Shown here: positions 1 through 36,919 of the stretch, in pieces
Numbering within the stretch: position 1 is the first letter of the stretch
Layout: every line of letters begins with the position of its first letter
Source of the DNA: a virus
Direction: 5' to 3' (one strand)
Length of the DNA stretch: 36,919 nucleotides
IMG/VR virus record: IMGVR_UViG_3300032240_000500
Location: 1 to 36,919 of that record
Made by a program: the position numbers and the translations under genes
Notes under the pieces: model-generated
Databases searched by the model: none
What the model was told of the DNA's origin: nothing
Seen by the model: the letters and a program-made list of their open reading frames with translations, nothing else

Positions 1-960
1 GTTATCGCTAACGAGTTGGTTGGTGTCCAGCCTATGACTGGCCCAGTTGGTCAAATTCACACTCTACGTGTGCGTTACGCTGACAACTTCAACAGCACAA
101 GCGGTACAGATATTAATGCTGGTGAAGAGGCATTAAGCCCATTCAAGATTGCAGAAGGCTATTCTGGTGCAGCAACTGACAAAGCAGCTTCAACAGCTTC
201 TTTAGAAGGCCAAGCTGGTAACAGACTAAGCATTCAAATCTTGAAGCAAACAGTTGAAGCTAAGACACGTAAATTGTCTGCTCGCTGGACATTTGAAGCT
301 GCTCAAGATGCACAAGCCCAACAAGGTATTGACATCGAAGCAGAAATCATGGCTGCTCTTGCACAAGAGATCACAGCTGAAATCGACCAAGAAGTTATTG
401 CTTCTTTGAACAGCCTAGCTGGTACAGTTTTAACTTATGACCAATCTGCTGTTTCTGGTACTGCTACATTCGTTGGTGACGAACACGCTGCTCTAGCTGT
501 TCAAATCAATCGTGCAGCTAACTTGATCGCTCAGCGTACACGTCGTGGTGCAGGTAACTACGCTGTTGTTTCCCCAACAGTATTAACATTACTACAAAGT
601 GCTACAACTTCTGCTTTTGCTCGCACTACAGAAGGCACATTCGAAGCTCCTACAAACACTAAGTTTGTTGGTACATTGAATAGCGCATTGAAAGTATATG
701 TTAACGGTTATTCTACATCTGATGATGTTCTAATCGGTTACAAAGGTGGTTCTGAGTCTGATGCCCCAGCATTCTATTGCCCATACATTCCATTGATGAG
801 CAGTGGTGTTGTTCTAGACCCAGCAACTTTCGAACCAGTCGTATCATTCATGACACGTTATGGTTATGTTGAGTTGACAAATACAGCTTCTTCTCTAGGT
901 AATGCAGCTGACTACCTAGCTAAAGTTGCAGTAACTTCCGCTAACCTACGTTTCGCTTAA
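1..960 (+). CDS. 23: Major capsid protein gp23 (T4-like), C-terminal part
   Basis: This is the major head protein of T4-like phages, which forms the hexamers of the capsid shell. The reading frame is open from base 1, so the start lies outside the window; an in-frame TTG at 16 is internal. About 319 residues remain, and by comparison with the 521-residue T4 protein roughly the first 100 are missing. Family signatures include GVQPMTGPVGQIHTLRVRY at the visible start, an ALAQEITAEIDQEVI helix, RRGAGNYAVVSPTVL, and VLIGYKGGSESDAP followed by FMTRYGYVEL near the end, each with a close T4 counterpart. A strong hairpin terminator follows directly, as expected for a very highly expressed late gene. 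No vertex protein gene (gp24) follows it here. Confidence 0.95.
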   Translation, partial: VIANELVGVQPMTGPVGQIHTLRVRYADNFNSTSGTDINAGEEALSPFKIAEGYSGAATDKAASTASLEGQAGNRLSIQILKQTVEAKTRKLSARWTFEAAQDAQAQQGIDIEAEIMAALAQEITAEIDQEVIASLNSLAGTVLTYDQSAVSGTATFVGDEHAALAVQINRAANLIAQRTRRGAGNYAVVSPTVLTLLQSATTSAFARTTEGTFEAPTNTKFVGTLNSALKVYVNGYSTSDDVLIGYKGGSESDAPAFYCPYIPLMSSGVVLDPATFEPVVSFMTRYGYVELTNTASSLGNAADYLAKVAVTSANLRFA

Positions 961-984
961 TCGGCAAGCGTATTACGCAAATCC

Positions 985-1010
985 AAAAAGGCTCTCCGGA
1001 GCCTTTTTGT
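985..1010 (+). terminator. Rho-independent terminator after gene 23
   Basis: A perfect 10-bp inverted repeat (AAAAAGGCTC, loop TCCG, GAGCCTTTTT) lies 25 bases after the capsid stop codon. The right arm ends in five T residues followed by GTTTG, giving a typical U-rich tail. It separates capsid transcription from the genes to the right. Confidence 0.9.
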
Positions 1011-1026
1011 TTGACTTAAATATCAG

Positions 1027-1296
1027 ATGAAAATAGAAAGCGATCAAGACTTTGAACAACTCCGTGCTCAGTTTGCCGGGTGGCGTCGACGCTTTCCTAT
1101 GTTTATACATGATGTACAACGCATTGAAAAGATCATAGACGAGCATATACAAGCACATAGTAAAATTATGGTATTGCATAGACAGACTCACAGTAGAAGT
1201 TATTTAGAAAAAGCACAACAAGAAATTGACGCTATTAATACTATAATAGATACTGTGGAAAAAATGGAACTGATGGCTATGTTGAGCCGCGGATAA
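1027..1296 (+). CDS. Small helical protein of unknown function
   Basis: An 89-residue protein I do not recognise. It is rich in charged residues and looks helical throughout, with likely coiled-coil character in the second half (EKAQQEIDAINTIIDTVEKME). There is no signal peptide or membrane segment. No clear Shine-Dalgarno sequence precedes the ATG; the nearest upstream element is CTTAAATA at 1015-1022, which is too close to be a useful late promoter. It sits alone between the capsid terminator and a late promoter-like element that overlaps its stop codon. It could be a small virion or assembly factor, but nothing in the sequence proves that. Confidence 0.7.
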   Translation: MKIESDQDFEQLRAQFAGWRRRFPMFIHDVQRIEKIIDEHIQAHSKIMVLHRQTHSRSYLEKAQQEIDAINTIIDTVEKMELMAMLSRG

Positions 1297-1299
1297 ATA
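1292..1299 (+). promoter_or_regulatory. T4-type late promoter element (GATAAATA)
   Basis: GATAAATA matches the T4 late consensus TATAAATA at 7 of 8 positions. By T4 spacing the transcript would start near 1305, giving a leader of about 60 bases before the gene at 1366. The leader can form a small stem (TCTAG at 1305-1309 with CTAGA at 1339-1343) with an inner GCGG/CCGC hairpin. Confidence 0.6.
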
Positions 1300-1365
1300 A
1301 AGAGTCTAGAATGATTTATGCGGACCCACCGCGTAGACCTAGAACGTCAAATTAAGGAGAAACAA

Positions 1366-1737
1366 ATGGGACGTCCAATCAACAAGAGATATTTCGGAAC
1401 CACCGGTTTAAACGCAACACCACATATACCAATTAGATTTAAATCTGGTGGTGTAGTATACGAAGGTTATATTTTAAAACAACACGGTGCTCGTAGATTC
1501 AAATGCAGTACCGACGACGGCACAACAGCTATTGAGTTTTGCAAATTGGTTTCTGGTACTAGTTCAGATCCAGTTAACAATCAAGAAGCCACTATAGTAG
1601 GCTTACTTAACGGCAGTGAACCTATAACATTACAAAGACTAACAAATAGAATTGCCACTGATTGGAATTCTGTACGTTATACATGGACACTCCAAGATGA
1701 CTCTACAGAAACTCTATTGATTTTAACAGCAATGTAA
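1366..1737 (+). CDS. Conserved phage protein (GRPxNKRYFG type), probable virion protein
   Basis: A 123-residue protein starting MGRPINKRYFGTTG, an N-terminus I associate with a conserved hypothetical family of marine T4-like phages. The ATG at 1366 is chosen over an upstream in-frame ATG at 1318 because AAGGAGA at 1354-1360 sits at the right distance before it, and because the extra residues are basic and unlike the family start. The body is rich in beta-prone and polar residues, with a C-terminal strand pattern (RYTWTLQDDSTETLLILTAM). No catalytic motif is visible. Its position between late promoter and fibre genes suggests a late structural role, which is inference. Confidence 0.8.
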   Translation: MGRPINKRYFGTTGLNATPHIPIRFKSGGVVYEGYILKQHGARRFKCSTDDGTTAIEFCKLVSGTSSDPVNNQEATIVGLLNGSEPITLQRLTNRIATDWNSVRYTWTLQDDSTETLLILTAM

Positions 1738-1751
1738 TCTAGGACAAGGTA

Positions 1752-2753
1752 ATGGGACAGTATTTTCAAGTTAACGGTGATTATAACATCAAGGCCAAAG
1801 ACACTGGCACTATTACCTTGCAGGCTGGCGACGTAAAAGTTGTCGGTAATTTAACAGTTATCGGCAGCTCGTCAAATGTAAATTCAATTAATCTTGATAT
1901 CAAAGATAGAATTATCACTTTAAACAAAGGTGAATCCAGTTCTGGAGTTACTGCTACCTATGCCGGCATTGAAATTGATCGAGGTAGCTCTAGTAGAGCT
2001 GCTTTGGTCTTTGACGAAACAAATCCTACAGGCATTGGTGGTTCAGTAGGAACCTGGATGATTGGTAGTGGCACTGATCCTAGTTACGGGTTTACAGACA
2101 GCAATTTAAAATTAAGAAGAGTTTTAACCAACGCTTCGACGGACAGCGGAGACCTTACTCTTATTGGCACAGGCACAGGAGTTGTCAAGGTTACAGGAAC
2201 AACGGATTACGAAGTGCAGGTTACCGATGACGATGACTTGCCTAATAAGAAATATGTAGATGATGCAATTCAAAATAATCCTACATTCCAAATTAGAAGA
2301 TTAGATACTAGGGTTGTTATTGCAGACTCGGCGGTTACTCCTAATCTTATTACTAACGGCGGATCATTGGCCTATTACAATAATCTAGGTATAGGTGTTC
2401 CTAGCAGTGAAAGTTTAATGAGTATTATTGTGGACGGATCATTAGCCGGACAATTTTATTCTAACAGAGCATCTATATTTGGCTTTGATATTTCCTACGG
2501 AACAATATCAAACGGTCAAACAACTAACGATAACATCTATATTCAAACCAACGGTACTGGTAAACTTCAAACTAATTACGGACTTCAGCTAGACAATAAT
2601 GCAGTTTCTCCGGCCATAGTATCTGGAAGTCATGTAATTTATAGCAGACCGCAGAGTACAGGTAAAACCGGTTTGTTTTTCGTTAATACCGAAAACAATA
2701 GAGACGAATTAGTAAGTAAGAATAGAGCATTATTGTTTAGTATGTTATTTTAA
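1752..2753 (+). CDS. Tail-fibre-like virion structural protein
   Basis: A 333-residue, low-complexity beta-rich protein. The N-terminal part has the phage fibre pattern VKVVGNLTVIGSSSNVNS followed by LDIKDRIITLNKGE and a segment ending AALVFDE, known from structural proteins of marine T4-like phages. In the middle DLPNKKYVDDAI is another recurring fibre motif. The C-terminal half has repeated short strands (NGQTTNDNIYIQTNGTGKL). There are no enzymatic motifs. An AAGG precedes the ATG, and the next gene starts 10 bases after its stop, so it begins a fibre operon. Its exact place in the virion cannot be told. Confidence 0.8.
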   Translation: MGQYFQVNGDYNIKAKDTGTITLQAGDVKVVGNLTVIGSSSNVNSINLDIKDRIITLNKGESSSGVTATYAGIEIDRGSSSRAALVFDETNPTGIGGSVGTWMIGSGTDPSYGFTDSNLKLRRVLTNASTDSGDLTLIGTGTGVVKVTGTTDYEVQVTDDDDLPNKKYVDDAIQNNPTFQIRRLDTRVVIADSAVTPNLITNGGSLAYYNNLGIGVPSSESLMSIIVDGSLAGQFYSNRASIFGFDISYGTISNGQTTNDNIYIQTNGTGKLQTNYGLQLDNNAVSPAIVSGSHVIYSRPQSTGKTGLFFVNTENNRDELVSKNRALLFSMLF

Positions 2754-2763
2754 GGATTAAAAA

Positions 2764-3147
2764 ATGGCGGTTATAGGAAAAAAAGTTGCAGGTACAACAA
2801 TCACAGTTCCTACTATTGTTTATACAAGTAGTGGGAACAATGCTGTAACCTGTATAGCAATTTGTAATACTGGAACTATCAGTCTAACAGACGAAACCAG
2901 CCAGTCAGTTGATATCAATGTCTATGTTGTTTCACCAAGTGGTGCAGGCGACAACACAACTACAACAGGAACAGGTGCGTTAGTAGTTAAACAACTAACT
3001 ATTCCTGCCGGCGAAACAGTATTTTTTAACGATGAAAAATGGGTATTATCAGATACTGACTATATTGCAGTTGGTTATCAAATGTCAGGCGGTGCAAGCC
3101 CGGTTAGCAATTTATTAACAGTTACAGTAAGCACATTACCAGTATGA
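2764..3147 (+). CDS. Small beta-sandwich structural protein (family copy 1)
   Basis: A 127-residue protein with alternating strands and no charged helices. It resembles two other small proteins in the window (6059-6391 and 19582-19929): each has an N-terminal strand pair ending in a line like AVTCIAICNTG, a central strand of the form VDINVYVVSPSG, an IPAGETVFFNDEKWVLS turn and a final strand. Each copy follows a large fibre gene. An AAGGA precedes the ATG at a good distance. Its stop overlaps the next start by four bases (ATGA), indicating translational coupling. A role as a small fibre partner or decoration protein is inferred from context only. Confidence 0.75.
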   Translation: MAVIGKKVAGTTITVPTIVYTSSGNNAVTCIAICNTGTISLTDETSQSVDINVYVVSPSGAGDNTTTTGTGALVVKQLTIPAGETVFFNDEKWVLSDTDYIAVGYQMSGGASPVSNLLTVTVSTLPV

Positions 3148-3770
3148 GATTCCTAAAACAAAAAACTCTATCTCAATATAGTGCATCTGACGATTCACTG
3201 ATGATCTACGATAATAGAGATTTGTCAACGCACACTCAAGAAGGCGGCCGTGCCATTATGGATATTACAGGTGCTTTGCGTCTGCCCAAAGGCACAACCA
3301 ACCAGCGTCCTAAATTATCAAATGTTAGAACTCCTAACGGACCTAATGGTTATATTAGATACAATACTACAACCAATGCTGTTGAAGCCTATATTAACAG
3401 TACCTGGGAAGTTGTCAAAGCCTCAGGATCAACGGCTATTCAAGTAAGTAGATTCGCAGCCAACGGCACAGAAACCACATTTGGCCCATTAAGCAGTAAT
3501 GCTGATTATCGTACTTCTTACACAGGCAGTGATTATAATCTGATGGTATTAGTAGACAATGTCATGCAGATTGGCGGCACCGTAAACTATACTGTGGTAA
3601 AAAGAAATGCTGGTTCTTTTGTCAGTGTAAACAATGCACCATTTAGCGCATCGGGCCCAGGAGCCTATACTACTGGCGAATATTATGTACAGTTTCCTAG
3701 TGCTGTTCCTGCACTAGGAGGCACCGGCCAGCCAATTTATGTAACGGTATTCTATGGCTATGGAAACTAA
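3144..3770 (+). CDS. Fibre protein with RP-IRYNT module
   Basis: A 208-residue protein. Residues about 42-90 carry the widespread phage fibre module seen here as ALRLPKGTTNQRP then GYIRYNTTTNAVEAYINS and a Trp, which also occurs in several other genes of this window. The C-terminal half is a separate beta-rich domain (VSRFAANGTETTFGPLS, later QPIYVTVFYGYGN). The N-terminus (LSQYSASDDSLMIYDN) is unlike its neighbours. The start overlaps the preceding stop by four bases and the next gene begins two bases after this one ends, so these genes are probably translated as a coupled series. No catalytic residues are evident. Confidence 0.78.
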   Translation: MRFLKQKTLSQYSASDDSLMIYDNRDLSTHTQEGGRAIMDITGALRLPKGTTNQRPKLSNVRTPNGPNGYIRYNTTTNAVEAYINSTWEVVKASGSTAIQVSRFAANGTETTFGPLSSNADYRTSYTGSDYNLMVLVDNVMQIGGTVNYTVVKRNAGSFVSVNNAPFSASGPGAYTTGEYYVQFPSAVPALGGTGQPIYVTVFYGYGN

Positions 3771-3772
3771 TC

Positions 3773-4855
3773 ATGTCGCAGCTAGGTCGCATCAGTGGTC
3801 CTTTACTAGAGTCTAATCTTAATAGACTTGGTGTTGACCTTACATTTAGAAACTACAGCGTAGATGATGACCTACTCTATCTAGAAGTTACTAACGGAAA
3901 GATAGGAGTTAATAAAACTCCAATCACACACAAATTAGAAGTCAACGGAACGACCCATACCTCTAGATTACTTGCACCTACATCAGCAGATATTGCATCA
4001 ATTGTAATAAGCACCAATACATTTTCTACAGACATTGTTACAGCAATTAATATTGCACCGAATCAAACAAACCCAATAGTTTTATTTGATAATTTACGAG
4101 CTGGCAATTTAGATTTCAAAGATAATATAATTAAAAATTATACAGTAAATGGTGGAATAGCATTTGATCCTAGCGGTACAGGCATTACAGATATTCTAGG
4201 CAGCACCAAAGTAAACGGTGACCTAGCAGTTACAGGAAACATGCAGATTGATGGTAATCTAACTGAAGCAGCAAATATCATAGTTGGTGATACACCTTTT
4301 GATACTGTAACTGTACAAACAGATTTTACACAAAGTCTAATACCAGGAACACACTTAACCTATGATCTAGGTAAATCAAACAAGCGTTGGAAACGAGTGT
4401 ATTCACATGGAAATTCTGGAATAATAAGTTCCTTGACTTATAACAGTTTTACAATCAGCGATCAATTGCAGGTAGACGGCCCAACAGCAACGATTACAAC
4501 TTTACAAAGCAATGATCCCGTGTCTATAATTCCAAGTACAGGAATCACAAACGTTGAAAGAATTAGATTTCAAAACAATAACATTACCAATTTAGATGCT
4601 ACCGCTCTTACTGTAGCTTCTACAGGCATTGGCTATGTTAAATTTGTAAACAATAATGCTGTTGTTATTCCTTCCGGAGGCAATGCCGGCAGATCCTATA
4701 CAGTTGAAGCAGGGGCTACACGATGGAATACTCAATTAGGTTACCTAGAATGTTTTGACGGTACAGTTTGGGGAATATCCATTGGTAGTAGTACTACAGT
4801 TACTCTATACGAAATGGAAGATCTAGGTAATGTGTGGGCCTTAGTATTCGGTTAA
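3773..4855 (+). CDS. Tail-fibre-like protein, first of a tandem pair
   Basis: A 360-residue protein that is clearly paralogous to the next gene (5000-6052). Both start with GRISGPLLxxNLNRxGxDL, continue with LLYLxVxNxxIGV and LxVNGTT, have a central fibre motif (LAVTGNMQIDGNL here), a TYDLGKSNKRWKRVYSHG line matching the DLGSxxxxWRNVYA motif of many phage fibres, and end with an RWNTQLGYLECFDGTVW module and WALVFG. The first 45 residues are the best conserved part and may attach the fibre to the virion, while the middle has diverged. This is typical of T4-like marine phage fibre genes; the receptor is unknown. Confidence 0.82.
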   Translation: MSQLGRISGPLLESNLNRLGVDLTFRNYSVDDDLLYLEVTNGKIGVNKTPITHKLEVNGTTHTSRLLAPTSADIASIVISTNTFSTDIVTAINIAPNQTNPIVLFDNLRAGNLDFKDNIIKNYTVNGGIAFDPSGTGITDILGSTKVNGDLAVTGNMQIDGNLTEAANIIVGDTPFDTVTVQTDFTQSLIPGTHLTYDLGKSNKRWKRVYSHGNSGIISSLTYNSFTISDQLQVDGPTATITTLQSNDPVSIIPSTGITNVERIRFQNNNITNLDATALTVASTGIGYVKFVNNNAVVIPSGGNAGRSYTVEAGATRWNTQLGYLECFDGTVWGISIGSSTTVTLYEMEDLGNVWALVFG

Positions 4856-4999
4856 TTCCGCTTTGGGCTAAATAATAGCATAGTGGTGACCAACCGCTAT
4901 CTATTACTGTGGTAAACCAGCAAAGAGCCTTGAATGTCTAAGGATGCGGAGCAATCCAAATTTGGTTAACCGTGAAACACGGGGTACAAAGGAGAGCTC
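4856..4999 (+). promoter_or_regulatory. Structured intergenic leader with possible late promoter
   Basis: A 144-base gap, the longest in the window. GCTAAATA at 4867-4874 matches the late consensus at 6 of 8 positions; by T4 spacing a transcript would begin near 4880. Downstream are several potential hairpins: ATAGTGG/CCGCTAT (4880-4886 with 4894-4900, one G-U pair, 7-base loop), GGATGC/GCA-TCC (4942-4957, one bulged A), and CCGTG-AAA-CACGG (4970-4982). The palindromes CCAAATTTGG and GGTTAACC lie between. A strong GGAGAG precedes the ATG at 5000. It may be a regulatory leader; no known riboswitch class was recognised. Confidence 0.45.
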
Positions 5000-6052
5000 A
5001 TGGCTATTGGTCGTATTTCGGGGCCGCTCTTAAAGGCAAATCTTAACCGCGAAGGTACAGATTTAGCATTTGAGACCGACCTTCTCTATCTTGATGTTAA
5101 CAACTCTCGCATAGGTGTTAAGACCGCCACTCCCCAATACGACCTAGATGTCAACGGTACCACAAGAACTACTAACCTTATAGTAGATACACAAGCAGAT
5201 ATTGCACAATTTACCCTAACAGGTAATACAATTTCTAGCTCAAATAACACAATCAATTTCATACCCACTGGTGGTCAAGCAACTGTTTATCAAGCTCGAC
5301 TACAAGTTAATGATTTTGAAATTCAAGGTAACACAATATCAACAACAGTTTCAAACTCTAATATAGAGCTACGTCCTAATGGCATTGGAATTGTTGAAAT
5401 CTTTTCAAACTCTACAGTAAACGGTAATCTAACAGTTACTGGCAATGTAGGAGTAACTGGCAATGTTACAATTGGCGGAAACATTACCATTGGCGATGCA
5501 CTAACAGATACAATTACAATTAATGCCGCAATTAAAAGTGACCTAATTCCGGAAACTGATAACACCTACGATCTAGGATCTACAAGTTTTGCATGGCGCA
5601 ATGTTTATGCCCAGAATTTTTATACTGATAATCTTTCTTTGGTAAGTTTAAATCTTGGAAATTTAGTATTTCAAAATAACGAAATTACCACAACGCCTGG
5701 AACAGACCTAGTCATGTACGGTAATGGTACCGGGGGTGTAAAGCTAGGTAATTTTAAATTTCAAGCTAACACGATTACCAACTTTTCTAATAACGCAATC
5801 AGTCAACTGTTATCTACCGGAACTGGATATTTTAAGATAGGTGGAACCAACGGCGTAGTAATGCCAAGAGGAACTAACGCAGAACGACCAACTGCGTATG
5901 CAGTTACCGGAATGACTAGATATAACACTGAACTAAGAGCATTAGAAATATGGGATGGATTTACATGGGCTAGCCCTGCTGGTACTACTGGAGCCGTTAC
6001 TGGAGTCCAGGCGCAGGATATTTCTATAGCATGGGCTTTAACATTAGGATAA
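5000..6052 (+). CDS. Tail-fibre-like protein, second of a tandem pair
   Basis: A 350-residue paralogue of the preceding fibre gene, with the same order of modules: MAIGRISGPLLKANLNREG, DLLYLDVNNSRIGVKTATP, LDVNGTTRTTNL, a run of VNGNLTVTGNVGVTGNVTI beta-repeat sequence, TYDLGSTSFAWRNVYAQNF, and a C-terminal MTRYNTELRALEIWDGFTW with final WALTLG. Length differs by only ten residues. A strong Shine-Dalgarno (GGAGAG) and a long structured leader give it its own expression signals, so it can be regulated apart from its sister. The tandem copies probably arose by duplication and then diverged in the middle, which would fit alternative or heteromeric fibre subunits. Confidence 0.83.
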   Translation: MAIGRISGPLLKANLNREGTDLAFETDLLYLDVNNSRIGVKTATPQYDLDVNGTTRTTNLIVDTQADIAQFTLTGNTISSSNNTINFIPTGGQATVYQARLQVNDFEIQGNTISTTVSNSNIELRPNGIGIVEIFSNSTVNGNLTVTGNVGVTGNVTIGGNITIGDALTDTITINAAIKSDLIPETDNTYDLGSTSFAWRNVYAQNFYTDNLSLVSLNLGNLVFQNNEITTTPGTDLVMYGNGTGGVKLGNFKFQANTITNFSNNAISQLLSTGTGYFKIGGTNGVVMPRGTNAERPTAYAVTGMTRYNTELRALEIWDGFTWASPAGTTGAVTGVQAQDISIAWALTLG

Positions 6053-6058
6053 TATAAA

Positions 6059-6391
6059 ATGCCAACACAATTTAAACACGCAGTAAATACAGATATAGGA
6101 ACAACCCCAGTGGATGTGTTGCAGATTCCAGCAGGTGTAAGAGCTACAGTTATTGGTTGTAATCTAGCAAATGTAACAGATTATGAAACAGTCACAGTAA
6201 ATGTTTTTGTAGTTGATGAAAATTCAACACAAGCACATTATATTAAAGGACTGCCAATACCGCCTAACACCAGTGTTAAAATTATTACCAACGGTGAAAA
6301 ATTAATTTTGCCTGAAACAGCAGGTATACGTATTGTCAGCGACACCGCATCTAGTATAGATGCAACTATAAGTTATGTAGAGATATCATAA
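6059..6391 (+). CDS. Small beta-sandwich structural protein (family copy 2)
   Basis: A 110-residue protein of the same type as 2764-3147 and 19582-19929. Visible correspondences are VDVLQIPAGVRATVIGCNLAN, a central TVNVFVVDENS strand, a PIPPNTSVKIITNGEKLIL turn and a terminal ATISYVEIS strand. It begins six bases after the fibre gene stop, with only a weak AGGATAA as ribosome site, so it is probably coupled to the fibre gene. No signal peptide or catalytic motif is seen. A partner, cap or decoration role next to the fibre is inferred from the repeated arrangement and is unproven. Confidence 0.75.
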   Translation: MPTQFKHAVNTDIGTTPVDVLQIPAGVRATVIGCNLANVTDYETVTVNVFVVDENSTQAHYIKGLPIPPNTSVKIITNGEKLILPETAGIRIVSDTASSIDATISYVEIS

Positions 6392-6401
6392 GGATCGAAT
6401 C

Positions 6402-6770
6402 ATGTCAAACAATAATTATTATCTAGGTAGAGATCCTGTTGAAACACTAGGCCAAAGTCCTAGATTTTGGTATGCTCTTCGTAGGAACGATGACGGAGAA
6501 CTATATATTGTTCGAAGTGATCAGGTAACTGATAAAGCAAGTTACAGTATCAATGATGTAGGTGATCCTACAGAAAACTTTGAAGACTTTGAACCAGGTA
6601 TTGATTATTTCGAAGGCGTTGATGCCGAACATAACAAATTATTTGATAATATGAAGTACACACAATATCGTTGGGACGATAGATCGATTTTTTATTATGT
6701 AGACAGTGAAGGAAATTTAATTCAACGAATTTTCCAAGGTTATACCTATCCAACAGGTATTTCAAAATAA
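6402..6770 (+). CDS. Conserved T4-like phage protein, probable virion component
   Basis: A 122-residue acidic protein with NYYLGRDPVETLGQSPRFWY near the N-terminus, followed by ALRRNDDGELYIVRSDQ, then FEPGIDYFEGVDAEHN, YRWDDRSIFYYVDSEG and a final GYTYPTGIS. I recognise this pattern as a conserved protein of marine T4-like phages commonly found beside the giant fibre genes, but no function is established to my knowledge. The many aromatic residues and lack of membrane or signal segments suggest a compact structural protein. AAGGATCG precedes the ATG. The next gene, a giant structural protein, starts 12 bases later. Confidence 0.8.
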   Translation: MSNNNYYLGRDPVETLGQSPRFWYALRRNDDGELYIVRSDQVTDKASYSINDVGDPTENFEDFEPGIDYFEGVDAEHNKLFDNMKYTQYRWDDRSIFYYVDSEGNLIQRIFQGYTYPTGISK

Positions 6771-6782
6771 ACAGGATAAGAT

Positions 6783-9700
6783 ATGGCAGAGTTTAAGATA
6801 AGCAGATTTAGGTATACCTGGAAAGGTGATTGGGTTACCGGCACCGACTACACCAAAGACGACGTTGTAAAATACGGCGGATCATCTTATGTATGTCTAA
6901 GAGGACATACTGCCTCTGCAGGATTTTATACAGATATAAATTACACAGTTCCTGGATCATCTCCAATCATAGCCTCACCGGCATGGACGTTTATGACCAA
7001 AGGTACTACTTGGAGAAGTGATTGGGTAACATCTAGACAATACAATGTAGGAGATATTGTTCAATACGGTGGAAATACCTATCTATGTTTAGCAGGCCAC
7101 ACTTCAGCAGTGACATTTGTTGCTGACACAGCCAAATGGGAAATCTATGTTGTTTCGGTTAGTTGGAAAGGACCGTATACAAACAATGTTCGTTATGCTG
7201 TAGGTGATATTGTTAGATACGGTGGGATTGTATATAAATGTATTACTGAGCATACATCAACATCTGACAGACTAGAACCACAAATAGCAAACTGGACGAT
7301 CTATTACAGCAATGTTGACGCATTTAATACATGGACTCAGTTAACTGCCTATAAGGTCAACGACCTGGTAAAATATGGCGGAAGTATATGGAAGTGTGTG
7401 ACTGCACACACTGGCGAATTGGCTTTTACCGCAGATAGATGGCGTGTTGAATTATACGGATATCAGTTTGGCAACGATTGGGCATCTTTGACCCTTTATC
7501 AAATTGGCGACGTTGTAAGATATGGCGGCTATTTGTACTACAGCCAAATCAATAATAACGATTTGAATCCTAGAGATTCAGAAGACAGTACAATTGCTTG
7601 GACAAGACTGGCAGAAGGATACAATCCTAGAGGAGAGTGGTTAAGCAGCAATCGTTACCTTACTGGAGATCTTGTAAGACGTGGTGGTAACTTGTATGTT
7701 GCCATTAATGAAAATCTCAACGACGGTAGCTCATTTGACTATCTAAGCACTGATGATTGGCAGTTGGTTGTACCTGGTTTCAATTGGAGAAATCGCTGGC
7801 TTGATGGAGTTTCTTATGCACTTAACGATCTTGTAATCTATCAAGGTTCAACCTACAAGTGTGTATATCCTCATATATCTACACTAGATGCATTTCCCGG
7901 AGACAACGGATCAGTATTCGGCCTATGGGAAATATTCCTTCAGTCTGGCGACTATACCGGGCTTATAAATCCCGGTGATCTACTAACTTGGAATTTGTCA
8001 AGACTTGGAGCAGGTGACGGCAGTACAATCAATGCTACATCTATTAGCATAGGTCAAGAATCTGAAGTTTTAAAAGTCAGCAATGAAGACCTATCAACTT
8101 TTGTCTATGAAAAATTTGGATCTCTAAGACAGGCTCGATATGTGTCTGCATCAAGTGGTGTGGACAGAGAAGACTACGGTTCTAGTCCGTTTACACCCTA
8201 TAGAACTATTCGTTATGCCTGCGAACAAGTCGAAGAGCTTTCTGGTAACTTTGATATTTCTGTTAATGCAGGATTATATGAGGAAATTTTACCTATTATT
8301 GTTCCAGCAGGCGTTTGTATCAAAGGTGTAGAAACAAGATCTACAACAGTTGTAGCTAACGATCCTATAGCCAGCCTAGCACTGGATTCTACATATACTA
8401 AATTTGTATTAGGTCATCTTTCAAGTTTAATTGATTATGTTATTACAGGAACACCAGCTACTGGATTTACCATAGGCACTACTGAATTACAAGATACATC
8501 TCTATCGGGCAGTGCAGGTGCAGTTACACAGGTTACACAACTAATAACTGATATAAAAAATTATATTACATTCTATATCGAAAGCGGTCCTACTGATCCA
8601 ACACTAGTTGGAACAAATGTAAGAAATACCGCGAATGAAGTAGCAGCACAGGCCTTAGAAAATAACAAAGAATTCCTAGCCAATGAAGCAGTAGCATTCA
8701 TGCGCGGCAATTATCCCAACTATGCGTTTGACAGTGAAAAATGCAAACGAGATGTTCGTGCCTATATTAATGCTTGGAAATATGATATACTATATACTGG
8801 CAATTACAAATCTTTATATGCAGCAAGATATTATAGAAATGCTGTATTAGGATCTGCACTTGAAGACATGTTCTATTTGCGTGATGCTACCGGTGTAAGA
8901 AACATGACGCTAAAAGGTCTAATAGGATATCTAAACCCTCCAGGAGTTTATGAATTCTATCAACGACCAACTGGAGGAGCATATACTTCTCTTGATCCAG
9001 GTTGGGGCCCAAATGATGATCGCACATGGATTCAAACTCGCAGTCCCTATATTCAAAACTGTGCTACATTTGGATTTGCTTCAGTTGGACAGAAGATTGA
9101 CGGCTCTCTACACAACGGTGGTAATAGATCATTTGTGTCTAATGACTTTACACAATTAATAGATGACGGTATTGGTGCTTGGGTAATAAATGGCGGACGA
9201 GCGGAACTTGTTTCTGTGTTTACCTACTACTCACAGGTGGGTTATCTAACAGAGAACGGTGGTATCATTCGTGCTACCAACGGTAACAACAGCTTTGGTA
9301 GAATTGGAGCCATGGCGCTAGGTACTAACGACACAGAAACACCTATTAGGGTCACTGTTAACACCAGAAATCATCAACCAATTATTACTTCTACATTCAC
9401 TGGATTACTAGGCAGTGATGCAGATAAGATCATGTTAGTAGAATATAGAAATGCAGGACAAAATTATACATCTGCAACATGGACTGTTAGTGGTGCTGGT
9501 GTTGGCGCCAGTATAATACAAGAAGAATACAGAGATAGGGCAGTATTTGAAGCACTAGAATATAATCCTATAGATTCTACTGGTGTTGGCGGAACCAATT
9601 TTACATTTGTTACACAAAATGCTTCAACAGGCACAACCACAAGCATTAAGTTGGCCGGCGCAGATACAGCCGCAGAATCAGAATATCTTGGCCTAAGAAT

Positions 9701-12251
9701 ATTAATAGTCAGTGGTACAGGCTCAGGTCAATATGGTTATATCACAGCCTATAATGCGACCACTAAGATTGTACAAGTCAGTAAAGAAAGCAACGGCACA
9801 CCAGGATGGGATCACGTATTACCAGGATTTCCTATTGCACCGGCGCTGTTGCCTGACACTAGATATGAAATAACACCAAGAGTTACTTTCACAGCCCCTG
9901 ACTATAATGCCTATGATAGTACATTACCTGCAACGCTTAGTTGGAGAAAGGTAATCTGGGGTGAAACCAATGCAACCTATACAAACATTGCAGGCAGTGT
10001 AGGTGCAGGAACAGTTGACGGATCAGATGGACTAGTACCAATTACCGCAACATGGAACGTGGTTAAAAACGGAAGAACCTATACAGTACTTTTGAATACC
10101 AACGGTGCAGGCTATGCTGATGAGCAGGTAATCACAATTAAAGGGTCACTAGTAGGCGGAGCCGATACATATAATGACATTACAATCAGAGTAACCAGCG
10201 TCAGCAACGACAGTACCAATACCATTACAGGATTTGTCTACAGCGGAGAAGCGGCCAGCGGAAACTTTGTGGCCTTTGCAAACAGCACAAATAGATGTGC
10301 TTGGTCTCCAGACGGAATTGACTGGACACTAGCAACACTGCCAGCGACAGGAAACTGGACTGTGGCTGCATCGGGCGGCAATAAATTTATTGCATTGATA
10401 CCAGGAACTACCACTGCGGCATGGTCCAATAATGGGGTAACATGGTTCTCTGCCACATTGCCTAGCGCCAGTACATGGACCAATGCCACATATGGCAATG
10501 GTACCTTTGTGGTCATTGCCAGCAACTTGAACCGTGCAGCCTATAGTACCAACGGCGGCGCTACTTGGACTGCAACCACAATGCCAACCTTTGGTGATTC
10601 CACATACAACACATGGATTTCTGTAACCTACGGGCAGAACTTGTTCTATGCTATTGCACAATCAGGAAACATCGGAGCATACTCATCAGATGGTATTAGC
10701 TGGCAAGGTATTATTGTAGATGCTACCAATGACTCATCACAGTTAGACTGGATTGGTATTACCTACGGTGCAGGAAGATTTGTTGCACTATCACAAACCG
10801 GACAAATTGGCTACAGCTTTGACGGACAAACATGGTACCAAGGCGCTAACAACATGCCAACACAAGATGGTTCAACCATCATGAATTGGAATCAAATCAA
10901 ATACGGCCAGGGCGTTTTTGTAGCAGTCTGTGACACAGCCAGCAGAGTCGTTGGCGGCGACACAACCACAGGCCCAACAACCATGATAGCGACCAGTGAA
11001 GATGGTATTAACTGGACTGTTAGAGACACAGCTTCTGCACACAGCTGGGTTGATGTAAGATTTGGAAATCCAAAATATTCTCTAGGCGATTCTTCAACAA
11101 CCTACAGCGTTGGCACATGGATTGCCGTTGGATCAGACTCAACCAATGTAGCCGCAAGAATTTACACTGGAGCTAGAGCTAAAGGTAGAGCTGTTCCTCA
11201 AAGCGGAATAATTCCTAATATTAGATTGTGGGATGTGGGATCTGGATACATGACTGTACCACCTACTATCACAGTTACTGATCCTAACAACTTTAGAGAA
11301 GTCTATACATTGAATAGATTAGGTGATGGAGTTCTAGGTCAACCAACTTGGTTGAATAGAGGTCAAGGATATAAAACTAAATCAACTACCAGTTCAGTTG
11401 TAGGTAATGGCTTTGCCGATGTTACACCAAGCGGCAAATACATTACACTATCCGGATTTACAGAACTAGTAGGTCCTGGAGCACAGTTGATATTTGACAT
11501 TGATACTGTAAGATATCGATTGGTAACTATTACCGGACTAGGTGACCTTGGCGACGGAACACTTTCCGCATTTTGCCAAGTATCTCCAACAATAGATGTC
11601 AGTGATTTATTTTATCACGGTCTGGGAGTAGGTGTTAGAACTAGATACAGTCAAAATCGTATCACAGGTCACGACTTCCTAAACATTGGTACAGGTAATT
11701 TCCTACAAACCAATTATCCTGCGCTCTATAGTGCGGCTACCTTTAACTTTGCTCCAGAAAATGAAGTAATTGAAGGTCTAGGCGGTAGAGTATTTTATAC
11801 CTCCACTGATCAAGACGGTAACTTTAGAACTGGTGAATTGTTCTCAGTTCAACAGGCCACTGGTATCGTTACTATTAGTGCAGACTTTTTTAACCTAGCA
11901 GGTCTAACTGAACTTAGACTAGGTGGTATTAGATTGGGAGGTTCTGGTGTTGTTATTAGAGATTTCTCAACAGACCCGACATTTGCAGAAGACAGTAACA
12001 ACATTGTTCCAACACAGAAAGCAATTGCAAGTTATCTTTCCAGTAAGTTGAGTGTTGCAGGTTCCGATCTAGTGGCCAACTCGTTTACGGCAGGTGAGAT
12101 TTCAGTAGGTGAAGGTGCTGTTAACATTTCTAACTATCTTCAGAAGACAATTAACTTCCCTGTGAAGGTTGATTTTTCTGGAAAGACGGCAGGAGTTACT
12201 GGTTATATGTGGGCACAGGCGATGTTCTATCGCTCATTCAGGGATGATTAA
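6783..12251 (+). CDS. Giant modular virion protein with carbohydrate-binding-like repeats and Asp-box propeller
   Basis: An 1822-residue structural protein. Residues about 6-390 hold seven repeats of the form W..xxxY..GDxVxYGGxxYxCxxxHT, which resemble chitin/cellulose-binding (CBM5/12-like) modules. Residues about 450-520 (TPYRTIRYACEQVEE, then IIVPAGVCIKG) look like the start of a beta-helix. A helical CKRDVRAYINAWKYDI segment lies near 652-689. A conserved core at about 702-846 includes LDPGWGPNDDRTWIQTRSPY and IDGSLHNGGNRSFVSNDFT. About 1150-1455 has six Asp-box-like blades (SPDGIDW, SNNGVTW, STNGGATW, SSDGISW, SFDGQTW, SEDGINW). The C-terminus has VFYTSTDQDGNFRTGELF. It is a close paralogue of the next gene. 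Binding of surface glycans is likely but inferred; enzymatic activity is not supported. Confidence 0.85.
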   Translation: MAEFKISRFRYTWKGDWVTGTDYTKDDVVKYGGSSYVCLRGHTASAGFYTDINYTVPGSSPIIASPAWTFMTKGTTWRSDWVTSRQYNVGDIVQYGGNTYLCLAGHTSAVTFVADTAKWEIYVVSVSWKGPYTNNVRYAVGDIVRYGGIVYKCITEHTSTSDRLEPQIANWTIYYSNVDAFNTWTQLTAYKVNDLVKYGGSIWKCVTAHTGELAFTADRWRVELYGYQFGNDWASLTLYQIGDVVRYGGYLYYSQINNNDLNPRDSEDSTIAWTRLAEGYNPRGEWLSSNRYLTGDLVRRGGNLYVAINENLNDGSSFDYLSTDDWQLVVPGFNWRNRWLDGVSYALNDLVIYQGSTYKCVYPHISTLDAFPGDNGSVFGLWEIFLQSGDYTGLINPGDLLTWNLSRLGAGDGSTINATSISIGQESEVLKVSNEDLSTFVYEKFGSLRQARYVSASSGVDREDYGSSPFTPYRTIRYACEQVEELSGNFDISVNAGLYEEILPIIVPAGVCIKGVETRSTTVVANDPIASLALDSTYTKFVLGHLSSLIDYVITGTPATGFTIGTTELQDTSLSGSAGAVTQVTQLITDIKNYITFYIESGPTDPTLVGTNVRNTANEVAAQALENNKEFLANEAVAFMRGNYPNYAFDSEKCKRDVRAYINAWKYDILYTGNYKSLYAARYYRNAVLGSALEDMFYLRDATGVRNMTLKGLIGYLNPPGVYEFYQRPTGGAYTSLDPGWGPNDDRTWIQTRSPYIQNCATFGFASVGQKIDGSLHNGGNRSFVSNDFTQLIDDGIGAWVINGGRAELVSVFTYYSQVGYLTENGGIIRATNGNNSFGRIGAMALGTNDTETPIRVTVNTRNHQPIITSTFTGLLGSDADKIMLVEYRNAGQNYTSATWTVSGAGVGASIIQEEYRDRAVFEALEYNPIDSTGVGGTNFTFVTQNASTGTTTSIKLAGADTAAESEYLGLRILIVSGTGSGQYGYITAYNATTKIVQVSKESNGTPGWDHVLPGFPIAPALLPDTRYEITPRVTFTAPDYNAYDSTLPATLSWRKVIWGETNATYTNIAGSVGAGTVDGSDGLVPITATWNVVKNGRTYTVLLNTNGAGYADEQVITIKGSLVGGADTYNDITIRVTSVSNDSTNTITGFVYSGEAASGNFVAFANSTNRCAWSPDGIDWTLATLPATGNWTVAASGGNKFIALIPGTTTAAWSNNGVTWFSATLPSASTWTNATYGNGTFVVIASNLNRAAYSTNGGATWTATTMPTFGDSTYNTWISVTYGQNLFYAIAQSGNIGAYSSDGISWQGIIVDATNDSSQLDWIGITYGAGRFVALSQTGQIGYSFDGQTWYQGANNMPTQDGSTIMNWNQIKYGQGVFVAVCDTASRVVGGDTTTGPTTMIATSEDGINWTVRDTASAHSWVDVRFGNPKYSLGDSSTTYSVGTWIAVGSDSTNVAARIYTGARAKGRAVPQSGIIPNIRLWDVGSGYMTVPPTITVTDPNNFREVYTLNRLGDGVLGQPTWLNRGQGYKTKSTTSSVVGNGFADVTPSGKYITLSGFTELVGPGAQLIFDIDTVRYRLVTITGLGDLGDGTLSAFCQVSPTIDVSDLFYHGLGVGVRTRYSQNRITGHDFLNIGTGNFLQTNYPALYSAATFNFAPENEVIEGLGGRVFYTSTDQDGNFRTGELFSVQQATGIVTISADFFNLAGLTELRLGGIRLGGSGVVIRDFSTDPTFAEDSNNIVPTQKAIASYLSSKLSVAGSDLVANSFTAGEISVGEGAVNISNYLQKTINFPVKVDFSGKTAGVTGYMWAQAMFYRSFRDD

Positions 12252-12256
12252 TTATG

Positions 12257-12264
12257 AATAAATA
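12257..12264 (+). promoter_or_regulatory. T4-type late promoter element (AATAAATA)
   Basis: AATAAATA in the 42-base gap between the two giant genes matches TATAAATA at 7 of 8 positions. The predicted transcript would start near 12270, about 24 bases before the ATG at 12294 and just ahead of the GGAG ribosome site at 12284-12287. It would let the second giant gene be expressed independently of the first. Confidence 0.6.
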
Positions 12265-12293
12265 TTGTATCCTAATAAAAATTGGAGTAGATA

Positions 12294-15200
12294 ATGGCAG
12301 AGTTTAAACTAGGTAGAATTAGATTTGTATGGAAAAGTGACTGGACAACCGGTACAACATATTATAAAGACGACGTAGTTCAATACGGCGGTAAAGTCTT
12401 TATATGTATTGCAGGGCATACCGCTTCTGCAGGGTTCTATACAGACCTAGATGCAGTTCCATCAAAATGGAATCAAATGAGCGACGGCTTTGCCTGGGAA
12501 AATGACTGGGCACCCGGAACTGCTTACAAAACCAATGACATGGTCAAATATGGTGGTAGACTTTATATTTGCCGTATTCCTCATACTAGTGCCGCAACAT
12601 TGGCCTTGGGACTAGAAGCCGATTTAAATCTAGCAGACAGCACATTATCCAAATGGGACAACGTGGCTGACGGTAGTGATTGGAAAGGTGCTTGGACTAT
12701 ATCTACTCGCTACAAGGTAAATGATCTTGTAAAATATGGCGGTATCAGCTATATCTGTAATACCTATCATACTTCTGCTGTGTCTCTAGCATTGGGTTTA
12801 GAAGCTGACTTAAACAAGTGGGATGTATTCAATCGTGGTATTGAATACAAAACAGCTTGGACTACAGTAACACGTTATAAAGTAAATGATGTTGTTAAAT
12901 TTGGCAGCACATTGTATATCTGTACGCTGTTCCATACATCATCTGCATCATTTGATCTTGATATAGCCTATTGGTCAGCTTTTGTTGAAGGTCTACAATT
13001 TGAAAATACATGGTCAAGTGCAACACAGTATCAACCGGGTGACATCGTTCGTTACGGCGGATATCAGTATGTGGCAAAAACTACCCATACAAATTCTACT
13101 CCTAGTACAGGTACAAGTAACTGGGATTTATTCAGCAAAGGTTTTAGTTTTACCGCAGAGTGGAGCTCTGCAACATCTTATAAAGTAGGTGAAGTAGTAA
13201 GCCTAGGCGGCAACACATATCTATGTACAGTCGATCATTCTAATCAATCTCCTCCTAATGCATCTTACTGGGACAAGTTAAGCAGTGGTGTGAACTGGAG
13301 AAACTACTGGGCAAATTCTACACCTTATTATGTAGGCGATGTGGTTCGTTACGGATCTAACGCTTATATCTGTATAACAAAACATACCAGCAATGACGAC
13401 GACAGTACAACATTTGCTGATTCTACAAGAAGTCCTTCTGGAGATACGGAAGGTGTATACTGGAATATCTTTAACATAGGTAGCGAATATTCTGTAATGA
13501 CAGATGCCGGTGACATGGTTTACTATAACGGTAACCAAGGACCTGCAAGATTGCCTATTGGTAAAGAAGGCATGGTACTCAAAGTATCCGCTAACAGCAA
13601 ACCAATGTGGGATTATCTAGGAGTTGTAGACTACACATTCTATGTTGCACCTCACGGTCAAGATCTACCTGCTCCAACATGGGGACTTACACAAGACAAG
13701 CCTTGGAAGACCATTAGATACGCCTGTATGCAGATCGAAGATGGTGCTCGAAATCCTAATGCACAGTACCTATTAGAAATGAATCGCGTATTCATTCAGA
13801 GAGAAGTTTCAGAATGGATCCAGTATCAAATAGCCAACAACCGATCACCATTTACATCTAGCTTTGTCTATGATGAATTCAAATGCGAACGTGACGTTGG
13901 ATTTGTCATTGATCGTTTGATTTGGGATATTGGCCATGGCGGAAACCTAAAAACATTGGCAGCGGCCCTATCATATATCAATCTGCTTAGTGGTTCTACT
14001 CTGTATGCTACAGCCTATGACGAAAACGGCACCGGCACTTATTCAAAACTTGCAGCACAATCAACACAAGATGTTGCCTCATATAATTATATGTTGACTG
14101 TGATTCAATCTGTATTGAATAATACTGCGGTTGCGGCAAGCTATCAAACAATCAACGGCGATAATTCTACAGCCATTCTTGGCCAGTATTTTAACACTGA
14201 CCTAGTAGCTGAAACTGGCGTATATACCACAATCACAAGCCTAGTAGGAATTATTACCAAAGCACTGACAGAACAAGTTGCAACCAATCTCCCAAGCAGA
14301 TATGTCCCAAACAACATATTGAATGTTAAATCAGGCGCTTGGACAGAAGTATTACCAATTCCAGTACCAGCTGAAACTTCAATTGTAGGTGATGAAACTC
14401 GAGCAGTTGAAGTCAGTGCAGACACTGGTTCAGTTGACATTACTGATTCTTATGCCACCTACACAACCTTTGGCCGTATAGGCACAGTTATGGGACAAAT
14501 TGTTGCAGGAACCAGTGTCACTAGAACCACAGGCAATACAGCAACTCAAAGTCTATACTGGCCTTATGCTAGTTCTGCAGAAACAACAAAGATCAGCAGT
14601 CTTGTTGATGTAATGAAATATCAAGCAGATCACCGTCTAGGTCAAATGGATGCAGCTACAATGACTGATCCAACTGGCTACAATACCAGTTATCTAATCG
14701 GTTACGGCTATGCTAGAAAACTCATAAAAGAAAATAGAAAATTCTTACAAGAAGAAGTTATTGCCTATCTAGCAGCTAACTATCCTAACAGCAAATACGG
14801 AAAAACAAAAACACGTAGAGACACTGGCTATATTATAGATGCTATGATTTATGCATTAACCTACGGTGGCAATTCTCTAAGCGTTCAAGCAGGTCTTGCA
14901 TACTTTGATGCTGAGGGAAGCACTAACCTAATTCCTGCAAGTATCAAAGCACTAACTCTAGCATCTATTACATTCTTAAAAGCAAGAATGCAATCTGTGG
15001 CAACTAATTCTGCTGTAACACCTTTACAAACAACAATACCGCAGTTCTTTGACACAGCAGGTAGTGCCGCAGCGTCTACCCTAATTGGCACAAACGTTGA
15101 TATCATTTATAACTTGATCAACGGTGCTTCAACAACTGCTGCTCCAAATATCACTGTTACCACAATTACAGGCACAACTACATTAGCGACAGCATCTGCA

Positions 15201-18200
15201 CACGGATTAACTGTAGGTGATACATTTGTTCCAAGAAGTACTGCCAACGGTTTGACCACAGGAACAAAATACTACGTGGTATCTGTGCCATTGGCAACTA
15301 CATTTACTCTGGCATTAAGTTATAATGGTGCGGCAATTACTACTCTAACCAACGGAACTGGATTGACCATAGTAGGTGATGTTGTAGATACACCAGCTGC
15401 TACCAACGGAGTGACCACAACTACCGCATTAATTACGGCTTATACAACACTGACTGCACAGATTCCAACAATTGGCACAGATGCGGTAACTACTGTTAAT
15501 ACAGCATATCCAACACTGAGTTACAGCACAACTAAAACAGCACGAGATGTTGCCATCGTTTTAGAAGCAGTGGGCTTTGACTTTATGTTTAACAGCAATT
15601 ACAGAACTGTTAAAGCAGCTCAAGCCTATCTAAGAGCTAACTCTGTAGAATTGTACACAACAACAAATCTAAAAGCAGCTACAAGATTGGCGTTGACCTA
15701 TGCTAAGACACAGGCAAAAGCCAATGTTGGCGGCGATGCTACAGCACAAGCACGTATTGAAACACTAATGACCTTGGTTGATTCTGTTATTTTCGGTGCA
15801 GCCAACGAAGGCGATATGTGTCAGTCTGTATATGATGACATCTACTATGCTAATTTGCAACTAGAACGCAACCGCGCATTCATTGCCGCAGAAGCTAGTG
15901 CCTACATAGCCAACACATTCAAATCCGCTGCCACTGCTACCACAGTGACCACTGACGTTATCACAGTTGCTGATACCAGCTGGATGCGTAGAAACCTAGC
16001 AATTGAATTTACAGGAACTATTCCATCGGGTGCTGGTATTAGCACTGGAGTAACCTACTATGTTCAGAACGTGGTTAGTTCAACAACCTTCACAGTGGCA
16101 ACTACTAGATTTGCTTCAACTGCAAACAGAGTAACACTGGCTACCAAGTCAGGTTCTTGGACAGTCAAGATGGTCTACAATTCAGCACTTTGCCTAAGAG
16201 ATGTTGGCTACTACATTGATGCAGTTAAGTGGGATCTGGTATATAGCTCTAATTACAAGAGTCGCTATGTTGCAAGATACTATGCCAATGCAGTACTAGG
16301 TAGTCAAGAAGAAGACTTCTTCTATCTACGTAATGGCACAGGTGTAAAGAACATGAGTTTGCGAGGTCTCAACGGACAGCTAACTCCAGAAAATGCCTAC
16401 GGTACAAGTCGTACCACAGCAGGCGCCTATGCAAGCCTGGATCCAGGTTGGGGACCAGCAGACTTCCGCACATGGATTACCAGCCGTTCGCCTTATATTC
16501 AAAACAATGCAACGTTTGGTAATGCCGCTATTGGCCAAAAGATTGACGGCTCATTGCATAACGGCGGCAACAAGTCGATGGTTAGCAATGACTTTACCCA
16601 ATTAATCAGTGACGGTATTGGCGCTTGGATAACCAACAATGGACGTGCAGAACTTGTTTCTGTGTTCACATATTATTCACACATTGGTTACCTAGCAGAA
16701 GCAGGCGGCCGCATTCGTGGTACCAACGGTAACAACAGCTACGGCGATTTTGGATCTGTAGCAGAAGGTTATGACGTTACTGAAACTGCAAAAACAGCCA
16801 TTGTTGATAATAAATTCCAATACAAGGCAGTTGTTGGCAGTATAACCACAGACAGCAGTGCTATTTTTGCATTTGAATTTGATCATGCAGGTAATGAATA
16901 CACAGAAGCAACATATTTGGTTATTGGTCCAGGAAACTTTGCCGATGTTGAACAAGATGAATTCCGTGACGATGCGGTATTTCAAATTCGACTGATAGAC
17001 AACGTTGATGATAGTACCGCAGCCCCAGAGGCAGACGGAAATCAAGGCGGTTCAGGATATCTAACCAAGAACGGTACTGCACAAAACGGTACGCTAACAT
17101 CTATTACATTATCAGCAGTTGACGATCAATTAAGCAGTGCTTATATTGGCATGAAAATTGTTATCACAGCTGGTAACGGTCTAGGGCAGTATGCATTGAT
17201 CAATGCTTATAACTCAGGTACCAAAATAGCAGATGTTATTACAGAAGCAACAGGAGCAGCAGGATGGGATCACTTTGTTGCTGGAACACCTATCCAAGCT
17301 CCTGATAGCTCAAGTTCTTACAGTATTGAACCTGCTGTTTCATTTACAGCACCAACATATTCGTCTACAGCATCAACATTGCCAACTAGCGGAACTTGGT
17401 CTACGGTTGAATACGGTGATACATCTGCAAGTTACTCAAGTCTAACAGGTACATATTCTGGATCTGGAGTTAATGCTAGATTCACAGTGGTCAGAAACGG
17501 TTCAAAATATGCTTCTATCACTATTGACACAGCTGGTACAGGCTATGTAAGATTAGAAACAATTACCATATTAGGTACTAGCCTAGGTGGAACAACACCA
17601 GCCAATGACCTTGTAATAACAATTACCAGTGTAAGCACATTGGGTGCTATACAGGCATTTGATACCAGCGGTTACGGTCTAGGTGGACGATTTGTAGCAA
17701 TAAGATCCGGTAGCGTGATTGGTGCTACATCCGAAGACGGTATTACATGGACAACAAGAACCAGCCTAATGCCTAGCGGCGCAAGTTGGTCAGCAGGAGC
17801 TTGGGGTTACTTCAACGACGGCTCTTCCTTACCAGGCGAATCAAGTTCAAGATTTGTTGCAGTCGCAGGAGGATCAGCAAATACCACAGGTGCATGGTCA
17901 GCAGATGGTATTACTTGGACAGCTACATCAATGAATACCAGTGCTACATGGGTTGATGTTTGTTTTGGCGAAGGCCGCTTTGTTGCCATAGCCAGTGATA
18001 GTACTACTGTAAGAATTTCCGGTGACGGTGAAAACTGGGACAGCACAGGAACGCTAGCACGTACAGGATATACCTGTATTGCCTATGGTCTAGGACTATA
18101 TGTTGCAGCACGTAGTGGTAGTACAATCGGTGCATGGTCAACTGATGGTGTTACCTGGATTGAAATTGCAATGCCAAGTTCTAGTAGCTGGAATAAGATT

Positions 18201-19562
18201 GCTTATGGTAACGGAAGATTTGTTGCTCTTTCAACAAGTTCTGGAACAGTCACAGCTTACAGTATTACAGGTAAAGTATGGTATGCTGGCACATTGCCAG
18301 TAAGCACATCATGGACAAATATCTGCTACGGTCAAGGTGTATTCCTAGCGGTAACAAATTCAACTACAGCAGCTACATCTCAAGATGGCGTTAACTGGAC
18401 TTCAAGAACCATGAGCACAGCAGCCAGCGGATTCTCAGCAGCAGTTTTTGGTAATCCACAAAGATCTGGTAAGTTTGTAGCAGTTGGAGGCGGTACTGGA
18501 ACAGTGGCCAGTTACACCTATGCTGGAGCAAAAACTCGAGCTCGTGCATTTGTTTCAAGTGAGAAAATCACAGCAATTAGAATTCTAGAACCAGGTTCTG
18601 GATATGCTAGTGCTCCAACTATCACTATCACAGATCCTAACAACATTTTTGAAGCACCTACAACGGTTAGAATCGGTGATGGCGTATTGGGAATGCCAAG
18701 TCTCAAGAACAGAGGAATAGGATATCAAACATGTAGTGCAGAAATAGACAAAGGTGATGGCTATGCTGACTTCTTCCAAGACGGTGCTTATGTTGCTGTA
18801 CGTAGAATCAGTTCAAGACCAGCTGCAGGTTCTAACTTGGTATTTGCTGGTAAGGACATTACCTATAAAGTTGTTAGTGTTGTCAGTTTCCGAGGAGACT
18901 ATGACGGTTCCTATACCGCGTTCCTACAGATAAGTCCAACCATAAAGGTATATGACAATCTAGCAGATGGTACAGCAGTAACAGCTAGAATTCGTTACAG
19001 CCAAGTTCGACTAACAGGACATGACTTCTTGGATATTGGTACTGGAAGTTTCACAGAAACCAACTATCCATACACCCCATCTCAAGCTCCTATACAGGCC
19101 AATGAGACTGTAGAAGGCAACAGTGGTCGTGTGTTCTACACAAGTACAGACCAAGACGGTAACTTCCGTGTTGGAGCCTTGTTTACCATTGAACAGTCAA
19201 CTGGTGTTGCAACATTGAACGCTGACGCATTTAACTTGTCGGGTCTACAAGAAATTAGTTTGGGTAATTTGACATTGGGAGGTGCTAGTGCAAGGGTTCA
19301 AGAATTCTCAACAGATCCTTTCTTTACACAGAACTCAGACTCTGTTATTCCTACACAGCGAGCAATTAAAGCCTATATTGCCAGCCAAATTGGTGGCGGT
19401 GGTGCAAGTTTGATTGTTAACAGTGTTACAGCAGGGGATATTTTAATTGGTACAAATACAGTTACCAACGTTACTGGTGGTTCTATTATCATGGGATCAG
19501 TGGTTAATTTCACAGGCGGAGTTACAGGTTACCCGCTTGCAATCAGTTACTTCTTAAACTAA
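12294..19562 (+). CDS. Giant modular virion protein, second and longer paralogue
   Basis: A 2422-residue protein with the same architecture as its upstream neighbour. Seven WxxxxxYxxxDxVxYGGxxYxC repeats occupy residues about 6-395. The 600 extra residues lie mostly between the repeats and the core, where the helical RDxGxxIDA unit occurs four times (near 530, 839, 1081 and 1299) instead of once, interleaved with beta segments such as SAHGLTVGDTFVP. The conserved core (about 1349-1492) has LDPGWGPADFRTWITSRSPY and IDGSLHNGGNKSMVSNDFT. An Asp-box propeller follows at about 1795-2080 (SEDGITW, SADGITW, SGDGENW, STDGVTW, SITGKVW, SQDGVNW), then VFYTSTDQDGNFRVGALF near the end. GGAG precedes the ATG. 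It is probably a long fibre or whisker-like host-recognition protein. Confidence 0.85.
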   Translation: MAEFKLGRIRFVWKSDWTTGTTYYKDDVVQYGGKVFICIAGHTASAGFYTDLDAVPSKWNQMSDGFAWENDWAPGTAYKTNDMVKYGGRLYICRIPHTSAATLALGLEADLNLADSTLSKWDNVADGSDWKGAWTISTRYKVNDLVKYGGISYICNTYHTSAVSLALGLEADLNKWDVFNRGIEYKTAWTTVTRYKVNDVVKFGSTLYICTLFHTSSASFDLDIAYWSAFVEGLQFENTWSSATQYQPGDIVRYGGYQYVAKTTHTNSTPSTGTSNWDLFSKGFSFTAEWSSATSYKVGEVVSLGGNTYLCTVDHSNQSPPNASYWDKLSSGVNWRNYWANSTPYYVGDVVRYGSNAYICITKHTSNDDDSTTFADSTRSPSGDTEGVYWNIFNIGSEYSVMTDAGDMVYYNGNQGPARLPIGKEGMVLKVSANSKPMWDYLGVVDYTFYVAPHGQDLPAPTWGLTQDKPWKTIRYACMQIEDGARNPNAQYLLEMNRVFIQREVSEWIQYQIANNRSPFTSSFVYDEFKCERDVGFVIDRLIWDIGHGGNLKTLAAALSYINLLSGSTLYATAYDENGTGTYSKLAAQSTQDVASYNYMLTVIQSVLNNTAVAASYQTINGDNSTAILGQYFNTDLVAETGVYTTITSLVGIITKALTEQVATNLPSRYVPNNILNVKSGAWTEVLPIPVPAETSIVGDETRAVEVSADTGSVDITDSYATYTTFGRIGTVMGQIVAGTSVTRTTGNTATQSLYWPYASSAETTKISSLVDVMKYQADHRLGQMDAATMTDPTGYNTSYLIGYGYARKLIKENRKFLQEEVIAYLAANYPNSKYGKTKTRRDTGYIIDAMIYALTYGGNSLSVQAGLAYFDAEGSTNLIPASIKALTLASITFLKARMQSVATNSAVTPLQTTIPQFFDTAGSAAASTLIGTNVDIIYNLINGASTTAAPNITVTTITGTTTLATASAHGLTVGDTFVPRSTANGLTTGTKYYVVSVPLATTFTLALSYNGAAITTLTNGTGLTIVGDVVDTPAATNGVTTTTALITAYTTLTAQIPTIGTDAVTTVNTAYPTLSYSTTKTARDVAIVLEAVGFDFMFNSNYRTVKAAQAYLRANSVELYTTTNLKAATRLALTYAKTQAKANVGGDATAQARIETLMTLVDSVIFGAANEGDMCQSVYDDIYYANLQLERNRAFIAAEASAYIANTFKSAATATTVTTDVITVADTSWMRRNLAIEFTGTIPSGAGISTGVTYYVQNVVSSTTFTVATTRFASTANRVTLATKSGSWTVKMVYNSALCLRDVGYYIDAVKWDLVYSSNYKSRYVARYYANAVLGSQEEDFFYLRNGTGVKNMSLRGLNGQLTPENAYGTSRTTAGAYASLDPGWGPADFRTWITSRSPYIQNNATFGNAAIGQKIDGSLHNGGNKSMVSNDFTQLISDGIGAWITNNGRAELVSVFTYYSHIGYLAEAGGRIRGTNGNNSYGDFGSVAEGYDVTETAKTAIVDNKFQYKAVVGSITTDSSAIFAFEFDHAGNEYTEATYLVIGPGNFADVEQDEFRDDAVFQIRLIDNVDDSTAAPEADGNQGGSGYLTKNGTAQNGTLTSITLSAVDDQLSSAYIGMKIVITAGNGLGQYALINAYNSGTKIADVITEATGAAGWDHFVAGTPIQAPDSSSSYSIEPAVSFTAPTYSSTASTLPTSGTWSTVEYGDTSASYSSLTGTYSGSGVNARFTVVRNGSKYASITIDTAGTGYVRLETITILGTSLGGTTPANDLVITITSVSTLGAIQAFDTSGYGLGGRFVAIRSGSVIGATSEDGITWTTRTSLMPSGASWSAGAWGYFNDGSSLPGESSSRFVAVAGGSANTTGAWSADGITWTATSMNTSATWVDVCFGEGRFVAIASDSTTVRISGDGENWDSTGTLARTGYTCIAYGLGLYVAARSGSTIGAWSTDGVTWIEIAMPSSSSWNKIAYGNGRFVALSTSSGTVTAYSITGKVWYAGTLPVSTSWTNICYGQGVFLAVTNSTTAATSQDGVNWTSRTMSTAASGFSAAVFGNPQRSGKFVAVGGGTGTVASYTYAGAKTRARAFVSSEKITAIRILEPGSGYASAPTITITDPNNIFEAPTTVRIGDGVLGMPSLKNRGIGYQTCSAEIDKGDGYADFFQDGAYVAVRRISSRPAAGSNLVFAGKDITYKVVSVVSFRGDYDGSYTAFLQISPTIKVYDNLADGTAVTARIRYSQVRLTGHDFLDIGTGSFTETNYPYTPSQAPIQANETVEGNSGRVFYTSTDQDGNFRVGALFTIEQSTGVATLNADAFNLSGLQEISLGNLTLGGASARVQEFSTDPFFTQNSDSVIPTQRAIKAYIASQIGGGGASLIVNSVTAGDILIGTNTVTNVTGGSIIMGSVVNFTGGVTGYPLAISYFLN

Positions 19563-19581
19563 ATACATTGGAGATTATAAA

Positions 19582-19929
19582 ATGGCAACAGGAAGATTAG
19601 GCGCTGCTGACTTATCAGCAACAACATACACAACAGTTTACACCTGCCCGACTACTAGATTTGCAGTAGTTGGACTTTCTATTTGTAATAGAAATGCAAC
19701 ATCTGTGTTTGTGAGAATTTCATTACAAACAGCCGCAGGAACACCAGCTAACACAGAATTTTTAGAATACGATTCTGAAATCGTAGCCAACGGTGTTCTA
19801 GAAAGAACAGGTATTGTTATGGATGATAACCAACAAACAAGTAACATTGGTGGCAAATATCTAGTGGTTCGTGCTAGTACAACAGGTGTAAGTGTCGTAG
19901 TTATGGGCATTGAAACTTCTACAGCTTAA
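19582..19929 (+). CDS. Small beta-sandwich structural protein (family copy 3)
   Basis: A 115-residue member of the small beta-rich family also found at 2764-3147 and 6059-6391. It has TTVYTCPTTRFAVVGLSICN, a VFVRISLQTAAG strand, a GVLERTGIVMD turn and a last strand GVSVVVMGIETS. The ATG is preceded by GGAG, and the gene follows the longer giant fibre gene by 19 bases, so it repeats the arrangement of a small protein after a large fibre protein. No catalytic or transport motifs are visible. Function is unknown; a fibre-associated role is inferred. Confidence 0.75.
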   Translation: MATGRLGAADLSATTYTTVYTCPTTRFAVVGLSICNRNATSVFVRISLQTAAGTPANTEFLEYDSEIVANGVLERTGIVMDDNQQTSNIGGKYLVVRASTTGVSVVVMGIETSTA

Positions 19930-19945
19930 TAAGGAAACCTAAACT

Positions 19946-20890
19946 ATGGGACGTAATGTACGCAACGGATTGAGTGGACAGTTTGGAGCTGGTAAGATAA
20001 CTGTCGGCTCTAGCACTATCTCAACAACACAAACCAATACTGATCTTACCATTGACCCTAACGGGACAGGTATTGTTAAAGTTACCAGTAACTTTTTGTT
20101 AAACGGTGACGGATCAGCTGCCGGCGAAATGCGACTAGGCGATGCTGACTCTTCTAACTGGGTTGGTTTTAAAAGTCCTGCTACAGTTACGGTTAACAAA
20201 GTCTGGGTGTTACCAGCAGCAGACGGTACCAACGGTCAGTACTTAAAAACTGATGCCAGCGGTAACCTAGGTTGGGGTACAGTCGCAATTACCCTAGGTG
20301 ATGAAACTGCCAATGCTGGTACATATTATCCGTTAATACAGAGTGCAGTTAGCGGAACAGCTACTACACTTTATGGATCTAGTACAAAATTAACTTATCA
20401 GCCAAGCACTGGTACTATGACTGTTGGTATAATAACAGGTAGTGCTAGTTCAGGTGCAAACCTTGTGCTAAGAAGTACATCTAATGCTACCAAAGGTCAG
20501 GTCTACATTGATGAAACCACAGCAAGTTCAAGTACCACAACTGGTGCTCTGCGTGTAGGTGGCGGTGTAGGCATTGCTGGAACACTATATGTGGCCAGCT
20601 TGGTAGAAACTTCAAGTATTGTGTACAAAGAAAATTTAAATCCTATCGTTGATGCACTTGACAAGATTATCAAACTCACAGGTTACACCTACGATAGAAC
20701 AGACATTGAAAAGAAAAACGAATCTGGTTTAATTGCTGAATATGTAGAAGAAATATTACCTAATCTAGTCAGCAAAGATGAAAACGGTGTAGTTAACGGT
20801 GTACAGTATACTAAACTAACTGCCTATCTAGTTGAAGCAATTAAATCACTAAATGACCAAGTCAAAGAATTGAAAGCAAAATTAGGATAA
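19946..20890 (+). CDS. Fibre protein with C-terminal S74 self-cleaving chaperone domain
   Basis: A 314-residue protein. The first 220 residues are a beta-rich fibre shaft with repeats such as LTIDPNGTGIVKVTSN and TTTGALRVGGGVGIAGTLYV. Residues about 221-314 match the intramolecular chaperone of phage fibres and endosialidases (peptidase S74): SSIVYKENLNPIVDAL, GLIAEYVEEILPNLV (261-275), VQYTKL and a terminal amphipathic helix LVEAIKSLNDQVKELKAKL. In that family the domain drives trimerisation and then cuts itself off. The family start is roughly S-D-x-R-x-K; here S223-S224-x-x-x-K228 keeps Ser and Lys but has Ser in the Asp position, so cleavage is likely but not certain. AAGGAAA precedes the ATG. 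Confidence 0.88.
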   Translation: MGRNVRNGLSGQFGAGKITVGSSTISTTQTNTDLTIDPNGTGIVKVTSNFLLNGDGSAAGEMRLGDADSSNWVGFKSPATVTVNKVWVLPAADGTNGQYLKTDASGNLGWGTVAITLGDETANAGTYYPLIQSAVSGTATTLYGSSTKLTYQPSTGTMTVGIITGSASSGANLVLRSTSNATKGQVYIDETTASSSTTTGALRVGGGVGIAGTLYVASLVETSSIVYKENLNPIVDALDKIIKLTGYTYDRTDIEKKNESGLIAEYVEEILPNLVSKDENGVVNGVQYTKLTAYLVEAIKSLNDQVKELKAKLG

Positions 20891-20893
20891 AAA

Positions 20894-21706
20894 ATGGCAA
20901 CGTTACAGAGTACAGCCTTTAGCGGAACAACTAATACACTGACATTACCTTCAGGTACCACAGCTGAACGTCCAGCAAGTCCAGCTGAAGGCATGATTCG
21001 ATATAACACCACGCTACTAAGAGTAGAAGTTTTCATGAACAACTCTTGGGAAGATGCTGCAGATCCCGTGGCAAATACAAAATGTTATCTTCCTTTGTTT
21101 GGCACAGCAGACGGTGATATCACAGATACAGTATCTAGTGTGGTAGCCAATATCAGCGGTGGAACAAGAAACTATACACAAAGCAGCTATGCAGGTTTTC
21201 AAACTGGCACAGGTGACGCCTACGTTGATATCATGACACCGTTTATTAGAACACTTGATGGCAATCCATTCTGGACTATTGAATTCTGGCTGTATAAAAC
21301 AGGCGGTGTGGGCAGCTCAGCAGAAACTATGGTAGAACTTTGCCATTACACTAGAGGTTTATTATATAGAGCTAACGACAGTGACGGAACTAACAACTAT
21401 TGGAGAGGTAGTTCAATTAACCTAGGTACAACTACCAGCAACCAATGGGTACATCATGCAGTAGTTGGCTATGGCGCTAACATCAAGGTATTTAAAAACG
21501 GCACACAGGTAGCTGACACCATGAATGGTGTAGGTGTATCTAGATTCGCTGATCCTATAACCACAGGCGGTACAGATTATTGTCGCATCGGACGCTCGAA
21601 TCATACCACAGGACAGTATACCAATGGAACATTTAGAAAATTTAAAATCAGTAATAAAGCTAGATATCTAGCAAACTTTACTTCATCTACAGAATATCCC
21701 TTATAA
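20894..21706 (+). CDS. Fibre/adhesin protein with LamG-like lectin domain
   Basis: A 270-residue protein. Residues 15-55 carry the fibre module TLPSGTTAERPASPAEG then MIRYNTTLLRVEVFMNNSW. Residues about 65-270 look like a concanavalin A/LamG-type jelly roll: FWTIEFWLYKTG, a WVHHAVVGYG strand, IKVFKNGTQVADT and a final FRKFKISNKARYLANF, in the order normal for this fold. Such domains bind carbohydrates, so this is a good candidate receptor-binding protein. It starts three bases after the previous stop with AGGAT as ribosome site, so it is translated with the S74 fibre gene. The ligand cannot be predicted from sequence. Confidence 0.82.
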   Translation: MATLQSTAFSGTTNTLTLPSGTTAERPASPAEGMIRYNTTLLRVEVFMNNSWEDAADPVANTKCYLPLFGTADGDITDTVSSVVANISGGTRNYTQSSYAGFQTGTGDAYVDIMTPFIRTLDGNPFWTIEFWLYKTGGVGSSAETMVELCHYTRGLLYRANDSDGTNNYWRGSSINLGTTTSNQWVHHAVVGYGANIKVFKNGTQVADTMNGVGVSRFADPITTGGTDYCRIGRSNHTTGQYTNGTFRKFKISNKARYLANFTSSTEYPL

Positions 21707-21717
21707 GAGGTTAAGAA

Positions 21718-23613
21718 ATGGCAATTTTACAAAGTACGACAATTAGCGGAACAGGATACTTACAACTTCCAGTGGGAAGAACTGCTGATCGTCCTACCGC
21801 TCCTGCCTATACTGTAGTTCAATTTACCTCAACAGGCACATCAAACTGGACAGTTCCAGCCAACGTATATCGTGTGGATGTACTGGTTGTAGGTGGTGGT
21901 GGTGGTGGTGGTGCTTGGGTAGGTGGTGGTGGTGGTGCAGGTGGTGTTGTCTATCGTGAAGGATATGCTGTTACACCTGGACAATCTATCAGTTATACCG
22001 TGGGTGTTGGCGGAACAGGCGAATATAACCCAGGCAGCTATGGTGGTATGCCCCGTGCTACCAACGGCGGCCAGTCTGCATTTGGATCAATTACAGCACT
22101 AGGCGGCGGCTATGGCGGATCATGGAGCTCATTTCCAGCATCTTCGGGTGCAAGCGGTGGTGGCAACGGTTATAATTATGCAGGCGCAGCGGGTACACCA
22201 GGTCAAGGTTTTCCAGGCGGCCAAGGCCGCGGCGATGGTACCAATGGCTACCCAACAGGTGGCGGTGGCGGAGCTGGCGGCCCCGGCGGTTCGTGGCGTA
22301 TTGGTGGCTCAGGTGAAATTACCACAGGTTCTTGGGGACCAAACGGAAAATCAGGAGACGGCGGCCCAGGACTAGCCTATGATATTTCCGGTACACTGAC
22401 ATTCTACGGTGGTGGCGGTGGTGGCGGTATTCACGGAGCCAGTTCAGACGCTCGTCCTGGATTTGGCGGTATGGGCGGTGGCGGTGATGGCAACGGCCCG
22501 TCAACTACATTAGCTTCTTATCAAAACGCTCGTGCTAACACAGGTGGCGGTGGCGGTGGCGGTGGCTACAGCGGTGGATCACCTAGCTATGGTGGCGCAG
22601 GTGGCAGCGGAGTTGTTATTGTACGTTATGCCACAGCAGGCGGCATAAATGCTGAATTAAAACCAGGTGCTGTTAGACTTAACACACAACGAGGTCTTGA
22701 ATATTATGATTCTACAGGCCGTTGGGCAAATCTTTCTGTGCCATTCCACAGCAGAACTATTATCACTACAGGCTATCAGTCAGGCGGATACAAAGATGGT
22801 AGTGCATGGAACAATGTAAACAAAATACAGGCCGCAACAGATGTAACATATAATCTAGGTGACGGTTCTCTTGCAAGATCAATGAACTATCAAAGCGGTG
22901 CTTGCGGACAAAACATTGGTTGGGTATTTGGCGCAGGCAACGGTCATGCTGTTTCCAGTAACTATGTTCAAGGCTTCAACATGCGTACTGAACAGGCCTA
23001 TAATCCTGGAAATATCAATATGGCCAATAACCGAATCAATTCAGGAACTATTTTCCAAGAACACTACTTTGCTTGGACCACAGGAGGCGGTGCAGCAGCG
23101 GTTGAAGAATTTAACATGATGGTTGCTACCAGTCATACTAGTGCTTCTGGGGGCTGGAGTGCTACCAACCAATGGGGCATGAGTCACGAAAACTACGGAA
23201 TATTCTATTGGGAAGAAGATTCTAGAATTTGGCATTTTGCCGCGAGAACAGCAACGTCTACATTTGGCGGCCAGCCAAGTGCCTACCACCAACAGAAATC
23301 AGTTCAAAGTAAATATAGCAACTGTTATGCTGGTAACGAAGGCAGCTACAACGGCGGCAATAACCTACGTAGAAGCAATATGTATACAAGAACAACATCT
23401 GGCACAGTGGCTAAGCCAGTTACCAATAACGGGGAAGAAAACTTTACCATGGGTCAAGATTGGCAATACCTGCTAGGTGAATATAACGGAGCTCAAAACA
23501 ATAATGCTTGGAAATTCTATTATTCCACAGAAACAGGATATAGTGGTGGCTCAGATATGCAGCCAAAAGGGCATGCCGGATCAAGTTCCGGTACCTGCTT
23601 CTGGAGAAATTAA
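21718..23613 (+). CDS. Adhesin-like protein with polyglycine domain and duplicated head domain
   Basis: A 631-residue protein. It starts like its neighbours (MAILQSTTISGTGYLQLP, then RTADRPTAPA). From about residue 31 to 312 a glycine-rich domain follows, opening with WTVPANVYRVDVLVVGGGGG and containing many GGGGGG runs, of a type found in phage adhesins. The interrupted fibre module then resumes (PGAVRLNTQRGLEYYDSTG). Residues about 345-631 form a head domain shared with the next gene: TTGYQSGGYKDGSAWNNVNK, YNLGDGSLARSMNYQS and QPKGHAGSSSGTCFW. In T4-like phages glycine-rich adhesins (T2-type gp38) determine host range; similarity here is by composition only. AAGAGG precedes the ATG. Confidence 0.83.
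   Translation: MAILQSTTISGTGYLQLPVGRTADRPTAPAYTVVQFTSTGTSNWTVPANVYRVDVLVVGGGGGGGAWVGGGGGAGGVVYREGYAVTPGQSISYTVGVGGTGEYNPGSYGGMPRATNGGQSAFGSITALGGGYGGSWSSFPASSGASGGGNGYNYAGAAGTPGQGFPGGQGRGDGTNGYPTGGGGGAGGPGGSWRIGGSGEITTGSWGPNGKSGDGGPGLAYDISGTLTFYGGGGGGGIHGASSDARPGFGGMGGGGDGNGPSTTLASYQNARANTGGGGGGGGYSGGSPSYGGAGGSGVVIVRYATAGGINAELKPGAVRLNTQRGLEYYDSTGRWANLSVPFHSRTIITTGYQSGGYKDGSAWNNVNKIQAATDVTYNLGDGSLARSMNYQSGACGQNIGWVFGAGNGHAVSSNYVQGFNMRTEQAYNPGNINMANNRINSGTIFQEHYFAWTTGGGAAAVEEFNMMVATSHTSASGGWSATNQWGMSHENYGIFYWEEDSRIWHFAARTATSTFGGQPSAYHQQKSVQSKYSNCYAGNEGSYNGGNNLRRSNMYTRTTSGTVAKPVTNNGEENFTMGQDWQYLLGEYNGAQNNNAWKFYYSTETGYSGGSDMQPKGHAGSSSGTCFWRN
21892..21912 (+). repeat. GGT trinucleotide tract in adhesin gene
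   Basis: Seven GGT units in a row encode part of the first polyglycine run, and a second shorter GGT tract follows at about 21922-21936. Changes by whole units would keep the reading frame and alter glycine loop length. Confidence 0.85.
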
Positions 23614-24654
23614 ATGGCAATTCTAGCAAATAACACCACAATCAGCGGTACAGGATTTTTGCAACTTCCTGCAGACAACAGTCAAACCGGTAACACCAAC
23701 GGACAACTAAGATTTAATCCTACTCAAAACAAAATTGAGTGGTACAACTCAGGTACACAAAACGGTTGGACCTACTTTGGTATCCCGTTCCAAGCCAGAG
23801 ATGTTCAGGTCGCAGGTTATTTACATGGCGGCTATGCGGCATCAACAGTTTGGAACAACACCAATAGAATGACCTTTGCTACTGACACTTCAGTTAATCT
23901 AGGTGACGGTACGCAAGAAGCTGGACATAACTATCAAAGTAGTGCATTTAATCTAAGAAGAAACTTTACCTGGGGAGCTGGTGGTTCTCACTGTGCGCCT
24001 GCTAGCAACATCATCTGTTTTGACATGGTTACTGAGCAGGCCGTTACCAGCGGTTATACTCGAAACATGCCTGGTAATACACTTAACACTGGTACAATTC
24101 AGAAAGAACACTATTTTTCTTATCTCAGTCCTTATTCCTATCTAAGTGCGGCTATCTATGAATTCAACCTAACCACTGAAACACTGGGTACTACCTATGG
24201 CACAGGCGGTAATAATCAATGGGGAGCTTGGACTGAAAACTTTGGTATTTTCTATGGCGGTACTGAAAAGATTTTTAATTTTGCGTCAAGAACTGTTTAT
24301 GATCGTAGTGCTAGTACCGCACTAGCTGGAGATCCTTATCAACATAATATGCAGACCCGCCAGGCAACAACTATTGCTGGCCGTGAAGGCAATCCAAGTA
24401 CCAACTGGCGTATCACTAACTATCAAAACAATGCCAGCTACAATGCTATCGGCGCTAAACCTGCATATAGCGGTGAAGAAAATATGTTAAGTGCTAGAGA
24501 TTGGGCATACTGCATGGGTTTCTATAACGGAAGTCACGTTAATACAACCTACAAAGTTCAATTTGCAACTTGGAGTGGATTCGTTGGATCAAGCTCGATG
24601 GAACCAAAAGGCAAAAGTGGTAACAGTTCAGGAACAATGAGCTGGAGGCCTTAA
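23614..24654 (+). CDS. Fibre/adhesin protein sharing the head domain of its neighbour
   Basis: A 346-residue protein beginning directly after the previous stop (TAA then ATG), with GGAG at a good distance. Its N-terminus (ILANNTTISGTGFLQLPADN) and NGQLRFNPTQNKIEWYNSG module match the other fibre genes. The remaining 275 residues are paralogous to the head of the polyglycine protein: AGYLHGGYAASTVWNNTNRM, VNLGDGTQEAGHNYQSSAF, NQWGAWTENFGIFYGG and MEPKGKSGNSSGTMSW. It lacks the glycine domain. The repeated GGY and NFGIFYGG-like lines hint at a propeller or similar repeat fold, also known from other marine phage fibres. Probable receptor-binding or fibre tip protein; ligand unknown. Confidence 0.82.
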   Translation: MAILANNTTISGTGFLQLPADNSQTGNTNGQLRFNPTQNKIEWYNSGTQNGWTYFGIPFQARDVQVAGYLHGGYAASTVWNNTNRMTFATDTSVNLGDGTQEAGHNYQSSAFNLRRNFTWGAGGSHCAPASNIICFDMVTEQAVTSGYTRNMPGNTLNTGTIQKEHYFSYLSPYSYLSAAIYEFNLTTETLGTTYGTGGNNQWGAWTENFGIFYGGTEKIFNFASRTVYDRSASTALAGDPYQHNMQTRQATTIAGREGNPSTNWRITNYQNNASYNAIGAKPAYSGEENMLSARDWAYCMGFYNGSHVNTTYKVQFATWSGFVGSSSMEPKGKSGNSSGTMSWRP

Positions 24655-24679
24655 TCTTATAAATATCCGTAGATTAAGG
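24649..24679 (+). promoter_or_regulatory. Perfect late promoter inside an inverted repeat that covers a ribosome site
   Basis: TATAAATA at 24658-24665 is an exact T4 late consensus. It sits at the start of the 13-base loop between CCTTAATCT (24649-24657) and AGATTAAGG (24671-24679), a perfect 9-bp inverted repeat. By T4 spacing the late transcript starts at about 24671, so it contains only the right arm. That arm carries the AAGG of the AAGGAG ribosome site for the ATG at 24687. A read-through RNA from upstream would fold and hide the ribosome site, while the late transcript would leave it open. Confidence 0.85.
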
Positions 24680-24686
24680 AGATACA

Positions 24687-25538
24687 ATGACCGATCGCAG
24701 AATTCAGTACCACTCTGAAAGATATAACAGTGAAATTAACACAGACGTTTCTATGCTTTCAGAGCAAGAACAGAGCCTAGTTAAACTTGCACTAAACAAA
24801 GAATGGACCAACCCAAAGTTTAAATTGAAATGGTTTGTTGGACAAGCACAAATTACCCCGTTCGCTAAATTCCGCCAATGGCTACTGGAAATCAAAACCA
24901 AAGAAGAATCCATCGAAAACATGGAATATGAAATTGCCAAACACGAAGTTGAGTGTGAAAGATTTCAAAGACTACGTGATGAGGCTAGCGATGATTTAGA
25001 TAGAAAACTAGCAGAAATTGAGCTATGGAATAGACAACGTTTAAGCTATACCAGCAAACGTCGAATACAAGATTGGTATCTAGAAAGACAACACTTAATT
25101 GATCTTTGCAACGAATTTATGGCTTCCGAAGAAGCTAAACTGCCAGATGGTTCAGGAAGAACCTACATGGATGTTATGAACACCGCAGAAGAAGATGTCT
25201 ATGAAGCGCAGTATTGGACTAACAGATTGGCCAAGCAAGCGGCCTGCGATATGATTTTCTATGGTAGAATCAACAGCGGAAACATGGATGCCATCTTGAT
25301 GATGAATCCAGAACAGCAAGCAGAGACCATGGCATTGACTGTGAATTTTGCTACCAAGTTGCAAAGCTACCAACAACAACTACAGGTTAGTGCAGATGAT
25401 GCAGTGAGATCGTCACTGGGTATGGATATGAATTCGTTAACTACCCCTAAAGAAGAACCTGCTACACAAACATTATCAGTTGCTGATAATCAAAAGGAGA
25501 TTTTTGATGTATATAATTTACGAAACGATAGCCAGTAA
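24687..25538 (+). CDS. Helical, coiled-coil-rich protein of unknown function
   Basis: A 283-residue, highly charged and mostly helical protein. Residues about 65-150 are probable coiled coil (KEESIENMEYEIAKHEVE and RKLAEIELWNRQRLSY). The C-terminal 40 residues are polar and likely flexible. The N-terminus (RRIQYHSERYNSEI, then VSMLSEQEQSLVKLALNKEW) looks like a conserved phage protein but I cannot name a function. It has its own perfect late promoter and strong AAGGAG site, which marks it for separate regulation. Genes directly after fibre genes in T4-like phages often encode fibre assembly factors, so a chaperone role is possible, but this is inference from position. Confidence 0.75.
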   Translation: MTDRRIQYHSERYNSEINTDVSMLSEQEQSLVKLALNKEWTNPKFKLKWFVGQAQITPFAKFRQWLLEIKTKEESIENMEYEIAKHEVECERFQRLRDEASDDLDRKLAEIELWNRQRLSYTSKRRIQDWYLERQHLIDLCNEFMASEEAKLPDGSGRTYMDVMNTAEEDVYEAQYWTNRLAKQAACDMIFYGRINSGNMDAILMMNPEQQAETMALTVNFATKLQSYQQQLQVSADDAVRSSLGMDMNSLTTPKEEPATQTLSVADNQKEIFDVYNLRNDSQ

Positions 25539-26040
25539 CGATCCAAGGAGATCTCCTGGCATTAGAGACTTTGGCGCATTTTGGCACTATACAGTAGCCG
25601 AAGTTGCACCAGGCACACACGTTGATTGGCTTAAGGGTCAGGAAGTTTCAGAAGCTGTGGCCAAGGTATGGATCCTAGTGACTTCAGTTAACGGTGAAAT
25701 AACTGTGCTGAAATCAAAAGTAGATTCTTATGCAGAAATTATTCTGCCAAGCAGTGGCGGAAATACTGATTACTATAAAGAAACTTATTTCTTAACTGAT
25801 ACGGATAAAACTCTAGCAAAAAATTTCCTAGGAACAGTATTAAAGATAGAAGCTAAAAATAAACTTAGCACAGATGGAATGAAAAATCCTGCTGACACAT
25901 TAACTAGATTAAATCAGGTAATTGACAATACCCAAACGCTAAATGACATGCAGATGGTTATGAAAAATTATTTTGATGTTGATTGCAGTGCTTATACTGT
26001 AGGCCAACCAAAAAATCCAGCATTTACAGTAAACTGGTAA
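25507..26040 (+). CDS. Unknown protein coupled to the coiled-coil gene
   Basis: A 177-residue protein that I do not recognise. The ATG at 25507 is preferred over an in-frame ATG at 25480 because AGGAG at 25496-25500 fits it and the protein then starts MYIIYETIASND, a natural soluble N-terminus. It overlaps the end of the upstream gene by 32 bases in another frame, which implies translational coupling. The N-terminal half is beta-prone (FGAFWHYTVAEVAPGTHVDW, EVSEAVAKVWILVTSVNGEI), and the C-terminal half is helical with a DTLTRLNQVIDNTQTLNDMQ segment. No signal peptide or catalytic motif is evident. It is the last gene before the enzyme cassette. Confidence 0.7.
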   Translation: MYIIYETIASNDPRRSPGIRDFGAFWHYTVAEVAPGTHVDWLKGQEVSEAVAKVWILVTSVNGEITVLKSKVDSYAEIILPSSGGNTDYYKETYFLTDTDKTLAKNFLGTVLKIEAKNKLSTDGMKNPADTLTRLNQVIDNTQTLNDMQMVMKNYFDVDCSAYTVGQPKNPAFTVNW

Positions 26041-26060
26041 CATCACTTTAAAAGTTTAGA

Positions 26061-26094
26061 TAAAGGTGTTATACTAAGTAGTGTAACACCTTTA
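26061..26094 (+). terminator. Strong hairpin between structural genes and enzyme cassette
   Basis: A perfect 11-bp inverted repeat (TAAAGGTGTTA and TAACACCTTTA) encloses a 12-base loop. It lies between the last unknown gene and the U32-like gene, nine bases before that ATG. The tail after the stem is not T-rich, so it may attenuate or regulate rather than terminate. A weak sigma70-like promoter (TTTAAA at 26047-26052, TATACT at 26070-26075, 17-base spacing) overlaps it. No ribosome site is visible between the hairpin and the ATG. Confidence 0.5.
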
Positions 26095-26103
26095 CTTACG
26101 ACT

Positions 26104-27780
26104 ATGAGAAAAATATTCAGCGTTCCGTTAAACCCAAAATTAAATCAAGCACAATTTAAAGAATTCTGTGAATTTCTATTTCAATATAAAGATTATATTA
26201 GAGATGTCTACTTCACAAGTCGAATAAAGCCCTTTGTACAAGATGCAATGGGTGATGTTTTTCTTTTAGAAGAATATCACCTTAGTATTATAGAATCTGC
26301 CCTGTACATACAGAATGCACTAGGCATACCTGTTAGTGCTACATTTAACAATATTGAAGTTCCGGCAACACAGCAAAACTTAGATATCTTTATTTCTAAT
26401 TTCAAACCCCTATATGATGCCGGTGTACGAAATGCAACAATTCCTCATACCCATTGGATGGCCACTGGCCAGATCAAACGGGCATTTCCTGAATTGTATG
26501 TAAAAAATACAATCCTAAGAGAAGTACACTCGGCACAAGAAGTAGTAAATCTTGCAGGATATGGATTTGACTATGTTAACCTTGATCGTGATCTAATGCG
26601 AGATAAGGATGCATTACTGGCAATTAAAAAAGCTAAAGCATACATTAAAGAAACCATGGGCAAGGATATTGCCATCAGCCTATTGGCTAACGAAGGCTGT
26701 GTTGGCGGATGCAGCATGATGGTAGAACATTTTCAATTTAACAACAACAGATCAGTTAACAATCCGCAATACTTTAATGATCCAATAAGCCGAATTAGCT
26801 GTAAAAAATGGGAAGTAGATGATCCTGCAACATCACTAAAAACAGCTAACTTTCCACCGTGGCGAGCTGACTGGGATGAGTTTATTGATGAACTGGGCAT
26901 TGACAGTATCAAGATGCACGGCCGCGAGGCAATAAGTCGACTGTACGAAACCATGCAGATTATTAAAAATTATGCAGAAGGCAAAGAAATTTTATTTTCT
27001 GGGTTTGAACAATATCTAGAAGATACGAATCTTGTAGAAAAACCTATTAATATATGGCGTGAAAAAATTCGCAATTGCAAATTTGAATGTTGGGATTGCC
27101 AATACTGCGATAAAATCTACAACAAAAAATCAAACATGCATTACTCCGAGCTAGTTAAACATACTGCCCAAGCAATTGCAGATTCTGGTGTACCCACAGT
27201 TAGGTTAGGTGTTCCTGGACTAACCAGCCCTCGGGTAGAAACATTGTTAAATTCCTTGGCTCAGGGAATCAATACTTACTTAGAAGTAGGAGCAGCAATG
27301 GGCGCAACATTCTGCGCTACAATTAAAAACAATCCCATCCATGCTATTGCTGTTGACAACTGGAAACAAAATATTCAGCCTGTTAGATCTGCAGAACTAG
27401 GTACACTACCAGAAAATTCTGTTCAACAGTTTATTGAAAATGTTAAAAAACACAAGGGTCAAGCGACTGTAGATATTCTAAACGGAGATTTATTCTCAGC
27501 AGATGTTTCTAGATTTTCTACTAATATAGAAATGTTTTTCTATGACGGTCCTCACGACTTTGAAAGTACAAAACGTGCCGTGCTACACTACTATCCTGTG
27601 CTAGCAGATGAATGTATTATCATCTTCGATGATGCAAATTGGAAACCAGTTGTGGAAGGCGCACAGGCAGGCTTACAACAAGTAAATGCAACTATTGTAT
27701 TTGAAAAGATGATGCTTAATTCTTTAGAAAATCCTAACGAGTGGTGGAACGGTCTTTATATTGTGGTGATAAGAAAGTGA
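26104..27780 (+). CDS. U32-like iron-sulphur protein fused to a SAM-dependent methyltransferase
   Basis: A 558-residue two-domain protein. Residues 1 to about 345 resemble the U32 (YhbU/UbiU/RlhA) family: FSVPLNP at the start, VNLDRDLMRDKDALLAIKKA (158-177), ISLLANEGCVGGC (191-203) and IKMHGRE (269-275). Possible [4Fe-4S] ligands are C199, C203, C233 and members of C325/C329/C332/C335. U32 relatives hydroxylate RNA bases or ubiquinone precursors without O2, despite the old peptidase name. Residues about 385-558 look like a class I methyltransferase: YLEVGAAMGATF (392-403), IAVDNW, FFYDGPHDFESTKRAV (478-493) and IIIFDDANW. It lacks an obvious Shine-Dalgarno, starts a six-gene overlapping cassette, and probably modifies one substrate twice or feeds the downstream enzymes. 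Confidence 0.78.
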   Translation: MRKIFSVPLNPKLNQAQFKEFCEFLFQYKDYIRDVYFTSRIKPFVQDAMGDVFLLEEYHLSIIESALYIQNALGIPVSATFNNIEVPATQQNLDIFISNFKPLYDAGVRNATIPHTHWMATGQIKRAFPELYVKNTILREVHSAQEVVNLAGYGFDYVNLDRDLMRDKDALLAIKKAKAYIKETMGKDIAISLLANEGCVGGCSMMVEHFQFNNNRSVNNPQYFNDPISRISCKKWEVDDPATSLKTANFPPWRADWDEFIDELGIDSIKMHGREAISRLYETMQIIKNYAEGKEILFSGFEQYLEDTNLVEKPINIWREKIRNCKFECWDCQYCDKIYNKKSNMHYSELVKHTAQAIADSGVPTVRLGVPGLTSPRVETLLNSLAQGINTYLEVGAAMGATFCATIKNNPIHAIAVDNWKQNIQPVRSAELGTLPENSVQQFIENVKKHKGQATVDILNGDLFSADVSRFSTNIEMFFYDGPHDFESTKRAVLHYYPVLADECIIIFDDANWKPVVEGAQAGLQQVNATIVFEKMMLNSLENPNEWWNGLYIVVIRK

Positions 27781-28379
27781 TAGATAAAGTTTTCAGCGTT
27801 CCAGTATATCAAGATCTTGTTTCAAATAAATCAGCAATAGATCAAGAAATAGCCTTGGCGTTAACAAATTCAGAATTTGCCAATGTATGGCAACCTGATA
27901 ATGATACTGCAAATACCACATTCATACCCGGTAAACAGGCTAACATTCTAGCCAAACATCAATTAAAGGCCACTGTAATTGAAATTGTTAGACATGCCAA
28001 CGCATATCTAGAAGGCACCGGTCAGCCTTACAAGAAAAATTCCGTTAAAATTGATCAATCCTGGCTAAACACCTTTGAGGATAATCAATTAATTGGATTG
28101 CACGAACACGGATATCAGCCAAATACAATCAGCGGTGTTTATTATCATAAGGCTCCACAGAATTGCGGAAGGTTAATTCTTAAAAATCACAATCCATTTG
28201 TAGTGAGTTTTCCGCATCAGTCGCAGGAATTTTTTAACCTAGTAAATATTGAACCAGAAGAAGGACTAGTAGTATTCTTCCCAAGCTGGTTGATGCACAA
28301 AGTAGAACCAAACAAAACCAAAGAGACTCGTGTTTCTTTGTCTTTTAATATTTCTTTTGATTATACATTTTATGAATAG
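27777..28379 (+). CDS. 2-oxoglutarate/Fe(II)-dependent oxygenase
   Basis: A 200-residue protein of the short 2OG-Fe(II) oxygenase family common in T4-like phages. The GTG at 27777 is chosen because it overlaps the previous stop (GTGA) and gives the usual start IDKVFSVPVYQ. An ATG at 27741 lies inside the previous gene. Key features are LIGLHEHGYQPNTISGVYYH with H109 and H111, GRLILKN, and EEGLVVFFPSWLMHKVEPN with H174, then R185 in RVSLSFN. H174 and R185 fit the distal iron ligand and the 2-oxoglutarate-binding arginine; the proximal ligands are H109/H111, and no clear HxD carboxylate is visible. Such enzymes hydroxylate or desaturate small molecules or side chains; the substrate is unknown. 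Confidence 0.88.
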   Translation: MIDKVFSVPVYQDLVSNKSAIDQEIALALTNSEFANVWQPDNDTANTTFIPGKQANILAKHQLKATVIEIVRHANAYLEGTGQPYKKNSVKIDQSWLNTFEDNQLIGLHEHGYQPNTISGVYYHKAPQNCGRLILKNHNPFVVSFPHQSQEFFNLVNIEPEEGLVVFFPSWLMHKVEPNKTKETRVSLSFNISFDYTFYE

Positions 28380-29895
28380 AATACAAAAAATCACTATATT
28401 TGGCGGCGGAACTAGCGGATGGTTAACAGCAGCTTACCTAGCCAATAATGTAAAAATACCTGTTGAGATTACTCTAATTGAAGATACAAGTCTTGGGCCA
28501 ATAGGAGTAGGTGAAGGTACACAACCATTAACAGCACAATTCTTATATCAATGCGGCCTACATCCGCAACAATGGATGAAGCCGAGTAATGCAGCTTTTA
28601 AATTTGGAGTTGAATTAGTAGGTTGGAATGACGAACCTTATTTTGTTGACAACGATGCTATTCAAAGTTCTTTCGTTGCAGAAGGTGTCTATGCAAGCGA
28701 TTATTTTATTAGACGTCCTCATAAAGAATTTACAGATTTTCATCCAGCATACCAACTAGCCAAAGCTAATCTAAGTCCAAAAATGGTAGAACATCTAGAT
28801 GTTAATTTTGGATCAAATCTAGAAGCATTTGGTGCAGTCCATTTTTCAGCATATGAAATTTTAGACGCTCTTAAAAATCTCATAGGAGATAAAATCAAAC
28901 ATGTTGATACTAGAATTAAGAGTGTTGAAAAGGACATGTATGGAATCACAAAACTAATTGATGAATCAGGTACAGCTTACACCTCAGATCTGTTTATAGA
29001 TTGTAGTGGATTTAGTTCTATTCTTTTAGAAAAAACTCTAGGAGTTCCATTCACATCCTACGATAAATGGCTACCAAATGACCGTGCAGTAGTAATGCCT
29101 AAACAGTATACTGACCCAGAAAAAGAATGTTTTCCATATACTCGAGCAACTGCAATGACAGCCGGTTGGAGATTTACAATTCCTATCTACACTCGTATAG
29201 GCAACGGCTATGTTTACAGCAGTAAATTTATCTCTGATGAAGATGCAGAAAAAGAGCTACGTGAAGCAATAGGCGAATATGATGCCCCTGCAAAGTTTTT
29301 AAAAATGAAATGTGGGTACCATAAAGAGATTGCTGTAAAGAATGTAGTAGCAGTAGGACTTAGCGCAGGCTTTGTTGAGCCATTAGAAGCCACAGGTATT
29401 ACATTTACTACAGCCGTAGTTAAATCTATTGCTGACTTGTTAAATTTGAATAAAAATATTTGGAACAATCAGACTAGAGATTTGTTAAATGGCGGTTTCT
29501 ACGAAATGTCTATGGAAATTTTAGCCTTTGTTTGGGCACACTATCATTTTTCAACCAAGGCCGATACTCCATTCTGGCAAGAAATAAGACAACAACAAAT
29601 CAAAGATCTGCCTGAAGACGTACAAACTATTCTTAGTTTTTATTATCCGCAACCTGGACGATTCTTGTTTTTAAGGCCAAGTTCAATGTTCAACAATGCT
29701 CAATGGTTCAGTATGTTGCATGCCGGTGGCGCATATAAAGATATTGAAATTCCTCATAGACCCTATGAAACAGAATATATAAAATATTTTATTGATGTTC
29801 AAAATTATAGAGTCAAACAGGCAAAACTTAATTTTAAAAATCACTATAGATACCTAGACGATTGGTATAACAATAAACTGTTTGGAGAAAAATAA
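28372..29895 (+). CDS. Flavin-dependent halogenase (tryptophan halogenase family)
   Basis: A 507-residue protein of the tryptophan-halogenase family, which uses FADH2, O2 and halide to halogenate electron-rich carbons. ATG at 28372 is chosen over 28330 because the FAD-binding start should be near residue 10. Motifs: GGGTSGW (11-17), the family loop GVGEGTQPLT (45-54), NAAFKFGVEL with K77 aligning with the catalytic lysine of PrnA, W266-R-F-T-I-P271 in place of WxWxIP (second Trp is Phe), YVYSSKF, and GLSAGFVEPLEATGI (329-343) with E339 at the conserved glutamate. The start overlaps the oxygenase stop by eight bases. No flavin reductase is present, so FADH2 must come from the host. A viral halogenase (VirX1 of cyanophage Syn10) is known; substrate and preferred halide here are unknown. 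Confidence 0.9.
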   Translation: MNRIQKITIFGGGTSGWLTAAYLANNVKIPVEITLIEDTSLGPIGVGEGTQPLTAQFLYQCGLHPQQWMKPSNAAFKFGVELVGWNDEPYFVDNDAIQSSFVAEGVYASDYFIRRPHKEFTDFHPAYQLAKANLSPKMVEHLDVNFGSNLEAFGAVHFSAYEILDALKNLIGDKIKHVDTRIKSVEKDMYGITKLIDESGTAYTSDLFIDCSGFSSILLEKTLGVPFTSYDKWLPNDRAVVMPKQYTDPEKECFPYTRATAMTAGWRFTIPIYTRIGNGYVYSSKFISDEDAEKELREAIGEYDAPAKFLKMKCGYHKEIAVKNVVAVGLSAGFVEPLEATGITFTTAVVKSIADLLNLNKNIWNNQTRDLLNGGFYEMSMEILAFVWAHYHFSTKADTPFWQEIRQQQIKDLPEDVQTILSFYYPQPGRFLFLRPSSMFNNAQWFSMLHAGGAYKDIEIPHRPYETEYIKYFIDVQNYRVKQAKLNFKNHYRYLDDWYNNKLFGEK

Positions 29896-30308
29896 TGTTA
29901 GGTGAATTAAATGTAGGCGAGTATACTATATGGACTCAAGAAATCCGTCAAGTTAAAGATCCATATACTGCACGTAAACTTCAGAAAGATAGAAAAAAAT
30001 TAAAAATTTGGATGAATGCTCTATTGGCAAATAGAGATTTAATTGTATTTCACATACATGAAGGTGTAGAAACCATGAGTGTTTTAACAAAAAAACATGG
30101 AGGAGATGACTTAGCCGACGCTCCTATTAGTGCAGAGCAGATTGGCTACGATACATACCTTGTAGTTAATTACATAATGGCCAACGAGTGGCCAACCCTA
30201 AGACCTATAGCGATCCATGTAGACGACATAACTAAATTTATGTCTCGCTCGGGCGGCACAACTGAAATTAGTAATAAAATAAATTGGTTTGGTCATGGAC
30301 ACAATTGA
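29895..30308 (+). CDS. Unknown protein coupled to the halogenase
   Basis: A 137-residue protein I do not recognise. Its ATG shares a base with the halogenase stop (TAATG), so it is translationally coupled. The N-terminal third is a charged helix (DPYTARKLQKDRKKLKIWMN), followed by a strand and His-containing segment (LIVFHIHEGVETMSVLTKKH). The C-terminal part has PTLRPIAIHVDDITKFMSRS. It has no signal peptide, membrane helix or clear catalytic motif, although several His residues could bind metal. Tight coupling to an enzyme suggests an accessory or partner role in the same pathway; this is inference from arrangement. Confidence 0.72.
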   Translation: MLGELNVGEYTIWTQEIRQVKDPYTARKLQKDRKKLKIWMNALLANRDLIVFHIHEGVETMSVLTKKHGGDDLADAPISAEQIGYDTYLVVNYIMANEWPTLRPIAIHVDDITKFMSRSGGTTEISNKINWFGHGHN

Positions 30309-31026
30309 ATTCTTCACATCGGCACCCGGCCTATCGGAAATGTTTCCTATCATCTCTGCAAGCGAATGCAGAGCAGACTGGATGACAGCCGCTAAAAATG
30401 ACTATGTTCAAAATAAAGAACGTTTTTCAAAATCTAGAAGCACACATTTATTTCAATGTCCTGGAATTTTTGATCTAAACAATCACGGATTTATTGTTCC
30501 TCTATGGCACGATCTAATTATTAAAACAGACAGCAAGGAACGATTTACATGGACTATACCTTCCGGTGCATTAAATTCCTATAGAGGAAAAGATGTAGTA
30601 GGAACACACAAACCAGGACTTGACAAATTTATACCTAAACGTCCATGGAGTCTAAATCAAGTGGTAAAATTAGATACCCCTTGGAACATTGTTGCTCCAA
30701 AAGGAGTAAAATTTTTAATTATACCCTTGGCTTACCCCGATGATTTTACCTTTGAAAGTTGCATAGGTATATTGGATCCAGCTATCAGCACAGAAGTAAA
30801 CATACAATTATATTGGAATGTAATGCAAGGAGAAACACTGCTCAAAGCCGGTACGCCTCTTTGCCAACTAATACCGTTAACAGAAAAAAAGTATGAGCTG
30901 ATAGTTAGAGAAATGACAGCTAGTGATAAGTTCTGGCTTGAAAAACGTAACTTGTTTATGAGCATGTTCTTTCGAGGAAATAGAAATATCATAAAAGAAA
31001 TGTACCATAAGCATTTTAAAAAATGA
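30295..31026 (+). CDS. Conserved marine-phage protein of unknown function
   Basis: A 243-residue protein starting MDTIEFFTSAPGLSEMFPI. The second of two close ATGs (30295) is chosen because it gives the family-like start; 30289 is also possible. The pattern HLFQCPGIFDLNNHGFIVPL, then APKGVKFLIIPLAYP and GTPLCQLIPL, is one I recognise as a widespread hypothetical family in marine phages, often near oxygenases and other tailoring enzymes, though without an established activity. The body looks beta-rich with a short helical C-terminus. It overlaps the previous gene by 14 bases. The conserved CPGIFD and GTPLCQLIP lines suggest a defined active or binding site rather than a structural role; unproven. 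Confidence 0.78.
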   Translation: MDTIEFFTSAPGLSEMFPIISASECRADWMTAAKNDYVQNKERFSKSRSTHLFQCPGIFDLNNHGFIVPLWHDLIIKTDSKERFTWTIPSGALNSYRGKDVVGTHKPGLDKFIPKRPWSLNQVVKLDTPWNIVAPKGVKFLIIPLAYPDDFTFESCIGILDPAISTEVNIQLYWNVMQGETLLKAGTPLCQLIPLTEKKYELIVREMTASDKFWLEKRNLFMSMFFRGNRNIIKEMYHKHFKK

Positions 31027-31352
31027 ATTTTAAACCAACTCCGTTTTTAGGATTTTTTACACCGCAGGGCAGACTGTATTCTACATACGCCGAATTAAAA
31101 GAAATATTCGGCCGACCCTATTTTGGACCCGGTAGAGAAGCCAATCCGGCAATAGATAGGTCATTAAATAGAGTCAGCTGTCAATGGCGTATAAAATTCG
31201 AAGACAATACCATTGCTATAATACACGACGATCGTCAAAAAGACACAAACCTAGGTTTTTATCAATGGTTTATTTCTGGAGACTCAGGAAGAGCTGCAAT
31301 TTTAGTTAAAGAGATAGTAGAAAGTCATCGCAAAAATAAGGTAAATACTTGA
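31023..31352 (+). CDS. Small conserved phage protein, last gene of the enzyme cassette
   Basis: A 109-residue protein whose ATG overlaps the previous stop (ATGA). The line TYAELKEIFGRPYFGPGREA followed by VSCQWRIKFEDNTIAIIHDD and FYQWFISGDSGRAAILVKEI resembles a small hypothetical family of T4-like marine phages whose members often modify or accompany other phage proteins, but no function is known to me. The fold appears alpha/beta with a Trp-rich C-terminal half. There is no membrane or export signal. As the last overlapping gene it belongs to the same transcript as the halogenase; the following structural gene has its own start signals. Confidence 0.75.
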   Translation: MNFKPTPFLGFFTPQGRLYSTYAELKEIFGRPYFGPGREANPAIDRSLNRVSCQWRIKFEDNTIAIIHDDRQKDTNLGFYQWFISGDSGRAAILVKEIVESHRKNKVNT

Positions 31353-31367
31353 TAATTTATTATTGAG
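31340..31367 (+). promoter_or_regulatory. Possible late promoter with adjoining hairpin before structural gene
   Basis: GGTAAATA (31340-31347) matches the late consensus at 6 of 8 positions. It is followed by a hairpin CTTGATAA/TTATTGAG with loop TTTA (31348-31367), which includes two G-U pairs. The right arm holds the only ribosome-site-like bases (GAG) before the ATG at 31373. A start near 31353 would remove most of the left arm. The match is weak. Confidence 0.3.
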
Positions 31368-31372
31368 CTACC

Positions 31373-32848
31373 ATGACTGTAAAAACCAATACACTTTTTA
31401 ACCTTGTAAGGTTCGCTCCTAGCGAGGGAGCCTACTTAGATAGAAAACTTGGATCTCGAGGAGAACTTTTCTTTGATAGAGATGCCGAGACCCTAAGACT
31501 TTACAATGGTAAAGACACTGGTGGTATTATTCTAGCAAGAAATGATCTAAACGGTATCAATTCTGCAGCCTTAAAACAGGCAGTAATTAACACAAAAATA
31601 GCCACAGTTACCTATACAACAACTATCACAGGTCCTCAGGGAAACGATTCAGGTAACAAATATAATTTTAACGGTATTTACAAACCTGTATTAAATTTTG
31701 TAACCGGCTATACCTACGTATTTGATCAAAGCAATGACACTAATGTCTATTACCCTAATGCCAACGGTACTACACAAAACAGACATCCTTTAAATTTTTC
31801 CGCTGACAACCTAAGCGGAGTTCGAGGTGGCGGCACAGCCTATACTACTAATGTAATATACAAACTAGACGGCGTAGTTGTAACTTATGCAGTTTACAAT
31901 AGCGTGGCATTTGATAATGCTAATACACGCACGGTACAGATTACCGTAACTAATGCAACGCCAGCAGTATTGTACTATTGGTGTTACAATCACCTAAATA
32001 TGGGCAATGAAATTGCCGTTGCTGATCCCGGATCTGGAACAGGTCAAACTTCAGTATCAGTAGGTGCAACGGTGCCCGATGAACCCGAATCTGGAAATTT
32101 ATGGCTAGACACTAACACTGGATTTTTATATGTTTACATTGATGATGGCACATCGACTCAATGGATGCAACCATCCTATCCACAGCCAAACATAGGAAAT
32201 ATTTCTTTTGATGTTACAACCATCGACACTACAGATTCGTCATCTATAACATTTCAACCTGCCGTTGTATTCAATAGTGATGTCACTGTCGAAAATGATC
32301 TAAGAATTAGAAGTAATCTTGTGGCAACTCAAGCCTATGTAGATCTAGCAGTAGCCGGAGTTGTTGTGGGCGCATTAAATATCAACCCTGCAACTATTGG
32401 ATTAGGAAACGTTACCAACGAATCCAAAGCCACAATGTTTACGGCTCCAACATTCACTGGAAACATAACACTCAACGGTGCTACAGTTCTACAACAGACA
32501 TCTGAAGTTTTAAACACCAAGACTGGAGCAACGGGAACTGTTGTTCATGACTTTTCAACTGGTGCAGTGTGGTATCACAGTTCAATGTCTGCTGATTTTA
32601 CAGCAAATTTTACCAACGTCCCAACCGCTGACAACAAGGCAATTTCAATAGTTTTAATTCTAAACCAAGGTGCTTCCGGCGCCTATGCTACTGCGGTGCA
32701 GATTGATGGCGCTGCCCAAACAATAAAATGGTTGGCTGGAGTTTCTCCTACTGTGTCAGTTAACAAGGTTGACATATTGAGTTTTACATTGATTAGAACA
32801 GGTTCTGCATGGACAGTATTAGGCAGCATGAGTTCATACGGAGCATAA
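31373..32848 (+). CDS. Structural protein with cupredoxin-like domain
   Basis: A 491-residue modular protein. Residues 10-55 carry a fibre N-terminal motif (APSEGAYLDRKLGSRGELFF, then LRLYNGKD). Residues about 80-215 resemble a cupredoxin: a TYVFDQSNDTN strand, NRHPLNFSAD with H138, and YYWCYNHLNMGNEI with C204, H207 and M210, the ligand set and CxxHxxM spacing of a type 1 copper site. A GNLWLDTNTGFLYVYIDDG segment follows, then LVATQAYVDLAVAG, and a beta-rich C-terminal domain (about 385-491) with LNTKTGATGTVVHDFSTGA. This suggests a fibre or baseplate-associated protein; copper binding is a prediction. It directly follows the enzyme cassette. Confidence 0.78.
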   Translation: MTVKTNTLFNLVRFAPSEGAYLDRKLGSRGELFFDRDAETLRLYNGKDTGGIILARNDLNGINSAALKQAVINTKIATVTYTTTITGPQGNDSGNKYNFNGIYKPVLNFVTGYTYVFDQSNDTNVYYPNANGTTQNRHPLNFSADNLSGVRGGGTAYTTNVIYKLDGVVVTYAVYNSVAFDNANTRTVQITVTNATPAVLYYWCYNHLNMGNEIAVADPGSGTGQTSVSVGATVPDEPESGNLWLDTNTGFLYVYIDDGTSTQWMQPSYPQPNIGNISFDVTTIDTTDSSSITFQPAVVFNSDVTVENDLRIRSNLVATQAYVDLAVAGVVVGALNINPATIGLGNVTNESKATMFTAPTFTGNITLNGATVLQQTSEVLNTKTGATGTVVHDFSTGAVWYHSSMSADFTANFTNVPTADNKAISIVLILNQGASGAYATAVQIDGAAQTIKWLAGVSPTVSVNKVDILSFTLIRTGSAWTVLGSMSSYGA

Positions 32849-32852
32849 TTAC

Positions 32853-33911
32853 ATGCCAAGATTAAGTAGTTTAACATCGAGACTGTTAGGTGGAATTGCT
32901 AGTAGAAAACCCTGGATCATTTCATCTAGTGCTAATCCTGTTGCAGAAGGCAACGCAGTTACATTAACAGCCAACGAACCCGTTGGCGTTACTGGAGTTC
33001 TTCCTTTTACTTTGCCCTCAGCACTAGCAGGAGAATCTCTCCAATACCAACCTACAACGGGTAATCCTACTTTTAATTTCACCACCGGCGTTAAAAAAGT
33101 TCAGCTACAGACATTGAACGATCATCAGAGTGCAGTTCAAAAAAATATCACAATGTCTATACAAACAGCCAGTACTACTATTCCAATTACAGAATCTAAT
33201 TCTCAAATTGGAGTACCTACCTATACAACAGGAACAAATATCACCTCTGCAAGTTTAGGTGGTATTAATAATACTTCTATTACTACCACAGGTTGGCGAA
33301 AATATATGTCTGCTAATCAAAGCACAGGTAGATTAACATTAACATTGCCTAGTAGCATAACTGCAAATTGTACTATTGAATTTTATGGTAGACTGAATAA
33401 TTTTAATTCTGGATCCAATGACCTAGCAACCTATCTAAGCGCATCCAATTCTGGAACTAGTCAGTTTATTGGCCTAATGTATAAACCTGCAACTTTTACC
33501 TATACCAATCAAGGCGGTATAAACGTTCGCCCAGACGGTGGATTTGATGTTACTGCATCTACAGATATTTGGTGCTGGCATGTGATAACTGTTGATTCTA
33601 GTTGGGTTCCTAGATATTATCATTTGCAACAATATACAGATGTAGACACGATAAAATGGGGTTATAGAAATGCCACAGGACTAGACCAGGCAATAAACAT
33701 TACTTCTAGAACTAGCTGGAATACAATTAATTTTATTGCACCCCCCGCAGCCTATGCAAATACTTTTTATGATGGTCCGACATACGTTGACTATCATACT
33801 GTGAGAATTAGTAATACAAATAGATATGGAACAAACACTATGATAACCCCTCCCGATCCATATACTCTAGAAACAGATGCAAATACTGTTGCCATCTATA
33901 GATTCGCCTAA
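32853..33911 (+). CDS. Structural protein with LamG-like C-terminal domain
   Basis: A 352-residue protein starting four bases after the preceding stop. Residues 25-110 form an Ig-like or beta-sandwich segment (NPVAEGNAVTLTANEPVGV). From about 120 to the end the pattern resembles a concanavalin A/LamG jelly roll: RLTLTLPSSITANCTIEFYG, DIWCWHVITVDSSWVPRYYH, and a closing DYHTVRISNTNRYGTNTM followed by TPPDPYTLETDANTVAIYRF, a typical last strand order in phage LamG proteins. It probably binds glycans at the host surface. No clear ribosome site is seen, so expression may depend on coupling to the upstream gene. Confidence 0.75.
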   Translation: MPRLSSLTSRLLGGIASRKPWIISSSANPVAEGNAVTLTANEPVGVTGVLPFTLPSALAGESLQYQPTTGNPTFNFTTGVKKVQLQTLNDHQSAVQKNITMSIQTASTTIPITESNSQIGVPTYTTGTNITSASLGGINNTSITTTGWRKYMSANQSTGRLTLTLPSSITANCTIEFYGRLNNFNSGSNDLATYLSASNSGTSQFIGLMYKPATFTYTNQGGINVRPDGGFDVTASTDIWCWHVITVDSSWVPRYYHLQQYTDVDTIKWGYRNATGLDQAINITSRTSWNTINFIAPPAAYANTFYDGPTYVDYHTVRISNTNRYGTNTMITPPDPYTLETDANTVAIYRFA

Positions 33912-33930
33912 CAAATAAACAGGATATACT

Positions 33931-34800
33931 ATGCCAATTAATTTTCCATCATCGCCAAACACCAACGACACGTATACATCGGGCGGTTCTACTTGGATTT
34001 ATACAGGAACTGTTTGGAATGTAGTAGGGTCAACTTCGCAGGTTACACTTACTCCAACAAATAGTTTTACCACAATTGCCGTAGCAGGACAAAGTAATGT
34101 TGTTGCAGACAATGCTACAGATACACTGTCGTTAATTGCAGGATCAAACATTACCATCACAACAGATGCTCAGACTGATTCTATAACTATTAATTCAACT
34201 GCATCGGGTGGCGGAGGTGGAGGCTCTAGTAATAGTTTTGCTACTATTGCTGTAGCAGGACAAAGTAATGTTGTTGCAGATAGTGACACTGATACATTAA
34301 CATTAGTTGGCGCAGGCAATACTACAATTACCACCAATGCTAGTACTGATACGATTACTATTTCTAGTACAGGCGGAACATCAACATTCTCTGCTTTAAC
34401 AGAAGTAACAACCGCCAATCTAGCCTTTGATCAAATCTATCTACCAGCAATCACTACATTGGTAGTTACCAATTCTGGAGCAGTTTCGTATTTGTTTGAT
34501 CAGTATTCAGGTAGCAATCCGACTATATATGCTATTGGCGGCCTAACCATAGCATTTAAATTACAGTGTGCAGGACATCCTTTTCTTATACAAGATGGTA
34601 CCGGTACAAACTACAATACCGGATTAGTTCATGTATCTAGTAGCGGTACTGTTAGTTCTGGATCAAATGCTCAAGGGCAGGTTAATGGAACACTATACTG
34701 GAAAGTTCCTGCTAGCATCTCCGGCGGTTACAGATATCAATGCTCTTTACATCCAGTTATGGTAGGAGCAATTACCGTTAAAAATATTGTTAGCCTTTGA
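33931..34800 (+). CDS. Structural protein with tandem repeats and C-terminal cupredoxin-like domain
   Basis: A 289-residue protein. The N-terminus (INFPSSPNTNDTYTSGGSTW) is a common phage fibre motif. Residues about 44-90 and 101-147 are two copies of a 47-residue repeat (each with IAVAGQSNVVAD), joined by a run of six glycines. Residues about 165-289 look like a cupredoxin: LQCAGHPFLIQDG with H216, and YQCSLHPVMVGAITV with C271, H274 and M277; the CxxHPxM spacing is the same as in amicyanin-type blue copper proteins. An AGGATA precedes the ATG. Copper binding and any redox role in a virion are inference. The stop overlaps the convergent gene on the other strand. Confidence 0.8.
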   Translation: MPINFPSSPNTNDTYTSGGSTWIYTGTVWNVVGSTSQVTLTPTNSFTTIAVAGQSNVVADNATDTLSLIAGSNITITTDAQTDSITINSTASGGGGGGSSNSFATIAVAGQSNVVADSDTDTLTLVGAGNTTITTNASTDTITISSTGGTSTFSALTEVTTANLAFDQIYLPAITTLVVTNSGAVSYLFDQYSGSNPTIYAIGGLTIAFKLQCAGHPFLIQDGTGTNYNTGLVHVSSSGTVSSGSNAQGQVNGTLYWKVPASISGGYRYQCSLHPVMVGAITVKNIVSL

Positions 34801-35080
34801 TAGCTTGTTTAGATTTTTCGTAATTAGATAAACTTCTATCTATTGCCTGTCTTAGTTCAAGCATTCTAGATCTTGTATCTTCTACAATGTTGGTCAACTG
34901 TTTAGCCATTAGGATGTCCATATGTTGACTATCTACATATCTTACTTCTTTAAGAAGATCATTTAGTTTATCTGTTAATTCTGATCTTAAGCGATCGTTG
35001 TCAGTTATATCATTAATTCTAGTTTTAAAATTATTATACTCTGTTTTAAAACGTTCGCTGTGTTCAATAGTTGGCAGCAT
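34790..35080 (-). CDS. Small coiled-coil protein of unknown function
   Basis: A 96-residue helical protein on the minus strand, converging on the cupredoxin gene and overlapping its end by 11 bases. Heptad-like stretches (LTDKLNDLLKEVRYVDSQ, then DTRSRMLELRQAIDRSLSNY) indicate coiled coil. GGAG lies seven bases before the ATG, and the start overlaps the upstream minus-strand gene by 17 bases, so the two are coupled. I do not recognise the family. It might be an assembly or scaffold factor, but there is no direct evidence. Confidence 0.72.
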   Translation of the reverse strand: MLPTIEHSERFKTEYNNFKTRINDITDNDRLRSELTDKLNDLLKEVRYVDSQHMDILMAKQLTNIVEDTRSRMLELRQAIDRSLSNYEKSKQAIKG

Positions 35081-35450
35081 TTTCTAACTCCATGATTGTG
35101 TCTATTTTTGTGCGTATCAGTTGATTATTTAATGTTGCTTTTAATCCGTTGTGTAGCTGTTTAGGCAAGAAATCTAAATTACACCATGCTATGGTTGAAT
35201 CTACTGACGTTAAGAATTCACAGTCAACCAAACAAACATAAGTCCCGTATTCAAATCCTCGGTCCTCACTAAGATAAAGCTCAATAGGTAAAATCCTACC
35301 AGAATGATATTTGGATAATAAATCTTTAGCATCTTCTAGCAAACTGTCTTTCCTAGAAAATGTAGGTACAGTCCAGCGTTCATCCTGCAGAATAAGCAGA
35401 ATTCTTCCTGTAGTTTTAGCTAAAAATAATAAACCTGCACGTTGTTGCAT
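35064..35450 (-). CDS. Nudix-like protein lacking the Nudix catalytic box
   Basis: A 128-residue protein whose start (QRAGLLFLAKTTGRILLIL) and following DERWTVP have the form of Nudix hydrolases. Where the catalytic helix with the RExxEE glutamates should lie, the sequence reads SRKDSLLEDAKDLLSKYHSG, so the metal-binding glutamates are missing. The second half (LYLSEDRGFEYGTYVCLVDC, then LDFLPKQLHNGLKATL) fits the rest of the fold, including the C-terminal helix. It is probably a non-catalytic binding protein or a very divergent enzyme; similar Nudix-like proteins occur in T4-like phages beside structural genes. It starts 10 bases after the upstream stop, without an obvious ribosome site. Confidence 0.7.
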   Translation of the reverse strand: MQQRAGLLFLAKTTGRILLILQDERWTVPTFSRKDSLLEDAKDLLSKYHSGRILPIELYLSEDRGFEYGTYVCLVDCEFLTSVDSTIAWCNLDFLPKQLHNGLKATLNNQLIRTKIDTIMELENAANY

Positions 35451-35460
35451 CCAATACTTA

Positions 35461-36919
35461 TCAAGGATTTAAGGTCAATCTCCAAGAACCTGGCAGATAC
35501 TCGCCTTCAAACGATTTGAGCCATTGCACACCGTCCCATTTGTATTGTATACCAGTTCGTAAATTGGTAATGAATATGTTAGTGGTAATTTCCTCAGGAT
35601 CAAATACCGGAATCCAACGACTACCGTTCCATTCTATAATGCTATTGGCTTTGATGTAGGTATCCGAACCATCTAGATTTTTCCACGCTTCTGGACCACT
35701 GCTACGCTCGGGCTTACCTGGCAAGTATACATCCGACTCAACAGTAATTGTATCCGGATCATCACCTTCGGTATACCAGTCTGGATAGGTGTAGCGTTCT
35801 ATAACATACTTGACAACACTGGCATTACCATCTGCATCTTCTAATGGAGGAAATTCATTTAGGCGTATTTTGTATTTGCCTGACGCTGTTCTGTAACTTG
35901 GTCCAGGATTATTCGAAGGACCAAATGTTTGAAACTTTCCGCCATCTTCCACTTCAGTAAACGCTACAGAAACTCCGTTGACAAATACTTTGGTTTCAAA
36001 AATATTACTATAACTTCTAGGAAGATTAGTAGCACTGGCTTTTTCTCTTTGATTAGGTCTAGTTATTCTATAAAAGTCTATATCAGTGTCTATGATATTT
36101 GTAGCAATACTAGGAGCTAATTTAGGAGCTAGGAACAAATTTAAATCATCTAACATTAGATATCTTAGACCTGCTGGATAATTTGATTTAGTTCCATAGG
36201 TTGTTAACGGATTAAAATTAAAAGGATTAATGATTGCATCCATTGTTCCTTTGCTAGTTGACCTAATGCTATTGTAAACAGTACCGTCCGGATATGTTCC
36301 AGTGGTTAACTCTACATTCCCAGGAACAGTGTCCATATCTAAACTAGCCACTAATATGGTTGGGTCAATTGGATTTACTGTTATTGTACCTACAATCTCT
36401 CCTCCTGTTGGAGTTTTAAATGTAATGCGACTAACACCTGCCTTATAACCGCCGTACTGATCTAATACCAATTGCCAATCTAACTTTTTGCCAATTTTTT
36501 CAGGAGGTAAATCTAATCCTGCGTCAATAACTGCCTGCCCAACATCAACGATGGTAATATAATAATCTCCAGCCACTCCATTGTCGCCTTTGAGCATGAC
36601 AATACCGTAGCGTTTGTATTCAACTGTGTTTTGAATGTCGCCCTCGTTGTAGATTAAATTATTGATATTAACAGCATCGCCTGTGTTGTTAAACATATTC
36701 TGTACCACAGCACGGACAACTCCCAGCTTCTTGACCTTGGCAGGTGGTGTGATATAGATTGGCATTTCAAATTCTAAACTGGCAACATCGATATCTTCAG
36801 TACCACCTTGAGGAATAGTTCTAGAACTAAAGCTAGTACTACTGAGATAGATCACGCTGAGACTGGTCCAATCAATATAGTTGTCTGTGGTCTGAACTTC
36901 TAGACTTGGATTAAACAAA
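35461..36919 (-). CDS. Conserved T4-like virion structural protein, N-terminus cut by window edge
   Basis: At least 485 residues on the minus strand, open to the right edge; the first candidate codon (TTG at 36916-36918) is probably internal. The visible start contains VIYLSSTSFSSRTIPQGG, DVASLEFEMPIYITPPAKVK and KLGVVRAVVQNMFNNTG, which I recognise as a conserved structural protein pattern of marine T4-like phages. The C-terminus has EWNGSRWIPVFDPEEITTNI and then TGIQYKWDGVQWLKSFEGEY. The gene is separated from the plus-strand fibre block by convergent orientation. I cannot assign it to a numbered T4 gene with confidence. A baseplate or tail role is plausible. Confidence 0.8.
   Translation of the reverse strand, partial: LFNPSLEVQTTDNYIDWTSLSVIYLSSTSFSSRTIPQGGTEDIDVASLEFEMPIYITPPAKVKKLGVVRAVVQNMFNNTGDAVNINNLIYNEGDIQNTVEYKRYGIVMLKGDNGVAGDYYITIVDVGQAVIDAGLDLPPEKIGKKLDWQLVLDQYGGYKAGVSRITFKTPTGGEIVGTITVNPIDPTILVASLDMDTVPGNVELTTGTYPDGTVYNSIRSTSKGTMDAIINPFNFNPLTTYGTKSNYPAGLRYLMLDDLNLFLAPKLAPSIATNIIDTDIDFYRITRPNQREKASATNLPRSYSNIFETKVFVNGVSVAFTEVEDGGKFQTFGPSNNPGPSYRTASGKYKIRLNEFPPLEDADGNASVVKYVIERYTYPDWYTEGDDPDTITVESDVYLPGKPERSSGPEAWKNLDGSDTYIKANSIIEWNGSRWIPVFDPEEITTNIFITNLRTGIQYKWDGVQWLKSFEGEYLPGSWRLTLNP

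Follow-up and report, generated by a model that had tools for sequence, protein, structure and literature searches.

Phage halogenases and multiple 2-oxoglutarate (2OG) oxygenases have been known for more than ten years, and our literature search found no paper naming the natural substrate of either. VirX1, a flavin-dependent halogenase of cyanophage Syn10 (PDB 6qgm), belongs to the same Pfam family as the halogenase of the locus described here (match E 1e-57), and the relevant part of a review gives no native substrate for it (PMC8407142). In Syn9 and Syn10 the halogenase gene is followed by a homologue of the gene we call P5 (33% identity), as in our sequence, and in Syn9 also by 2OG genes. 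Our halogenase is 32% identical to Syn9 gp42, but the Syn9 locus lacks P1, the first gene of ours. A 2OG-Fe(II) oxygenase and PrnA are reported auxiliary metabolic genes of cyanophages (Sullivan et al. 2010, PMC3037559; PMC10452541); the enzyme families, other cyanophage prnA-like genes included, are those of our locus. The passages concerned in those two papers treat them as separate metabolic genes and describe no tail-anchored unit with P1 and P5, and none outside cyanophages.

Two further systems resemble parts of the locus. The TrhP/TrmR pair acting on tRNA U34 (B. subtilis yrrMNO operon, PMC6599085) follows the same logic of U32-type hydroxylation and then O-methylation, with a methyltransferase of similar fold. 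P1, in contrast, is a single polypeptide that the U32 profile does not match, with another cysteine pattern and with tail or secretion genes as neighbours. The RTX activator HlyC, an acyltransferase, is an example of a modification enzyme encoded beside type 1 secretion genes. There an exporter of the TolC/ABC/HlyD kind and an RTX protein are encoded directly next to the gene of the modifying enzyme, and the same holds for homologues of the P1 barrel, although we know of no U32-like barrel or halogenase among HlyC-type enzymes. The kinds of component found here, VirX1-type halogenases and 2OG genes, are already known as cyanophage genes; what is new is P1 as a fusion, a fixed unit that is anchored to tail genes and also occurs in contigs lacking psbA, and the rare cellular barrel homologues beside secretion and export genes.

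The source phage is marine and T4-like, and the window (the whole 36,919-nucleotide stretch analysed, IMG/VR record IMGVR_UViG_3300032240_000500) carries the run of enzyme genes, whose products are probably capable of halogenation, hydroxylation and O-methylation, directly 3' of receptor-binding tail genes (Table 1). Six plus-strand genes, P1 to P6, occupy positions 26104-31352, each overlapping the next. The overlaps given in the original prediction were recovered exactly in our gene calls: 4 bases for P1/P2, 8 for P2/P3, 1 for P3/P4, 14 for P4/P5 and 4 for P5/P6. Near-identical cassettes in contigs 3300032332_000351 and 3300032233_000422 show the same overlaps, and the unit is seen again in approximately 50 other contigs at 54-82% identity; the arrangement is therefore neither chance nor an assembly error.

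Table 1. Features of the window discussed in the text
Gene	Product or family	Position	Strand
	Tail protein with Laminin_G_3 (ConA-like lectin) domain, candidate substrate	20894..21706	+
	Tail adhesin, Gly_rich_2 and phrog_1417, candidate substrate	21718..23613	+
	phrog_1417 tail protein, candidate substrate	23614..24654	+
U24	phrog_1409 (T4-GC 353) protein, 5' of P1	24687..25538	+
U25	Protein without assigned function, 5' of P1, 32-base overlap with U24	25507..26040	+
P1	U32-like Cys-rich barrel (~1-350) and class I O-methyltransferase (~365-558), phrog_1458	26104..27780	+
P2	2OG-Fe(II) oxygenase, PF13759, TIGR02466, GTG start	27777..28379	+
P3	Flavin-dependent halogenase, PF04820, ATG start	28372..29895	+
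P4	Small conserved protein, family without assigned function	29895..30308	+
P5	dUTPase-superfamily fold (predicted), phrog_7084, ATG start	30295..31026	+
P6	Small lineage-specific protein	31023..31352	+
	Baseplate/tail-fibre protein, downstream of cassette	31373..32848	+

Relatives redraw the boundaries of the unit. We measured co-inheritance at 56 non-redundant P1 loci having 4.5 kb downstream, scoring a halogenase as present when it lay within three genes of P1. This was the case at 48 loci, of which 47 also have a 2OG gene, 42 have P5 and 33 have P4; the eight loci without a halogenase all lack both the 2OG gene and P4. Upstream, the tail family phrog_1417, U24 and U25 precede P1 at 52 of the 52 testable loci. 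The cassette had been described as six genes beginning at P1. Its overlaps stand, but strict six-gene membership does not: the conserved set is P1, the halogenase, at least one 2OG gene, P5 and often P4, and the always-present U24 and U25 (24687-26040) had been left out. P6 is confined to the nearest relatives (three distinct sequences) and probably lies outside the conserved unit. Gene order is conserved among relatives, not scattered, and together with the overlaps and the joint absence of halogenase, 2OG gene and P4 it supports the earlier reading of a dedicated, co-inherited tailoring set without a scaffold-building enzyme. No Pfam or NCBIfam match to a scaffold enzyme or precursor (NRPS, PKS or RiPP) was found among the six genes. 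The distance matrices of P1, halogenase, P5, U24 and U25 correlate with one another (r 0.75-0.89), which counts in favour of a joint module but could also be the result of plain vertical descent. None of the ten large contigs carrying P1 has psbA, and the unit thus has no fixed link to photosynthesis in cyanophages; a search of plasmids for P1 relatives found none.

P1 matches phrog_1458 at E 9e-166. Its C-terminal end is a Methyltransf_24 domain (PF13578, E 7e-11, 43.4 bits against a curated cut-off of 26.3), and the predicted structure of this half matches the class I fold with Z 16.9. Small-molecule and sugar O-methyltransferases give the top fold matches, and TrmR aligns structurally with Z 16.1. 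For the N-terminal half, the label U32-like holds as a fold guess and not as a family assignment: structural alignment of the predicted barrel to 5d88, a U32 structure, gave Z 15.5 over 212 residues (with MTHFR tied at Z 15.1), but the Peptidase_U32 profile PF01136, which does hit control genomes, finds nothing in the window at E <= 1. TrhP and RlhA were the best of ten hhalign partners, the TrhP probability being weak (25%). Relatives of P1 share seven invariant cysteines whose spacing differs from that of the U32 Fe-S cysteines. A radical-SAM reading of the C-x3-C-x2-C motif was rejected (hhalign probability 0.7 for BioB).

P2 matches 2OG-FeII_Oxy_5 (PF13759) at E 3e-21, with 76.1 bits against a cut-off of 27, and TIGR02466 with 75.7 bits against 62.5. 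The canonical HxD/E...H metal triad is absent from the P2 family alignment, where the invariant motif is H-x-H...H...R, which we take to be the usual pattern in its Pfam family. P3 matches Trp_halogenase (PF04820) at E 2e-93, with 314 bits against a cut-off of 21. The glycine columns of its GxGxxG flavin motif (first, third and sixth positions) are kept in 85 of 85 relatives, as is the active-site Lys77, and the active-site Glu339 is kept in 81 of 85. The WxWxIP site reads WRFTIP in P3, and phenylalanine replaces the second tryptophan in 32 of the 85. No Flavin_Reduct gene was found in the window or in ten large contigs, and the reductase partner of P3 could come from the host.

P5 (phrog_7084, E 7e-41) has a predicted structure resembling the dUTPase fold (Z 10.7 over 132 residues; Foldseek E 7e-4), and an aspartate within a GILDP segment is nearly invariant among its relatives, which gave only chance-level matches to Pfam. 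The original prediction that all recognisable activities functionalise C-H bonds or methylate leaves out P5, whose predicted dUTPase-like fold has no assigned chemistry. Searches of P4 and P6 against Pfam, NCBIfam and PHROG profiles gave no meaningful match, and PDB profile searches with P4 and P5 returned nothing below E 0.3.

Homologues of the P1 barrel in cells are rare (a census of two phyla found them in 3 genomes out of 397 in one and 1 out of 395 in the other), and the contexts reported here come from six MAG contigs. In Sulfurimonas and Campylobacteraceae a stand-alone barrel gene immediately precedes type 1 secretion genes of the TolC/ABC/HlyD kind, and in Desulfocapsa it is flanked by the genes of an RTX protein and of an ABC exporter. 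In another Sulfurimonas the barrel and a nearby Trp halogenase stand next to genes for SecA, M50-HlyD, HlyD and TolC. On one of the six contigs (L134) the homologue adjoins genes that by eye look like CRISPR Csm genes. Taken together, the phage and cell contexts suggest the maturation of adhesive surface proteins as their common theme.

We put at about even the chance that the cassette carries out post-translational tailoring of the phage's own tail adhesin or fibre, that is, its receptor-binding protein. Four substrates had been proposed originally (a host metabolite, a surface molecule, an RNA base or a virion residue). Genome context favours a virion adhesin, because the upstream tail genes are invariant in phages and because genes for export, either type 1 secretion or SecA/HlyD, stand beside the bacterial homologues of P1. 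What we observe is the families and order of the genes, their joint inheritance, catalytic residues kept among relatives, the anchoring to tail genes and the exporters beside cellular homologues; the substrate, the activities, their order and their benefit are inferred as follows. P1 would work twice on a single site: the Cys-rich U32-like barrel would first hydroxylate it, in the manner of TrhP, RlhA and UbiU/UbiV, and the O-methyltransferase fused to the barrel would then cap the hydroxyl so formed. Hydroxylation of further side chains would fall to the 2OG-Fe(II) oxygenases, and exposed Trp or Tyr would be halogenated by the flavin halogenase with marine halide and with FADH2 supplied by a host reductase. 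P5 and P4 would have helper roles in substrate binding or assembly. As possible benefits, the tip might become harder and resist proteases better, or receptor binding might change. More tentatively, and with odds somewhat below even, this may be adhesin maturation of a new class, common to viruses and bacteria, in which a widespread group of T4-like phages halogenates, hydroxylates and O-methylates its receptor-binding tail proteins with a module whose core enzyme also occurs in bacterial systems that export RTX-type surface proteins. Literature searches for tail-fibre halogenation or hydroxylation returned nothing relevant, and we found no earlier description of such an adhesin-finishing cassette.

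The tail adjacency could be explained by position in a late operon alone, and it would reflect late expression if the cassette instead decorated a surface glycan, a lipid or a metabolite of the host, perhaps as a means of excluding superinfecting phages or of changing the chemistry of the host. This is a reading we think unlikely. Assays of the characterised flavin-dependent halogenases, VirX1 included, use free or small aromatic compounds (PMC8407142), the best folds for the P1 methyltransferase are small-molecule and sugar enzymes, and the DUF401-like membrane protein found after P1 in the halogenase-free clade would suit such a role. However, the cassette has no scaffold enzyme, its tail anchoring holds at 52 of 52 loci, and the cellular P1 homologues adjoin protein secretion genes, not metabolic clusters. 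The last point also weighs against modification of RNA or the ribosome for late translation, with P1 acting like TrhP plus TrmR (ho5U then mo5U in tRNA) or like RlhA, and 2OG and JmjC enzymes acting on ribosome components. We know of no RNA halogenase, the window contains no tRNA gene, and the weak hhalign scores and unmatched PF01136 give little support, so that we consider this improbable despite the Z score of TrmR and the rank of TrhP and RlhA among the hhalign partners. A B. subtilis operon does pair U32 hydroxylases with the O-methyltransferase TrmR (PMC6599085).

The remaining explanations treat the genes as unconnected. Independent host-takeover enzymes sharing one transcript for timing only would agree with the halogenase and P1 relatives found at other genomic places; but conserved order, joint absence and the parallel linkage of P1 barrel and halogenase at a bacterial export locus make this quite improbable. 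We give very little credence to the view that draw-down of 2OG shifts host nitrogen signalling while the other genes are unrelated passengers. It has been proposed for cyanophages from the 2OG genes carried by most of them, in the passage concerned of Sullivan et al. (2010, PMC3037559), but it does not account for the constant association of halogenase with P1 and P5, for their being missing together, or for the cassette contigs without psbA.

With the unit anchored to tail genes and its bacterial homologues placed by type 1 secretion genes, the substrate question is directly testable on tail-fibre peptides. If tailoring of the adhesin is correct, virus attachment proteins would be chemically upgraded after translation, which bears on the prediction of host range from sequence, and the cassettes would be a source of protein-directed halogenases.

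We examined several candidates for a substrate common to the loci. CBM_5_12 modules number 4-16 in each of 14 of 14 halogenase-bearing contigs and zero in six large halogenase-free contigs, a contrast of one clade against the rest; among isolates, a CBM match at E <= 0.001 occurs in 4 of 9 with a halogenase and 1 of 6 without. These modules were rejected as a general substrate because Syn9, S-RIM44 and HTVC008M have a halogenase and no CBM. Collagen was rejected for the window, whose tail proteins contain no Gly-X-Y run longer than five triplets, and a Gly-rich adhesin at every locus was rejected because only 18 of 40 have one. Against the tail-adhesin reading stand four contexts without tail linkage, three of a halogenase and one of P1: relatives of the halogenase adjoin DNA polymerase (L029-L033), adjoin SbcC in S-B64 and lie between terminase subunits in HTVC008M, and the P1 of S-ShM2 has no tail neighbours. 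Among isolates, Syn9, S-CREM1 and P-TIM40 are of the halogenase type, and Syn33 and P-SSM4 of the P1 type. In the window, the tail genes 5' of the cassette hold lectin and Gly_rich_2 domains. The separate versions in Syn9, P-TIM40 and S-RIM44 also lie after Gly-rich fibre proteins, and the version in S-CREM1, with at least seven 2OG genes and a JmjC gene, follows a collagen-like protein.

The window covers part of the genome of a T4-like phage, with virion genes on both sides of the cassette of six overlapping genes, P1 to P6 (see the table). These genes and their overlaps match the description in the original prediction, which had proposed a dedicated viral tailoring pathway. In profile searches, P1 (558 aa) matches phrog_1458 over its full length and Methyltransf_24 at its C-terminal end, P2 is a 2OG-FeII_Oxy_5/TIGR02466 oxygenase (2OG), P3 is a flavin-dependent halogenase, and P5 is a member of phrog_7084; P4 and P6 are orphans, with no family in the profile libraries searched. 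By eye, cupredoxin-like ligand patterns (YWCYNHLNMG, YQCSLHPVMV) can be seen in two tail proteins downstream of the cassette, with no corresponding Pfam match.

Features of the window and of related loci
Feature	Sequence	Position	Strand	Remark
Major head protein	window	left end		phrog_138
Giant tail fibre	window	6783-12251		five CBM_5_12 (chitin/cellulose-type) modules
Giant tail fibre	window	12294-19562		seven CBM_5_12 modules
Lectin and glycine-rich tail proteins	window	after giant fibres, before cassette
U24	window	24687-25538	+	upstream of P1
U25	window	25507-26040	+	upstream of P1
Cassette, P1 to P6	window	26104-31352	+	overlaps of 4, 8, 1, 14 and 4 bases
Tail protein	window	31373-32848		cupredoxin-like pattern
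Tail protein	window	33931-34800		cupredoxin-like pattern
Baseplate/tail-fibre proteins	window	after cassette
J-domain protein	L062	13704-13958		cluster c35
DUF401-like integral membrane protein	L109	9685-10635		phrog_14035, cluster c17
DUF401-like integral membrane protein	L070	15220-16257		phrog_14035, cluster c17
Halogenase and 2OG run	S-CREM1 (L147)	3302-12001		single run

Scans of IMG/VR yielded 33 loci with P3 as the query and 80 with P1; after near-duplicates were taken out, 58 P1 loci were left, 56 of which had 4.5 kb of downstream sequence. When all ORFs were clustered, the recurring order began with a phrog_1417 tail protein, U24, U25, P1, an optional 2OG gene and the halogenase, usually continued with a 2OG gene, P5, P4 and, optionally, a second P5 and further 2OG genes, and ended in a tail fibre or other genes. 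The halogenase lies within three genes of P1 in 48 of the 56 loci, and of these 48, 47 contain at least one 2OG gene, 42 contain P5 and 33 contain P4. Among the eight halogenase-free loci, none has a 2OG gene or P4, and one has P5. The upstream tail gene, U24 and U25 were present in all 52 loci with enough sequence. Pairwise distances among P1, the halogenase, P5, U24 and U25 correlate across 39 loci (r 0.75-0.89), which shows only that the parts of the unit and the tail genes have not been reshuffled separately, since vertical descent would also yield such a correlation. Gene overlaps are common throughout the loci and differ by a few bases from one to another; near-identical contigs exclude assembly error as their source. 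In some relatives, a J-domain protein, read from the sequence, follows the cassette. Among 20 relatives, CBM_5_12 was found in 4-16 copies in all 14 halogenase-bearing contigs and in none of the 6 halogenase-free contigs, a link that breaks down in isolates.

P1, catalogued as T4-GC 354, is found in 123 GenBank phage records, every one from a cyanophage, and usually adjoins the U24 homologue, T4-GC 353. Halogenases occur in 82 phage records. In Syn9, S-RIM44, P-TIM40 and S-CREM1 a set without P1 lies downstream of tail genes: the halogenase, then a P5 homologue and a 2OG run; S-WAM1 has the halogenase and the 2OG run with no recognised P5. One gene of the Syn9 run contains a JmjC_2 domain, and the S-CREM1 run comprises a collagen-like protein, the halogenase, the P5 homologue, at least seven 2OG genes and a JmjC gene. 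None of ten large IMG/VR contigs that carry P1, including seven that also carry the halogenase, contains psbA, which argues against cyanobacterial hosts without excluding them, because these contigs may be partial.

Members of the halogenase family share the flavin-motif glycines and Lys77 almost without exception, and 81 of 85 have Glu339; in WxWxIP, Phe replaces the second Trp in 32 of 85, the window among these. The 2OG family retains His121, His123 and His186 in 98 of 98 members and Arg197 in 97 of 98; because the motif is H-x-H instead of H-x-D, these proteins cannot simply be assumed to be active. Seven cysteines of P1 are invariant among viral and cellular members alike. Its predicted structure (mean pLDDT 77, with cysteine loops poorly modelled) combines a barrel with an O-methyltransferase domain. 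For the barrel, the alignment with the U32 protein 5d88 scores Z 15.5 over 212 residues, a tie with MTHFR; for the methyltransferase domain, O-methyltransferases of small molecules and of tRNA, TrmR among them, align at Z 16-17. Of ten proteins compared by hhalign, TrhP and RlhA come out on top, in that order, yet the probability for E. coli TrhP is only 25%, and P1 is not matched by the Pfam profile for U32; we therefore term the barrel U32-like and do not count it as a U32 member. The predicted fold of P5 is dUTPase-like (Z 10.7).

A P1 scan of GTDB genome contigs found six stand-alone barrels, all without the methyltransferase; they are rare, with 3 of 397 and 1 of 395 genomes positive in two phylum samples. 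In a Sulfurimonas (L131) and a Campylobacteraceae (L133) contig, TolC-type, ABC-exporter and HlyD genes come immediately after the barrel gene, and in Desulfocapsa its neighbours are the C-terminal part of an RTX calcium-binding repeat protein on one side and the ABC exporter on the other. A second Sulfurimonas (MAG contig, L135 and L144) has the barrel with two kinase-like genes and with Trp halogenase, SecA-like, M50-HlyD, HlyD and TolC genes; it is a possible bacterial locus for surface-protein maturation and export. The remaining barrels are that of a Cloacimonadota bin, which has dCTP-deaminase-like and DNA-ligase genes nearby and may be viral in origin, and one adjoining genes that by eye resemble CRISPR Csm genes (L134).

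We prefer a surface protein as the substrate, mainly because of the company these genes keep: phage tail adhesins, and adhesin-type export systems in cells. The four export-type contexts, though few, all point to export of proteins to the surface and not to the metabolism of RNA or small molecules. Action on a transported small molecule would fit the DUF401-type membrane protein that adjoins P1 in the halogenase-free clade. The DUF401-like gene is phage-encoded and lies just after P1 or the cassette in the relatives that carry it. Among relatives of the window the tail association is strong, but it is not universal, as halogenase relatives elsewhere lie beside DNA polymerase, SbcC and terminase genes, and P1 of S-ShM2 is away from tail genes. 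In L029-L033, a halogenase relative with 57% identity lies at a distance from tail genes and directly precedes the gene for a phage DNA polymerase.

P1 joins a U32-like barrel and an O-methyltransferase in one protein, an arrangement suggesting that it would hydroxylate and then O-methylate a single site, as TrhP and TrmR do in turn on tRNA U34 (PMC6599085). The remaining enzymes, several 2OG proteins and one or two halogenases per locus, would then act on other residues. FADH2 would have to be supplied by the host, since neither the window nor the ten contigs yielded a Flavin_Reduct gene.

The pieces of the cassette are of known kinds: the viral halogenase VirX1 (PMC8407142) and cyanophage 2OG and prnA genes (PMC3037559, PMC10452541) are already published. 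A literature search that covered few subscription journals, and so is not proof of novelty, yielded no description of the unit as a conserved whole, of the P1 fusion and its relatives in cells, or of tail fibres that are modified; a categorically new reading of the cassette may hold. Two tandem distant homologues of the P1 barrel, of about 540 aa, lie on a 4-kb contig (L145, G355:C27), and the cysteine motifs are kept in the one that was read (L141).

Follow-up and report, generated by a model that had tools for sequence, protein, structure and literature searches.

The locus raises the question of what a virus does with a single polypeptide in which a U32-related barrel is joined to a SAM-dependent methyltransferase. 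The window, by which we mean the whole 36,919-base virus record that was analysed, has structural genes upstream of an ORF at 26104-27780 on the + strand; according to the ORF list and its translation this ORF is intact, with an ATG at 26104, a stop at 27780 and a product of 558 aa. The protein lines quoted for it in a first-pass annotation, namely ISLLANEGCVGGC, IKMHGRE, DGPHDF and IIIFDDANW, are all found in the translation, and the reading of the gene as a two-domain fusion is borne out, with a U32-related barrel in residues 1-345 and a class I SAM methyltransferase in residues 359-558 of one intact ORF. The features of the gene are the following:

26104..27780, + strand: whole fusion gene, 558 aa, matching PHROG_1458 at E 8.5e-166
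26104..27138, + strand: U32-type TIM barrel, residues 1-345, with seven cysteines (model pLDDT 88.1, pTM 0.88; top match 5d88)
26698..26712, + strand: C199-X3-C203, at the end of barrel strand 7, invariant
26800..26802, + strand: C233, in the loop before strand 8 (block mean pLDDT 59), invariant
26911..26925, + strand: K270-x-x-G273-R274 in strand 8, counterpart of the U32 K-I-E-G-R line, aligned to the KIEGR of UbiU
27076..27108, + strand: C325-X3-C329-X2-C332-X2-C335, after the barrel, invariant
27178..27777, + strand: SAM-dependent methyltransferase, residues 359-558, with the lines EVGAAMG, DGPHD and FDDAN (PF13578; fold Z 15-17.5)

Distribution in cyanophages

PHROG_1458 is recorded as a family of unknown function. 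Relatives of the fusion protein were recovered from 123 of 50,697 phage records, every one of them a cyanophage (Synechococcus, Prochlorococcus or other); 121 cover at least 80% of the query, and all 123 lie below 60% identity. The gene is called a "hypothetical protein" in all five annotated isolates and bears the label GC 354 (T4-LIKE GC 354) in four of them, while a search of plasmid sequences recovered no relative. These genes were sequenced long ago, but the fusion itself has apparently escaped earlier description: we found none in literature, surveyed mostly through listings, on the fusion, on cyanophage halogenases and tail fibres, on tail-fibre modification and on halogenases accompanied by SapC.

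Structure and affinities of the N-terminal barrel

A model of the full-length protein (pLDDT 82, pTM 0.57) displays eight alternating strands and helices in the N-terminal domain. As methyltransferase matches filled the list when this model was searched against the PDB, and thereby hid the barrel, the barrel was modelled alone from 69 sequences, which again gave eight alternating strands and helices with a pLDDT of 88.1 and a pTM of 0.88. Foldseek searches of the PDB with this model returned 5d88, the U32 protein Mk0906, as the first match (E 7.2e-7, TM 0.70 by target), and VIA-align aligned the same structure with a Z of 16.8 and an rmsd of 3.2 over 225 residues, the runner-up being a methylenetetrahydrofolate reductase chain with a Z of 13.2. 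The first-pass annotation had named a model devoid of a U32 TIM barrel as the outcome that would speak against it; what was obtained is a confidently modelled barrel with 5d88 in first place.

Profile comparisons point to the same relationship. Against a U32 reference alignment made up of UbiU, UbiV, RlhA, TrhP and 14 Campylobacterota U32 proteins, HMM-HMM comparison of the barrel gave a probability of 68% in the first comparison, just 6.7% with an almost purely phage alignment (phage sequences and two outside rows) and 95.0% (E 3.7e-8) once distant bacterial relatives were added. When the alignment was forced to full length it extended to the KIEGR line of UbiU. As a blind background, the profile used in the 68% comparison was run against 58 families clustered from ORFs at these loci; the two self families ranked first, followed by a truncated U32 protein at 17.6%, and the other 55 lay at 2.7% or below. 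Two Chloroflexota proteins (L307 and L308) match the phage barrel family with E-values of 4.6e-14 and 1.3e-11 and also match PF01136 with 57.7 and 42.4 bits (cut-off 22.4), and at the level of sequence they bridge the phage barrel to U32. Direct searches were silent: the barrel has no PF01136 match up to E 1 and no direct match to any Pfam or NCBIfam model, and neither phmmer nor a 17-row barrel profile drew a U32 chain from the PDB sequences. TrhP and UbiU are themselves without a PDB sequence match at E 0.01, so searches of this kind could not have revealed a U32 kinship. A PF01136 search of 40 Chloroflexota genomes gave zero matches.

Within the barrel, K270, G273 and R274 of the line corresponding to K-I-E-G-R are invariant in 147 of 147 fused proteins; in a wider set of 27 divergent relatives the K and R are kept and G273 gives way to S in four. 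Taken together, the agreement of both structural aligners on 5d88, the HMM-HMM match and the bridge proteins support the reading of the N-terminal domain as a U32-type barrel. The U32-like reading thus stands as regards fold and profile kinship, but the canonical cysteine motif and a Pfam match are both missing.

Conserved cysteines

Most U32 families are typified by a four-cysteine motif, CX6CX15CX3/4C (PMC6747719), and pattern comparison shows it to be absent from the window protein. The family pattern is instead a CX3C, a lone cysteine about 30 residues on (X29 in the window protein) and a CX3-4CX2CX2C after the barrel, the last four cysteines being spaced as CX4CX2CX2C in the nine archaeal members examined. 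Given this non-canonical arrangement we class the protein as belonging to a seven-cysteine U32-related branch and not as a U32 member. All 80 IMG/VR relatives keep each of the seven positions (C199, C203, C233, C325, C329, C332 and C335), and the remaining cysteines, C22, C404 and C504, vary among them. The seven are likewise kept in all 147 fused proteins (146 distinct ones and the query) and in 27 of 27 divergent relatives from phages, Campylobacterota, Chloroflexota and archaea, free-standing ones included. The seven candidate cluster cysteines singled out by the first-pass annotation therefore do stand apart from the others.

The barrel would very probably bind one or two [4Fe-4S] clusters. 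The number of cysteines, three and then four, suggests either two sites, of which one would be a three-cysteine cluster whose iron is left open, or a single shared cluster with cysteines to spare; a split into C199/C203/C233 and C325/C329/C332/C335 is as likely as one cluster that recruits just one of the final four. A zinc site would also fit four cysteines so closely spaced, and we considered a U32-type scaffold that is no hydroxylase, but a protease-like or electron-transfer module whose CX3CX2CX2C would bind zinc or a ferredoxin-like cluster, with the methyltransferase as the only catalytic half. Peptidase was the first label given to U32 proteins, most of which have an unknown chemistry (PMC6747719), and this is in keeping with such a scaffold. 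Against it, conservation is stronger in the barrel (dN 0.11-0.16, versus 0.14-0.34 for the C-terminal domain; dS was saturated or undefined, hence no dN/dS is given), and the barrel also occurs without a methyltransferase, which indicates that it has a function of its own; we regard the non-hydroxylase scaffold as improbable.

A radical-SAM enzyme was also considered, given that C325-X3-C329-X2-C332 is literally a CX3CX2C and that there is a very weak NCBIfam match of QueE type (residues 330-397, E 0.074, 12.7 bits against a cut-off of 260). However, no radical-SAM Pfam model matches at E 1 or better, the motif follows the barrel instead of lying inside it and is succeeded by a Rossmann methyltransferase, and its spacing is not kept in the archaeal members. 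We reject this candidate as extremely improbable.

The methyltransferase domain and the integrity of the fusion

The C-terminal domain matches PF13578 (Methyltransf_24) with 43.4 bits against a cut-off of 26.3, and 32 of 34 diverse members match the same model at E 0.01. Its closest folds are O-methyltransferases, TomG (Z 17.5), a Streptomyces COMT (17.4), SafC (16.9) and TrmR (16.4), which lie within about one Z unit of each other. The SAM-binding loop E-x-G-x-x-x-G is strongly conserved, with G396 and G400 present in 147 of 147 proteins and E394 in 139 (D in the other 8), and the acidic residues D481, D509 and D510 of the DG and DDAN lines are each found in 146 of 147. The first-pass assignment of this half as a SAM methyltransferase is hence well supported by both the Pfam match and the COMT/SafC/TomG-like fold. 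It would transfer a methyl group from SAM, most likely to an oxygen, which we consider somewhat more probable than not.

These affinities bear on what the acceptor could be. The closest folds, COMT, TomG and MycF, act on small molecules or sugars, and one member matches TylF, as would be expected if the gene belonged to a cassette that makes or decorates a halogenated, hydroxylated and methylated metabolite or a surface sugar. On the other hand, a sequence-profile search of the PDB ranks YrrM/TrmR first; this enzyme is also among the best folds and would suit a one-chain equivalent of TrhP and TrmR, with a base of tRNA (host or phage), rRNA or phage DNA as the target of hydroxylation and O-methylation. 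The likeness is weak, however, as TrmR is matched at E 0.0028 and unrelated chains appear already at 0.0051. The best characterised U32 proteins act on RNA, with TrhP1/2 and TrmR making mo5U34 (PMC6599085, PMC10516636), and in another Synechococcus phage a tRNA-modification chemistry that uses prephenate has been turned to DNA (PMC12783734). Both alternatives are taken up again below in the light of the gene neighbourhood.

Among 241 loci that reach the end of the N-terminal domain (a figure in which some contigs, found by two scans, count twice), 228 run on in the same frame for at least 100 aa. Together with the invariance of the cysteines, this in-frame continuation argues, on sequence grounds, that neither the fusion nor the cysteine pattern is a product of chance or of assembly.

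Of the 13 loci that do not continue, 10 run off the end of the DNA by their coordinates, leaving L212, L206 and L086. At L212 (957-2690) the methyltransferase half lies in a different frame from the barrel, reflecting a frame break or a sequencing error. L206 (4123-6044), on a 111-kb viral contig, encodes a free-standing seven-cysteine barrel of 370 aa, directly behind a DUF6445 protein (PF20043) and among repeated genes of one kind. L086 is a bacterial contig with a barrel to which no methyltransferase is fused.

Gene neighbourhood in cyanophages

The genes from 26104 to 31026 of the window share a strand, with overlaps or very short gaps between them. The neighbours are:

20894..24654, + strand: three structural ORFs from a single family, which their position in annotated relatives marks as tail-fibre-like, found upstream in 109/130 loci
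24687..25538, + strand: upstream partner gene, PHROG_1409, in the position of GC 353, 119/130 loci
25504..26040, + strand: second upstream partner gene, 114/130 loci
27741..28379, + strand: 2OG-Fe(II) oxygenase (PF13759, 76.1 bits), whose start, as listed, falls inside the last part of the fusion gene
28372..29895, + strand: flavin-dependent tryptophan halogenase (PF04820, 314 bits, by Pfam)
29895..31026, + strand: two further downstream cassette genes (a 139-aa family and PHROG_7084), from the ORF list and PHROG

Conservation of this arrangement was assessed in 130 non-redundant loci (129 and the window), counting ATG starts alone, so that genes which overlap are in part missed, the 2OG oxygenase of the window among them. 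The region corresponding to the upstream structural ORFs is annotated as tail fiber or sericin-like in the annotated relatives. One of the two partner genes stands immediately upstream in 96 of the 111 loci with 2.5 kb of upstream sequence. Downstream, the tryptophan halogenase is the first recognised gene in 44 of the 104 loci with 4 kb of sequence, and within those 4 kb a halogenase is found in 57, the 2OG-Fe(II) oxygenase family in 61 and PHROG_7084 in 53. None of the five annotated isolates has a halogenase annotated beside the fusion gene, and the link to the halogenase accordingly holds for part of the family.

The neighbourhood offers little to either of the alternatives introduced above. 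No RNA- or DNA-modification gene accompanies the tail-fibre, halogenase and oxygenase genes, and no tRNA is found in the 36,919 bases of the window, which, with the weak likeness to TrmR, leaves action on a nucleic acid rather unlikely. As for a metabolite or surface sugar, halogenases as a rule act on small molecules, but Pfam and PHROG scans of the window's neighbours recognised no biosynthetic core enzyme and the fusion gene keeps its place by the tail-fibre genes; we consider such a substrate unlikely too. Such a position points to one of the viruses' own molecules as the target of a chemical decoration.

Some individual loci depart from the common layout or add to it. In S-ShM2 the fusion gene lies away from GC 351-353. 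At L057 (15130-16686) a subtilisin-like protease, recognised by eye from GHGTHSAGIV, is encoded downstream, and its family recurs in 27 of the 130 loci. Halogenases usually carry a WxWxIP line; that of the window (28372-29895) reads GWRFTIP, and its specificity may therefore differ. VirX1 is another halogenase of cyanophage origin. Ever since prnA, the tryptophan halogenase of cyanophages, came to notice, it has lacked an accepted role (PMC2984593).

Relatives outside phages

A genome scan identified three loci (L084, L085 and L086). L084 and L085, filed as Euryarchaeota and Dehalococcoidia, carry the fusion together with cyanophage tail genes, and, being flanked by the same neighbours as in phages, are likely wrongly binned phage contigs. 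L086, on a Campylobacteraceae contig of genome G001, encodes a free-standing barrel of 353 aa; on one side of it ends a repeat protein that looks RTX-like by eye, and on the other lie the type I secretion genes for an outer membrane protein, a C39-ABC transporter and HlyD. An ordinary U32 gene is present in this genome as well, so the role of TrhP does not fall to the seven-cysteine protein there, a point that also counts against the nucleic-acid reading.

Further relatives are sparse. They were found in 3 of 397 Campylobacterota genomes, in 3 of 104 genomes of one family (one of the three already known), in 8 of 301 Chloroflexota genomes (one being a phage contig) and in 15 of 292 genomes of the archaeal phylum of G002 (one a phage contig and one marginal, with a stop). 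Among 44 genomes of the family of L086 there was no barrel relative beyond L086, and a search of 347 genomes from G416's class yielded nothing beyond two known relatives. In G399 the barrel shares one stretch with a tryptophan halogenase and with export genes, among them those of a SecA-like and an M50/HlyD protein; the cluster may serve to modify a surface protein and export it. HlyD/TolC-like exporters and two kinase-like proteins are also seen there (L294, 2489-9331, with L297, Campylobacterota). G416 has two barrel copies beside SapC. At L295 (662-3954) two tandem proteins of about 545 aa, next to SapC, carry additional N-terminal sequence ahead of the seven-cysteine barrel. Near the relatives in Dehalococcoidia, G768 and G781, neither secretion nor halogenase genes were observed.

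In Chloroflexota, three of six loci have a PF00891 O-methyltransferase directly beside the free-standing relative on the same strand. The barrel and a methyltransferase are thus paired twice over, fused in phages and adjacent in Chloroflexota. Proteins with a TAT-type N-terminus that resemble reductive dehalogenases are encoded near L313, L316 and L318 (and L314, L315 and L317), a likeness confirmed by Pfam for L314.

Proposed function

The chemistry of U32 proteins is known for few members. By analogy with TrhP, RlhA and UbiUV, the barrel might hydroxylate a C-H bond without O2, perhaps with prephenate, a proposal to which we give slightly less than an even chance. An O2-independent hydroxylase is not obviously needed here, since the hosts are oxygenic and O2-dependent oxygenases are encoded next door. 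If it is one, the two domains could act in turn on one substrate, converting C-H to C-OH and then to C-OCH3, as TrhP and then TrmR do on tRNA. Given that the same two kinds of domain are joined as in TrhP/TrmR, and that the pairing recurs in three of six Chloroflexota loci, this sequence is the simplest reading, but it too remains tentative, and somewhat more so than the hydroxylation as such. Taken jointly, from Fe-S binding to sequential modification and irrespective of the substrate, a phage-encoded bifunctional tailoring enzyme has not quite an even chance of being correct.

For the substrate we prefer a virion protein, most likely a tail-fibre protein from the adjoining genes; the halogenase and the 2OG oxygenases may decorate it too. 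The lasting link to tail-fibre genes and the export genes near some bacterial relatives favour this choice, which we nonetheless regard as doubtful. More speculatively, and with still lower confidence, the T4-like cyanophage cassette as a whole could be a tail-fibre modification system in which the fusion protein adds a hydroxyl to tail fibres and caps it as a methyl ether, while the halogenase and 2OG-Fe(II) oxygenases halogenate and hydroxylate further side chains; those bacterial relatives that stand free and adjoin type I secretion genes together with halogenase or SapC genes would likewise treat secreted surface proteins. If true, the chemistry of tail-fibre adhesins would go beyond the twenty amino acids. 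Since a prnA-type halogenase often stands directly behind the fusion gene, tail fibres would also be a new place to look for its role. A gene of 123 sequenced phage records that is usually annotated as hypothetical gains a concrete and testable function, and a seven-cysteine branch of U32-type barrels is defined in phages, bacteria and archaea.

Comparison with known systems

The gene recorded in cyanophages as PHROG_1458 or T4-LIKE GC 354, of unknown or hypothetical function, is the same gene as that described here. Its domains are themselves of known kinds and, as far as we could find, their fusion in phages is new. The best fold match of the barrel is Mk0906 (5d88), yet the identity is 8-10% and the match concerns model residues 1-280 alone. 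Similarly, the C-terminal domain resembles Methyltransf_24, COMT and TylF/MycF enzymes in Pfam match and fold and keeps their DG..(D) and DDAN lines, but is about 10-19% identical to the solved ones. UbiU and UbiV combine a U32 barrel and a cysteine-bound [4Fe-4S] cluster with hydroxylation without O2 (PMC6747719). The E. coli UbiU-UbiV and RlhA share this barrel with the phage N-terminal domain, but their motifs are CX6CX16CX38C and CXnCX12CX3C (PMC6747719), with neither a CX3CX2CX2C nor a methyltransferase.

The closest parallel is the yrrM-yrrN-yrrO operon of B. subtilis, which encodes TrmR (YrrM) and TrhP1/TrhP2 (YrrO/YrrN); the U32 proteins TrhP1/TrhP2 are needed for ho5U34, which the COMT-like TrmR methylates to mo5U34 in tRNA (PMC6599085). 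There as here, a U32 barrel and a COMT-like SAM methyltransferase are genetically linked. TrhP and TrmR are, however, separate proteins with a tRNA substrate and a canonical U32 half, whereas the phage protein is a single chain of the seven-cysteine branch encoded at a tail-fibre locus. TrhP and TrmR act in turn on one substrate (PMC6599085), and the pairing seen in the phage protein is therefore one already known to work in sequence in tRNA modification.

Follow-up and report, generated by a model that had tools for sequence, protein, structure and literature searches.

Marine phages commonly carry halogenase genes, and no report of the natural substrate of these enzymes was found in the literature that we examined. 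The closest described system is VirX1 of the cyanophage Syn10 (CPUG_00131, PDB 6qgm), a variant-A flavin-dependent halogenase (FDH) with the canonical motifs WVWNIP, ESTG, and GVGESTL, whose gene is immediately followed by a gene of the DUF6065-like family phrog_7084. A phrog_7084 gene is also found immediately downstream of the FDH genes of S-CREM1, S-RIM44, P-TIM40, Sf-FP1, and Sf-FR1, and in 56 of the 80 loci collected with VirX1 as the query the FDH gene is directly followed by one. Another FDH is encoded by the Pelagibacter phage HTVC008M, a marine phage of the T4 superfamily, where the gene is located in the neck/terminase region and is directly preceded by an overlapping gene of the 2OG type. 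It has been proposed that the WxWxIP motif of FDHs shields the substrate site and blocks hydroxylation, although the role of the individual residues was stated to be unclear (PMC10696468), and the motif is missing from several FDHs, for example Bmp5 (PMC8407142).

The DNA analyzed here, referred to as the window, is a stretch of 36,919 bases from an IMG/VR virus record. Its gene order runs from a fragment of a T4-type major head protein gene (phrog_138) through two giant tail fibre genes and additional fibre genes to an FDH gene, and a tail sheath gene follows the FDH region on the opposite strand (Table 1). The head protein was found to be 73.7% identical to that of Sinorhizobium phage Phosso, 69% to that of Vibrio phage 2.275.O, and 67% to those of the Pseudomonas PA5oct group. 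The window phage thus appears to be a jumbo-type member of the T4 superfamily with a capsid closest to those of jumbo phages of other hosts, and therefore, unlike the phage carrying VirX1, it is probably not a cyanophage. The two giant fibres (6783-19562) carry about 14 CBM_5_12-type repeats, each showing a conserved W/Y pattern.

Table 1. Genes of the fibre region and of the FDH cassette in the window
Feature	Position	Strand	Evidence
Giant tail fibre 1, 1822 aa, CBM_5_12 repeats	6783..12251	+	phrog_9851 1.3e-151; PF02839 1.4e-41
Giant tail fibre 2, 2422 aa, CBM_5_12 repeats	12294..19562	+	phrog_9851 3.3e-189; PF02839 4.8e-43
Distal tail-fibre-like protein with Peptidase_S74 intramolecular chaperone	19946..20890	+	PF13884 3.3e-8
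phrog_1409 tail-region protein, upstream of the cassette in loci with and without FDH	24687..25538	+	phrog_1409; synteny
558-aa phrog_1458 protein, uncharacterised N-terminal domain and C-terminal methyltransferase	26104..27780	+	phrog_1458 8.5e-166; PF13578 7.1e-11
2OG-Fe(II) oxygenase, directly upstream of FDH; start provisional	27756..28379	+	PF13759 2.8e-21; TIGR02466 4.2e-21; phrog_81
Variant-A FDH, 507 aa	28372..29895	+	PF04820; phrog_2928; PDB fold Z 33-38
137-aa protein, just downstream of FDH in most clade loci	29895..30308	+	no Pfam/PHROG match; synteny
phrog_7084 protein, remote DUF6065 relative	30292..31026	+	phrog_7084 6.5e-41
Tail fibre/baseplate-like protein, last gene of the cassette	31373..32848	+	phrog_708 2.3e-16

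The FDH reading frame is open throughout its 507 codons and apparently intact. Residues 6-453 of the product match PF04820 (Trp_halogenase) with an E value of 1.6e-93 and a score of 314.5 bits (cut-off 21), and therefore a chance match is excluded. When the PDB sequences were searched, the best matches were variant-A FDHs, with E values from 3e-63 downward and 1e-57 for VirX1. A fold model obtained with AlphaFold2 from the sequences of 19 clade members (mean pLDDT 82.3, pTM 0.85, confidence being weak at residues 45-50 and around 331-340) matched the variant-A FDHs of the PDB with Z scores of 33.6-38.2 and rmsd of 2.4-3.1 over 455-487 residues, the Z score for VirX1 being 35.2; the next entries were CndH (Z 22.7) and UbiI (Z 22.5). 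The flavin motif GGGTSGW (residues 11-17), K77, E339 (in FVEPLEATG), and WRFTIP (266-271) are all present, and they align residue by residue with the flavin motif, K75, E354, and WMWTIP of PyrH. In the 19 clade members, which are 54-100% identical, the flavin motif (GGGTSG, 11-16), K77, E339, W266, I270, and P271 are invariant, and this conservation points to selection acting on an enzyme. These results bear out the initial annotation, which had described a phage FDH with GGGTSGW, K77, and E339 in FVEPLEATG intact and WRFTIP as its signature motif, and the protein groups with variant-A halogenases, not with FAD monooxygenases. We therefore regard the gene as a genuine variant-A FDH for which the sequence predicts an intact catalytic set. 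Two definitions of the tunnel motif, Fx.Px.Sx.G and FX[DE]PX[EFL], have been given (PMC8407142); FVEPLEATG fits the second, and compared with the first it has Ala for Ser at position 340, this Ala being invariant in the clade. In addition, the loop following the flavin motif reads GVGEGTQ, not GVGEAT or GVGEST, in 34 of the 38 FDHs of the window group.

That the altered WxWxIP motif is unusual, as had been supposed at the outset, was not upheld by the comparison with other FDHs. WRFTIP retains three of the four fixed positions of the motif. All of the 257 FDH ORFs that were gathered have the first W, and at the position of the second there is W in 217, F in 37, and Y in 3. The loci of the window clade have F in 21 cases and W in 17 cases; WRWTIP (15) and WRFTIP (11) are the forms seen most often. 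An F at this position also occurs in 13 of the 95 FDH ORFs in the loci collected with HTVC008M as the query and in 2 of 10 bacterial FDHs. At least five changes are required in this column on a tree of 80 rows, and F-form and W-form clade members have the same neighbour genes. Because F and W are mixed within the clade, have been exchanged repeatedly, and occur beside the same neighbours, the change from W to F appears to be a conservative, recurrent polymorphism that is ordinary among close relatives. GVGEGTQ, and EATG instead of the ESTG seen in VirX1, seem to be more distinctive of the window clade. The clade thus represents a natural W/F series in which the rest of the active site is constant, and it allows a direct test of the disputed role of the motif.

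In a quick maximum likelihood tree of FDHs (LG+C20, SH-aLRT support), the window FDH was placed in a viral clade (16 rows, SH-aLRT 100) with a long stem (1.45). The VirX1-type clade (28 rows, SH-aLRT 100) excludes this clade, and the FDHs of VirX1 and the window are only about 32% identical. The HTVC008M-type FDHs, most of which have TS rather than TG after the catalytic Glu, form another separate clade. Viral FDHs thus comprise at least three lineages, and the window FDH represents a new one within an already known type of phage enzyme; the link with VirX1 drawn earlier holds for fold and family only, since the tree assigns the two enzymes to different clades. A cellular origin of the window clade was sought by one genome scan with two short patterns, which gave only distant FDHs (24-30%), and the placement of a Pseudoalteromonas plasmid FDH as the sister of the clade (support 89, long branch) was not trusted. 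Short, divergent FDH-like paralogues of about 400 amino acids were seen in two contigs (L030:4511-5707 and L006:9962-11146), where they form long branches together with two cyanobacterial proteins, and FFEPIS stands in place of FxEPLE at the catalytic Glu in two window-group ORFs, which are probably these paralogues. Furthermore, two adjacent FDH ORFs on a scaffold named 'Human fecal phage' (L051, MT837902.1) group with a Sphingomonas plasmid FDH, and this scaffold is possibly a bacterial contig.

The genes around the window FDH form a compact cassette. The FDH gene shares its first 8 bases with the end of the 2OG gene and its last base with the following start codon, suggesting co-translation; in HTVC008M, too, the 2OG-type gene overlaps the FDH gene. 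In the 34 loci of the clade, a phrog_1458 gene was found within 3 kb of the FDH in 28, a phrog_7084 gene in 27, and a 2OG gene in 27 (adjacent in 24). Most clade loci have the order phrog_1458, FDH, and phrog_7084, with 2OG genes before or after the FDH. This is unlike the HTVC008M loci, only 5 of 80 of which have phrog_7084 within the same distance. When 16 long phage records, including 12 complete phages, were examined, a 2OG gene was located at most 3 kb from 19 of 26 FDH genes, compared with 6.4 expected, and 5000 random shifts gave a maximum of 17 and never reached 19; since these neighbourhood counts come from related phages, the 26 FDH genes represent fewer than 26 independent cases. 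In annotated cyanophages, FDH and 2OG genes lie between the tail-fibre and neck genes. The phrog_1458 protein has conserved cysteines in its N-terminal part (C199, C203, C233, C325, C329, C332, and C335, from the alignment). A resemblance of this half to U32 peptidases, considered because of the cysteine pattern, was dropped when no Pfam or PDB sequence match was obtained. With Foldseek, the C-terminal half matched methyltransferases, and the alignments over the whole length were poor ones to pyruvate kinase. Homologues of phrog_1458 occur in 123 cyanophage records, and those listed are mostly annotated as hypothetical. For phrog_7084, PF19541 (DUF6065) gave no match to the window protein itself (30292-31026), and among its homologues it matched one from a Haloarcula virus above the cut-off (3.2e-6) and one from Rhizobium at 0.013; none of the papers examined names DUF6065. 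A counterpart of the window protein from the same family is encoded at L036:9574-10362.

When phrog_7084 was used as bait in place of the FDH, 50 new loci were obtained. Within 3 kb, 47 of them contain a 2OG gene, 45 a phrog_1458 gene, and only 18 an FDH gene. An obligate pairing of FDH with phrog_7084 was therefore abandoned: phrog_7084 accompanies the 2OG gene, and the FDH is an optional insert in the cassette, a feature that tells more than its altered motif. The loci without FDH have the order phrog_1409 (the counterpart of window 24687), phrog_1458, 2OG, and phrog_7084, with other genes after the first, and tblastn searches of 36 such loci found no FDH remnant. Two relatives were identified by their capsid protein (G055, 92%; G057, 89%). 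They are collinear with the window over the region that begins at the head gene and includes both giant fibres, but diverge from it between these fibres and the tail sheath, where they contain two, or at least six, 2OG genes and no FDH. From this variability in otherwise collinear relatives we conclude that a variable slot with many 2OG oxygenases extends from the fibre tip to the tail sheath, and that the FDH is an occasional occupant of this slot. A comparison of L390 and L398 with window 19946-35461 likewise showed a variable slot in otherwise collinear phages, with at least six 2OG genes in L398. A link between the FDH and the CBM_5_12 fibres was also considered: in the first sample, almost all FDH-bearing cassette records have 11-18 CBM_5_12 repeats and those without FDH few or none. 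This link was rejected, since no FDH was found in the capsid-sampled records G055, G057, G058, G060, G061, G063, and G064, several of which are fragments, although these records carry 9-14 repeats. The giant fibres with CBM_5_12 repeats are widespread across the phage group, and their presence does not follow that of the halogenase. In five contigs (L072, L129, L092, L065, and L103), a homologue of the window giant fibre is followed by a VirX1-type FDH, so two FDH lineages are found in the same neighbourhood. What can be reused from this comparison is the cassette itself, its forms with and without FDH, and the partner that it has in common with VirX1.

Unlike bacterial FDH relatives, which can adjoin a flavin reductase gene, the window FDH has no PF01613 gene. 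In a search that covered the PF01613 (Flavin_Reduct) family, no member was detected in 44 records, namely the window, the records of 31 relatives, and 12 complete FDH-bearing phage genomes, whereas 13 of 14 control genomes contained one. FADH2 is therefore probably supplied by the host. The earlier remark that no flavin reductase is encoded nearby holds for this family, but it is uninformative for the window because the relatives and the complete FDH phages lack one too.

We consider that the gene encodes a functional FDH operating within a tail-adjacent cassette, with a probability of roughly 0.6. In the scheme that we infer, in which the activity, the host reductase, the timing, the substrate, and the halide are all presumptive, a host flavin reductase would provide FADH2 to the two-component enzyme, which, as in other members of the family, would form a C4a-hydroperoxide and oxidise the halide to HOX. 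The HOX would travel through the tunnel to K77, and an electron-rich aromatic ring would be halogenated with the assistance of E339. Most likely the ring would be that of an aromatic residue in a tail or receptor-binding protein of the phage, modified presumably late in infection, or alternatively that of a product built jointly with the 2OG enzymes of the cassette. A tail protein is favoured by the location of the gene next to variable tail genes, although location alone cannot establish a substrate, and the specific proposal of a tail protein is nevertheless somewhat unlikely. A broader proposal is that phages possess a modular tail-modification system made of 2OG oxygenases, the DUF6065-like protein, the methyltransferase fusion, and optionally an FDH from one of at least two separate lineages, with which they would oxidise and halogenate receptor-binding proteins of their own; the natural substrate of VirX1 would in that case be a phage tail protein. 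This proposal is speculative and rather unlikely. The DUF6065-like neighbour common to the window clade and VirX1, together with the cassettes with and without FDH, narrows the search for the substrate.

Other functions for the enzyme can be weighed against the same evidence. Since F268 replaces the second W of a motif proposed to prevent hydroxylation (PMC10696468), the change might have converted the FDH to a flavin monooxygenase (hydroxylase) or another oxidase. This is highly improbable, because W and F alternate among close, similar relatives whose neighbour genes are the same, because K77 and E339 occur throughout the clade, and because the fold matches to variant-A FDHs lie far above that to UbiI. 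It is also improbable that the protein is a PrnA/RebH-like halogenase of free tryptophan serving host or phage tryptophan chemistry, although its top PDB sequence matches are tryptophan halogenases. PrnA, RebH/LooH, and PyrH have the fold, GxGxxG, and the catalytic Lys and Glu in common with the window FDH but differ from it in the C-terminal substrate module: the best PDB alignments end near residue 412, short of this module, and nothing in the window FDH corresponds to the C-terminal sequence of LooH (YYGNFEEEFRNFW). In the tree, moreover, the window FDH lies apart from the LooH/RebH proxy clade, in which the tryptophan 7-halogenases are represented by a plasmid sequence (L215) that matches LooH over its full length, with RebH and PrnA as the next matches. 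A C-terminal module unlike that of free-tryptophan halogenases fits the indole halogenases VirX1, BrvH, and MibH, for which the tryptophan-binding residues have been listed as not applicable (PMC8269204); the PDB entry of MibH is titled lanthipeptide tryptophan 5-halogenase.

A more serious alternative to a role in the tail, possible if still doubtful, is that the FDH, the 2OG oxygenases, and the methyltransferase make a halogenated metabolite derived from an amino acid or a sugar, or decorate a polysaccharide of the host surface, for superinfection exclusion or antibiosis. A halogenated metabolite or capsule decoration has been proposed for the cluster of S-SSM6a (PMC7824862), and the S-SSM7 halogenase is accompanied by carbamoyltransferase and sugar genes. 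However, the searches of the window cassette revealed no member of a sugar, carbamoyltransferase, or peptide-synthetase family, and the cassette moreover lies between tail-fibre and tail-sheath genes. The FDH genes of P-SSM2, located near nrdAB, and of S-B64, near recombination genes, are in still other settings, and therefore no single context explains all phage FDHs. In S-CREM1, about nine oxygenase genes annotated as 2OG-type or JmjC are arranged in a row soon after the halogenase (L046:10625-16115), with a tail gene annotated as collagen-like upstream of this run.
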